A stretch of 51,434 bases of DNA from assembly GCA_029211095.1 (NCBI GenBank), contig JARGFS010000003.1, forward strand, positions 1 through 51,434, given 5' to 3'. A program made the translations under genes and the position numbers. Shown in pieces: positions 1 to 51,434 of this stretch. Each line of letters opens with the position of its first letter. Positions within the stretch are counted from its first letter, which is position 1. The notes beneath the pieces were generated by a model, which made no database searches, was not told where the DNA came from, and worked only from the letters and a program-made list of their open reading frames with translations. The DNA is from a bacterium. Its GTDB lineage: Bacteria > Zixibacteria > MSB-5A5 > GN15 > FEB-12.

Positions 1-117
1 ACAACTCTGGAAATTGTCACCGGACTTTCCGACGGTATCAATATCGAGGTTGTCGAGGGGCTGGAAGAAGGGATGCTTCTGGTGGAACGTCCGCCGAAGG
101 AGATAACCGCCGACTAA
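1..117 (+). CDS. C-terminal fragment of an RND/MacA-type periplasmic adaptor (MFP), truncated by window start
   Basis: Open frame 1 from base 1 to TAA at 115-117 reads TTLEIVTGLSDGINIEVVEGLEEGMLLVERPPKEITAD*, like MFP C-termini; followed by MacB-type permeases. Confidence 0.6.
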   Translation, partial: TTLEIVTGLSDGINIEVVEGLEEGMLLVERPPKEITAD

Positions 118-134
118 GCGGTTAGCGAGTCCCA

Positions 135-1370
135 ATGATTCCTTTGATGACCATTAAGCAGTTCTTCAACGACATGCGTCGCCAGAAACTTCGCTCAGCC
201 CTGACCATGTTCGGCATCTTCTGGGGGACCTGTTCTATTGTATTGCTTTTCGCCTTTGGTCAGGGGATAACGGAATCTCAGATCAAAGCACAGCGCGGGC
301 TAGGTGATAATATTGCTATTATTTGGCCGGGAGTTACATCCAAGGAGTTTCGTGGACTGCCGACCGGGCGGCGGGTTAGATTCACCGAAGAGGATGCACG
401 GCTGATCAAGTCCAAGGCGGCTACACTCAAAGGGATTTCACCTGAATATCGTGGCTGGAATATCAACCTTCGCTACAAAAAGCAGACAACGCTCCGATCG
501 GTCTCCGGTGTCTGGCCGGAGTTTAGCGATCTTCGCAACGTGATTCCGGATATCGGCTCTCGTTTCATCAATAAGCGCGACATGGATGAAAAGCGGCGCG
601 TGATTTTTCTTGGTGACAAACTGGCTGAAGATCTCTTTGAAGAGGCTGAACCGGTGGGACAGTCAGTCCTGTTCAACGGCACTCCCTTCACGGTGATCGG
701 GGTGATGAAAGAGAAAAAGCAGAATTCCTCTTATAATGGACGGGACAACCGGAACGCCTTTATTCCTTCAACAACTTTCAAAGCGATGTTTTCACGCCGA
801 TTTGTAAATGTGATGATCGTTCAGGCCTACCCGACCGCTTCTATGGAAGACACCAAGAGCGAAGTCTACAAAATCATGGGAGAGAGGTACAAGTTTGATC
901 CCAGTGATAAAGAGGCGCTCTCTATTTGGGATACCACGCGCGGGATTGCATTTTTGAAAACATTTTTTATGGCCTTCCAGTACTTTCTATTTGGGATCGG
1001 GGTTGCCACTCTGATCACCGGAGGGATTGGAGTGTCAAACATCATGAATGTGGTTCTGGAGGAACGGACCAAGGAGATTGGGATCAAAATGGCTCTTGGG
1101 GCCAAGAAGCAGATGATCATGTTGCAGTTTGTGTTAGAGACGCTTCTGATAACCGCCATCGGCGGACTGCTGGGATTCCTTTTTGCCTACGCTCTGATTC
1201 AGGTTTTTCCTTACCTGGAACTTGATGAGTTTATCGGGACCCCACGAGTGAATATGGTGGGTAGTCTGATGGTTATCGGCGTGCTTGGCCTGGTCGGTTT
1301 GGCATCCGGTTATTTCCCGGCGCGAAGAGCGGCCAACCTGCAGCCGGTGCAGGCATTAAAACTGTTTTAG
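135..1370 (+). CDS. MacB-type ABC transporter permease (FtsX domain)
   Basis: N-terminal TM, MacB periplasmic core-like region, C-terminal FtsX motif 'EERTKEIGIKMALGAKKQMIMLQFVLETLLIT'. Confidence 0.92.
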   Translation: MIPLMTIKQFFNDMRRQKLRSALTMFGIFWGTCSIVLLFAFGQGITESQIKAQRGLGDNIAIIWPGVTSKEFRGLPTGRRVRFTEEDARLIKSKAATLKGISPEYRGWNINLRYKKQTTLRSVSGVWPEFSDLRNVIPDIGSRFINKRDMDEKRRVIFLGDKLAEDLFEEAEPVGQSVLFNGTPFTVIGVMKEKKQNSSYNGRDNRNAFIPSTTFKAMFSRRFVNVMIVQAYPTASMEDTKSEVYKIMGERYKFDPSDKEALSIWDTTRGIAFLKTFFMAFQYFLFGIGVATLITGGIGVSNIMNVVLEERTKEIGIKMALGAKKQMIMLQFVLETLLITAIGGLLGFLFAYALIQVFPYLELDEFIGTPRVNMVGSLMVIGVLGLVGLASGYFPARRAANLQPVQALKLF

Positions 1371-1379
1371 GATAGAACT

Positions 1380-2627
1380 ATGAAGATTGGAATCATTTAC
1401 AACGTCTTCCTCAGAGATTTTAGAAAGCAGAAGAAGCGGATAGCGCTCACGCTGATCGCTCTGGTGTGGGGGACGATTTCAATCATGTTGCTGCTCGGTT
1501 TTGGTGAGGGGCTGCACCGGCAGATGACTGTGAATGATAAGGGGCTGGGCGAGGGGATTGCAATTGTCTGGGGCGGGCAGACTTCCATACCGTTCAAAGG
1601 AATGGGCAAGGGGCGGCGCATCCGGTTGAATACCGATGATTTAGACTATATTAAGGGGCGCATACCGGAGATAAAAGAGATTGGCGGCCAATACGACCGA
1701 TGGGGCGTGAACCTCCAGTACGGGGATCAAGTGATATCCGAGCATTGTGTTGGTCTGACCCCCAACTACAGGCAGATGCGTAATCTCAATCCGCAGATGG
1801 GCGGACGGATGATAAATGAACTGGATCTGAAATATAAGCGGCGCGTGATTTTCCTGGGGGACAATGTTGCTGATCGTCTCATGGGAGGAGATGAACCGAT
1901 CGGGAAACAGATAATGCTCAACTCAATACCGTTTACGGTAGTTGGCGTGATGGCCCAGAAGCTCCAGAACTCCAGCTACGGGGGCATGGATGAAAACCAG
2001 GTCTCAATTCCGCTGACCACCTTCAAAGCAATCTTTGGTGATCCGTATCTGGACAATATTGTGTACCAGATTTCCGATGTGAGCCGGAATGAAGAAATAG
2101 AAAAGGAACTCTATGCGGTCATGGGAGAGCGCTATAAGTTTGATCCCGAAGATGAGCGCGCTCTGTCTGTCTGGGATACGGTGGCCGGCAAAAAAGAGTT
2201 TGATCAGATCATGTTCGGTATCCAGATTTTTATGGGTATAATCGGCGGCCTTACTCTACTCATTGCCGGGGTTGGCGTGGCAAACATAATGTATGTGTCC
2301 ATCAAGGAGCGCACCCGTGAGATCGGTATCAAGATGGCAATGGGGGCGAGGCGTTCCTATATCCTGACCCAGTTCCTTTTGGAAGCAATCCTGATTACAT
2401 TCGGCGGCGGTGTTCTGGGGATGGCGCTGAGCTATATAATGACCGAGGGATTCAAGCGCATTCCGATTGAGTCAGATGTTTTGGATATGATGGGCAGACC
2501 TACGATATCGTTGGAGATCGGACTTTTGGTGATTGTCATTCTGAGTGTTATGGGCATTCTGGCCGGGCTTTTTCCGGCCATGCGGGCTTCTTCGGTCAAC
2601 CCGGTGGAATCGCTGCGCTATGAATAA
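1380..2627 (+). CDS. MacB-type ABC transporter permease (FtsX domain), paralog of the preceding gene
   Basis: Same architecture; 'KERTREIGIKMAMGARRSYILTQFLLEAILIT'; 9 nt after upstream stop. Confidence 0.92.
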   Translation: MKIGIIYNVFLRDFRKQKKRIALTLIALVWGTISIMLLLGFGEGLHRQMTVNDKGLGEGIAIVWGGQTSIPFKGMGKGRRIRLNTDDLDYIKGRIPEIKEIGGQYDRWGVNLQYGDQVISEHCVGLTPNYRQMRNLNPQMGGRMINELDLKYKRRVIFLGDNVADRLMGGDEPIGKQIMLNSIPFTVVGVMAQKLQNSSYGGMDENQVSIPLTTFKAIFGDPYLDNIVYQISDVSRNEEIEKELYAVMGERYKFDPEDERALSVWDTVAGKKEFDQIMFGIQIFMGIIGGLTLLIAGVGVANIMYVSIKERTREIGIKMAMGARRSYILTQFLLEAILITFGGGVLGMALSYIMTEGFKRIPIESDVLDMMGRPTISLEIGLLVIVILSVMGILAGLFPAMRASSVNPVESLRYE

Positions 2628-2647
2628 CTGCATGGGAGCAAATTGCT

Positions 2648-3337
2648 ATGATTAGAATGAACCAGGTAGTCAAAAGCTATACTACCGGCAAAGTGGATTT
2701 TACGGCGCTCAAAGGGATTGACCTGCATATCCGCAAAGGGGAACTGGCGGCCGTGATTGGTCCTTCCGGTTCAGGAAAATCCACCCTGATGAATATTGTT
2801 GGCTGCCTTGACATCCCTTCTTCGGGCGAATATATGCTGGAAGGGAGCGATGTTGGACAGCTCTCCTCTAATGAACTTGCCGAGATCAGGAATAGGAAAA
2901 TTGGTTTTGTCTTTCAGGCTTTCAATCTTCTGCCGTATGCCACTGCCTATGAGAATGTGGAAGTTCCGTTGCTATTTGCCGGGGCCAAAGCAAAGTATCG
3001 GCGCGAGCGGGTGATAGAGTTGCTGTCCCGGGTTGGCCTGGCTAACAAAGTATCCAACCGGCCGACCGAAATGTCCGGTGGTGAAATGCAGCGCGTGGCC
3101 ATTGCCAGAGCGCTGGCCAATGAACCGGATGTTATCCTGGCTGATGAGCCGACCGGAAACCTGGATAGTAAATCCGGCGGGGAGATTGTGAAGCTGTTTC
3201 ATGAACTCTGGGAATCGGGTAAGACAATAATTATGATTACCCATGACAACAATATTGCCGCGACTGCGGAGCGGGTCATCAAGCTCAAAGATGGCATGAT
3301 TGATTCCAACGGTTTGAAAGCGAGGACGTCCGCCTGA
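2648..3337 (+). CDS. ABC transporter ATP-binding protein (MacB/LolD family)
   Basis: Walker A 'GPSGSGKST', signature '[15 protein letters not shown]', Walker B '[12 protein letters not shown]'. Confidence 0.97.
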
Positions 3338-3461
3338 TCGACATGCTACCATTCAAAGAGAATCGGGTGGCCGTCTCAGACTCGTTTGGGACGGATTGTA
3401 TGTTCAACCGGAATCAGGGCCAAACAAGTTTGGCCCTGGCACTCCGGCATCGTCATAACCA

Positions 3462-3480
3462 CCCTTCGACAGGCTCAGGG
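3462..3480. repeat. Short dispersed intergenic motif CCCTTCGACaGGCTCAGGG (copy 1)
   Basis: Related copies at 3541-3559 and 9791-9810. Confidence 0.6.
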
Positions 3481-3540
3481 TGACCTGGTCCCCATAAGAA
3501 GTGTAACAGGTATGCATGCAAAGCATGAGTAGGGCGGAAT

Positions 3541-3559
3541 TCCCTTCGACAAGCTCAGG
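3541..3559. repeat. Short dispersed intergenic motif CCCTTCGACAAGCTCAGGA (copy 2)
   Basis: Near-identical to 3462-3480. Confidence 0.6.
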
Positions 3560-3636
3560 ACAGGCTTTAGCAGTTCCGCCTTCGCTTTGTTGGTATGACC
3601 GCTGGAATATTTTGCATTACTGAGTTGAGTTGAATT

Positions 3637-3659
3637 GTCGGGACCGTAAAGGTCCCGAC
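3637..3659. repeat. Perfect inverted repeat GTCGGGACC-GTAAA-GGTCCCGAC
   Basis: 9-bp perfect stem, 5-nt loop, ending just before the 18-bp tandem array. Confidence 0.85.
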
Positions 3660-3660
3660 C

Positions 3661-3750
3661 TACGAAGAATATGCTCGCTACGAAGAATATGCTCGCTACG
3701 AAGAATGTGCTCGCTACGAAGAATATGCTCGCTACGAAGAATATGCTCGC
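3661..3750. repeat. Tandem array, 5 x 18 bp TACGAAGAATATGCTCGC
   Basis: Five contiguous 18-mers; only copy 3 differs (one A>G). Confidence 0.97.
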
Positions 3751-3773
3751 GAGGCTCTTAGCGCATCAAATGC

Positions 3774-3802
3774 AAAGCGGCAGGCGCTGTGCCTGCCGCT
3801 TT
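3774..3802. terminator. Strong hairpin between convergent genes, possible terminator
   Basis: AAAGCGGCAGGC ... GCCTGCCGCTTT, 12-bp perfect stem; no long T tract. Confidence 0.5.
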
Positions 3803-3885
3803 CGGCGTATATACAAAACAGATAGCGTGGCTCTCTAAAATGGCCGCATCCCGGAAATGCCGCCTAACTCATTTCTGTTATCGTA

Positions 3886-6012
3886 CTACCGTTCGGCCAA
3901 TTCCTGTTTAAGCTCGCGTGCCTGACTGAGGAGATAGAGGAACTGATCAGTCTTAGTCGACTCCAATTCCGAAGTTGCTCTGCGGGCGACACGAACCAAG
4001 TCATTCAGATCGGACCTTTTGGCCCAATAAGAGTTGCGAAGAATCTCCGCAAGCTCCGCAGCACAGGCAGCCAGTTGAAATTCCGAGCTGGTGCGCTCGA
4101 AACTACTGTTGATAGCTTGGGGACTGAGCATAAAGCGCTCTTCGGCAACTTCAAACAGACTTTCCACCGGATGCCATTCGTCACTTTCAAAACGGCGCTC
4201 ATTTTCGCGCGGATCGTCGTCATCCCGATAGACCGGCACATAGTCCGGCTTTTTGTATCGGATGTTAACATACCCGATAGCCCGTTTGGGAAAACCGTGA
4301 TGTACCTTAATCTCGTAGAGGGCGGTCACGGAATGTCCGGCCCCAATCTCACCGCCATCGACAGTATCATTGCGGAAATCCTTGTCAGCGACATCCCGGT
4401 TTTCATACCCCAGGAGGCGATAGCTGCGGACCACCGAAGGATCAAAGTCGACCTGGATCTTAACATCGCGGGCGATCACCTGAAGGTTTCCGGTCAGGTT
4501 GTCCACAAAGATGCGCTTGGCTTCATGAATGTCATCGACATAAGCATAGTAGCCGTTCCCTTTGTTGCCCAGCTTCTCAAGCAGAATATCGTTGTAATTT
4601 CCCATGCCAAACCCGATTGAGCTGAGCGTGATCCCTTTACCGGCATACCGCTTGATTTCTTTCAGGATAGCCTCGGCACCGGTCTGGCCAACGTTGGCGA
4701 CACCGTCGCTGCAGAGGATTACACGATTGATCTTGCGCGGGTCAAACATCCGATTAGCCATAGCGTAGCCGAGTTTAATCCCCTGCTCGGCATAGGTGGC
4801 ACCGTTGGGTACCAGCATATCAATCGCCTGATATATCCTATTTCGGTCCTTAATTGAAGTTGGTTGGAGAACTTCATAAGCAGTGGAACCGTAGACGACG
4901 ATTCCAACTTTATCATCCGATTTCAACTGGTCAACCAGCATCCGCAATGCTTTCCTGACCAACCCGAGACGGTCTTCACGCCCCATTGATCCAGAGACAT
5001 CGACAACAAAAGTCAGATTGGCCGGTTTACGGTCGCGCGGGTCAATCTCCTGCCCCTTGATTCCGATCCGGAGGAGGTAGCTGTTCTGGCCAAAGTACGA
5101 AGGAGAACCCTCGAAAGAGAGATCGAACGGTTTGTTGTGTGGGGCTTTGTAGTTGTAATCAAAGTGATTGATAAACTCTTCCACACGTACGGCATCCTTT
5201 GGTGGAAGATTACCGCTTTCCAGGTAACTTCTGGTCATGATATAGGAGGCGTCATCAACATCTATGGCAAAGGTCGAGAGATGGTCATCTTCGGTATCGA
5301 CAAACGGATTGACACCATAGTTCTCGAAAAACATAGCGTCGTAGGCCTCGCCATTGACAATAGCGTTCCCGCCATGCGCCGGAGAATAAGCGGTCCTGTC
5401 CTGCCGGGGAGGTATCACGCAGGTAGGTGCACCCATGACCGAAGCAGTTTTCTTTTTTCCGTCGACAACGTAAGCGACATCACCTGCTCTACCACCTTTA
5501 ACGTTGGGTTTCCCGGCGGTTCCAGTAACAACTCCGGCGACCTGATTCAGCATTTCATCGACAGTTGCGACGGGACGTGGCTTGATCTCTTCTTTTGAGA
5601 TTGTCACCTGACTTGAGACTCCGAACTTTTCGATGATATCAGGCTCGGCAGTTATTTTGATAGTTTTGCTAAGATCGGTCGTCCTTTTTTCCAGTAACAA
5701 CTTCAGTTCCAGGGCCTGATCTGCCGTGATTGTTATTGAGTCAATCTCGACCACATTGTATTCCAGGTGAGAAACTTTCAGAGTGTAGCTGCCGGGGGGG
5801 AGAGTTCTGATCAGGAACTTCCCATCAAAGTCAGTCAGGGCGCCCATAGTGGTGCCCACGACCGCAACGGAAGCACTGACAATTGGATCACCGGTAGTTT
5901 TGTCGGTAATGGTACCTTTGATTTGTCCGGTGGAACCGGCCCTTAGAGCCAGGGTAAGTCCGAGCAGGACAATGAAGAGGAAAAGATAGGGAAGCGCTTT
6001 GCGTGTAAACAT
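3886..6012 (-). CDS. Secreted von Willebrand factor A protein (YfbK-like) with N-terminal CarboxypepD_reg and TonB-plug-like segments
   Basis: Start re-placed at MFTRKALPYLFLF (6012) behind GGAGGT; 'GQIKGTITDKTTGDPIVSASVAVVGTTMGALTDFDGKF'; plug-like 'VATVDEMLNQVAGVV...VKGGRAGDVAYVVDG'; MIDAS 'DVSGSMG'; YfbK-like C-terminal region. Confidence 0.85.
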   Translation of the reverse strand: MFTRKALPYLFLFIVLLGLTLALRAGSTGQIKGTITDKTTGDPIVSASVAVVGTTMGALTDFDGKFLIRTLPPGSYTLKVSHLEYNVVEIDSITITADQALELKLLLEKRTTDLSKTIKITAEPDIIEKFGVSSQVTISKEEIKPRPVATVDEMLNQVAGVVTGTAGKPNVKGGRAGDVAYVVDGKKKTASVMGAPTCVIPPRQDRTAYSPAHGGNAIVNGEAYDAMFFENYGVNPFVDTEDDHLSTFAIDVDDASYIMTRSYLESGNLPPKDAVRVEEFINHFDYNYKAPHNKPFDLSFEGSPSYFGQNSYLLRIGIKGQEIDPRDRKPANLTFVVDVSGSMGREDRLGLVRKALRMLVDQLKSDDKVGIVVYGSTAYEVLQPTSIKDRNRIYQAIDMLVPNGATYAEQGIKLGYAMANRMFDPRKINRVILCSDGVANVGQTGAEAILKEIKRYAGKGITLSSIGFGMGNYNDILLEKLGNKGNGYYAYVDDIHEAKRIFVDNLTGNLQVIARDVKIQVDFDPSVVRSYRLLGYENRDVADKDFRNDTVDGGEIGAGHSVTALYEIKVHHGFPKRAIGYVNIRYKKPDYVPVYRDDDDPRENERRFESDEWHPVESLFEVAEERFMLSPQAINSSFERTSSEFQLAACAAELAEILRNSYWAKRSDLNDLVRVARRATSELESTKTDQFLYLLSQARELKQELAER

Positions 6013-6157
6013 GTTACACCTCCAGAACAACTGGTTAGAGAAGATTTCTGCTTTCTGAAGGGGATTACACCAATGAGACGAACTTCTTCCCATATTTGTG
6101 CACAGGCAAGGGATGGTTTCTTGTAAGTTAAGTGACAGGAATAATTTACGGACACAA

Positions 6158-6181
6158 AAAGGCCGCCCGATGGGCGGCCTT
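6158..6181 (-). terminator. Rho-independent terminator of the minus-strand M6 protease gene
   Basis: Minus strand GGCCGCCCATCGGGCGGCC followed by TTTTTG. Confidence 0.8.
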
Positions 6182-6207
6182 AGTAGATTCAGGGTGTCAT
6201 TCGATTA

Positions 6208-8271
6208 CTAAAACGCCGGACACGGCGCCGGGGCTGGTCCACCGGCAAAGAGATAGTCGACAAAGTAAGTCAGGTCGCTGATGTCATAGTTGTTATCTCC
6301 GGTAACATCTCCATGCTGAGGACAGGCTGCAACAGGTCCAAAGTTGAAGAGGAAATCAACCTGATCGGTGAGATCAGTTATATCCACGGAACCATCACTG
6401 TTATAGTCTCCCCGCAAGACGCAACAGCATGCATTGCCAATGCCGTCCAGGTTGTTGTCCAACTGATCCGGGTTGGAAACGGTGGGGCAATTATCAGTGG
6501 CATAACAGTGGCCATCGGAGTCATCATCGTTGAGGGGATCATCCGGGCAAACATCACAAGCATCGCCAAAAGTGTCGCTGTCAGAATCGATCTGATCATC
6601 GTTGATGTCATCCGGGCAGTTGTCACAGGCGTTGCCGTAAATGTCACCATCATTGTTGGCCTGGTCACCGTTGGGAGTGTCAACACAATTGTCGGTGTCA
6701 TCCGAGACCCCGTCACCATCAGAATCAACCCCATTCGGGCTATTGACATAGGCGTACAGTTTGTCGCCTACAATAGAGTCAACCCGAACGACAATCCCGC
6801 TCGGACCGTAGTAGCCATTACTGTTTGGAGTCGAACTCGGGTTAAACTCAGACTGTCCGGAAGTGTTGTTGTTCCAGGCTCCACCGAGCCGGGTTTCATA
6901 TGGATACCACCACTGAGCGGAATCGGTTACGCTACCTTCGGGGTTCATGGTATGGTCAAAGGCCGGATTGTACCCGGCATCTTCGACAATGACTTTATAA
7001 TGAGCCCAGTCCGGGGTGCCATTGTTGTTCCAGGAGCCAACCGAGTCATGGATATGGGTGATGATCAATCCCTGGTCCAAAGTGTCCGAACCGTAAGTCA
7101 GATCGGGATAGAAGTAGCAGGAGTAGTCCGCGTCCACCTTGTCATACTGCGCTGTCGAGTGCGGGTTGCGGTACTCCAGGTAGAAAAATTCCCCATCCGC
7201 CCAGTTGATGGGGAGAATGTAAAGGGAACTGTCCTGATGCGTTTCAACATCGTACAGGACAACATCGAAAAACTCCCCCTGTTCGAGCACGACCGGATTC
7301 ACCCAGCCCAGTTCATATTTGCTCCAGCCACAGGGGTGCGAAGGATTGTTGCTCTCGCCACCGAGCGAGAAGACACCATAGCCGCCATAGCCCATAACGC
7401 ACCAGTCGGTCAGCGGATGATCATTGAAGTCATTGGGGGTGGTGTAAGTTGACATGACCAGTTTGTCATCATAGTCATACAGATCGGGCAGGCCCAGATT
7501 ATGCATAAGCTCATGACAGTATACGCGAATGCCGCTCAGTCGCTCACCATTGTCACAGGTGGTCGGCCAGAAATCATAACGAGTAGGGTATGACTCGGGC
7601 GAAGTATTCCATGAAGAGACCATCTTGCCATCAAAGGGTCCGGGACCGCCGCCCGGAGTGTAGCGGTAGGCGTGGGACCAGATATCGGCCGGGTCATTGA
7701 ACTCGCAGGCTTCGCTGAATTCAAGGCCGACCCCGGAACGAATGAACACGACCGCATCGACAATTCCATCATCGTCACCGTCATATTGAGAGAAATCGAT
7801 AAACGGGTCCAACTCGTACAAAAGGCTCTCAAAGTCATACCAACCGGAGGCCGGGTTGGGGTCAGTGTGCCAACCATAGACATCGCCGACAACGGTCACC
7901 GTGCCATAAGAGACTTCGTTGACATAGTCAGCCACCGAGCCGCCGGGGAATACGTGATCGGAAAACATCAGGCTGTCCATGGTCTCCGCAGAATATGTGT
8001 GAGGCCGATCCACCCAATCGACCAGGATGGCCAGAACCTTAAGCGTGTCACCGGAAAATCGGTAGGCGGCAATGTCCAACGAGTCCTGTCGGGTCAACTC
8101 CGAGATTGGAACCGGCCCATAAGCCTTTTCCAGCTCATTGTCCGGAAAGTCGTACATTATTCCTTGGGAGAGATCAATTCCGAAGACTGCAGACGAGACC
8201 AGAAGAATCAAAGTTATCGTCAGGAGGCCTGATTTTGCGAACATGATGGTTCCTTTCGGCGGTGAGAACAT
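6208..8271 (-). CDS. Secreted M6-family metalloprotease with thrombospondin type 3 repeats and dockerin-like C-terminus
   Basis: HELMHNLGLPDLYD zinc motif; D/N-rich 'DSDGDGVSDDTDNC...' TSP3 repeats; two dockerin-like repeats 'SVDITDLTDQVDFLF' and 'YDISDLTYFVDYLFAGGPAPAPCPAF'. Alternative start MFAKSGLLTITLILLV a few codons in. Confidence 0.9.
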   Translation of the reverse strand: MFSPPKGTIMFAKSGLLTITLILLVSSAVFGIDLSQGIMYDFPDNELEKAYGPVPISELTRQDSLDIAAYRFSGDTLKVLAILVDWVDRPHTYSAETMDSLMFSDHVFPGGSVADYVNEVSYGTVTVVGDVYGWHTDPNPASGWYDFESLLYELDPFIDFSQYDGDDDGIVDAVVFIRSGVGLEFSEACEFNDPADIWSHAYRYTPGGGPGPFDGKMVSSWNTSPESYPTRYDFWPTTCDNGERLSGIRVYCHELMHNLGLPDLYDYDDKLVMSTYTTPNDFNDHPLTDWCVMGYGGYGVFSLGGESNNPSHPCGWSKYELGWVNPVVLEQGEFFDVVLYDVETHQDSSLYILPINWADGEFFYLEYRNPHSTAQYDKVDADYSCYFYPDLTYGSDTLDQGLIITHIHDSVGSWNNNGTPDWAHYKVIVEDAGYNPAFDHTMNPEGSVTDSAQWWYPYETRLGGAWNNNTSGQSEFNPSSTPNSNGYYGPSGIVVRVDSIVGDKLYAYVNSPNGVDSDGDGVSDDTDNCVDTPNGDQANNDGDIYGNACDNCPDDINDDQIDSDSDTFGDACDVCPDDPLNDDDSDGHCYATDNCPTVSNPDQLDNNLDGIGNACCCVLRGDYNSDGSVDITDLTDQVDFLFNFGPVAACPQHGDVTGDNNYDISDLTYFVDYLFAGGPAPAPCPAF

Positions 8272-8459
8272 ATTAAAGAACTACATATCCAATTTACGGT
8301 TTGAATGGATTCTGTCAAGGCTGCAAAGCGGCTGCCGCACCGGCTGCGCCGATAGCGAGTCTGCGGGTACATCTGCCAGTTTATATTTCAATCTTGATCT
8401 GTACCCGTAATTGATGCAGATTATGCTCAATTAGTCAGATATTTTGGAGGATACCAATA

Positions 8460-9686
8460 GTGCGCGAGTTAATACGTGAAGGATTGTCTAATTTAGGGGT
8501 GGTGGAATCGGCCAGCGAAACGGTGACCTGGCTAGTAGCAGCGCTGATTATTATATTGTTAGCGGTTCTCTCTCATCTGATAACACGCCGTATTCTTTTG
8601 ACAACTGTGGCCATTGTCGTTCGCAAGAGCAAAACCAAGTGGGACGATGTTCTGGTTGAACGGAAGTTTTTCCGAAGGATTGCCCATTTAGCTCCGGCTA
8701 TGGTAGTTTATGCTACTGCTCATTATTTGCCGGAAATTGAAACGCTGCTGATCAAATTCTCCAATGTCTATATGCTTTTTGTTGGGGTGATGGCTGTTTC
8801 AGCATTCTTGTCATCTGTCAATGATATCTATCAGGGATATGAGATATCCAAGGGACGCCCCATCAAAGGATATATCCAGGTCGTCAAGATCATTGTTTTT
8901 GTAATGGTAGGGATCAGTGTTTTTGCATCGCTGATCGGCAAGTCACCGCTGGCGATATTGGGGGGCGTGGGGGCGATGTCGGCGGTGATGCTTCTGATTT
9001 TCAAAGACTCAATCCTTGGCCTGGTGGCCGGTATCCAGCTTTCGGCCAATGATATGGTCCGGGTGGGGGACTGGATTGAGATGCCGAAATTCGGGGCCGA
9101 TGGGGATGTTATCGATCTCTCCCTTAACACTGTCCAAGTGCAAAACTGGGACAAGACGATTGTCAGTATCCCAGCCTATGGTCTGATTTCTGATTCATTC
9201 AAGAACTGGCGCGGAATGGAACAGTCTGGCGGACGGCGGATCAAGCGGGCGATCAATATCGACATGACGAGTGTGAGATTCTGCGATGAAGAGATGCTGC
9301 AGCGGTTTAAGAGATTTGAGTATCTCAAGGACTATATCAGCGTCAGGCAGAGTGAGATCGATCAGCACAACAAAGAGAAGAATATAGACAATTCCGAGTT
9401 GGTGAATGGCCGACGGATGACCAACCTGGGGACATTCCGCGCCTACCTGGTCGCCTATCTAAAAAGCCATCCCAAAATTCATCAGGAGATGACTTTCTTG
9501 GTTCGGCATCTGAGTCCGACCGAGAAGGGGTTGCCGATTGAGATTTATGTATTCTCCAATGACCAGGCCTGGGCGAATTACGAAGCTATCATGGCTGACA
9601 TTTTTGATCATCTGCTGGCGGTGATCCCGCGTTTTGATCTTCGCGTCTTCCAAAACCCGACCGGCCAGGACTGGCGGAGAGTTTGA
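8460..9686 (+). CDS. Mechanosensitive ion channel, MscS family (YbdG-like)
   Basis: GTG start; TM helices, MscS core 'GDWIEMPKFGADGDVIDLSLNTVQVQNWDKTIVSIPAYGLISDSFKNWRGM', YbdG-like C-terminal region. Confidence 0.9.
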   Translation: MRELIREGLSNLGVVESASETVTWLVAALIIILLAVLSHLITRRILLTTVAIVVRKSKTKWDDVLVERKFFRRIAHLAPAMVVYATAHYLPEIETLLIKFSNVYMLFVGVMAVSAFLSSVNDIYQGYEISKGRPIKGYIQVVKIIVFVMVGISVFASLIGKSPLAILGGVGAMSAVMLLIFKDSILGLVAGIQLSANDMVRVGDWIEMPKFGADGDVIDLSLNTVQVQNWDKTIVSIPAYGLISDSFKNWRGMEQSGGRRIKRAINIDMTSVRFCDEEMLQRFKRFEYLKDYISVRQSEIDQHNKEKNIDNSELVNGRRMTNLGTFRAYLVAYLKSHPKIHQEMTFLVRHLSPTEKGLPIEIYVFSNDQAWANYEAIMADIFDHLLAVIPRFDLRVFQNPTGQDWRRV

Positions 9687-9750
9687 TAAGGGGGGACGAG
9701 GCCACCGCTCTTTTTCTCTCCGAGTATACTTAGCGATGTATACATTCAGT

Positions 9751-9774
9751 CATCTCGAGCACAGTCGAGAGATG
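9751..9774. repeat. Imperfect palindrome CATCTCGAGCACAGTCGAGAGATG
   Basis: CATCTCGA / TCGAGAGATG arms; intergenic. Confidence 0.6.
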
Positions 9775-9790
9775 ATCAGGTAATAGTTCG

Positions 9791-9810
9791 CCCTTCGACT
9801 GAGCTCAGGG
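9791..9810. repeat. Short dispersed intergenic motif CCCTTCGACTGAGCTCAGGG (copy 3)
   Basis: Related to 3462-3480 and 3541-3559. Confidence 0.55.
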
Positions 9811-9859
9811 CGGCTGGGATCAGGCGCGAAGTGTTGTGATCAAAGCTCAGCCGGGCACA

Positions 9860-10258
9860 CTAAGGCCCTTCCTGCTCCCACTCCCTCACCACAGTCGTTT
9901 GGATGCCGCCGCGAGAGTTGAAGATTCCCTCCAACCTTGCCCGGCGCGGTTTCGCTGCCGCTACAACATCATCAAGAACCCGATTGACCACATTCTCGTG
10001 AAATATCCCTTTATCACGGAATGCGAGAAGATATTCTTTGAAACTCTTCAGTTCCAAGCAGCGCCTGTCTGGTACATAGGTTAGTTTGAGCACCGCAAAA
10101 TCGGGCAGACCGGTTTTGGGGCAGATACAGGAGAACTCGTTGACCGACATCTGGATTTCATAATCCCGGTCCGGGTAGATGTTCTCAAACAGTTCTATTT
10201 CAGGCGTTTTCCAGTCACGGATGCCAGACTGGCGGCCCTCGTAATCAGATTTATTCAT
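9860..10258 (-). CDS. queF: NADPH-dependent 7-cyano-7-deazaguanine reductase (preQ0 reductase)
   Basis: 'EFSCICPKTGLPDFAVLKLTYVPDRRCLELKSFKEYLLAFRDKGIFHENVVNRVLDDV' is characteristic of unimodular QueF; adjacent queC/E/D. Confidence 0.96.
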   Translation of the reverse strand: MNKSDYEGRQSGIRDWKTPEIELFENIYPDRDYEIQMSVNEFSCICPKTGLPDFAVLKLTYVPDRRCLELKSFKEYLLAFRDKGIFHENVVNRVLDDVVAAAKPRRARLEGIFNSRGGIQTTVVREWEQEGP

Positions 10259-10312
10259 GGACCAAATATAACCAGCCGCGCCCGATAAGGCAACGGGAGT
10301 GTGGTCTGTTGC

Positions 10313-10351
10313 GGCAGGTCTTGATCCGCTTTTCGCGGATTGTGACCTGCC
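10313..10351. repeat. Nested inverted repeats in the queF-queC divergent intergenic region
   Basis: GGCAGGTC ... GACCTGCC enclosing ATCCGC-TTTTC-GCGGAT. Confidence 0.7.
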
Positions 10352-10645
10352 ACTAAGCTAACAGGTGGATGTCGGGTCACATCCTGCTAAAGCAGGTCAA
10401 GACTCGATGCAAAAGCCTGGTTCCGGGAGGATTGTCAGGTCGTGAATCCTGAAAAACAAGGAGAGGTCTGGCTTTCGGGCAATAGGATTGATTTCAATGT
10501 AGGAAGCTGTATATTGGTTCTGGATTCCGCTTCGCGGGAATGACTTGTGAGAGCAGAGATGTTTGAGAGCAGAAAAATCTGAGAGCGGGAATTACTTGGG
10601 TGGACGGAAACTATATTGGTGAATGAACTACAGTGAGATTCTGTT

Positions 10646-11353
10646 TTGAGTGAGTTGAGTAATCAGAAAAAAGCAGTGGTGCTGCTCAGCGGTGGGTTGG
10701 ATTCCTATACCACGGCCGCTATAGCCAAAGAGGATGGTTTTGAAATTTACGCCATCAGTTTTGACTATGGCCAGCGGCATCGGTTTGAACTGGAGGGAGC
10801 AAAAAAGATCGCGCTATCACTTAAAGTCAAGCAGCACCTGGTGCAGGTAGTTGACCTAAGATCAATCGGAGGTTCGGCCCTTACCGATGACATTGCCGTG
10901 CCCGATGCGACTGAAGGGACAAGTTCCGAAATACCAGTCACCTATGTCCCGGCGCGCAACACGATTTTTCTGTCGCTGGCCCTTGCATGGGCTGAAGTGC
11001 TCGGGGCGGAGTCGATTTTCATTGGGGCCAATGCGGTTGACTATTCCGGCTACCCGGACTGCCGGCCGGAGTTCATTGAGTCGTTTGAGAAGATGGCTAA
11101 TCTGGCCACGAGGGTTGGCGTTCAAGGGGGGCAGATCAAAGTATCGGCACCACTGATGGAGTTGTCGAAGTCAGAAATAATCAAGAAGGGGATCAGCCTC
11201 GGGCTGGACTACTCGCTGACGATTAGTTGCTACAACCTGGATCAGTCCGGTCATGCCTGTGGCAAGTGCGACAGTTGCCGTTTGAGACGTAATGGGTTCA
11301 AAGAAGCAGACGTGCCGGACCCTACTATCTATAGCCAACCGAAGCAGAGTTAG
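10646..11353 (+). CDS. queC: 7-cyano-7-deazaguanine synthase
   Basis: '[17 protein letters not shown]' PP-loop; C-terminal '[25 protein letters not shown]' zinc motif; TTG start. Confidence 0.97.
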
Positions 11354-12103
11354 ATGGACTACAAACCAGCCATAGCCAGTTGGCCGCATGATTTTGAAGA
11401 TAAGCTGCCGCTCTCCGAATTGTTTCTGTCGGTTCAGGGGGAAGGTCGGTATGCTGGATACCCGGCCCTCTTTATTCGATTCCAATACTGCAATCTTGGC
11501 TGCGCCTGGTGTGATACCAGGTTTAGCTGGGACAAGAACGAGCTTGAGGAGGGGAGTTTGCTGACAGTGACCGAATTAGTTGGGCAAGCCAAGCAGGCGA
11601 TTGCAGTGGGAGAGAATCGCCCTGAGGGCGTACATGTTGTGCTTACCGGTGGCGAACCGATGCTGCATCAGGATCGTCTGCCAGTCTTGATGGAACAGAT
11701 GCGCAGGGCCGGTTTCAATTTCTTTGAGATCGAGACGAACGGTATGTTTGTGCCATCGACAGAAATGCTGAAAGCGATAGACTGGTGGAACTGCTCCCCC
11801 AAGCTGAGCAACAGCGGTCTTCCAATTGAGAATTGTCTGGTGCCGGAAGCGATAAAAGCTATCTCCGGGACCGACCGGGCGGACTTCAAGTTCGTAGTTT
11901 CAGAAGCGAGTGATCTGGATGAACTTACTAAGTACTATCTGCCGCTGATTAAGAGAGAACAGGTTATGCTGATGCCGGAAGGGTATACGCAGAAAAGACA
12001 GCTCCGCAATAGTCCATGGGTGATCCGGGAATGTGCCAAACGCGGCTTTCGTTTCAGTCCCAGATTGCATATATTGGCCTTTGGAAATGAACGAGGAAAA
12101 TAA
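11354..12103 (+). CDS. queE: 7-carboxy-7-deazaguanine synthase (radical SAM)
   Basis: 'SVQGEGRYAGYPALFIRFQYCNLGCAWCDTRFSWD' (Cx3Cx2C-like cluster site); starts directly after queC stop. Confidence 0.96.
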   Translation: MDYKPAIASWPHDFEDKLPLSELFLSVQGEGRYAGYPALFIRFQYCNLGCAWCDTRFSWDKNELEEGSLLTVTELVGQAKQAIAVGENRPEGVHVVLTGGEPMLHQDRLPVLMEQMRRAGFNFFEIETNGMFVPSTEMLKAIDWWNCSPKLSNSGLPIENCLVPEAIKAISGTDRADFKFVVSEASDLDELTKYYLPLIKREQVMLMPEGYTQKRQLRNSPWVIRECAKRGFRFSPRLHILAFGNERGK

Positions 12104-12115
12104 CGGCTAAATTGA

Positions 12116-12478
12116 ATGATTGTCAAACTTACCAAGAATTTCAGCTTTGAGGCATCGCACCGCCTCGACCATCTTCCCGAAACTCACCCCTGTTACAACC
12201 TTCACGGCCATTCCTATCGTGTCCGGGTTGAGGTAACTGGCGAAGTAAATGAGCAGACCGGCTTTCTTTTGGACTACGCCGATCTCAAAGCGGCCATCCA
12301 GCCGGTTATCAAAATGCTGGACCACAAGCATCTCAATGACATTGAAGGACTCCGGTTGACTTCGACCGAACATCTGGTCAAGTGGTTGTGGGACCGGTTA
12401 AAACCAGATCTGCCAATTCTCAGCAAGATCACGATTTTTGAAACGGACTCAACCAGCTGTGAATATACCGGCGAGTAG
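12116..12478 (+). CDS. queD: 6-carboxytetrahydropterin synthase
   Basis: 'FSFEASHRLDHLPETHPCYNLHGHSYRVRVEVTG' PTPS/QueD motif. Confidence 0.96.
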   Translation: MIVKLTKNFSFEASHRLDHLPETHPCYNLHGHSYRVRVEVTGEVNEQTGFLLDYADLKAAIQPVIKMLDHKHLNDIEGLRLTSTEHLVKWLWDRLKPDLPILSKITIFETDSTSCEYTGE

Positions 12479-15400
12479 CAAGCTACACTTTCTACAATCA
12501 TATCGCACCGCTCTCTTAATTCTCCTACTCGCATTTGCCTTGTCCGCTACTGTTAGGGCATCATCAATTGCACCCAGTGGCAGCGGTCGCCCGGCTGACT
12601 ACTGGCAGCAGGAAGTCAACTACGAGATGCAAGTCAGCCTCCGGGCGGATCTAAGAACCATTGTTGGCAACGTTCAGATTGAGTACATAAATAATTCCCC
12701 TGACAGTTTGAAGGTGATCTATTTCAAGGCTTTCCCGAATGCGATCCGGAAAGATTCCTACGCCGACAAAAAACGAAGGTCAATGAACGACTACTCCCTG
12801 GCCTCACTTAAACCGGAACAGGAGGGGAGACTCACGCTGGACAAGGATCGCTCCGTTTCAAGGGGTGAGTTTACATTCGAGAACAGCATCATAACCTACC
12901 ATCTCGACCGTCCCCTACCGCCGAATGACAGTGCCCGGTTTGAATTTGATTTTACCACGGTACTCCCTTCTCCGGATGCCATGCGGATGGGATACAGCCG
13001 ACAGGTAACCAAGGCTGCCTACTGGTATCCACAGGTATGCGTTTATGATTGGAAGCTGGGCTGGGTGAATTCGCAGTATATTGGATGGGGGGAATCTTAT
13101 GGTGACTTTGGGAATTTCGATGTAGCCATAACGGCGCCGGAGAATCAGGTTGTTGCCGCTACCGGCCAATTGGTGAACGAAGCCGAGGTTCTCCCCGGGG
13201 ATATTCGCTCCGGCCTGGATATCAAGAACTATCTGTTGCCGCGATCCGAATGGCCAAACCTGAACCTGGACAAAGAGAACAGCAAGACCTGGCATTATGT
13301 CGCCGAAAACGTCCCAGATTTTGTTTTCACGGCGTCATCAGAGTTCTGTATTGACAGTGGATCGGTCAACGGTGTCCGGGTTGTTTCTTATCCACTGAGA
13401 TCAAAAGCGGCCGGGTGGGTTGATGCGGTCCGGTTGGGGAAAAAGGCGATAGAAACATTTTCGGAGTTGTACTTCCCTTACCAGTGGCCGGTAATTCGCA
13501 TTTGCGATGCCTATGGCGGCATGGAATACCCGATGCTGACCAATTGCAGTGGGAAGGGACCTTCGCCATTTTTCAGTATGCTTCTCTACCACGAGATTGG
13601 TCATCAGTGGTTTATGGGGCAGGTTGCCTCCAATCCGGTGGATCGTCCTTTTCTTGACGAAGGGTTCACGACCCATGCCGAGCACAATGCGATGGAAAAA
13701 TATCGAGGACGCGCAGGAAACTATGTTAATTACAAGAACTGGTATCAAAGAAAATTCGCGCCATTAATAGAAAATCGCAATGCACGCGGGTTCAGGCCGC
13801 TCTACCTCTTAATGAAGCGTGGTTATGACAAGCCGATGACTTTCTCGTTCGACCAGGGGGAAGAGTACTGGACGTATCGGGTCTCCGCCTATTACAAATC
13901 AGCAGCGATGCATTACTCCTTAAGATCGATTTTTGGTGATAGTCTGTACTACCGGACGATGCACCAATATTGTGATCGTTGGTTCTTTGGGCATCCGTAC
14001 GAAAATGACTTCACGGCTGTCTTTGAAGAAGTGACCGGGACAGAGCTTGACAACTACCTGCAGCAGTGGTACTACGGAAGGAAGCGGACCGACTACGCCT
14101 ATACCGGTCGTTCCCGGGCGGAGCAGGGACGCTACTATGAACACAAGATCAAACTCAGGAACAAAGGGAGGTTTGTCTCGCCCATTGACGTGGCCATTAT
14201 CTGGAAGCAGGGGGATACAACTCTATACACAGTCTCTCCCGAAGGGATGGCGTACGCCAAGCCGGGGTATGTCAGTTTACCGGTCTGGCCGCAGTTCAGA
14301 AATCTTAACCGGGAGTATGAGTTTACCGTTCGGGCCCAGCGAGAAATCAAAAAGATTGTCATTGATCCGTTTAATCTGCTGGTCGATCTGGAACGAAGAA
14401 ACAACAGCTCAGACTTTCTGCCGCCAATAGAATTGAAACTAGATAATATGAAATTCGACCGGACGCCTCTGTATGAATATGCTCTTCGGTGGCGGCCGGA
14501 CCTCTGGTACACCAAAGCGAATGGAGTTGAGATAGGGGCTCATTGGCACGGTTCCTATCTTGAAGTGGATGATCGCATCTCCCTGGATGCCAGAGTTGGT
14601 ACTGAATCGGTCAGACCATTTATTGATTTCCGGTTGTCCGACCAATCCTCACTGCTGGGACGGAACGGCTATGCCGGATGGCGTGTGCTTAGATCGGACC
14701 GGAGAACTTATGTTTCTCAATGGTTTGAAAAGAGATTTCAGTCCCGGCTCACTATTGCAAACTACAACACTCTTCGTCTGGAAATGAATAGTCTTGATCT
14801 TAGCTCACATCAACTGAGTCGCTTCCAACCGCTGCCGTCAGAGCTGCAGGAGTATTTGCCGGAGAGTACATGGGATGGAAACACAACTTATTACATGAAC
14901 GTACTGTTTGAACACTCTCGTACTTTTAGATATGGGACGTTTTTCTGGGAGACTGCTGCCAACAGCGGTTTGTACAAGGAACTGCTCAGTCATAGAGGGT
15001 TCGTGATACACGAAGAAAAAATCAGCCTTGCTCTTACCAGAAAATCGAAAAACTATTTAGAACTGTCTCTTGAGTACCTGGGAACAACCGGCGTACCCCC
15101 TTCGCAATTTATCCCGCATCTCAGTAGAGCTTCGGCAGCTTACGCCTTTGTCAACGCGCCGCTGTTTCGGGGAAGAGGTACCATTCCGGAAGGCTGGACC
15201 GACAATTTCTATCTCTCCGGCTCCCGCGTCCGGGGCTACCAGGACCGAAATGTTTACCTGACCGAAGCTATGAGCGGCAGCCTTGAGTTGATCCCCCCTG
15301 ATCTTTTGCCGTATCGCTGGTTTGGAAAGGTTCCGCTGATCGGTAACTTTCTGAGCGGAATTGACCAGTCATTTTTCTGTGACCTGGCTGTCGTCTCGTT

Positions 15401-15635
15401 GGGAGAAATCAGCAGTTACTATCCTGCCCCTATCGGAATTTCAGAACTGTCCGGCAGCGGCAAGGTGGAAGAGAGCTACCTCTCCGCCGGTCTATCTATA
15501 CGCATGCCGCCGGTCTGGTCAGACCAGTCGTTGCAAATCGACTTTCCGTTTTACTTGAATAAACCGGCTGCCGATGAATCCGAGTTTGAATTTCGCCTGT
15601 CGTTTGCCTGGAGTGTGAACGCTGTTCGCCGGTAG
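12438..15635 (+). CDS. M1-family aminopeptidase-like secreted protein with large C-terminal extension
   Basis: 'LYHEIGHQWFMGQVASNPVDRPFLDEGFTTHAE' gluzincin HExxH-x18-E; signal-peptide-like 'TALLILLLAFALSATVRA'. Start uncertain (TTG 12438 or GTG 12459), overlaps queD. Confidence 0.85.
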   Translation: MKRTQPAVNIPASSKLHFLQSYRTALLILLLAFALSATVRASSIAPSGSGRPADYWQQEVNYEMQVSLRADLRTIVGNVQIEYINNSPDSLKVIYFKAFPNAIRKDSYADKKRRSMNDYSLASLKPEQEGRLTLDKDRSVSRGEFTFENSIITYHLDRPLPPNDSARFEFDFTTVLPSPDAMRMGYSRQVTKAAYWYPQVCVYDWKLGWVNSQYIGWGESYGDFGNFDVAITAPENQVVAATGQLVNEAEVLPGDIRSGLDIKNYLLPRSEWPNLNLDKENSKTWHYVAENVPDFVFTASSEFCIDSGSVNGVRVVSYPLRSKAAGWVDAVRLGKKAIETFSELYFPYQWPVIRICDAYGGMEYPMLTNCSGKGPSPFFSMLLYHEIGHQWFMGQVASNPVDRPFLDEGFTTHAEHNAMEKYRGRAGNYVNYKNWYQRKFAPLIENRNARGFRPLYLLMKRGYDKPMTFSFDQGEEYWTYRVSAYYKSAAMHYSLRSIFGDSLYYRTMHQYCDRWFFGHPYENDFTAVFEEVTGTELDNYLQQWYYGRKRTDYAYTGRSRAEQGRYYEHKIKLRNKGRFVSPIDVAIIWKQGDTTLYTVSPEGMAYAKPGYVSLPVWPQFRNLNREYEFTVRAQREIKKIVIDPFNLLVDLERRNNSSDFLPPIELKLDNMKFDRTPLYEYALRWRPDLWYTKANGVEIGAHWHGSYLEVDDRISLDARVGTESVRPFIDFRLSDQSSLLGRNGYAGWRVLRSDRRTYVSQWFEKRFQSRLTIANYNTLRLEMNSLDLSSHQLSRFQPLPSELQEYLPESTWDGNTTYYMNVLFEHSRTFRYGTFFWETAANSGLYKELLSHRGFVIHEEKISLALTRKSKNYLELSLEYLGTTGVPPSQFIPHLSRASAAYAFVNAPLFRGRGTIPEGWTDNFYLSGSRVRGYQDRNVYLTEAMSGSLELIPPDLLPYRWFGKVPLIGNFLSGIDQSFFCDLAVVSLGEISSYYPAPIGISELSGSGKVEESYLSAGLSIRMPPVWSDQSLQIDFPFYLNKPAADESEFEFRLSFAWSVNAVRR

Positions 15636-15647
15636 AATCAGTCAGCT

Positions 15648-16646
15648 TCAAACCGACTGCTTCAGATATTTGAGCCGGAAATAGTCAAGCGCCTGGCGCA
15701 CATCTTCCGGATTGGAAATAGTCTCCAGGGCCACGCGGAGTTCTTTGGCCCCGTTAAATCCGGCCGCGTGTTCCCTGAGATGCTTACGCATGATCAGGAA
15801 ATTCTTTTCATCGCCAAAAATCTCAAGAAAAGAATCGGCGTGCATTTGCATGACATCAAGTCTTTCCGCCAGCGGAATTTCCGCACTCTTGCGGGTGCGA
15901 TCAAAAAGCCAGGGGTTGCCAAAAATAGCGCGCCCCAGCATGGCGCCATCTATTTCATACTTGTTGACCATCTCTTGAGCATGGTCCAGGTCGCGAAGGT
16001 CCCCGTTCCCCATCAGGAGGGTGTTGCTCCCCTTGAACATGGGAGCGGCAATTTCCATCTCTTCCCAGTGTGCTTCCACTTTGGACATCTCTTTGGCTGT
16101 CCTGAGGTGCACTGTCACCGCCACCGGTTCGGTCTGGAGCAAGTGCCCCAGCCATTCTTCGGTAATTCTCTTGTTGAATCCGATCCTTGTTTTTACAGAA
16201 ACCGGAAGGTTCCCGGCACCTTCAATAGTGGCGTGGATAATCTCTTTGGCCAGTTCCGGGTCCTTGATCAAGGCCGCCCCGGAACTCTGTTTGCAGATAT
16301 TTTTGTCCGGGCAGCCCATGTTGATATCAATACCGTCGAACTTCAAGTCCTGCACCATCTCTGCCGTTTTCAAAAAGTACTCCGGCTCTTTACCGAAAAC
16401 CTGGGCGACTATAGGGCGCTGGTTTTCATCGTACCGAAGCAGCTTCATCAGTTTTGGCCGACCGGGGGAGAAAAGTCCCCGACAGGAGACAAACTCGGTG
16501 AAGAAAACATCCGGCTTCCCTAGTCCGGCGATAACACGGCGGAAGGCGGCATCGGTGACATCGATCATCGGTGCCAGCGTAAAAATCGGTTTGGGTAAAT
16601 CTTTCCAGAATCCGGCGGGTCTATTCATGGGCATATATATAATCAA
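15648..16646 (-). CDS. tRNA-dihydrouridine synthase
   Basis: 'LAPMIDVTDAAFRRV', 'GIDINMGCPDKNICKQSSGAALIKDPELA', 'PVSVKTRIGF', 'GRAIFGNPWLF'. Confidence 0.93.
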   Translation of the reverse strand: MIIYMPMNRPAGFWKDLPKPIFTLAPMIDVTDAAFRRVIAGLGKPDVFFTEFVSCRGLFSPGRPKLMKLLRYDENQRPIVAQVFGKEPEYFLKTAEMVQDLKFDGIDINMGCPDKNICKQSSGAALIKDPELAKEIIHATIEGAGNLPVSVKTRIGFNKRITEEWLGHLLQTEPVAVTVHLRTAKEMSKVEAHWEEMEIAAPMFKGSNTLLMGNGDLRDLDHAQEMVNKYEIDGAMLGRAIFGNPWLFDRTRKSAEIPLAERLDVMQMHADSFLEIFGDEKNFLIMRKHLREHAAGFNGAKELRVALETISNPEDVRQALDYFRLKYLKQSV

Positions 16647-16712
16647 TCGGAGCGTTGGTGCAATCTGTTTTCTGACTATGGACCTGGGAGATTGGGGGTC
16701 AGACTGTCCTGG

Positions 16713-17885
16713 TTATTTTCTGAAGAACTCAAGGTACTTGTACCCACTTCCGGTCAAAAACAGTACGACCTGATCAGTGGCGGCAACGAATCCGCTGGCA
16801 AGCAACTTCTTTAGTGCCGCCAGTGTCGCACCTGCTTCGGGTGCGGCAAAGATCCCTTCCTGAGAGGCCAAATCCAGAGTGGACTTATAAATCTCCTGTT
16901 CTGAGACGGATATGGCGGTGCCGTTGCTTTCGCGAACGGCATTGAGGATCAGGAAATCTCCTACGGCCGAGGGGACTCGTAGTCCCAATGCGGCTGTTTC
17001 CGGATGGGGCCAGAGTTCCGCCTCTTTTTTACCTTCGTCAAACGCCTTAACAATCGGAGCACACCCTTCGCTCTGGACCGATACCATCCGTGGACGCTTT
17101 GAGTCTATCAGGCCAAGCTGCTCCAACTCATCAAACGCCTTCCACATCCCAATCAATCCGGTGCCGCCGCCGGTGGGGTAAATGATAACATCCGGTAATG
17201 TCCAGCCCAGCTGCTCGGCCAATTCGTACCCCATTGTTTTTTTGCCTTCAATTCGGTACGGTTCTTTGAGCGTGGCGACAGAAAAATAATCCTCCGAGGC
17301 TACCAGCCCGGCCGCATACTCACCACAATCTTTGATACTGCCATCAATCAGTTCCACTCGTGCGCCATGCGCCTGGCAGTCGGTGATGAATACGGGGTCG
17401 GACGCCGAAGGCATCACCACGCATATTTCCATGGAGGCTCGTGCACCATAGGCGGACAGGGCGCTGCCTGCATTTCCGGCCGTGGGTACAATGAGTTTGT
17501 TGAGTCCCAGTTCGTGTGCCCGGGAGACAGCCATACTCAGACCGCGCGCTTTGAACGAACCGGTCGGGTTGGTGGATTCATCTTTCAGGAGTAGGTTCTT
17601 CAGGCCAAGTTTAACGCCGGTTCTTTGGGCGGCAAGGAGTTCTGTGCCTCCCTCTCCAAGACTTATGACATGCTTCCGGTTTTGAACGGGAAGCATCTCC
17701 CGGTACTTCCACATATTCTGGTCGCGACCCTTGAGCGATTCAACCGTCAGGCTTTTCATTGCAAGAGCATAGTCGTACTCAACCAGAAGTGGTTTTCCGC
17801 ACTGGCAGAGATTCACTATTTCTGAAAGAGAATATTGTTTGCCGCATTCTGAGCAGCGGAGATTGATCGAGGTTGAATTGGTCAT
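16713..17885 (-). CDS. thrC: Threonine synthase (PLP-dependent)
   Basis: N-terminal 'LRCSECGKQYSL...CQCGKPLLVEYDY', PLP Lys region 'DESTNPTGSFKARGLSMAVSRA', 'PTGGGTGLIGMWKAF'. Confidence 0.88.
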   Translation of the reverse strand: MTNSTSINLRCSECGKQYSLSEIVNLCQCGKPLLVEYDYALAMKSLTVESLKGRDQNMWKYREMLPVQNRKHVISLGEGGTELLAAQRTGVKLGLKNLLLKDESTNPTGSFKARGLSMAVSRAHELGLNKLIVPTAGNAGSALSAYGARASMEICVVMPSASDPVFITDCQAHGARVELIDGSIKDCGEYAAGLVASEDYFSVATLKEPYRIEGKKTMGYELAEQLGWTLPDVIIYPTGGGTGLIGMWKAFDELEQLGLIDSKRPRMVSVQSEGCAPIVKAFDEGKKEAELWPHPETAALGLRVPSAVGDFLILNAVRESNGTAISVSEQEIYKSTLDLASQEGIFAAPEAGATLAALKKLLASGFVAATDQVVLFLTGSGYKYLEFFRK

Positions 17886-17888
17886 TAC

Positions 17889-19724
17889 TTACTTAACCTG
17901 TAACTGTCTCCGGGTCTCTACCCAGTCTTTGATCCGTTCTTCAAGTACCATCAGTGGTATCGGTCCGGTCTCCAGGATTGTGTCGTGGAAGCCCCGGATA
18001 TCAAAAGTGTCGCCGAGTTCCTTTTCCGCGTAAGCGCGAAGTTCACGGATTTTTAGCTCCCCAATTTTATAGGCCAGGGCCTGTCCGGGCCAAACAATAT
18101 AGCGGTCAATTTCCACGATGATATCATGCTCGCTTTTGCTGGAATTCTCTTTGAAATATTCAATCGCCTGCTCTCTTGTCCAGCCTTTGTAATGCATCCC
18201 CACATCGACAACCAGGCGGATGGCTCGCCACATTTCATAGGTGAGCTGACCGAATTTGGAATAGGGGTCTTCATAAAAACCCATTTCTTCGCCCAGCTTC
18301 TCGGCATAGAGACCCCACCCCTCTCCATAGGCAGTGATCCAGCTGTTCCGCCTGAACCTGGGCAGGTTGGTCAGTTCCCTGGCAATGGAGATTTGAAGGT
18401 GATGTCCGGGGACAGCTTCGTGAAGGCTCAATGCTTCCATCTCCCACTTTGGTCGGGAGGCCAGATCATAGGTGTTGACGAAATAGTAGCCGGGGCGACG
18501 AGCGGCATGAGAGCCGGGCTGATAGTAAGCGGTTGTCTGGGACTTGGCCCCGTAGTCCGGAATTTCAATGACTCCGTAGGGCAGGCGGGGGAGGACACCA
18601 AACAGCTTGACCAATTGGGCATCAGCCCGTTTGGAAATGTCCCGATACTCGCGCACAAGATCACGCGCCTCGGTGAAATAGAATTGGTCGCTGGTCCGAA
18701 GGAACTCGCAGAAAGAACCGAAATCTCCCTTGAACCCGGTGCTATCGATAATCTCTTCCATTTCGGCCCGAATTCTTTTCACTTCACCCAGACCGATCTC
18801 ATGGATTTGATTCGGGGTGAGGTCTGTAGTGGTGTAGTACCGGCACAGATATTCATACCACTCTTTACCGAGCGGAAGGGCCGACAGTCCAATCTCTTCA
18901 CGACAGCCAGGGATATATTTACTGACGAGAAAAGTGTGCAACCGCTTCAGAGAGGGGAGCGCCTTGCTCCGGTAAACTGTGTAGGCTTCGTTCTGGATTT
19001 CCGTTTGCTGCTTCTCAGTAACTGTTTCCGGAAACTCCCCAAACACTTCCAGCATGGGGGCCGTGGAAGGCTCTTCGGCAATCTGGCTGAGTACCTGTTC
19101 CGGCAGATCACGCATGGTAACTCTGGGCGGGGTGATCTTCTGTTCCAGTCCCTTTTCCATGAGCATGATGGTTTGTGAAATCAGATCAGGCAGTGCTTTC
19201 AAACGAGCGATGATATTCTCATAGTCCTCCTTGCGGTCCGTGGACATGATACCGAACATCTCCGCCGCGGTCTGGTGAACGCCGCCCATCTGGTTGATGG
19301 GCATCAATTCCTGCTGATACTTTCGTGACTCCCGGTCAGTCAGTTTCTCCCGCATGAAGAGATCGTAACTAAGCCGGTCAACTTCGTGTAGCTCAGAGCG
19401 ATTGATAGATTCCAGGACGGCAATGATAGCGTCCTGCTCCTGCCGCCGGAACTCAATTGCTTCAAAGGAGCGATCGGTCCAACGATCATCCTGACCGGCA
19501 AATCCGTTATAGGTGGCTGACTCGGGCGATCTCAGCATCCGGTTTTCCCAGTCCATCTCGAACAGTTGGTGTAATCGTTCGGACTCTGAGAGACCGTCTG
19601 TTTTCGCTTCAAGGGCTTGGCAGGCTTCAATAAATTTAGTGTCATTCTGTTTCATAGCGCTCAGGTCTCCGGGTACTATCAGGGCAGCTATTATAGCCAA
19701 AACCGGCGAAAAAGCTTTTTGCAT
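17889..19724 (-). CDS. DUF885 family protein, secreted
   Basis: Start re-placed at MQKAFSPVLAIIAALIVPG (signal peptide); 'EALSLHEAVPGHHLQI' and 'YGEGWGLYAEKLGEEMGFY' are DUF885 hallmarks. Confidence 0.88.
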   Translation of the reverse strand: MQKAFSPVLAIIAALIVPGDLSAMKQNDTKFIEACQALEAKTDGLSESERLHQLFEMDWENRMLRSPESATYNGFAGQDDRWTDRSFEAIEFRRQEQDAIIAVLESINRSELHEVDRLSYDLFMREKLTDRESRKYQQELMPINQMGGVHQTAAEMFGIMSTDRKEDYENIIARLKALPDLISQTIMLMEKGLEQKITPPRVTMRDLPEQVLSQIAEEPSTAPMLEVFGEFPETVTEKQQTEIQNEAYTVYRSKALPSLKRLHTFLVSKYIPGCREEIGLSALPLGKEWYEYLCRYYTTTDLTPNQIHEIGLGEVKRIRAEMEEIIDSTGFKGDFGSFCEFLRTSDQFYFTEARDLVREYRDISKRADAQLVKLFGVLPRLPYGVIEIPDYGAKSQTTAYYQPGSHAARRPGYYFVNTYDLASRPKWEMEALSLHEAVPGHHLQISIARELTNLPRFRRNSWITAYGEGWGLYAEKLGEEMGFYEDPYSKFGQLTYEMWRAIRLVVDVGMHYKGWTREQAIEYFKENSSKSEHDIIVEIDRYIVWPGQALAYKIGELKIRELRAYAEKELGDTFDIRGFHDTILETGPIPLMVLEERIKDWVETRRQLQVK

Positions 19725-19878
19725 TCTTAACTCATTGCTTGGGTAGTGGTTAGCATGTCTCAATATGAACCAGAGAAATGATTTCCGCAACGGAAAAGAG
19801 CTTTGTAAAACAAGGCCTTTACCGCCTAAATCCGGCGGTAAGCTTAAGAAGCAGAGCGGTTTTCCGATAGTTGCTATA

Positions 19879-22800
19879 ATGGAAACTTCTCGGCTCAAAA
19901 TCGTCATATTGGCTCTACTGACAGTGGTTTTCCCCGCCTCGGCCGGGGCTACCAACTACTATGTCTCGCCCACCGGCTCCGATGCAGCCGATGGACAGAC
20001 CATATTGACTCCATGGCTGTCAATTGAGAACGGTGAAAAAACCGGCGTGCTGGCTCCGGGGGATTCCATCTTTGTTCTGTCCGGTTCCTACAGTCGCACT
20101 ACCGGCGCAAGTTTTCCAACCTCTGGTACGGCTGTCGCTCCCATCGTTTATACTTCACTGGGGAAAAAAAGGCCACTCATTGACTTTGGAAACAGTGGCG
20201 ATGTGGCCATAAGTCTGGTTGGGAACCATATCAATTTTAAGAACATTGCAATCACCAATGGAAATAACAGCGGTATTGAGATTGTCGGTGATTCCATTTA
20301 TCTGTTTGGATGCCAAATCAGCGGGTTCTCGAAACAAGGTATTCGGGTTCTTGGCAGCTATAATAAAATTGTCGCCAATGTCGTCAATGCGGTCGGAGAC
20401 CGGGGGATAGAGAACGAAGACTCCGGCGAATTTGAAAACGTTTTCTACAACAACACTATCTACGGCTGCGGCAGTCACGGAATAGAATTGCACGCCAAAA
20501 TAAAAAGCAGCCGGGTCTTTAACAACATTGTTGCCGCAAATAACAATGATGGTATCAGAGGGAAAGTAGAAAATGTCTACGGTTTTAATAATGTCTGGGG
20601 AAATCTGGGGAATGACTACTCAGATGGTGCGGTCGACTCAGCCGGGGGAATATCGTTCCAGCCAGGGTTTGTAAATGTCTTATCGGTCCGTTTTGATCTC
20701 AAAAAGAATGCCAAAGAGATTAATGCCGGTCTGGATATCGGCTACCCGTTCAATGGAACGTCACCCGATATGGGAGCTTACGAAAAATATAACAACTACT
20801 TTGTGAGTCCGGATGGCAACGATCAAAACAGCGGACGGCATCCTGATTCGGCTTGGTTATCAATCGATAACGGTGATTCAACCCTCTTTCCCGGTGACAC
20901 TGTATATGTTCTGGCGGGAAACTATAGTAACCCGGTTTCAATAACTGACAGTGGGACTGTTGACGAAGAGATCTTCTATGTTGGCGTGTTGGATTCTGTT
21001 ACAATTGACGGCACGGGAAATTCAGTCACGGTCAGGATTTCCGGAATGTGTATCAAGTGGTATGGAATCGACATAGCGTCATCGACAACTGCGAATATTG
21101 AGATCAGCGGCTCCAAAAACAGACTCGAGAATTGTGATATATCCAATTGCGATCTGTATGGGTTGCTTGTTACAGGTAACGAAAATACCATACAACAAAA
21201 CCGGATTTTTGGAAACCAGAACTCAGGGCTACTGATTTCAGGCAATGAATGTATTGTTTACAACAACAGTTTTTACAACAATGCCCTGTTCGGAATAGAT
21301 GCTTTAGGGAGTACGCTTCATCAGTTCGTCAATAACATCATCAGCGGTTCGGCAACTTCGACCGGTGTAAGAGCGGATGGAGGCAGCCTGCTGTCTTACT
21401 CCATACTGCACAATCTAACTACTCCTTTCACTGGAGGACTATCTGTCTCATCTGATGTGACTTATGATGATCCCCTGTTTGTGGATGCTCCTGGAAGTGA
21501 TTTCAACCTCGGCTCCTTTTCTCCGGCAATTGATGCAGGCGTTGATGTTGGTTTGCCATATAACAACAGCGATCCGGATCTGGGTGCTATCGAAACTGGT
21601 GTTCTGGCTGTTCTTCAAATCAGTCCGGTTATCGATAGTCTGATCTCTGACTCAACATATCAGTTCGATGTTGTTGCCCTGGATTCATCCGGTCTTCCCG
21701 CCGATCCCGGTTTAATAGTCTGGTCACACACCTTCTCTTCAGGTGTGATCAGTTCCGGTGGACTTTTTACACCGGACAAGATTGGGTCCGGAGTGGTAAC
21801 GGTCCAATCTCTGTCCTACCCGGTCAATGGTTCCTCCGCTGTAATGACAGTAGTTCCGGGCGCTTTGTCATCTTTGTCAGTTTCTCCCGATCAAGATACT
21901 GTTTCGGCAGATTCCACCCGGCAGTTTGTGGCTACCGGAATTGATATCCACGGGAACAATACCGGTCTGGTTGGTGACTTGACCTGGTATGTGCTTGGCG
22001 ATATCGGAACCATTGACAGCGGCGGTCTTTTTGATGCCGGTCGGGTCGGGTCTGGACGTATTAGTGTTGTCAGCAGTCTTGGTGCAAGTGGAACGAGCGA
22101 TTCAATTGTAGTGACACCCGGAGCGCTTTCCATATTGTCAGTATCCCCCCAGGCGGCCATTGTAGTACAGGCCGAATCTCAGGCATTTGCTGCCTCCGGG
22201 CTGGATAGTGACTCCAACTTTATTTCTGATCTGACGGACGGCTCTGTCTGGACGACCAGCGATCCGGATGGAAGCGTTGGTGGTTCCGGGACATATACGG
22301 CGGGGAATATTGTATCGTCCCCTTATTACTATGTCAAAGCAACCGATGGAGTCCGGTCGGATTCCGCGCAAATCACCGTCATTGCCAGTGGTGACCTGAC
22401 TCATATCAGAATAGAACTGGCCGATCACTCGGTGGTAGGGGATACAACTCTGTCCTCGGATAACGACAGTACCATTCTCTATGCCCGGGGATATGATGCC
22501 GGATGGACCTTGATAGGTGATCTGGTGGTCGACTGGACCATAACCGGTGTTGATACCATAGGCTCCCTGACAAGCAGTAATGCTCCGCAGACAAATCTCA
22601 TCCTGACAACTCCCGGCCAGTCAGTTGTTCAAGCTACCTACTCCGGCTCCCTGACTGATTCAACGGGACTGATTACCTGCCAGCCGGGTGTGGCGAGCGT
22701 GATGACGATTGTACCTGATACCATGACTCTGACCGCCGGGGAAACTTTCGACTTTGATGTCGTGGTAACGGATGCCGATGGCAACACTCCGGGATTGAGT

Positions 22801-25800
22801 CTGGTTCCGGCGTGGGCACTGCTTGGGGATATTGGCAGTATGGAATCTTTCGGGCATTTTTCGGCATCGACCGTCGGCACTGGGCGGGCGGTGGCCGCGG
22901 CCGGTGGGTTAGCAGATACCTCCGGAGCCATTAACGTAGTGGCAGGAAGTCTTACCAGTCTAATGGTTGTGCCGGACTCAGCAGTGATCCCGACCGACAG
23001 TAGTTTACAGTTTTCGGTCGCGGGATTTGACCTCTTTGGCAACGAGCAATCGACCGGAAATATCACCTGGTCCTTGACCAGTCCTGTCGGCGTGATAGAC
23101 TCCACCGGTTTTTTTGTCCCGACTTCAACAGGTATCACGCAGGCTATCGCCGTCTCTGAATTCGGACCGATTGACACCTCCGCCTATCTTGAAGTCACGC
23201 CCGGCCGATTGGCATTGCTTACAATTAACCCGGACCTGGTGAACATGGTTACCGGAGATAGTCAGAACTTCACTGTATCGGGGAAGGATGCCCTTGGTTA
23301 TTCCACAGCCGTGGGTGGTGTCTCCTGGTCTGTTACAGGAGGCATTGGCGACATCACCTCCTCCGGTTTGTTCACCGCAAGGTCCATTGGTAGTGGACAG
23401 ATTGTGGCTGAAAGCAGCATTGGTGGAGTGACAGATACAAATAGCGCTGTCGTTGTGGCGGCGGGAGTGCCAACCAGACTGTCGATCTCCCCGGATGAAA
23501 TCATGCTGGCGCTGGGAGACTCAACAGATTTTTCCGCCCGCGCATTTGACGAATACTTCAACGAGGTTAGTCCTGGAGAACTCTCCTGGTCCGTTGTCGG
23601 AGCAATTGGTTCCATAGACAGTCTGGGGAGATTCCAGGCAGAATCTGCCGGGACAGGACGGATTGCCGTACACAGTTCCAGTTTCGGGCTGTATGACAGT
23701 ACTTCGTCGGTAGTGGTCGAGGCGTTAACGGTGGCCTCGCTTCCGCTTGGAGATCGGGTCGTCCTGGCCGGTCAATCTGACATTGACATACTAAGATTCC
23801 AGGTCAACAATCTGTACTCGGTTGGCAAGGGGGTCGAAGGTTTCCGTTTCCGAATGCAGAGTACCGGTGCCGGATCAGACGCGGAGATGCTTGCAAATTT
23901 AGACTCGCTCCATCTCTATCGTGAGTCAGTTTCAGACAGTCTGCTGGGCAGCGCTGTTGTTGACAGTGACACCAGCCTGATGATATTTTCATCGCTGACT
24001 ATTCCGATGCTTGACAGCCTGACTTTTTCTGTCCGGGCCGATGTCAGCAGTTTCCCTCATGATGGAGACTTCGCCGATCTCCTGATGATTCCGGCTCTGG
24101 ATGTTGTTAGTTCCGATGGATCAGCAGTGGCCGGTACCGACAGTCTCAATTCCCTGGGACAACTGCTGTTCGACGGACTTACTCGGAGTCAGATTACTCT
24201 TACTCCGGTGGGCCTTGATTCCATAATGCTGACTGACAGCATGTACGCCATAATGATTATTGATATTCCCCGGAACGGCTATGCAGGCGATACTCTGGAG
24301 TTGATCAGTGTTGTCGTGGATACGGCTCTTGGCGGCACTGTCAGCGATCAGGATTTTGACTCGCTTGTCATCTATTCCGACAACGGGGATGACATCTGGA
24401 ACGGAGCCAGTCTGGAGCAGAGGTTGGGCGTTCTGGTTTTCACCGGCAATCGATGGATAAGAAGCGGGCTCTCGTATGAGTTGATCAATCCGCTCAATCG
24501 GCTGTACGTTGCTGCGGCTCTCTCGGCGCAGCCCACACGAGGTGCCGTAGTCGCCTTTGGGATTCCTCTGAATGGGATTCAAGTTACTTCGAACAATGAC
24601 GGCCCTATTGACTATCCGGTTGGAGCCGTTGACAGTATTGTGATAGCCACTTCCGAATCGTTCGCCGTTTCTGTCATCAAGGGGGAGGTTCAGCTCCTTG
24701 TACCCGGCGAACTGTCGGGCGCGCTGACGACCATTGAATTGATAAACAACTTCTATGATCCCTACCAGTTGGACAGCCTCATTTTTGATCTGGAAATCTC
24801 TTCCATTTACCCGGAAACACAGGGGATCAAGGATTCGCAACTGGACAGCCTTCTGCTGGTGGTTCATGACATCTCCGATATTAATCAGCTCGGTTCCCAG
24901 GGAACAGTTGTTTCATCAACATTCCCGATTGACGGTGTGGCTGCCTTTGACTGCCATAACCTGACCCTTGCGGGCGCTGGGAGTCCAGTCTACTTGAGTG
25001 TTCAAGCGGCGGTAAGTCTGGAGTCGGCCAGAAACGGCAATCTCGTCAGCCTCTCGCTTCCGGATTCAAGCAGAATTGTGCTAAGCCCCTCAACGAGTAT
25101 TGAGGCAACTTATCCGCTTCAGGGTACGCTTGGGCATCAGATCGACCGGTTCCCGTTGGCGTCCGCAAGCGCCTATCAAATGGGGAGCCAGACAATCTTT
25201 GGCGGACAGACCCGGCTGCCTGTTTTCGAATTCAGATTGCCTGGCGATGGATACTCTGTAGACAATTTGCGTTCCATCCGTCTGGCCAATCGCGGGAGTT
25301 TGAACGATGGTGCCGCCCTGACCGGAGTGAGCCTTTGGTATGACTGGGAGGAGGACGGACTTACAGCCAATGACTCGCTGGTGTCAACCCTGAGCTATGA
25401 ATCCGGCGAGTGGACTGTTTCCGGAGTCGTCAGAACCATACCTTCGGAAGGGAGCCGTTTTATTGCCACTGTTGATGTTGGCAACACTCAGTTCCTGGCC
25501 GGTACTCTGGAGTTTGTTCTGCCTGTGGGCGGGGTCACCTATTGGTCCGGGGCGGATGGTCCGGATGATGGAGAGTTGGGGAGTCAGGAGAGTCATTTTT
25601 TAATACCGACCGATCGCGTGACGGTGATTTCGTTACAGGGGGAATCGGGTGAAGTGTACCCCGGTGCCACCATTGACCAGCTGCTGACTTTCGCTTTATA
25701 CAATGGGTATGCAGCCACCGATACGCTCTCTATTGAGGCGATAACGTTTACCAACATCTCACGCTCTCAGTCCGGACGTGACTGGGCGGACAGTTCTCTG

Positions 25801-28800
25801 GCCCAGGTCTCACTATACTTTGATTCTGATCATAATCGTCTCTTTGATGAAAGTGACAGCCTGATCGGAACCGGGTACTTTGCCTCCGGTCAATTGAAAA
25901 TGAACGGCCTCAGTGTAAGTCTTCCACCGGAGGAAATAAGTTCATTTTTTGTGTCAGCGGAGCTTTCACTGGCCCAAATAGATCTGGACAGTCTGGCGAT
26001 TTCAATTGAGCAGGCCTCAGACTTTGTTTTTGCCGATACCGGATCAATCTCAGTTAATGGAGACCTCCCGCTGACCAGTGGTGGCTGGAACATAGTTAAC
26101 GGTTCCGTTTCGGATCAATATGAAATGAGCGGATTGCCGCCTACCTCGGTCACTCCGGGAGATACGGCTGTCCTCCTGATGGTATTCAGACCGGCCAGCA
26201 ACGGTGACCGCATAGATACGCTGACTTCGATCACCGTGGAGAACGCTAACACGACCAATGTTGCCAGTGGTGCGGACATATCCAATATGAATCTCTGGAT
26301 GGATATGAATGACAACGCGCTGTATGATTCATCAGACAGTCTGATCGGTTCCTTGAGTTTTGGCGCCTCTCAGCATTGGATCAGCGCTGCCCTGGATTGT
26401 GAGATCGGGCGGACACCACCAAGATTGCTGTTGGTGGCCGATATATCTTCCGGCGCTACTCCGAACCGCCAGTTCCGTGGAAAAATTGTCACTAGCGGTT
26501 GTGGCTACCGGTCGTCAAACAATGGTCCCCTTGATCAGCCCCTGCTAAGTGACCGCCAGGTGACTATTTCAAACGCCGCGCTGGCTATCTCTATGCAAAA
26601 TCAACCGGAGCGCTATACAGTCGGACAAACGATTCATCATCAGCTTACCGTAACCAACAATGGGTTGATACCTCTGCTGGATGTCTCAGCTTATGCAACA
26701 GTAAGCGATTCACTGCTTCTAACGTTGGACAGCAGTCAGATCGGACCGGTGCCTCTCGTTGCAGGCGTTTCAGCCGACTTTGATTTTTATTACACCGCTC
26801 TGGATACCGGAAAAATTGTCTGGCAGTTTCAGGCAACAGCCGATGTCACCGGGGATTCCTCTGTTGTTCTGGTGACAGATTCGATAGAATTTCAGCGGGC
26901 GGTATCGGCGGTGCCGATTCAGTTCGTGAACAGCAATCCGACTTCGGTGACCAGAGGACAGCAAAATGTCTTTCCGCTTAGTTTGACGATCGCTCATCCA
27001 GACACCGATCCGATATCAGCTTCAATCCGGATAGACAGTTTGAGAATCCGGGTTGAGGATGGTTCTGGCAATGGCCGACGGGCAGACTCAACTCTCGCAC
27101 GTCTGGTACTGGCCTCAGGCTACACTAACCTCACTATTTTGGAAACCATGCCAGCCAGCGCAGATTTGTCTCTGATCTTCGGCGAACCGGTAGTTATTGA
27201 TCCTGCGCAGCAAAGAAATTTCTCCCTGCTGGTGGATATTGATAGCGCCGCCGCTGCCGGGAGTTTTGCCATCTCAATAGTAGAGAGTTCCGCAATAGTT
27301 GTGACCGATAACAATAGTTCACAGCCAATCAGCCTTGCACCCGGTCTTGTATTTCCAATGGTTACCGCCTCCTGTCGGATAGATAATCCTTCGGCCAACT
27401 TGTTATTGTCATCGGAGCCGCTCCTTCAGGCCACGGTAAATTACGGGCAGGATGATCTTGACCTGGTGCAACTACTGTTTACTCATCCGGGAGAGTTTGG
27501 AAGTTCTCCAATCCAGGTGACCTCAATGATTGTCAATTTTGTGGACAGCCTGCTCAATCCGATAAGCGCCACACATCTGCTTGAGCGTCTTCAAATCAGA
27601 CGGCAGCAAGTTATTGTGGCCGAGGTTACCAATTTTGGACCGATGGAGGATTCTGTTGAGGTCGTTCTCAATTCGCCGCTGACACTTAATCCCGGTGAGC
27701 AGGATTCACTGGCCATACGAGTCTCATTAGATGATCAGTCGTTATACAGCAACTTTGGACTTATTATCTCCGACAGTACCCGCTTTGTGGTGCGGGATTT
27801 AAGCTCCCATTCCCTGATTGAAATTACGACCGATACTTCCTTGCTGGCCACCGGTTCCGTCTTCCCCATCCACTCCGGCAGCGCCCGTTTGTTGCAACCG
27901 GCCAGTGTCGGCGAAGTCTGCCTGACAACCCACCTCCCGGATGCTGTGGTTGGGGGGAAAGATAGCCTGGCCCTGGTTGACATTACCCTGGAGTATCCTG
28001 CCACGCTCGGTCATTCCTCGGTTATGATTTTTGCCGCTGATCTCAACGTCATGGATTCACTGGGACGACCCCTGAATCCTGACCGGCTGTTTGACAGAAT
28101 CGGATATGTTGTCGACGGCCAAAACCTGACCTACCAGCCTTTTGTTGGAATTGTCAATGGTTCCGCACACTTCACCTTTGGAAGCGGTGTCCGTTTGGAT
28201 CCGGGTGAACAAAAGACAATCTCACTGGTAGGGGATATCGAAGCGGATGTGCCGTTTACGAACTTCTCCGTTTCCATACCGCAGTCCGAAGCCATGGACT
28301 TTAGAGATGCCAACGATACCAACGCTCTCCCCGGACTGGTCAGTGGAGCTTCCTGCGGTGGACAGTTCCCCTTCGTCACCAATACTGCTGATATCTTCCT
28401 TCCGGCCGGTCGACCGCTCTTTGAATGCAGGAAGCTTCCCGTACAAGTCACTGCTCCGGGTCAGGAGATGCTCAAACTGTTTGAAGGAACGCTCACGTAT
28501 GATGGCGATGGCTTGCAGGGGGATGTTTCCATTGAAGGAGTGAGCGGAAAATTTGTTCGAAGACTTTCCGATGGATGGCATACAGCCAGTCCCGGAGAGG
28601 CGCTCACAAGGATCAGCGTGATGGTGGACAGCAGTCTTGCGTGCGAGGATTCGTTACTTACCGGTGACAGTCTTCAGTTGGACTTCCCGCAGCCGCTCAG
28701 TATCAGCAGTGGCGAAAAGGTCACGGTAGAAATCTATGTCTCTCTGGAAGATAATATTCTGCTGGGAAATTACGCACTTAAATTTGATGATTCCGGCTTC

Positions 28801-29208
28801 ATCAAGCTGATCGACAAAAATATTTCAAATGATCTGTTCGCCGCCGGTAACGAGAGTTACCCCCTGTATTCGGCCGAGATTTCAGTTCTCGAAGCAAACC
28901 TCGGCGAGTCGTTTGTGAACTATCCCAATCCGTTTCACCCCTCACTGGGTGAGCAAACAACCATTGCTTACGTGCTCCCCGCTGACGCCCATGTTGATAT
29001 TGAAATATTCACTATTACCGGCAGCCTGGTCGCCCTCATCGCCGACAATCAATTCCGCAGCCAGGGGGCTCATTCCGAAGATACCTGGACCGCACTCAAT
29101 GATCGCGGACTGAAGGTGATCAGCGGAACCTACTATTGCCGCATTACGGCTCGCTACGGTTCCGGGAAAACCGAAGAAGTTCGCAGAAAAGTTGCGGTGA
29201 TCCGATGA
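19879..29208 (+). CDS. Giant (~3109 aa) secreted repeat protein: two beta-helix/choice-of-anchor-Q-like modules, ~8 Ig-like repeats, ~10 longer degenerate repeats, YPNPF-type C-terminal sorting/FlgD-like module
   Basis: ORF from 19765; likely start METSRLKIVILALLTVVFPASAGA (19879). Modules end 'SPDMGAYE' and 'DPDLGAIE'; Ig-like repeats e.g. 'LSVSPDQDTVSADSTRQFVATGID..GNNTG..GDLTWYVLGDIGTIDSGGLFDAGRVGSG'; C-term 'FVNYPNPFHPSLGEQTTIAYVLPADAHVDIEIFTITGSLV'. Confidence 0.9.
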   Translation: METSRLKIVILALLTVVFPASAGATNYYVSPTGSDAADGQTILTPWLSIENGEKTGVLAPGDSIFVLSGSYSRTTGASFPTSGTAVAPIVYTSLGKKRPLIDFGNSGDVAISLVGNHINFKNIAITNGNNSGIEIVGDSIYLFGCQISGFSKQGIRVLGSYNKIVANVVNAVGDRGIENEDSGEFENVFYNNTIYGCGSHGIELHAKIKSSRVFNNIVAANNNDGIRGKVENVYGFNNVWGNLGNDYSDGAVDSAGGISFQPGFVNVLSVRFDLKKNAKEINAGLDIGYPFNGTSPDMGAYEKYNNYFVSPDGNDQNSGRHPDSAWLSIDNGDSTLFPGDTVYVLAGNYSNPVSITDSGTVDEEIFYVGVLDSVTIDGTGNSVTVRISGMCIKWYGIDIASSTTANIEISGSKNRLENCDISNCDLYGLLVTGNENTIQQNRIFGNQNSGLLISGNECIVYNNSFYNNALFGIDALGSTLHQFVNNIISGSATSTGVRADGGSLLSYSILHNLTTPFTGGLSVSSDVTYDDPLFVDAPGSDFNLGSFSPAIDAGVDVGLPYNNSDPDLGAIETGVLAVLQISPVIDSLISDSTYQFDVVALDSSGLPADPGLIVWSHTFSSGVISSGGLFTPDKIGSGVVTVQSLSYPVNGSSAVMTVVPGALSSLSVSPDQDTVSADSTRQFVATGIDIHGNNTGLVGDLTWYVLGDIGTIDSGGLFDAGRVGSGRISVVSSLGASGTSDSIVVTPGALSILSVSPQAAIVVQAESQAFAASGLDSDSNFISDLTDGSVWTTSDPDGSVGGSGTYTAGNIVSSPYYYVKATDGVRSDSAQITVIASGDLTHIRIELADHSVVGDTTLSSDNDSTILYARGYDAGWTLIGDLVVDWTITGVDTIGSLTSSNAPQTNLILTTPGQSVVQATYSGSLTDSTGLITCQPGVASVMTIVPDTMTLTAGETFDFDVVVTDADGNTPGLSLVPAWALLGDIGSMESFGHFSASTVGTGRAVAAAGGLADTSGAINVVAGSLTSLMVVPDSAVIPTDSSLQFSVAGFDLFGNEQSTGNITWSLTSPVGVIDSTGFFVPTSTGITQAIAVSEFGPIDTSAYLEVTPGRLALLTINPDLVNMVTGDSQNFTVSGKDALGYSTAVGGVSWSVTGGIGDITSSGLFTARSIGSGQIVAESSIGGVTDTNSAVVVAAGVPTRLSISPDEIMLALGDSTDFSARAFDEYFNEVSPGELSWSVVGAIGSIDSLGRFQAESAGTGRIAVHSSSFGLYDSTSSVVVEALTVASLPLGDRVVLAGQSDIDILRFQVNNLYSVGKGVEGFRFRMQSTGAGSDAEMLANLDSLHLYRESVSDSLLGSAVVDSDTSLMIFSSLTIPMLDSLTFSVRADVSSFPHDGDFADLLMIPALDVVSSDGSAVAGTDSLNSLGQLLFDGLTRSQITLTPVGLDSIMLTDSMYAIMIIDIPRNGYAGDTLELISVVVDTALGGTVSDQDFDSLVIYSDNGDDIWNGASLEQRLGVLVFTGNRWIRSGLSYELINPLNRLYVAAALSAQPTRGAVVAFGIPLNGIQVTSNNDGPIDYPVGAVDSIVIATSESFAVSVIKGEVQLLVPGELSGALTTIELINNFYDPYQLDSLIFDLEISSIYPETQGIKDSQLDSLLLVVHDISDINQLGSQGTVVSSTFPIDGVAAFDCHNLTLAGAGSPVYLSVQAAVSLESARNGNLVSLSLPDSSRIVLSPSTSIEATYPLQGTLGHQIDRFPLASASAYQMGSQTIFGGQTRLPVFEFRLPGDGYSVDNLRSIRLANRGSLNDGAALTGVSLWYDWEEDGLTANDSLVSTLSYESGEWTVSGVVRTIPSEGSRFIATVDVGNTQFLAGTLEFVLPVGGVTYWSGADGPDDGELGSQESHFLIPTDRVTVISLQGESGEVYPGATIDQLLTFALYNGYAATDTLSIEAITFTNISRSQSGRDWADSSLAQVSLYFDSDHNRLFDESDSLIGTGYFASGQLKMNGLSVSLPPEEISSFFVSAELSLAQIDLDSLAISIEQASDFVFADTGSISVNGDLPLTSGGWNIVNGSVSDQYEMSGLPPTSVTPGDTAVLLMVFRPASNGDRIDTLTSITVENANTTNVASGADISNMNLWMDMNDNALYDSSDSLIGSLSFGASQHWISAALDCEIGRTPPRLLLVADISSGATPNRQFRGKIVTSGCGYRSSNNGPLDQPLLSDRQVTISNAALAISMQNQPERYTVGQTIHHQLTVTNNGLIPLLDVSAYATVSDSLLLTLDSSQIGPVPLVAGVSADFDFYYTALDTGKIVWQFQATADVTGDSSVVLVTDSIEFQRAVSAVPIQFVNSNPTSVTRGQQNVFPLSLTIAHPDTDPISASIRIDSLRIRVEDGSGNGRRADSTLARLVLASGYTNLTILETMPASADLSLIFGEPVVIDPAQQRNFSLLVDIDSAAAAGSFAISIVESSAIVVTDNNSSQPISLAPGLVFPMVTASCRIDNPSANLLLSSEPLLQATVNYGQDDLDLVQLLFTHPGEFGSSPIQVTSMIVNFVDSLLNPISATHLLERLQIRRQQVIVAEVTNFGPMEDSVEVVLNSPLTLNPGEQDSLAIRVSLDDQSLYSNFGLIISDSTRFVVRDLSSHSLIEITTDTSLLATGSVFPIHSGSARLLQPASVGEVCLTTHLPDAVVGGKDSLALVDITLEYPATLGHSSVMIFAADLNVMDSLGRPLNPDRLFDRIGYVVDGQNLTYQPFVGIVNGSAHFTFGSGVRLDPGEQKTISLVGDIEADVPFTNFSVSIPQSEAMDFRDANDTNALPGLVSGASCGGQFPFVTNTADIFLPAGRPLFECRKLPVQVTAPGQEMLKLFEGTLTYDGDGLQGDVSIEGVSGKFVRRLSDGWHTASPGEALTRISVMVDSSLACEDSLLTGDSLQLDFPQPLSISSGEKVTVEIYVSLEDNILLGNYALKFDDSGFIKLIDKNISNDLFAAGNESYPLYSAEISVLEANLGESFVNYPNPFHPSLGEQTTIAYVLPADAHVDIEIFTITGSLVALIADNQFRSQGAHSEDTWTALNDRGLKVISGTYYCRITARYGSGKTEEVRRKVAVIR

Positions 29209-31211
29209 AGAGATTAATTGTCATAACTCTTCTGTTGTTAAGTGTGCCCCTTTCGGTGCGGGGAGGGGAGGCTGGTACCGAAACTCCCTTTGCGATGGGA
29301 GCAGGGGCGGCCGATATATCTCTCTCCGGTTCGGCAATCGCCAGTTCCGCCGGTTGGACGGCAGCTTACTGGAACCCTTCCCGGCTGGCCTCTATTCAGC
29401 AGACGGAGTTAGGGGGATTCCACACCCGACTTTTTGATAGCGATGTTTCTTATCAGTATTTGGGCGTTGCTCACCCAACCCTGGATTGGGGAACTTTTGG
29501 TTTTGGATTGTTCCGCCTGGGGATTGGCGGAATTGAGAAGCGGGATGCATCGAACCTGTACCTCGGCGATATCGAAGACAGCCGCCTGGGACTGCTCCTG
29601 GCCTATGGTCGGGTAATATCCAACTACCGGATTGGACTGGCCCTGTCAATGGAGCACCATTCCATAGACAACTACAAGTCAACTTCATCCCCCGGTCTCA
29701 ACCTGGCTGTTTCGCGGGCGTGGGAGATGGGTGGACGAATCAGGGGTGTTACGGCCGCTCTGGTCATGTACAACGTTTTGAGCCCATCGATGAAATTGGA
29801 TAATGAAGATGTGTCTCTGCCACTCTCCACCGGGGTTGGGGTAACCATTCCAGTACAGCCGAACAGAAATTGGGATCACCTGGTTAATCTCCATCTGACC
29901 TTAAATAAAGTTGATGCGCTGCCGGCCCAGATAGCAGTCGGTGTTGAGTACAGCGTAGGCAATTTGCTGACTCTGAGAGGCGGCGCCAACGATGGAAAGC
30001 TGACCTCCGGGGTCGGACTCAAGCTTATGTCGGTCGGGTTTGATTACGCCTTTGTGGATCGGGACCTCGGCACCCTCCATATGTTCAACCTGACCAGTTC
30101 GTTTGGGAAAAGCAAATCATCCAAACGACAGGAACGAGCGGCCCGCCGGGAACGGGAGTTTAATGAATTGATGTCGCAGCAGTTAACGGCCAGCAACGAG
30201 AAGATGCTGCAGCAGCTCCTGAATCGGGGAGAGGAAGCCCTTGAAGCGGGAGATTTGGAGAAGGCTGAAAGTCAGTATGATCGGGCTCTGTTCCTGGCCC
30301 GTTCTTCCGGTTCAGATACTGCTCAAATCTATTCGACTCTCAACGAGGTTCGCGAAAGATTGAGCGAAGTCCAGCGTTTGCAGCAGTACAACGACCGTCT
30401 TGACTCCGCCCAGGTGAATCTGGCCGCCCATGATTATCTTGCCGCTCGGTACTATGCATCATTGGCTCTTGAATTTGTGGAGAATTCTGATGAGGCTCAA
30501 CAGGTCATAAAGGAAGCCGAAGAAAGCCTGCGGCGTGAGAGCTCCCGCGAGGAGCTAATCAAGCAGCGCACACTCCTTTCTGACTCACTGGTCAGCTACG
30601 GACGCACTGACGAAGCCATCAATGTTCTTATGAGCCTGGTTGAGATAGCGCCGAATGACAACAGTATCCTTATGGCTCTTCGGAGAGCCCAGTTTGAGCG
30701 ACTCCGGGCGAAAGCTTCGCAGGCCTACAGCAATAAGCGGTTGAACAGCGCTCTGGTCAGTCTGGATTCAGCCCTCGGTTACTTCCCCGGACACCAGTGG
30801 TGCGAAGAGATGAAAAGCATGATCACCGGACAGATCAAGTCGATCGACCCCGGTCAGCCAACCAGAAAGTCCGGAAAAAAGACAGTTCTGAGCGCGGAAC
30901 TGCAAAAAGAAGTGTCGGACAGTTATAAGGAGGGGCAACGATTGTTTACTTCGGGGAACATGACCGCGGCTATCGAGAATTGGGAAAAGGTGGAACGGAT
31001 TTTGCCGGACTATGCCTCGGTCCGTGAGTATCTGATCAATGCCTACAAATTTGTCGGCGTCGAGCTGTATAGCCGGGGAGAGCTTGAGGAGGCGGTATCC
31101 ATCTGGAGAAAGGCAGCCTTCCTGCGGCCGGACAACCAGGAGATTGCCGAGTACATCAAGAGAACCGAAAACGAAATAAGAAAACTGAAAGAACTATCCT
31201 ATGAGCAGTAA
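29205..31211 (+). CDS. PorV/PorQ-like (UPF0164-type) outer-membrane beta-barrel protein with C-terminal TPR region
   Basis: Start MKRLIVITLLLLSVPLSVRG (29205) overlaps upstream stop (ATGA). 'FAMGAGAADISLSGSAIASSAGWTAAYWNPSRLASIQQTELGGFHTRLF'; TPR-like helical repeats from about residue 330. Confidence 0.8.
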   Translation: MKRLIVITLLLLSVPLSVRGGEAGTETPFAMGAGAADISLSGSAIASSAGWTAAYWNPSRLASIQQTELGGFHTRLFDSDVSYQYLGVAHPTLDWGTFGFGLFRLGIGGIEKRDASNLYLGDIEDSRLGLLLAYGRVISNYRIGLALSMEHHSIDNYKSTSSPGLNLAVSRAWEMGGRIRGVTAALVMYNVLSPSMKLDNEDVSLPLSTGVGVTIPVQPNRNWDHLVNLHLTLNKVDALPAQIAVGVEYSVGNLLTLRGGANDGKLTSGVGLKLMSVGFDYAFVDRDLGTLHMFNLTSSFGKSKSSKRQERAARREREFNELMSQQLTASNEKMLQQLLNRGEEALEAGDLEKAESQYDRALFLARSSGSDTAQIYSTLNEVRERLSEVQRLQQYNDRLDSAQVNLAAHDYLAARYYASLALEFVENSDEAQQVIKEAEESLRRESSREELIKQRTLLSDSLVSYGRTDEAINVLMSLVEIAPNDNSILMALRRAQFERLRAKASQAYSNKRLNSALVSLDSALGYFPGHQWCEEMKSMITGQIKSIDPGQPTRKSGKKTVLSAELQKEVSDSYKEGQRLFTSGNMTAAIENWEKVERILPDYASVREYLINAYKFVGVELYSRGELEEAVSIWRKAAFLRPDNQEIAEYIKRTENEIRKLKELSYEQ

Positions 31212-32787
31212 TTCCAGTGATGTCCTCCAGCAGGAGTGGCCGCAATCGTCGGAGTTTAAAAAATCGATCCGGATGGAGTTCTCCATATATATCTCTTCCA
31301 TGATTTTCCTCCTTATGATCATTGCCGGATCGGTCATTATGGATAGATATGTTGATTCGGTTACGCAGGCAGCGGCTGACAAACTTCTGGTACAGGCCCG
31401 TTCCTATTCCGGACCGGCGGGGAAGTTGATCATCTCAACCACCGGACCGGATGCGTTGCTACTTAACAATATCTGTAAGAAACTGGCTGCCGACAACTCG
31501 GACATTATATGGGTTGCTATTACCGGCCGCGAAGACACTCTTTTGGCTCATACCGATATTTCCAAAGTGGCCAAGGGGGGAAGTCTGACTCCGGTAATTG
31601 GGGGAGAATACCCCTCGCTATTGAGAAACGGAGAAGGTTTCAAGTTAGCTGATGAGACTATCAACATCTCTGTTCCTATTGCCGAAGGCGACGTCAAGAT
31701 TGGGCACCTTCACCTGTCTTCATCGGCAGCAAAAATCTCTGAGGCGCGACAGGACTCCATTGTCGCGGTGGCAACGATTTCGGTACTGGCTCTTCTTCTG
31801 GGTCTGCCTCTTATTATGATCGGGCTGCACCGAAAACTCAAACCGATCAGTACGATTACCGATCACCTCAAGGATATCAGATTTGATAACATTCAATTGG
31901 ATATCCCGGTTACCGGCCGCAATGAACTGGGCTACCTGGCTGAGACTCTTCGGGTCATGGGGGGAAAACTAAACGCCGCTCAGAAAGAGATGATTGAGGC
32001 TGAGAGGATTTCCCGCGAGTTTGAAATCGCCCGGGAGATTCAGTCCAGCATGCTTCCTTCGGCCATCCCGACCAACGATCATTACAGTTTCACCGGCTTC
32101 TATCGCAGCGCCAAGGAAGTGGGGGGAGATTACTACGATTTCATTAAACTAAGCGATACCAAAGTTGCCTTTCTGGTGGCCGATGTATCAGGAAAATCGT
32201 TGCCGGGCATGCTGGTCATGCTATTGACCAGAGATATTGTCAAGAAGCATTGCTACCGAACGCATGATCCGGTCTCGCTGATATGCAAAGTCAACCAGGA
32301 ACTGCTGGCTAACATCAAGAAGGGTATGTTTGTAACCATGTTCTATGGTGTGCTGGACTATTCAACCGGAACTTTCAGTTTTGCCTCGGCCGGGCACAAC
32401 CCTCTGATAGTTATGAACGATCACCAGGCGCCGCGCCTGATTAAGACCAAGGGATTCCCATTGGGAATGGTCCCTCCGGACCAATTTGACCGTCGGATAG
32501 AACGGGGCGAGATTGTTCTGAAGCCTCATGACTGGTTGGTCCAGTATACCGATGGTGTAAATGAAGCTCAGAATCAGGACCACCGGGAATATGGAATGGA
32601 TCGGCTGGTCACCCGGTTGCACAACTCTGTTATGTTCGGCCCGGAACAGATGATTGATGCAATTGTGGCAGATCTTGATCAATTTGTAGGTGAACAGCCA
32701 CAATTTGATGACATCACCCTGATAGCTATGAAATTTGGTTTGAAATCTGTCGATAGTAATTCTATGAAGAAGGAAGTGTGCTATTAA
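31201..32787 (+). CDS. Membrane PP2C-type (SpoIIE/RsbU-like) serine phosphatase with HAMP-like region
   Basis: N-terminal TM, HAMP-like 'LKPISTITDHLKDIRFDNIQLDIPVTGRNELGYLAETL', 'AREIQSSMLP...EVGGDYYDFIKL...VADVSGKSLPGMLVM', 'FDDITLIAMK'. Overlaps upstream stop. Confidence 0.92.
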   Translation: MSSNSSDVLQQEWPQSSEFKKSIRMEFSIYISSMIFLLMIIAGSVIMDRYVDSVTQAAADKLLVQARSYSGPAGKLIISTTGPDALLLNNICKKLAADNSDIIWVAITGREDTLLAHTDISKVAKGGSLTPVIGGEYPSLLRNGEGFKLADETINISVPIAEGDVKIGHLHLSSSAAKISEARQDSIVAVATISVLALLLGLPLIMIGLHRKLKPISTITDHLKDIRFDNIQLDIPVTGRNELGYLAETLRVMGGKLNAAQKEMIEAERISREFEIAREIQSSMLPSAIPTNDHYSFTGFYRSAKEVGGDYYDFIKLSDTKVAFLVADVSGKSLPGMLVMLLTRDIVKKHCYRTHDPVSLICKVNQELLANIKKGMFVTMFYGVLDYSTGTFSFASAGHNPLIVMNDHQAPRLIKTKGFPLGMVPPDQFDRRIERGEIVLKPHDWLVQYTDGVNEAQNQDHREYGMDRLVTRLHNSVMFGPEQMIDAIVADLDQFVGEQPQFDDITLIAMKFGLKSVDSNSMKKEVCY

Positions 32788-33551
32788 TGACTGTTGATTA
32801 CACAAAAAAGAAGATGCTCACATTGCCGGTAGAGATCGGATTTGAACATCAGCAGGAGTTTATCTCCAAATTGAAAGAGTCTGTCAGGCAGACTGAGCAT
32901 GATCTGCTTGTTGACTGTTCAAAAGTTGAACAGGTTACTTCGACCCATGTGAATATGCTCTGGAGAGCCTATTCGCTCTGCAAAGATTACGGTCTCAAGA
33001 TGACCTTGTGCAACCCTACCGAGGGCGTCATTCGGGTCCTCAACGCGCTCGATCTTGGCGACATGTTTTTTATCGAGCAAGGTCTGAAAGACTCAACCGG
33101 CGGGCAGACCAAAGCAACCGAATTTGCAGGTTTGGATGACAGCCTGGAACTGGAAATCAAACTTGAATCCAGGCAAATATCTCTGGGGCTAAAACGTCTG
33201 CAGGAGTTTTTGAGGAGAGTCTCCATCGCTCCCGCCATCCTGGTGGAGATAGAGACAATCTTCTACGAATTAGCTACCAATATAAATCTGCATAGTGGTC
33301 TTTCTAACGGCGATAGTCTGCATTGTTCTGTGGTACTAACTGACAAGAGAGTTACCCTGACCTTTGTCGATGCCGGGGTTCCGTTTGATCCCTCCTCTGT
33401 CGAAGTCGGGTACGATCCCAAGTCTATGATATCAAATTACAAGAAACGCGGACTGGGGCTGGTGATGATTCAACGGATGGCAGATTCTATCAGTTATGAA
33501 CGACGGAATGGCCAACAGAACGTTGTTACGGTTACGAAAGACGGGAGATAG
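32787..33551 (+). CDS. STAS domain fused to RsbW-like HATPase_c (anti-sigma-type serine kinase)
   Basis: ATG at 32787 inside upstream TAA (TAATG). N-term STAS-like 'HDLLVDCSKVEQVTSTHVNMLWRAYSLCKDYGLKMTLCNPTEGVIRVLNALDL'; C-term 'ETIFYELATNINLHSG' N-box and 'GLGLVMIQRMADSISYER' G-box. Confidence 0.85.
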   Translation: MTVDYTKKKMLTLPVEIGFEHQQEFISKLKESVRQTEHDLLVDCSKVEQVTSTHVNMLWRAYSLCKDYGLKMTLCNPTEGVIRVLNALDLGDMFFIEQGLKDSTGGQTKATEFAGLDDSLELEIKLESRQISLGLKRLQEFLRRVSIAPAILVEIETIFYELATNINLHSGLSNGDSLHCSVVLTDKRVTLTFVDAGVPFDPSSVEVGYDPKSMISNYKKRGLGLVMIQRMADSISYERRNGQQNVVTVTKDGR

Positions 33552-33554
33552 CCG

Positions 33555-33893
33555 ATGTCAGACAGTACCATAGTTCAGCAGCAGATTGATGACCATTCTC
33601 TCAACATTAAGACTTCGGAAGTTCTCGATAATAGCAATGCGCACGAGATGATTGAAGTGTTGACCGAGGCACACCAGAGAGGAATTGAAAACGTCACAAT
33701 TGATATGAGTGATCTCTGTTTTATCTCTTCCGCCGGAGTCGGGTCTATCCTTGGTACGGTTGAGCTCTTTCGTGAAACGGGTGGAGATATCCATCTTTGC
33801 AACCTGAGACCGCCCGTGACCCATGTGCTCGAAGTGCTTGATCTGACTGACTATCTGACGGTGCAGAGCGAAGTGAAGGAAGCTGTTGACTAA
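33555..33893 (+). CDS. STAS domain protein (anti-sigma factor antagonist-like)
   Basis: 'NVTIDMSDLCFISSAGVGSILGTVELFRETGGDIHLCNLRPPVTHVLEVLDLTDYL'; candidate phospho-Ser in DLCFISSAG. Confidence 0.93.
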   Translation: MSDSTIVQQQIDDHSLNIKTSEVLDNSNAHEMIEVLTEAHQRGIENVTIDMSDLCFISSAGVGSILGTVELFRETGGDIHLCNLRPPVTHVLEVLDLTDYLTVQSEVKEAVD

Positions 33894-33906
33894 ACAGTCA
33901 TCTTGA

Positions 33907-35583
33907 GTGAATGGAATGACACCAGAAACAAGACAATTTATAGACAACTACACCGGCGATGAGCTCTCCTTCAAGCGCAATATGATGGCTCTTGATGCTC
34001 TGTCCAAGCTGGCCCGCCGTTTCTCCAACCATCCCGATCTGCAGCACCTCTCTTCATTGCTGCTGCTCACCCTGGCCGGTCAGTTTTCAATCAGCAGTGC
34101 CTTTGCTCTCTACTGTGACCCCAGCCTGTCTGAGTCCGGTTTGGCCTATATGGGACTGGGTAAATTTATGGACCACTCGGACCTGAGAGAGATTACCATC
34201 CCCGATTGTATACGTGAACATTTTGTCTCTCACCCGGACCCGGTTCAAGTAGACGAATATGAATCCATGGTAGCGTGCCAGGAGATAAAGGAACTGTTGG
34301 TAGCCAATCAGGTTAAGGTTGTAGTCCCGCTAGTGCATAAAGATGGTTTGATTGGCATCCTCGGTCTCGGCGAGAAAGTTACTAAAAAAGAGTTTGAAAA
34401 TAACGACCTGGAGATTCTGAGTACGCTGGCGCATTCCCTCACTCCCTTTATCTCCAACTCAATACTTTTCAGGGAGCTGTCCGACCTGAATTGCTGGTAT
34501 GTTGACATCCTGAGTTCAGTCAAGCAGGCTGTTCTCATCTTTGATAGTGACTATCGATTGAAACTGGCCAATCTCTCTGCTGCCAGCATTTTGGAAAAAC
34601 TACGCGAAGATGCCGCTGTCATTGGCAACAATAAGCCAACCATTGACGAGCTATTCTCCCAATCAGCCTTTCCCGGTTGGTCAAGCCGTATCAAAAACGC
34701 CCACATTCTGGGAGCAGCCGGAACACTTGAAAATCTGGTTGCCTGCGTTGGGGAGGACGAGCTGATTTTCAATGTCCGGACGGGCAGTTTCAAAAGAGAC
34801 AACCGCTCAGAGTTCGACATCTTTGTTACGCTCGATGACGTCACTGACCAGAAGGCGAGTGAGCAACGTCTTTTTGAGGTAGAGAAATTTGCTGAAAAAG
34901 GAGTTATGGCCTCAACCATCTCCCATGAATTGAATAACTTCCTCGGCCTCATCCTGGGTGGAACAGAACTGGCCGGTATGGCTCTGGCCAAAGGGAACAC
35001 CGAGAAGGTCGCCGCTACCCTGGAAAAGATCAAAAAGAACGTCGGAAAGATGGAACGGTTCACGGCCGGATTGGTCGACTATACGCGGCTGAACACTAAG
35101 AAGAGTGAAACGAATCTCAACAGTGTCATAACCGATGTGTTATCGTTTGTTGCCGTTCAAAAGAAATTCACTCGTATTGCCATTACCACGGAACTGGCCA
35201 AAGAAATTCCTCCCTTTGTTGTCGATGCCGATCAGATGTCACAGTTGATTATGAACCTGGTGAACAATGCCGCCGATGCCATCATAGATTCCCGCAAACC
35301 GACCAGGAAGATAGCCGTCTCAACCAGATTTGAGAACGGGAATGTTATCCTGGAAATATCGGACAATGGAAAGGGGATTGATCCGGAACTCAAGGGTAAA
35401 CTGTTCAAAGCTCACTTCACTACCAAGGAAAAAGGGCATGGCTACGGGCTGGTCACCTGCTCAAAAATCATTGATAACCACAAAGGGAAAATTGAGATTG
35501 AATCCGAGGTTGGCCAGGGGGCTACTTTCAGACTCTCCTTCCCGGTTGATCAATCAGTCGAGTCACAGCCCTCGGCCGTCTGA
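33907..35583 (+). CDS. GAF/PAS sensor histidine kinase, no receiver domain
   Basis: GAF-like N-term; H-box 'ASTISHELNNFLGLILGGTELA'; N-box 'QLIMNLVNNAADAI'; 'EISDNGKGI', 'TTKEKGHGYGLVTCSKIIDNHKG'. Confidence 0.92.
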   Translation: MNGMTPETRQFIDNYTGDELSFKRNMMALDALSKLARRFSNHPDLQHLSSLLLLTLAGQFSISSAFALYCDPSLSESGLAYMGLGKFMDHSDLREITIPDCIREHFVSHPDPVQVDEYESMVACQEIKELLVANQVKVVVPLVHKDGLIGILGLGEKVTKKEFENNDLEILSTLAHSLTPFISNSILFRELSDLNCWYVDILSSVKQAVLIFDSDYRLKLANLSAASILEKLREDAAVIGNNKPTIDELFSQSAFPGWSSRIKNAHILGAAGTLENLVACVGEDELIFNVRTGSFKRDNRSEFDIFVTLDDVTDQKASEQRLFEVEKFAEKGVMASTISHELNNFLGLILGGTELAGMALAKGNTEKVAATLEKIKKNVGKMERFTAGLVDYTRLNTKKSETNLNSVITDVLSFVAVQKKFTRIAITTELAKEIPPFVVDADQMSQLIMNLVNNAADAIIDSRKPTRKIAVSTRFENGNVILEISDNGKGIDPELKGKLFKAHFTTKEKGHGYGLVTCSKIIDNHKGKIEIESEVGQGATFRLSFPVDQSVESQPSAV

Positions 35584-35631
35584 GTTTTCTGGAGATCGCT
35601 TTTCTTTCGTATAGGGAGACTCTGTCCCTGC

Positions 35632-37413
35632 TCAAAAGGCGGGACAGTCGGTTGGAGCGGGCCCGCTGCCAAAAATATAATCCACCAGGTAGGTCAAATC
35701 ACTGATATTGAGCTCTTCACCCGAATCACCGTTGCTGTTTGATTCCAGCGGACAGGCCGGTTCCGGTCCTCCACTAAAGAGATACTCCACCAGATAAGTG
35801 AGATCGGTGATACTGATTTCATCGAGCGGATCACTGTCGACATTGCCGCGCTGCCCCCGGCAGCAGGAAGGAGGGAGGCCGACATAAAGATCGGCCAGCA
35901 GACCGGCCGGGTCACAGGAAGTTGATTGAATAACTATTTTGACTTCAGTATTGCTTCCATCGTACGAAGTTGCCGAAGGCGCCGACAGGCTGTCAAAGGT
36001 CCCGCCCAGCCAGAGGTCTCCCGGCGAGTTATCTTCCATCCCGTCAAACTCTTCCAGATCGACCCAGCGATGCAAGTCATTCGAATTAGTTGAGCGGCTG
36101 TCGTCAATATGCCAGATGGCCGCGCCGCAGCCCGGGATGAGAGAATCAAATCCTATCTGCCTTCGGTATTCCAGCAGGAAATATTCATTTCCGCCAGCGC
36201 CGCTATTCCAGAGCTTGTATACCGCTTGATTCTGCTCTACATCCACCAGGGTTTCATCCCACAGATCAACTCCAACATTAATGGGGGTCAGCCAGTTCAG
36301 GCGGTCTTTGCACCAGGCGCTCAGATGGGCCGGTACAGCGCCAGCTCCGTTCCAGGTTCCTCCGGCCATATTGCACCAGGAACCAATCCCGTTACTGCTG
36401 CCATCGGTATCATACAAATCCGGCAGGCCCAGGGCATGTCCGTACTCATGGCAGAAGACGCCGATCGTTGAAATCCCGGACCAGAGCATTTCCGGCTCCA
36501 TAGTGTAGCCGTTGATTGTCTTTCCATCGGCAACCACCGCCGGCAATCCGGCACAGGTAAAGCACCAGGCGTGTGACCAGGGATAACCATTGTTACCTGT
36601 TTCCGCTCCCGGTCCGGCGTGTACTACAAAAAGCCCGTCCACGTTGCCATCGTTGTCATTGTCAAAAGGAGCAAAGTCAACTCCGGCATTTTCAGCCGCT
36701 ATGACCGCCTCCCGCGCCAGTTCAGCCGAGGCTCCCCAATTACTACCATCATTGTACCCATAATAGGAACGATTGTGCGAAGCTGTGTACCAACCAACGA
36801 CAATCCCGTTAACCCCAAACTGGCCGTATGAGACTTCCTGGAAATAGTCATTGACACTCCCATACTCGTTAAACCCGACCCGGTTCATTAGTTCATCAAA
36901 GTTGTCGGTGGAGAATACGGTATCTTCGTCCGGGAATTTTACCATGATGACCAAAATGTCAGCAATACTCAATATCCGGCTGTCGCCGTTGGTTGAGGTC
37001 AAATCAAATTGGTCAAGTCCCTCAAGAGTGGGGACCAATCGTTCCGCATTGGCCGCCAGTCTTTTCGGATACTCATTGGGGTCGGTTGATTTACTGACTA
37101 TCCCCCGGACAGAATTCGTGACTCGCTCTTGTGAGGGCTGCAAATTCCCCTGTTCATCCAGAACGGCATAACAATACCAGCCCTGGCTGTCCCGGACGAC
37201 GGTGTAGTCTTCCATTGTCACATAGCGGCCGTTTCGCTCATCACCAATCGGTCTAAATTCCAGAATCGTTCCATCAGGCTGGGTAACCTCAAAGGTCTCG
37301 CCTTGATAAGCGGGGACAGCCGAAGTTGTGGAGGCAAGAGAGACAAAAAACAGCGATAGGGCTGCAAAGAAATATGAGAGTGGTTTCCTGTTAGGTCCGG
37401 CGGGCTGTCTCAA
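35632..37413 (-). CDS. Secreted M6-family metalloprotease with dockerin-like C-terminus
   Basis: 'FCHEYGHALGLPDLYDTDG' zinc motif; dockerin-like 'ISITDLTYLVEYLFSGGPEPACP' and 'LNISDLTYLVDYIFGSGPAPTDCPAF'. Confidence 0.92.
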   Translation of the reverse strand: MRQPAGPNRKPLSYFFAALSLFFVSLASTTSAVPAYQGETFEVTQPDGTILEFRPIGDERNGRYVTMEDYTVVRDSQGWYCYAVLDEQGNLQPSQERVTNSVRGIVSKSTDPNEYPKRLAANAERLVPTLEGLDQFDLTSTNGDSRILSIADILVIMVKFPDEDTVFSTDNFDELMNRVGFNEYGSVNDYFQEVSYGQFGVNGIVVGWYTASHNRSYYGYNDGSNWGASAELAREAVIAAENAGVDFAPFDNDNDGNVDGLFVVHAGPGAETGNNGYPWSHAWCFTCAGLPAVVADGKTINGYTMEPEMLWSGISTIGVFCHEYGHALGLPDLYDTDGSSNGIGSWCNMAGGTWNGAGAVPAHLSAWCKDRLNWLTPINVGVDLWDETLVDVEQNQAVYKLWNSGAGGNEYFLLEYRRQIGFDSLIPGCGAAIWHIDDSRSTNSNDLHRWVDLEEFDGMEDNSPGDLWLGGTFDSLSAPSATSYDGSNTEVKIVIQSTSCDPAGLLADLYVGLPPSCCRGQRGNVDSDPLDEISITDLTYLVEYLFSGGPEPACPLESNSNGDSGEELNISDLTYLVDYIFGSGPAPTDCPAF

Positions 37414-37701
37414 TGCTCAACCTCCAATGGTGTAAGGCAAGTAAACAAGTTGCGGTCTTTCATTCAAGAGAACAGAATTGTCGGAGTAGGTTCGGTCTCT
37501 TTGATTGGGTAAAATATACTAAATCCTGCCAATTTTCAAAGCATCATTTCATCACCTGTCGGCGGTCTGGAATTGAAAATTGATGTCAACCGACCTCAGG
37601 CCAAAAATCAGAAATCGCTTGAAAACGGTAGAGGACCTGCTTAATTTTCGGAACATTTTATAGTTTATCCCACTGTCGGGCCATTACTTCAGGAGGTGTT
37701 T

Positions 37702-39714
37702 ATGAAGCAAACCGCTAGGCTTCTGACGTTCTTATTCGCGTTAACATTGACCATCAGTCCACAGGTCAAGAGCGCACCCTATGATTATCTTACTCCGCAG
37801 CAAATCAACAGCCAGCTGGTCTCTCTCAAGACAGCTTCGGGAGTTAGTACAAAAACTCATCTGTTAGCCAAAACCGAAGGCGGCCGTGACCTGACTCTGC
37901 TGGAGATTTCCGGTGAGCAGCCAACCGGGTCGGCTATTCTGGTTGTGGCCAATATGGATGGGGATTATCCATTGGCCAGCGAAGCCGCTGTCAGATTGAG
38001 CAAGCTGTTAGCCAATGAATGGAGCGACCTCCTCAAAGATCACAGCTGGTTTATCGTACCGGTGGGAAATCCGGATGGATATGCAAGGTTCTTCTCCTCT
38101 CCGGCATCCGGGAATTTTACCAATGGAAGATCGGTCAACGCCGACCAGGATAATGCTTATGACGAAGATGGTCCGGAAGACCTCAACAAAGATGGTTTCA
38201 TCACCACCATGCGCCAGTTGCACCCGGAAGGGAAATGGATTGAAGTTGAGTCCAATCCGCTGTTGCTTAAGAAAGCCGATGGCGCCAAAGGAGAGGTTGG
38301 CAAGTACCGCCTGTTTCCGGAGGGGATTGACAATGATGGGGACGGCGAGATAAACGAGGATGGTCCCGATGGTGTAAATCCGGGTAACAATTTCCCCCAT
38401 GATTTCCAGCACTACACTACCACCAATGGGCTTCACGCTGCCAGCGAAAGTGAGACGCGTGGAGTTCTTGAATTCTGTTTTGACCACACCGAGATCGGCA
38501 TGGTGATATCATTTGGACGGGCCAACAGTCTCAAGGAAACGCCTAAATCAGGGCGTAAAGCCGAAGCCGACCAGTCCAAATACAAAGTACCGGAACGCTG
38601 GGCCAAAAGAATGGGGCTGGACCAGGAGAAGGAATACCCGATTAAGGACCTTCTCTCAATGGCCCGTGACTACACCGGCTATAAAGAGCTGACCGAAGAC
38701 CAGCTCCTGCAGTGGCTTGGTGTTGGCGCCGCAGTCAACCCTGACAAGGGAGACCTCTCCTACTGGGAGGAGATCAGCAAGAAATACAACGACTATATCA
38801 AAGAGGCGGAACTGGACGGCAAGCGTCTTGACCCGCCCGGCTTTGGCTCCGGTTCTATCGAAGAGTGGTCTTACTATCAGTATGGCGTGCCTACTTTCGC
38901 GATGGATTTCTGGACCCTGCCGGAACCAAAGGAAGAAAAAAAAGAAGAGGAACCGGCCGGGATCACGCTGGACTCGTTGGAAAATATGTCCAGCGACCAG
39001 TTCATTGAACTGGGCCAGGAGCGTATAGCGGAATTTCTTAAGGCGAACGACGCCCCCCCTATGTACACGGCTGAAATGGTCATCAACGCCCTCAAAGGAG
39101 GGATGATGGACACCAAGAAGATGGCCAAGTTTATGCGCAAAAGCAAAAAGCAGGAGGATGCAGGCGGTGCCGATGAAGAGGATGAAGCTCTCTTTGCATA
39201 CGCTCCCGATGCGTTCGTCGCCTGGAGTGCTTATGATCATCCCACTCTCGGCCAGGTTGAAATTGGCGGACAAAAACCGCATGTTCAAGTTTTACCCAAA
39301 GGAGAAGAGGTGGACAGCCTTCTCAGTAAGCAGCTTCCGTTTGTGAGAGAGTTAGCCAATATGCTCCCCAAACTTGAAATTGGCCGGGCGGTTGTCGAAC
39401 GAGTCAGTTCCGATGTCTTCCGCCTTGATGTCTGGGTGACCAATTCCGGACTCCTCCCGTATCCCACCTATCAAGGGAAGCGAAGCCAGCGACCCGCTCC
39501 TCCGGCTCTAACCCTTGGTGAGGAAAAAGTGACAATCCTCGAAGGGCGCGCTCGAAATCCGCTGGGGTTGCTTGGTGGGTCCGGAGCTGTTGAAAAGGTA
39601 ACCTGGCTTTTGCAGGGAACGGCCGGGAGCAAGGTCAGTTTGAGCCTGCACTCGTTCAGTGCCGGAACCGACGAAATGACGATAACCCTCACCGAAGGGG
39701 AGACCATCCGATGA
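37702..39714 (+). CDS. M14 carboxypeptidase-like protein, apparently catalytically degenerate
   Basis: ATG 37702 behind GGAGG. Colinear with next gene, but the HGNE-equivalent reads MDGDY and other ligand positions differ (see findings). Retains 'EGIDNDGDGEINEDGPDG'. Confidence 0.82.
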   Translation: MKQTARLLTFLFALTLTISPQVKSAPYDYLTPQQINSQLVSLKTASGVSTKTHLLAKTEGGRDLTLLEISGEQPTGSAILVVANMDGDYPLASEAAVRLSKLLANEWSDLLKDHSWFIVPVGNPDGYARFFSSPASGNFTNGRSVNADQDNAYDEDGPEDLNKDGFITTMRQLHPEGKWIEVESNPLLLKKADGAKGEVGKYRLFPEGIDNDGDGEINEDGPDGVNPGNNFPHDFQHYTTTNGLHAASESETRGVLEFCFDHTEIGMVISFGRANSLKETPKSGRKAEADQSKYKVPERWAKRMGLDQEKEYPIKDLLSMARDYTGYKELTEDQLLQWLGVGAAVNPDKGDLSYWEEISKKYNDYIKEAELDGKRLDPPGFGSGSIEEWSYYQYGVPTFAMDFWTLPEPKEEKKEEEPAGITLDSLENMSSDQFIELGQERIAEFLKANDAPPMYTAEMVINALKGGMMDTKKMAKFMRKSKKQEDAGGADEEDEALFAYAPDAFVAWSAYDHPTLGQVEIGGQKPHVQVLPKGEEVDSLLSKQLPFVRELANMLPKLEIGRAVVERVSSDVFRLDVWVTNSGLLPYPTYQGKRSQRPAPPALTLGEEKVTILEGRARNPLGLLGGSGAVEKVTWLLQGTAGSKVSLSLHSFSAGTDEMTITLTEGETIR

Positions 39715-41441
39715 ATAAACTGAATCTATTTGTTACTGGCATACTGTTGGCCCTGATGACTGTTTCGGTCAGCGCAGAGAAACTGCATCTGACTTTTGAC
39801 CATTTCTACGATGGACAGGCAACAGTAGAGGCCGTTCATGCTCTCAACAAGGCCTACCCCAATCTGACCACTCTGCAGTCACTCGGGCAGAGTGAAGAGG
39901 GACGCGACATCTGGCAGTTGACGATCAATAATCCCAAAACAGGTCAGGATACCGATAAGCCGGGTGTCTATGTGGATGGGGCCATTCACGGGAATGAGAT
40001 TCAGGCAACCGAAGTTTGCCTGTACCTGGCCTGGTATCTGCTGGATTCTTATGGCAGCAACGAAGTCATCACGGAGCTGATTGACAGCCGCGCTTTCTAT
40101 ATTATTCCGGTAGTCAATGTTGATAATCGTTGGCACTTCTTTACAGACGCGGGAGGCTACAATAGCGGACGGACCGGCATGGTTCCTTATGACGATGACC
40201 GGGACGGGCTTCTGGACGAAGATGACTCCGAAGACATAGACGGGGATGGACAGGTTCTGCGGATGAGAATAAAAGACCCGTACGGAAACTGGAAAGATCA
40301 TCCGGACGATCCGAGAGTCATGGTCCGGGTCAAGGATGGTGAGCAGGGACAGTGGACCCGCCTGGGATCAGAAGGTATCGACAACGACGGCGACGGTCAG
40401 ATTAACGAAGACGGCCCCGGCTACCTGGACATGAACCGCAACTGGGGATTCAAATGGCAGCCTCCGTATGTTCAGTCCGGATCGGGCGATTATCCAATGT
40501 CCGGCAAGGTGACACGGGCTATTTCCAGTTTTATCCTGACCAAACCAAACATCTGTTTCAATTTCGCCTTCCACAATTCCGGCGGCCTCATCGTGCGCGG
40601 ACCGGGTTCCAAGCTGGCGGGCATGTACCCGCCGCAGGATGTCAAAGTATATGATTTCCTCGGGCATGAAGGGGAGAAAATCCTTCCCGGCTACGAGTAT
40701 ATCATTGGCGGCCTGTCCATGTATACCACCCACGGCGACTTTGATGAATGGATGTATTCCAACCTGGGCATCTTTGGGTTTGTGGGCGAACTCTTTATGA
40801 GTGAAAAGGAGCGCTACCGCCGCTCCAAAGATAAGATGGAAGAGTCGGACGAAGAGTGGTTTGATGGCACTCCGGCGATTGAGAAACACAAATTCGATGA
40901 TAATGTCAACCAGGGACGAATGTTCTCCGATTGGAAAGAATTTGATCATCCAACGCTGGGGAAAATTGAGATTGGTGGCTGGAACACGTTCACCACGCGG
41001 ATACCACCGCTGTTTATGCTGCCGGAAATGGTCCATCGCAACGCCTCGCTTGTCATCTTTACATCCCAGCAGGCGCCCGAAATAGACCTGGAACTGATCG
41101 ACATCACCGACATTGGTGACGGGCTCAAGAGAGTTCGGGTCAGGGCTCATAACAAGAATGCTATTCCATCGCTGTCAGCCCAGGCGGTAAGAAAAGAGAT
41201 CTACCGTCGGGATCTGTTTGAAATCAGCGGCGGTTCCATTGAAGTTCTCTCCGGGGCGATTGTAAATGATTTGCATATGGACCGGGTTTCACCAAAGCGA
41301 AATCGTCCGGAGCTCATTTTCTCAAGCGTACCTGCTTTTGGAACGCGCGAAATCCAGTGGATTGTCAAGGGGAGTGGGTCAGCTATAATTAGTTACTCGG
41401 CCGTGAAGGCGAAAGATACTAAATTGAGTATTGACCTGTAG
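39711..41441 (+). CDS. M14-family zinc carboxypeptidase
   Basis: 'VDGAIHGNEIQATEVCLYLAWYLL' (HxxE), 'YLDMNRNWGF', 'NFAFHNSGG' third ligand, 'IFGFVGELF' catalytic Glu; ATGA overlap with upstream gene. Confidence 0.92.
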   Translation: MNKLNLFVTGILLALMTVSVSAEKLHLTFDHFYDGQATVEAVHALNKAYPNLTTLQSLGQSEEGRDIWQLTINNPKTGQDTDKPGVYVDGAIHGNEIQATEVCLYLAWYLLDSYGSNEVITELIDSRAFYIIPVVNVDNRWHFFTDAGGYNSGRTGMVPYDDDRDGLLDEDDSEDIDGDGQVLRMRIKDPYGNWKDHPDDPRVMVRVKDGEQGQWTRLGSEGIDNDGDGQINEDGPGYLDMNRNWGFKWQPPYVQSGSGDYPMSGKVTRAISSFILTKPNICFNFAFHNSGGLIVRGPGSKLAGMYPPQDVKVYDFLGHEGEKILPGYEYIIGGLSMYTTHGDFDEWMYSNLGIFGFVGELFMSEKERYRRSKDKMEESDEEWFDGTPAIEKHKFDDNVNQGRMFSDWKEFDHPTLGKIEIGGWNTFTTRIPPLFMLPEMVHRNASLVIFTSQQAPEIDLELIDITDIGDGLKRVRVRAHNKNAIPSLSAQAVRKEIYRRDLFEISGGSIEVLSGAIVNDLHMDRVSPKRNRPELIFSSVPAFGTREIQWIVKGSGSAIISYSAVKAKDTKLSIDL

Positions 41442-41460
41442 ACTGAACAGTTTTGCTGTC

Positions 41461-41489
41461 AAGGGCGGTCATTGGCCGCCCTTTTTTTT
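41461..41489 (+). terminator. Rho-independent terminator after the M14 pair
   Basis: AAGGGCGG-TCATTGG-CCGCCC followed by TTTTTTTT. Confidence 0.9.
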
Positions 41490-41695
41490 GACTGGAAGGG
41501 GGTGGAAGTTTAAGGAACAACCGGGAGATTTTCTCGTTTTTCTATTATCCAGGGTCGGTCAGGTGCTGGCTTGCGTGTTCAAATGCCTTGACAGTCTGAA
41601 CCCCCTGATACATTGTTGAAAACTGCGTCCAAAGTAAGAAATACATTAGATCATTTTGCCCTGGTGATGGTCTAAGTCTATAAAAGGAAGATTGA

Positions 41696-42829
41696 ATGTC
41701 CCGATTAATGAAGTTTGCCGTTCCAGTCTTGATTTTGGCTGTTGGCGCAATAAGTATGTTTTTCCTCCTGGGATTGAAAGATGATGCCCCGCGGCATACA
41801 CCGGAAATCCGAGCCAAACTGGTGGGAGCAGAAGTTGTTAAACTACAGTCACTTCCAACTGAAATTGGCGGTCTGGGCCGGGTCACTTCCTCACAGCCGG
41901 TAGAACTGGTTAGTGAGGTTTCGGGGAAGCTTAAGAACGGTGATATTCCCTTCATGCCCGGTCAGTCATTCACTAAGGGGCAGCTTCTGGCTAAAATAGA
42001 TGATCGGCAGGCGCGATTGCAGACCAATAGCAAAAAAGCGGAGCTACTGTCAGCGCTGGCTCAGTTCCTCCCGGAGATAAAAGTAGCCTTCCCCAATGAG
42101 TATCCGGTCTGGGAGCAGTATTTCAAAAACTGTGAGTTTAATCGCCCGCTCGATATTCTCCCGGAGGCGGCCAACGAGAAAATCAAACTATACCTTTCCC
42201 GTTTCAACATCTACCAACTCTATTTTGCTGTTCTGAACCTTGAGATCGAATTGGAAAAGCACTTCTTCTATGCTCCCTTTAACGGCTCCATTACTCTGGC
42301 AAACAAACGCGAAGGGGCCAACATCCGCAGTGGGAACAGCGTTGGTCAGATTGTAAACCTGGTAGACCTGGAAATTGAAATCCCGGTTGCCGCCGAAGAT
42401 ATCGAGTGGCTGGACTATTCCGCCCCGGTCTTTCTTACGTCGTCTGAGCTGATCGGTCAATGGTCCGGAGAGATAAAACGGGTGGGCAGCACCATTGATA
42501 CCCGCACTCAAACGATACCTATCTTTGTTGATATTGATAATGAGCACTCTCATCAGATGCGGGAGGGTCTCTTCCTGAACGCGGCTATTACCGGACAGAA
42601 TGTGGAGAAGGCGTATCGCGTTCCGCGTCGGGCCATTTATGATGAATCCACGGTTTACCTGGTTGTCAATGGCAAATTATCCCAGCGCAAAGTGAGTATC
42701 GTAAGGCGCGTCGCCGATGATGTCATCGTTTCCGGCGGTCTCAATGATGGTGATACACTGGTAGTTGATATGATGCAGGGTGTGGTGGCCGGAATGCCGG
42801 CCAAAGCGATGCTCAGCCAGGAAGGATAA
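41696..42829 (+). CDS. RND efflux periplasmic adaptor subunit (MFP/HlyD family)
   Basis: N-terminal TM; 'VELVSEVSGKLKNGDIPFMPGQSFTKGQLLAKIDDRQARLQ'; 'YAPFNGSITLANKREGANIRSGNSVGQIVNL'; followed by RND permease. Confidence 0.9.
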   Translation: MSRLMKFAVPVLILAVGAISMFFLLGLKDDAPRHTPEIRAKLVGAEVVKLQSLPTEIGGLGRVTSSQPVELVSEVSGKLKNGDIPFMPGQSFTKGQLLAKIDDRQARLQTNSKKAELLSALAQFLPEIKVAFPNEYPVWEQYFKNCEFNRPLDILPEAANEKIKLYLSRFNIYQLYFAVLNLEIELEKHFFYAPFNGSITLANKREGANIRSGNSVGQIVNLVDLEIEIPVAAEDIEWLDYSAPVFLTSSELIGQWSGEIKRVGSTIDTRTQTIPIFVDIDNEHSHQMREGLFLNAAITGQNVEKAYRVPRRAIYDESTVYLVVNGKLSQRKVSIVRRVADDVIVSGGLNDGDTLVVDMMQGVVAGMPAKAMLSQEG

Positions 42830-42839
42830 GGGGGACGGT

Positions 42840-45800
42840 ATGAGAAAAGTAATTTCATATTTTATCAAATACCCGATCTGGACTTCGGTCCTGATGTTTG
42901 GCGTCATTCTGTTTGGACTCTTTTCACTCGGACTGATGCGCAACTCATTTTTCCCGGAGACAAAACCAGACCTTGTTATGGTTCAGGTGGTCTATCCGGG
43001 CGCCTCACCGGATGAAGTTGCCGAAGGGGTCGTATTAAAAATCGAAGAAAACCTGGACGGCCTGGACGGTGTTGATCGGGTGACTTCGATCTCCCGCGAG
43101 AATTTCGGAACGGTCACGGCGGAACTTCTCAAAGGGACAGACATTGATGAGGCCCTGGCCGATATCAAGAACGCCGTAGACCGGATCAACTCTTTTCCCG
43201 AAGATGTAGAGCAGCCGGTCATTTTCAAACAGAGATTCAGGACCAGGGCGTTATCGGTTGTACTATACGGCGAAACCGACCTCTACAATATGAAATATAT
43301 CGCCGAGCAGATGCGTGATAATCTGCTTGAGTCGGATGTTATTTCGCAGGTTGCTATTGAAGGTCTTCCGGAGCTTGAAATATCAATCGAAGTATCCGAA
43401 GCGGACCTTCGCCGCTACCAATTGACATTCGATGAGATCGCCAACGCCGTACGCAATGCCAATGTAAATATCTCGGGCGGTAAATTTGAGACCAAAGATG
43501 AAGAGATTCTAATCCGGGCCTGGGGCCGTAATTACTATGCGGATGAATTGAACGATATTCCAATCCGCGGCAACTCGGACGGATCGGTTATACACTTAGG
43601 GGATGTTGCCAGCGTTGAGGAGCAGTGGGAAGACATCCCGGACAAGCGTCTTTACAACGGCCGGACCGCCCTGGTCCTGAATATTGACCAGGCCGAGAGC
43701 GAAGATATTATCGGTATTGCCGAAAAAGCTATTGCCCACATTGCCGAGTTCAATGACAACAATGAAAATGTCAAAGCTCTGGTTCTTGATGATCGCACCG
43801 TTCCGCTCAGACAGCGTTTAGCCCTGCTGGTTAAGAATGGTATGATCGGACTACTGCTGATTGTGGTGGCCCTGGGACTGTTCCTTAATCTCAGGCTGTC
43901 GTTCTGGGTGGCGATCTCCATTCCCTTCTCCTTTGCCGGGATGTTCATTGTAGCCTCTATGTGGGGGATTACCATTAATGTCATCTCGCTCTTTGGCATG
44001 ATTATCGTGGTAGGTATTCTGGTCGATGATGCCATTGTGGTGGGGGAAAATATCTTTGCCAATTATGAACGAGGCAAGTCGGCGGTGCAGGCGGCCGTGG
44101 ACGGGACGATAGAAGTCATTGCCCCTGTCACAACTTCGGTACTGACGACAGTGCTTGCTTTTCTTCCCTTTTTCTTTCTTGATGGAATGTTGGGAAAATT
44201 CATTTGGGAGATGGCCCTGGTAGTCAGCGCTTCCCTGCTGTTTTCATTGGCCGAGGCTTTCTTAATTCTCCCGTCTCACCTGGCTCACTCCAAAGGGCTC
44301 AAACCGCACAAGCAGGATCATCCTATTCGCAAGAAAATTGAAAAAGGGATTGCGTACTTGACCCATGATCTGTATGCCCCGTTGCTCAGGATGACGCTCA
44401 GGCATAAGTGGATAACAATGGTTACACCAATTGCGCTGGTTCTGTTTACGGTTGGGTTGATTGGAGGGGGCGTAATCGGTTTGACCTTCTTCCCCTTTAT
44501 CGATGGTGATACCCTGCCGATAAACATTACGCTGGTCTCCGGTCGTCAGGAGTTTGATACCGATTCACTACTGCAGCAGATTGAAACCAAGTGTTGGGAA
44601 GTGAACGATGAACTCAAATCAGAGCGTTCGGATGGCGAAGATGTCGTTTTGGGGATCAGTCGCATTCTTGGCAGCAATGACCTGGGCGAAAGCGGGGCTC
44701 ACACCGGGCAATTGATTCTGCAACTCATGGACGGCGAATTCCGGGACATGGACAGTTATCTGATCGGCAATCGCATCCGTGAGAAAGTGGGCCAGCTGTC
44801 AGAAGTTCAGAATATCACTTTTGGTCGGGCCGGGCACTTTGGAAAACCGGTCTCCATCAGCCTGCTGGGTAACGACTATGACCAACTGGAGAAAGCAAAA
44901 AACCTGCTTATATCTGAGATGAAAGATTTCTCCTCGCTCCGAGATGTGACCGATTCGGACCAGAAAGGGAGAAGAGAATTTAACATCAGTCTCAAGCCAG
45001 CCGCCCACGCGCTCGGCCTGACTCTTCAGGATATTGCCGGGCAGGTGCGGCAGGGTTTCTTTGGCAAGGAGATTCAACGCATTCAACGCGGTCGGGATGA
45101 GATCAGGGTCTGGGTGCGCTACTCCGATGCAGACCGGGGGTCACTCGGCCTGATTAACCAGATTAGGATACGTACGCCCGATGGACGGGAGTATCCCTTT
45201 GGCCAGCTGGCCGACTATACAGTGGAGCGAGGAATCAATTCGATCAGTCATCTCAATCGGATGCGCGAAGTGAAAGTCGAAGCCAACCAGGCCGATGTCG
45301 CTGACGACCTCCCGCCGATTTTAGCTGAAATTGAAGAAGATGTCATTCCCCGGGTGCTTGGCCAGGTGCAGGGAGTCAGAGCTTCGTTTGAAGGGCAGTC
45401 GCGCGATCAGGCCAAGATTCAAAAGTCGATGAAGACCGCCTTCCCACTGGCTATGTTAGGCATGTTTATTCTGGTGGTCCTGGTTTTCAGATCATACCTG
45501 CAGGCGATAATTATATTCTCTCTGATTCCCATTGGAATGATTGGGGCCATCTGGGGACACGGAATTCATGGATTACAGTTGAACATGCTCTCACTCTTTG
45601 GGGTCATAGCCTTAAGCGGTATCATTATTAACGACAGTATTGTGCTGGTTGATCAGATCAACCGGTATCTTCGCCAGGGGCAGAAAGTCTATGACGCCGT
45701 ATTCAATGCCGGCCTGGCCCGTCTCCGTCCTATTCTTCTGACCTCCTTGACAACCGCCCTCGGACTGGCTCCCCTGATTCTTGAGACCAGTCGTCAGGCT

Positions 45801-46001
45801 CAATTCTTGATTCCAATGGCGGTTTCGGTTGCTTACGGATTGATCTTTGGAACCTTTATCCTTCTGATAATTCTGCCGGCCTCTTTCCTGGCTATCAACT
45901 CAATCAGAAGAAATACCAGTTCGCTGATCAAGAAGAGAGCCATCACGGCGGAAGAAGTAGAACCGGCGGTCAAAGAATTGGAGTTGTCAGGGATAGAGTA
46001 A
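42840..46001 (+). CDS. RND family efflux transporter permease (AcrB/HAE-like)
   Basis: Start MRKVISYFIKYPIWTSV (42840). 'PGASPDEVAEGVVLKIEENLDGLDGVDRVTSIS', 'GILVDDAIVVGENIF', 'GIIINDSIVLVDQIN'. Confidence 0.95.
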   Translation: MRKVISYFIKYPIWTSVLMFGVILFGLFSLGLMRNSFFPETKPDLVMVQVVYPGASPDEVAEGVVLKIEENLDGLDGVDRVTSISRENFGTVTAELLKGTDIDEALADIKNAVDRINSFPEDVEQPVIFKQRFRTRALSVVLYGETDLYNMKYIAEQMRDNLLESDVISQVAIEGLPELEISIEVSEADLRRYQLTFDEIANAVRNANVNISGGKFETKDEEILIRAWGRNYYADELNDIPIRGNSDGSVIHLGDVASVEEQWEDIPDKRLYNGRTALVLNIDQAESEDIIGIAEKAIAHIAEFNDNNENVKALVLDDRTVPLRQRLALLVKNGMIGLLLIVVALGLFLNLRLSFWVAISIPFSFAGMFIVASMWGITINVISLFGMIIVVGILVDDAIVVGENIFANYERGKSAVQAAVDGTIEVIAPVTTSVLTTVLAFLPFFFLDGMLGKFIWEMALVVSASLLFSLAEAFLILPSHLAHSKGLKPHKQDHPIRKKIEKGIAYLTHDLYAPLLRMTLRHKWITMVTPIALVLFTVGLIGGGVIGLTFFPFIDGDTLPINITLVSGRQEFDTDSLLQQIETKCWEVNDELKSERSDGEDVVLGISRILGSNDLGESGAHTGQLILQLMDGEFRDMDSYLIGNRIREKVGQLSEVQNITFGRAGHFGKPVSISLLGNDYDQLEKAKNLLISEMKDFSSLRDVTDSDQKGRREFNISLKPAAHALGLTLQDIAGQVRQGFFGKEIQRIQRGRDEIRVWVRYSDADRGSLGLINQIRIRTPDGREYPFGQLADYTVERGINSISHLNRMREVKVEANQADVADDLPPILAEIEEDVIPRVLGQVQGVRASFEGQSRDQAKIQKSMKTAFPLAMLGMFILVVLVFRSYLQAIIIFSLIPIGMIGAIWGHGIHGLQLNMLSLFGVIALSGIIINDSIVLVDQINRYLRQGQKVYDAVFNAGLARLRPILLTSLTTALGLAPLILETSRQAQFLIPMAVSVAYGLIFGTFILLIILPASFLAINSIRRNTSSLIKKRAITAEEVEPAVKELELSGIE

Positions 46002-46021
46002 TCTATGTCCGACAAAGAAAA

Positions 46022-46048
46022 AAGGCGGGAGCTATTCCCGCCTTCTTT
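46022..46048. terminator. Bidirectional terminator-like hairpin between convergent genes
   Basis: AAGGCGGGA-GCTAT-TCCCGCCTT with flanking A-rich/T-rich runs. Confidence 0.8.
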
Positions 46049-46058
46049 TATCTGCAGA

Positions 46059-46790
46059 CTATTTCTGGCTCATGGTGCGGACTGTCCGTTTGATCGGGAT
46101 TGTGAAGCGGGTGTTCTTTTCGTCATTCAGTTCAATGGTAAAGGATTTCTCAAACGAGTTATCCAGAACCTGCTTATTGAGCAAAACCATTCCGTCCTGC
46201 TTTTCTCCCGGTCCTATCAGCTCCGGCAAACTGACTTCCATGATGTCGTTCGGCGCATAGACCAAAGTTGGCCGAATCTCCTGATCCGAAACATTCTCAA
46301 GCGTAAAAGAGATGCGATCCCGTGTTACTTCGGTAAATTGAGACATGTCCAATTTGTAAGGGGAGATAACTATCGGATAGGTTGAGTCCGGGCGCGAGAC
46401 GACATGCGTCATAATTTTGATACTGCGGTCGGTGCCCCCTTCGTTGGTGGTGATTTTTGGGGCTTTGGTTATCCGGTTGCGGTACGTCTTGGTGGAAAAT
46501 ATTATCTCCAGACGAGCGCTGTCTCCCGGAAGGAGCACATCTTTGTCCAGCGGCGCTTTGGTACAGCCGCAACCGGGCGTGACCTTCACAATCTTAAGCG
46601 TATCATCCCCTGCTGATTTGAGCCAGAAACTGTGACTGATTTTGGCATGCTGCGGAGCGTAACCAAAATTGAAAACGTCCGTTGATATCTCCATCCGGGG
46701 TGTACCAGCCTGGGCGGTACCGCCGATTACAGCGGCTAATGTCATGGTCAGGATGAAACCGGTAAGTTTTGATATGGTTCTGTTGGGCAT
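46059..46790 (-). CDS. DUF1573 domain-containing secreted protein
   Basis: 'FNFGYAPQHAKISHSFWLKSAGDDTLKIVKVTPGCGCTKAPLDKDVLLPGDSARLEIIFST' is typical of DUF1573; N-terminal signal peptide. Confidence 0.87.
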   Translation of the reverse strand: MPNRTISKLTGFILTMTLAAVIGGTAQAGTPRMEISTDVFNFGYAPQHAKISHSFWLKSAGDDTLKIVKVTPGCGCTKAPLDKDVLLPGDSARLEIIFSTKTYRNRITKAPKITTNEGGTDRSIKIMTHVVSRPDSTYPIVISPYKLDMSQFTEVTRDRISFTLENVSDQEIRPTLVYAPNDIMEVSLPELIGPGEKQDGMVLLNKQVLDNSFEKSFTIELNDEKNTRFTIPIKRTVRTMSQK

Positions 46791-46821
46791 CTTTTTTCTC
46801 CGTTGGTAAATTCATGTTCTG

Positions 46822-47430
46822 TTATAGCAGGTTTGGGCCCTGCCGATTATCGGTGACCGGCCTGATACTGGTTTCAATCTCCCCGGTCTGCATCCGGGAG
46901 ACAGCGCCAGCCACCAGTCTTGCTTCGGACTCTGTCTTGAGGAGGACAATATGAAAGCGACAGGTGCTGTCACAACCAAGATGATGAATGTCGGCATCGG
47001 ACAATCCAAGATTCATCAACAGGTCACACATTTGATCACTGTCTTCAATGTACTCCCGCTCCATTCCGGAGACCATGACTTCGTAGCCAACAATCTCCGC
47101 CTCCTGTCGCGGCCAGAGAGCCGCAACTAGAACGAGCAGGGCCGCGGCCACTCCAATCGCCGGACGCCACCGTCGGTTCTCCCGCCCTGACTGCCAGCGC
47201 ACCGATTCCCTTTGTTCCAGAGAATCCCGCATTGACTGAAGCGAAACTACTCCGGAAACATCAGCTACTCTCTCCCGTCTAATCGACTGATTCAAGAGTT
47301 GGATTGCTTTTGCCTCTCGTGAACAGGTGGGGCAGCTTTTAATATGTTCCAGGACTGCATCCGGCAGATCAGAAAAGCTCAATCTGGAATCGACAGTTTC
47401 TAATCGGCTTTGGACTTCGCGGCAACGCAT
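46822..47430 (-). CDS. Anti-sigma factor with zinc-finger (zf-HC2/ZAS) and one TM
   Basis: 'MRCREVQSRL...LEHIKSCPTCS' (C ... HxxxCxxC); TM 'AIGVAAALLVLVAALW'; overlaps ECF sigma gene. Confidence 0.83.
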   Translation of the reverse strand: MRCREVQSRLETVDSRLSFSDLPDAVLEHIKSCPTCSREAKAIQLLNQSIRRERVADVSGVVSLQSMRDSLEQRESVRWQSGRENRRWRPAIGVAAALLVLVAALWPRQEAEIVGYEVMVSGMEREYIEDSDQMCDLLMNLGLSDADIHHLGCDSTCRFHIVLLKTESEARLVAGAVSRMQTGEIETSIRPVTDNRQGPNLL

Positions 47431-47978
47431 GGAATTTCCCTTTCAGTTCTCTTGGAGCTTTGTCCGAGCTTCTCCGCTCTATCAATGAATGCGACCAACC
47501 GCTTTTTCATTTTCTTGCGAGAGCGGTGCAGCTCAGTTTTGACAGCGCTCTCAGACCTGTTCAACAGCTCGGCCAATTCGGCGACAGTCCAGCCCTGTAA
47601 TTCATAGAGGAGGATAGTCGCTCTTTCGGCTGGATTGAGGGCATCAAGTCCCCGCTCCAGCCAGCGCCGGGTGGCTATTGAACTCTCGCTGTCGACCGCT
47701 TTCAGGTCGGCTGTCAATTCCTCACTGTAGGTGACTCTTTTTTTCCACCAGGGACGCCTGAATTCCGCGCGATAAGTAGTCACGACAATTCGGTACAACC
47801 AGGGTCGAAATGAACCGGTCTCCCGAAGGTTTGGAAAACTTCTCAGTCCGATCATCAGGGCATCATGCAGCAGATCGTTGCCACTGTCCGGATCAGCGGT
47901 TAGCCGACTGCAGAAGGCACCAATGGCCTGGTAGTGAGGCGTGAGCAGCTCCCAAAAGAGCTCGTTAGTTTCGCGCAT
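47400..47978 (-). CDS. ECF-type RNA polymerase sigma factor
   Basis: 'DLLHDALMIGLRSFPNLRETGSFRPWLYRIVVTTYRAEFRR' (sigma2) and 'LNPAERATILLYELQGWTVAELAELLNRSESAVKTELHRSRKKMKKRL' (sigma4). Confidence 0.93.
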   Translation of the reverse strand: MRETNELFWELLTPHYQAIGAFCSRLTADPDSGNDLLHDALMIGLRSFPNLRETGSFRPWLYRIVVTTYRAEFRRPWWKKRVTYSEELTADLKAVDSESSIATRRWLERGLDALNPAERATILLYELQGWTVAELAELLNRSESAVKTELHRSRKKMKKRLVAFIDRAEKLGQSSKRTEREIPCVAAKSKAD

Positions 47979-48202
47979 TCGCTATAAGATGTTTGAGGCG
48001 TGATTTTGGTTACAAATTTTCTCAGACAACTGTAGATTGATTTGAGCTTCTGTTGTTTATACAAAAGTTGGTCTGAATCTACTCTTTTTTGATTTTAGCT
48101 GAAGGCTGATATTTGGTAAAACAAAGGAGCAGCCAGTTTCCTGACTACTCCCGATTGTAAGTGGCCGCCATACCACCAACTATCCGTTGCCGGATTGATG
48201 CT

Positions 48203-48511
48203 TTACAAGCAGTCTTGCGGAATAGGTCCGCTGTTAAAAAGGTACTCAACCAGATAGGTCAGATCGGCGATATTGGTTTGGGTATCAGTATCCAGATCGG
48301 CTTCTTCGACACAAGTGGGCGGGGGACCGCTCTGGAAGAGGTAGACCGGGTTGACGAAGCATCCCGGCTCTATGCGGAGTTCCTGCATCTCTGGCGCGAA
48401 GGAGACCAGGATATTCCGGAACTCAAAGATGCCGCTATCAGGCTGGACCGTCTGAGACACTCCCCCTGATTGGTCGCCAACCGGTTCCGGGCCGATTTTC
48501 GGAGCTGACAA
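48203..48511 (-). pseudogene. Orphan/truncated dockerin-like tail, probable gene remnant
   Basis: Only the C-terminal part is recognisable: 'VYLFQSGPPPTCVEEADLDTDTQTNIADLTYLVEYLFNSGPIPQDCL*'; no catalytic or signal region. Confidence 0.55.
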
Positions 48512-48554
48512 TTCAATTTCTCGGAAACATTTTCTACTTGGCCGGTGTAGTTAT

Positions 48555-48578
48555 ATATGCTTATTGTTATAAGTATAT
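48555..48578. promoter_or_regulatory. Candidate ArsR operator upstream of arsR-like gene
   Basis: ATATGCTTAT-TGTT-ATAAGTATAT, 9/10 matching arms; shares CATATACTTATA (opposite strand) with 48955-48968. Confidence 0.6.
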
Positions 48579-48617
48579 GACCGGCGAGAGACTGTAACTG
48601 GATCTGGGAGAAGATCG

Positions 48618-48923
48618 ATGGATCAGAAAGCATACAGCAAGTATTTCAAAGCATTTGGCGACCCCACCCGCCTCAAGATTCTCTGGCTGCTATCTTCAAA
48701 GCCGCTGAATGTCAATGAGATAACAGCAGAAATCGGACTCTCGCAACCGACTATCAGTCGTCACCTGGCTATTCTCAGGGACGTGGGTGCTGTCAATGAC
48801 AAGCGTGAAGGGCAACAGGTTTTTTACAGTCTCAACCACTCTTCGGTTCAGAATTGCTGCTCAGGATTCTGTGATTGTCTCTCAATTCCGGTGGTGATTC
48901 CTACAAAAAAGGAAGAAAAGTAA
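48618..48923 (+). CDS. ArsR/SmtB-family transcriptional regulator with Cys-rich C-terminus
   Basis: wHTH 'FKAFGDPTRLKILWLLSSKPLNVNEITAEIGLSQPTISRHLAILRDVGAVNDKREGQQVFYSL'; C-term 'NCCSGFCDC'. Confidence 0.94.
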   Translation: MDQKAYSKYFKAFGDPTRLKILWLLSSKPLNVNEITAEIGLSQPTISRHLAILRDVGAVNDKREGQQVFYSLNHSSVQNCCSGFCDCLSIPVVIPTKKEEK

Positions 48924-48954
48924 AAAAATTTGGGAACAAATATTGATATATAGC

Positions 48955-48968
48955 CATATACTTATATG
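48955..48968. promoter_or_regulatory. Candidate second ArsR operator upstream of Cys-rich micro-ORF
   Basis: Palindrome CATATA-CT-TATATG containing the 12-mer CATATACTTATA. Confidence 0.55.
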
Positions 48969-48993
48969 AACATTTAACTGAAAGGAATTTGAA

Positions 48994-49167
48994 ATGGAAA
49001 AAGAAGTGGGATTCATTCGAGTCACGGAAACCCCCAAGGGGATGCGCTTTGAGGTCGAAGGTGACTATTTCAAAGGGCAGAAGTCCAATTGCTGCTGCCT
49101 GCCGGTTTTTGCCTGCACTTGCAAGTGCGACCCTGACTGCTGTACCGAGGAATCTTCCGGGAAGTAG
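48994..49167 (+). CDS. 57-aa Cys-rich small protein (not in supplied ORF track)
   Basis: MEKEVGFIRVTETPKGMRFEVEGDYFKGQKSNCCCLPVFACTCKCDPDCCTEESSGK*; AAAGGAA Shine-Dalgarno 7 nt before ATG; 8 Cys in 18 residues. Confidence 0.8.
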   Translation: MEKEVGFIRVTETPKGMRFEVEGDYFKGQKSNCCCLPVFACTCKCDPDCCTEESSGK

Positions 49168-49208
49168 CGGTCAACTGAAATCAGAACCCATTTGTTAAGG
49201 AGAGAGTT

Positions 49209-49259
49209 ATGAGACGTTTTTCGATCCCCAGAGTAGCTCATTGCTGCTCAGGTAGTTAG
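49209..49259 (+). CDS. 16-aa micro-ORF, candidate leader peptide or micropeptide
   Basis: MRRFSIPRVAHCCSGS*; AAGGAG Shine-Dalgarno at 49197-49202, 6 nt before ATG; hairpins immediately downstream. Confidence 0.5.
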   Translation: MRRFSIPRVAHCCSGS

Positions 49260-49262
49260 GTC

Positions 49263-49280
49263 AGGTCCTGGGCAGGACCT
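49263..49280. repeat. Perfect hairpin AGGTCCT-GGGC-AGGACCT just after the 16-aa ORF
   Basis: 7-bp perfect stem, 4-nt loop. Confidence 0.75.
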
Positions 49281-49300
49281 AAAACCGCTCGCCCAACTTG

Positions 49301-49340
49301 AGGGCCAGAGGGCAGGATAGCTCTCTGGCCTCTCTTTATA
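49301..49340 (+). terminator. Terminator/attenuator-like hairpin
   Basis: GGCCAGAG (49303-49310) pairs with CTCTGGCC (49323-49330), followed by TCTCTTTATA. Confidence 0.5.
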
Positions 49341-49479
49341 CCGGAGAAAACCGACCTCAATCGTGGACGATAAATCTCCATTATTTTTCGAAGCGCGGGA
49401 ACCTGTTCTCCAACAATCCGGTTAAGACGTGTACTGACAACGGATAATGCCGACTAACTTGATTACTTTGGGTTTGATT

Positions 49480-49773
49480 ATGACAGAACAGGAGATCAAA
49501 GAACAACTGCAAAACTTCCCTTACCTTCGGAAGTACCTCTCAGAAATACCATCCAACTGCTGGTCACTTCTGGTTCCGAACTCAGTTACGAAGTTCAAAG
49601 AATTTGAATACACTATTCGTGAGTGTTGGGCCGAAGGAGAAATCCGTGACAGCGTTATGTCGGTCCAGAATCGATTCGGCCTTCCGCTAAGGCCAAACCT
49701 CAGTATTCGTGAGACACTTCAGCGGCTGAGAATCAGGAAACTGAAGTCCCGCCGCCAGCCCGGTCGTAGATAG
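49480..49773 (+). CDS. Small hypothetical protein
   Basis: ORF 49447-49773; start MTEQEIKEQLQNFPYLRKYL (49480) looks more natural. No family recognised. Confidence 0.55.
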   Translation: MTEQEIKEQLQNFPYLRKYLSEIPSNCWSLLVPNSVTKFKEFEYTIRECWAEGEIRDSVMSVQNRFGLPLRPNLSIRETLQRLRIRKLKSRRQPGRR

Positions 49774-49818
49774 AATACCGTTGACTTCCAGAGGGCCAGC
49801 GATAATACTTCGCTCGCT

Positions 49819-50580
49819 ATGCGCCACCCGATAGAATACAGAATCGTTACCGCTGCGGAATCGCCCGAACTGGTGTTGGAAGCGAATGCGAAAATTGGCC
49901 ATGAGTGGCCGGAATTTATGCTGCACGATCCGGTTGCGGAACTTTTTGAACGCCTCTATCGGGATCTGCCGGATTATCAGTTTGTGATGATTGAAGAGCC
50001 AAGCGGCAAAACTGTTGCGGTCGGAAACTCGGTGCCTCTGTCCTACAACGAAGAGATTGAGGATCTACCGGAGGATGGCTGGGATTGGGCGATGAAAAAG
50101 AGCTTTGCCGATCTGGACGCCGGGGCAACTCCCAACATGCAGTGCGCCATTCAGATTGTAGTTTTTGGTGGAAACCGGGGGAAGGGGATGAGTCGCCAGG
50201 CGGTAGCGTCAATGAAAGAATTAGGTCGCTTGAGCTGTCCCCGCGGAATGGTAGCCCCCGTTCGTCCCAACCATAAACCGAATTATCCGCTCATCTCAAT
50301 TGACGATTATATCACTTGGAAGCGGGAGGATGGTCAGCCGTTTGATCCCTGGCTTCGGGTCCATTACAGTCTGGGCGCGGAGATTATCAAGCCGTGCCAT
50401 ACGGCTATGCAAATCTCTGGTACGGTAAGCGAATGGCAGGACTGGACCGGGATACACTTTTTGCAAAGTGGTGACTATGTTATCCCCGGGGCATTGACCC
50501 CGGTTACGTTTGATGTTCGTGCCGATGTTGGCCTATACATTGAGCCCAATGTCTGGATGTTCCACCCTCCTTTGAGATAG
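49819..50580 (+). CDS. GNAT-like acetyltransferase/transferase family protein
   Basis: N-terminal GNAT-like layout ('FVMIEEPSGKTVAVGNSVPLSYN...QIVVFGGNRGKGMSRQAVASMKEL'); 253 aa. Confidence 0.6.
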   Translation: MRHPIEYRIVTAAESPELVLEANAKIGHEWPEFMLHDPVAELFERLYRDLPDYQFVMIEEPSGKTVAVGNSVPLSYNEEIEDLPEDGWDWAMKKSFADLDAGATPNMQCAIQIVVFGGNRGKGMSRQAVASMKELGRLSCPRGMVAPVRPNHKPNYPLISIDDYITWKREDGQPFDPWLRVHYSLGAEIIKPCHTAMQISGTVSEWQDWTGIHFLQSGDYVIPGALTPVTFDVRADVGLYIEPNVWMFHPPLR

Positions 50581-50593
50581 CAGGGCCAATCCG

Positions 50594-51070
50594 ATGCCAG
50601 TACATCCCAATCTGAAATTCGTACCTTATGACCGGGAGAACTGGGAAGCCGGGATGAAACTCACTATCCACCCGGAGCAGCAGCAGTTTGCCCAACGGCG
50701 GCGGAGTCATTGGCAGCTGCCTATATCAAACCGTGGGATGAAAAGCTTGATCCATACCTGATCTACGATGGAGATAAGATCGTCGGATCGTTCTACCTGT
50801 CCTACACTCCTTCCTCATCCGATGACTACCGGCTGGGCGGATTTTATCATAGACAAAAACTACCAGCGACTCGGTTATGGAAGAGCGGCTCTGCTCAAGA
50901 TGCTTTCATTTGTGCCCTACCGGCACGACAGTTGTCAGGTAATTCAGCTGACCGTGGAAAAAGAGAATACGATTACACAAAGGTTGTATAAGAGCCTCGG
51001 GTTTAGTGACAGTGGCCGGGTCAATAAATATGGCGAGATTGTGTACCGGCTTCCGATCAGCAGGGGTTAA
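50594..51070 (+). pseudogene. GNAT acetyltransferase interrupted by two compensating frameshifts
   Basis: Frame of ATG 50594 gives MPVHPNLKFVPYDRENWEAGMKLTIHPEQQQFA; middle segment in another frame gives TAAESLAAAYIKPWDEKLDPYLIYDGDKIVGSFYLSYTPSSSDDYRLGGF; the original frame then gives IIDKNYQRLGYGRAALLKML...LTVEKENTITQRLYKSLGFSDSGRV. Confidence 0.8.
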
Positions 51071-51173
51071 TGCAGAATTATCCGTTCAATCTGTCTCCAC
51101 GATTCGCCAAGGCACGATTATCAGATTATGTCAAGAGTGATTTTGTACGTAGATATTTGGAAAATGGCAAAAA

Positions 51174-51200
51174 AAAACCCGCCGAGTGGCGGGTTTGTTT
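51174..51200 (-). terminator. Rho-independent terminator for the minus-strand gene at the window end
   Basis: AAACCCGCC-GAGT-GGCGGGTTT; long A run on the left, i.e. T tract on the minus strand. Confidence 0.85.
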
Positions 51201-51215
51201 GTTGGAAGCTAATCT

Positions 51216-51434
51216 CTATTTATTCCCAAGAGGCATTTGGGCCCCGACAATCACCTGGATGAGATTTACACCCGGGTCGGACATGACCATGTGAAAGCGT
51301 GGCTGGACGAAGATGCCAACTTTTGGTGATACCATGGTGCGGTATGAGAATCCGGCAAAAAAGCCCATATCGCTCCAGCCGCCGTAGTTTCCTACACCAG
51401 CGGTTAGAAACATCGCCGCTTTGTCTTCGGTGTA
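51216..51434 (-). CDS. C-terminal part of an outer-membrane beta-barrel-like protein, truncated by window end
   Basis: Open frame to window end: YTEDKAAMFLTAGVGNYGGWSDMGFFAGFSYRTMVSPKVGIFVQPRFHMVMSDPGVNLIQVIVGAQMPLGNK*; followed by terminator. Confidence 0.55.
   Translation of the reverse strand, partial: YTEDKAAMFLTAGVGNYGGWSDMGFFAGFSYRTMVSPKVGIFVQPRFHMVMSDPGVNLIQVIVGAQMPLGNK

Follow-up and report, generated by a model that had tools for sequence, protein, structure and literature searches.

A six-gene operon from a bacterium of the phylum Zixibacteria joins the genes for a giant, predicted surface protein and a PorV-like carrier to those for a putative partner-switching module and a histidine kinase. 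About a quarter of the phylum carries the operon, which behaves as an all-or-none unit. On balance, we favor the interpretation that it encodes a self-contained branch resembling the type IX secretion system (T9SS), consisting of a cargo-shuttle pair and its own, co-inherited partner switch.

Organization of the Operon

The operon spans positions 19879-35583 of the window, i.e., the whole stretch of 51,434 nt that was analyzed (contig JARGFS010000003.1 of assembly GCA_029211095.1). Open reading frames (ORFs), domains and junctions were checked, and the six tightly coupled genes, all on the plus strand, are listed here together with two sequence elements:

19879..29208, plus strand, giant secreted surface protein (3109 aa; predicted signal peptide, beta-helix/Ig-like head, stalk and T9SS-type C-terminal tail)
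29205..31211, plus strand, PorV-TPR (668 aa; PorV-like outer-membrane barrel and TPR superhelix; proposed dedicated cargo shuttle)
31201..32787, plus strand, SpoIIE phosphatase (membrane sensor PP2C phosphatase)
32787..33551, plus strand, STAS-HATPase fusion (proposed switch kinase/anchor)
33555..33893, plus strand, stand-alone STAS protein (SSAG phosphoserine motif)
33907..35583, plus strand, histidine kinase (cytoplasmic; GAF-like N-terminus, HisKA, HATPase_c)
29205..29208, plus strand, ATGA stop/start overlap of the giant and PorV-TPR genes (kept in relatives)
35571..35590, plus strand, weak terminator-like stem and T-run where the last gene ends

The PorV-TPR and phosphatase genes overlap by 11 nt, the phosphatase gene meets the STAS-HATPase gene in a TAATG junction (ATG at 32787), and gaps of 3 and 13 nt separate the STAS-HATPase, STAS and histidine kinase genes, in this order. 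A first-pass annotation had described six ORFs in tight sequence with these overlaps and gaps, all of which were reproduced when the coordinates were rechecked; the domains it had claimed were likewise recovered as Pfam or NCBIfam matches, several of them below cut-off. GTG 32778 is an alternative start of STAS-HATPase. The ORF of the giant is open from ATG 19765 and its signal peptide begins at ATG 19879. The first-pass annotation had held that separate promoters or terminators between the PorV and phosphatase genes would speak against its proposal; a consensus scan found no plus-strand terminator-like site at the internal junctions. The only such site near a gene end lies at 35571-35584, listed above as 35571-35590, and is of a type that is not enriched relative to shuffled sequences.

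The Predicted Partner-Switching Module and Its Paralogue

Judged by their conserved catalytic motifs, the phosphatase, the STAS-HATPase fusion and the stand-alone STAS protein form a predicted partner-switching module. The phosphatase matches SpoIIE with 151.9 bits and HAMP with 18.8 bits, the latter below cut-off (Pfam), and conserves the metal-binding Asp motifs of PP2C enzymes (ADVSGKSLPG, TDG, and DDiTL). Two transmembrane segments (residues 23-42 and 184-212) are accompanied by an extracytoplasmic sensor domain of about 140 aa, which matched no Pfam family. The fusion protein combines HATPase_c_2 (56.6 bits) with STAS (41.3 bits), retains the N-box FYExxTNIxxH and the STAS serine, and occurs in full length only in genomes that carry the operon. 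The stand-alone STAS protein (58.1 bits) shows the SSAG motif in nearly all aligned orthologues, and we take its phosphoserine position to be the equivalent of SpoIIAA Ser58. The histidine kinase, in which neither a transmembrane segment nor a receiver domain was found, conserves its H and N boxes and matches HATPase_c with 84.0 bits, with HisKA and GAF below cut-off.

A paralogous core locus of nearly phylum-wide distribution comprises genes for cargo, PorV-TPR, HATPase-HAMP-PP2C, STAS, GGDEF, Poly_export and Wzz; in the genome studied here it is split over two contigs (C96/C103). There, the cassette adjoins genes for a diguanylate cyclase and for polysaccharide export, which suggests control of a sessile state. 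This locus also bears on a possible, though doubtful, interpretation of the operon, in which the STAS protein would activate an unlinked diguanylate cyclase as part of a c-di-GMP/biofilm switch resembling SiaABCD or HsbRA-HsbD and the giant would be a matrix adhesin. In the core paralogue, the two contigs of this genome included, the STAS gene is indeed followed by genes for a GAF/GGDEF protein and Wza/Wzz-like proteins, the phosphatase has a SiaA-like match (42.3 bits), and PP2C/STAS switches are known to control c-di-GMP and biofilm formation (PMC7647112, PMC5085249). However, the operon itself encodes no GGDEF protein and has a histidine kinase in its place.

An equally doubtful alternative is a classical sigma-type switch, in which STAS-HATPase would be the anti-sigma factor of an unlinked sigma factor, so that the operon would regulate itself and leave export untouched. 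Distant matches to RsbW/SpoIIAB and anti-anti-sigma models are consistent with such a switch, of which the Rsb/Spo type has been reviewed (PMC8256260). Against it, the nearest paralogue of the cassette precedes a GGDEF protein, and a sigma factor is encoded neither in the operon, which also contains no receiver protein, nor in the conserved block around it, in line with the first-pass annotation, which had seen none beside the operon.

The Giant Protein, Its Tail and the PorV-Like Carrier

The following parts of the cargo and carrier proteins were delimited:

23665..28905, plus strand, stalk of the giant, conserved and co-linear between genomes (aa 1263-3009, ~1750 aa)
28906..29205, plus strand, C-terminal tail of the giant, a putative private sorting signal (100 aa; Ig fold of seven strands)
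29274..30104, plus strand, PorV-like barrel domain (aa 24-300; model strands at aa 67-300)
30114..31205, plus strand, TPR superhelix (aa 304-667, helices in the model; TPR_11 39.8 bits)

The giant begins with a signal peptide (hydropathy peak at aa 4-27; sequence METSRLKIVILALLTVVFPASAGA) and contains Pfam matches to Beta_helix (55.9 bits) and Big_2 (22.5 bits). Its N-terminal head differs between genomes: in an alignment of 21 giants, occupancy is 0.29-0.73 before aa 1263 and at least 0.86 from there on.

The tail was modeled by AF2 with a pLDDT of 96.3 as seven strands that match the PorU CTD (6za2) with a TMq of 0.75, and its cysteine at tail position 78 is invariant in the alignment. It reached 23.6 bits against TIGR04183 (curated cut-off 23 bits) in the genome search and 24.7 bits in isolation, a marginal pass given only 17.8 bits in whole-protein mode. 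A search of the phylum with the tail returned 34 matches of at least 132 bits, the next best scoring 70.6. As far as sequence and predicted fold can tell, the tail is a type A-like T9SS signal in a version that no other protein of the phylum carries.

PorV-TPR scored 66.5 bits against NF033709 (NCBIfam PorV_fam), under the cut-off of 90. The best PDB matches of its AF2 model are PorV chains, namely 8gl6_F (E-value 1.4e-10) and 6h3i_F (9.7e-9), which upholds the earlier assignment of the second gene as PorV-like. In the 133 genomes, PorV-TPR was found only together with the private tail. Since the tail is private to the operon, the pairing of cargo and carrier is stronger than had been proposed; PorV-TPR probably recognizes the tail of the giant, and binding of this CTD by the carrier is predicted from their co-occurrence. 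The TPR superhelix, in which Cys 533 is nearly invariant, would be periplasmic.

It is very improbable that PorV-TPR is a FadL-type transporter without a role in secretion and its supposed cargo tail just a common Ig domain of the FlgD kind. FadL and TodX do match the carrier structurally and FlgD_ig matches the tail weakly (Pfam), but PorV of the translocon ranks first, with an E-value more than four orders of magnitude better than those of TodX/FadL, and the tail passes TIGR04183 alone, resembles the PorU CTD and co-occurs only with PorV-TPR. A plain FadL transporter was rejected on the basis of this ranking.

The tail cysteine and Cys 533 also bring to mind a disulfide anchor as in SprF-GldK. 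This is a lead only, because SprF uses a CxC motif in its periplasmic C-tail (PMC12635249).

The first-pass annotation had named the absence of any T9SS-like machinery, combined with a lack of functional linkage by co-occurrence, as an argument against its proposal. Such machinery is present: the genome encodes SprA (338.7 bits, cut-off 200) and about 36 type A-like tails. It also has PorU-like fragments, which reach 286.7 bits on a truncated contig, under the cut-off of 420. SprA exceeds the cut-off in 124 of the 133 phylum genomes, this one included. Models of GldL and GldM gave no match in 21 genomes, where control searches were equally silent. The giant would be translocated through SprA in a tail-dependent manner.

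Conservation Across Zixibacteria

PorV-TPR has an orthologue in 35 of the 133 genomes, and the genomes with the private tail (33) and with STAS-HATPase (34) all fall within this set; every missing element coincides with a contig end, a fragmented contig or a scaffold gap. Gene order, whose conservation in relatives had been set beforehand as a test of the proposal, is kept in essentially every evaluable orthologous locus, while the flanking genes vary. As this order recurs and the 4-nt ATGA overlap is found in nearly all evaluable loci, the arrangement is more than chance. In three further loci, as in the window, the automatic gene caller set an upstream start. The sole departure is a second, diverged copy (L061) in one genome, which lacks the last gene. 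Two apparent losses proved to be artefacts of 100-N scaffold gaps. In G026 (L056) the switch seemed to be gone, but the missing half lies at C1:60-64 kb; in G079 (L076) the cargo and kinase genes had seemed to be lost. A scan of named genomes with a single peptide pattern gave matches only in Zixibacteria-type MAGs.

That two unrelated transcription units (cargo and carrier; switch and kinase) are neighbors by chance is highly improbable and was rejected, for although the kinase gene is missing from L061 and kinase rates correlate least with those of the tail, the genes overlap, keep a fixed order in varied flanks and are jointly present or absent over the 133 genomes.

Proposed Mechanism

In the favored model of a T9SS-like branch with its own co-inherited, translationally coupled switch, the giant would leave through SprA, be pulled out by PorV-TPR and remain attached to the cell as an adhesin-like surface fibre. 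An envelope signal, possibly shuttle loading, would be sensed via the periplasmic TPR arm and set the activity of the phosphatase. The phosphatase and the HATPase kinase would then set the state of the STAS phosphoserine, upon which the STAS protein would switch its partner, and the histidine kinase may add a cytoplasmic input. The output might be transcription of the operon or, since the cassette of the core paralogue lies beside GGDEF and polysaccharide-export genes, a sessile/matrix programme. The switch probably governs or reads out display of the giant; it may control synthesis, export or release via a target protein.

The connection from the TPR arm to the phosphatase is conjectural. The rate correlation between TPR and sensor domain ranks first of 28 pairs, with a partial r of 0.28 in equal-length subsamples that is weak (5-95% range 0.05-0.52, uncorrected). 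Quite tentatively, the operon might be a display-and-report device, in which the TPR arm would signal export and loading, or pulling, of the giant directly to the extracytoplasmic domain of the phosphatase and surface attachment would be read by a partner switch. If true, T9SS would have here a branch of its own for mechanosensing or for monitoring export status, and the sister branch found in nearly all Zixibacteria would drive c-di-GMP and polysaccharide.

Relation to Known Systems

The cited papers describe T9SS as a Bacteroidota system with PorXY-SigP as regulator, in which a single PorV shuttle serves every type A cargo. In Bacteroidota, all type A CTDs are recognized by PorV (PMC12618676), which binds them in the SprA pore (PMC10994853). 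The operon shares with this system the PorV fold (8gl6, 6h3i), the seven-strand Ig-like signal and SprA, but here the PorV-like protein has a TPR extension, and its gene adjoins that of just one cargo, whose tail is private. For type B cargos, dedicated shuttles are encoded by neighboring genes, and SprB/SprF and other type B cargos with PorP/SprF shuttles resemble the operon in combining a giant surface protein with a carrier gene directly downstream (PMC12618676). The tail described here, however, is type A-like, the carrier is PorV-like, and a signaling module is linked to both. Signaling by a CTD-bearing surface protein is known from PorA, which interacts with PorV and passes a signal from the surface on to PorXY-SigP (PMC7712824); that pathway works through a two-component system, PorX and an ECF sigma factor, whereas the cargo operon contains PP2C, STAS and HATPase proteins and a histidine kinase.

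Among partner switches, SiaABCD and HptB-HsbR-HsbA-HsbD of Pseudomonas aeruginosa likewise consist of a PP2C phosphatase, a kinase and a STAS-like phosphoprotein, and in the HptB case a histidine phosphorelay feeds the switch. They differ from the operon, which includes cargo and carrier and has no diguanylate cyclase (its paralogue has one). BtrUVW of Bordetella is a partner switch tied to (type III) secretion (PMC8256260). The secretion system concerned is a different one. To our knowledge, BtrUVW is not encoded with a cargo-carrier pair. RsbUVW and SpoIIE-SpoIIAA-SpoIIAB share the phosphatase, the phosphoserine STAS antagonist and the GHKL kinase; here, the kinase carries a STAS domain of its own and the operon contains no sigma factor. 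Among the papers searched, none combines at least three of the terms PorV, SpoIIE, STAS and type IX secretion.

The operon presents, outside Bacteroidota, a PorV-type carrier that seemingly serves a single giant cargo bearing a private tag. With it, the idea that type A-like signals can have cargo-specific shuttles becomes testable, and surface display gains a new tie to phosphorylation switching; the nearly phylum-wide sister locus provides a lead on how the surface-attached state may be controlled in uncultured Zixibacteria.

Organization of the Operon and Neighboring Genes

The six closely packed ORFs described in the first-pass annotation were reproduced on re-checking, with the same coordinates and junctions, and the true start of the giant gene was found to be the ATG at 19879, which opens a signal peptide. 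The domain assignments proposed there for all six genes are likewise backed by Pfam and NCBIfam. The giant carries a beta-helix and Ig-like head and a type A-like tail of the type IX secretion system (T9SS), the second protein (PorV-TPR) combines a PorV-family barrel with TPRs, and the fourth and fifth are a STAS-HATPase fusion and a STAS protein. Hydropathy gives the phosphatase, a SpoIIE-type PP2C, two membrane segments and the histidine kinase none; the phosphatase also has an extracytoplasmic domain and HAMP. The window derives from a metagenome-assembled genome (MAG) of 3.05 Mb; its named relatives, identified in a search that was narrow outside the phylum, are also MAGs, mostly of Candidatus Zixiibacteriota or candidate division GN15.

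19879-35583: six-gene operon
28906-29205: tail, the last 100 residues of the giant
35632-37413 (-): M6 peptidase gene, convergent with the operon; the dockerin-like C-terminus has no Pfam match
3886-6093 (-): YfbK-like VWA protein with carboxypeptidase-regulatory and weak TonB-plug-like segments
10646-12478 (+): QueC, radical SAM protein and PTPS-family (QueD-like) protein, then M1 peptidase; likely a queuosine-precursor cluster

Genes similar to that of the M6 peptidase adjoin the operon in four other genomes.

Co-Occurrence and Conservation of Gene Order

Among 133 genomes, all of the phylum, an orthologue of PorV-TPR (at least 39% identity) was identified in 35. A profile of the tail gave 34 matches of at least 132 bits in 33 genomes, compared with 70.6 bits for the next-best tail phylum-wide and 58 bits for the runner-up in the operon's own genome, and a STAS-HATPase profile gave 35 full-length matches of at least 148 bits in 34 genomes, the next match reaching 68 bits over the HATPase portion only. 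Both sets lie inside the PorV-TPR set, and every absence (the tail in G079 and G096, STAS-HATPase in G081) falls at a contig end or scaffold gap. Consequently, three markers from separate genes are present or absent jointly.

The grouping of the six genes as one unit also held up in comparison, as the order giant, PorV-TPR, PP2C, STAS-HATPase, STAS and histidine kinase is kept wherever the contig permits. Two apparent breaks were rejected because both are 100-N scaffold gaps, and the half missing beyond one of them was located elsewhere in the same assembly. The sole clear departure is a diverged second copy in genome G027, which lacks the kinase gene (locus L061, G027:C1:3477940-3482216; its giant is shorter, 1876 aa). 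In the same genome, another giant gene carries a frameshift some 650 nt upstream of its end (L054, 10739-11387) with the tail still encoded, probably through sequencing or assembly error. Since the neighbors outside the block differ in nearly all genomes, the conserved block comprises the six genes. In the PorV-TPR tree taxonomic families are intermixed, and family f4 as a single clade was rejected (p-AU 6e-44), a pattern that would fit block transfer or differential loss.

A Proposed PorV-Like Carrier and Its Cargo

The PorV-TPR model (pLDDT 83.7) shows a barrel up to residue 300 and a TPR superhelix beyond it. Compared with solved structures, the model is matched best by two PorV chains of the T9SS translocon, one taken from the RemA-CTD-bound complex (CTD, C-terminal sorting signal). 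As its score lies under the curated PorV_fam cut-off, the protein is termed “PorV-like.” SprA was found above cut-off in 124 of the 133 genomes, and the operon's own genome encodes PorU-like fragments along with about 36 type A-like tails; models of the T9SS motor had no matches, and control searches were equally silent. Stretches of about 100 aa resembling the C-terminal TPRs (37-43% identity) also occur in other proteins of four genomes, all operon-bearing (G055:C146, G037:C186, G068:C314, and G042:C184).

In Bacteroidota, PorV recognizes all type A signals, whereas for type B cargos there are PorP/SprF carriers of their own, whose genes are often adjacent (PMC12618676). Within the SprA pore, the CTDs are gripped both by SprA and by PorV, the latter through its extracellular loops, and TPR motifs reside on the lipoprotein SprE/PorW, on the periplasmic side near PorV (PMC10994853, PMC8754138), whereas in the window the TPR part is fused to the carrier. 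By this comparison, the operon unites separately known features: a type A-like signal, a carrier resembling PorV, genes paired one to one and a TPR part.

Across 21 aligned giants, the C-terminal region is co-linear over about 1850 residues, and conservation is highest in the tail. The heads vary, being mostly beta-helix and otherwise Big_9, DUF11, cadherin-like, DUF7483 or laminin-G-like, a layout that would suit an adhesin whose tip varies. The tail is modeled as a seven-strand Ig domain (pLDDT 96.3). The PorU C-terminal signal is among its ten best structural matches and is its best, albeit weak, PDB sequence match (E 0.011). Cysteines are invariant at tail position 78 (29 of 29 tails), shared among giants near -285, -430, -612, and -904 from the C-terminus, and nearly invariant at residue 533 in the TPR part; they may form disulfides. 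On another contig, the operon's own genome carries a further giant open frame (G000:C230:1138-1377, minus strand; 3156 aa) with an ordinary type A-like tail.

The Sister Locus

Most genomes of the phylum encode a PorV-TPR paralogue (about 23-32% identity). In six of seven such loci (L079-L085), PP2C and STAS genes follow PorV-TPR, the exception being L082, with other genes downstream. L085 reads cargo with T9SS-like tail, PorV-TPR, HATPase-sCache-HAMP-PP2C fusion, STAS, GGDEF protein, Poly_export protein and Wzz. In the operon's own genome the locus is split between two contigs (G000:C96:1-4547, L077; C103:1-4035, L078), with cargo tail, PorV-TPR and HATPase-PP2C on one and STAS, GGDEF and polysaccharide-export protein on the other; a short stretch of the phosphatase is common to the ends of both. 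Most of the hits that rank next with the STAS-HATPase profile come from the HATPase of the sister-locus fusion. The window operon would thus best be regarded as another version, patchy in its distribution, of a cassette that is core to Zixibacteria.

Switch Proteins and Proposed Mechanism

The stand-alone STAS protein retains its SSAG motif, with the phosphosite numbered by reference to SpoIIAA. The HATPase keeps its N-box, and the PP2C and kinase motifs are conserved. In the kinase-fused STAS domain the serine is kept and the usual glycine is mostly replaced by histidine. For two other families, the operon's histidine kinase takes a hybrid form that ends in a receiver domain (L067:574-3579, with an extra GAF domain, and L071:1532-3667). 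No sigma factor or GGDEF gene lies within the conserved block.

Sequence, predicted fold and conservation reveal a cargo with a private tail, a carrier of PorV fold, intact switch motifs and co-inheritance. The giant would leave via SprA, with PorV-TPR acting as shuttle and anchor, while an envelope signal may set the switch; weakly correlated rates hint at a possible contact between TPR part and sensor. The STAS protein would be the moving partner, and the output may reach transcription or a sessile programme. Each of these putative links has a precedent: PorA, a CTD-bearing protein and interactor of PorV, conveys a signal from the surface to PorXY-SigP (PMC7712824), biofilm and c-di-GMP are under the control of SiaABC and HsbA-HsbD (PMC7647112, PMC5085249), and BtrUVW affects type III secretion (PMC8256260).
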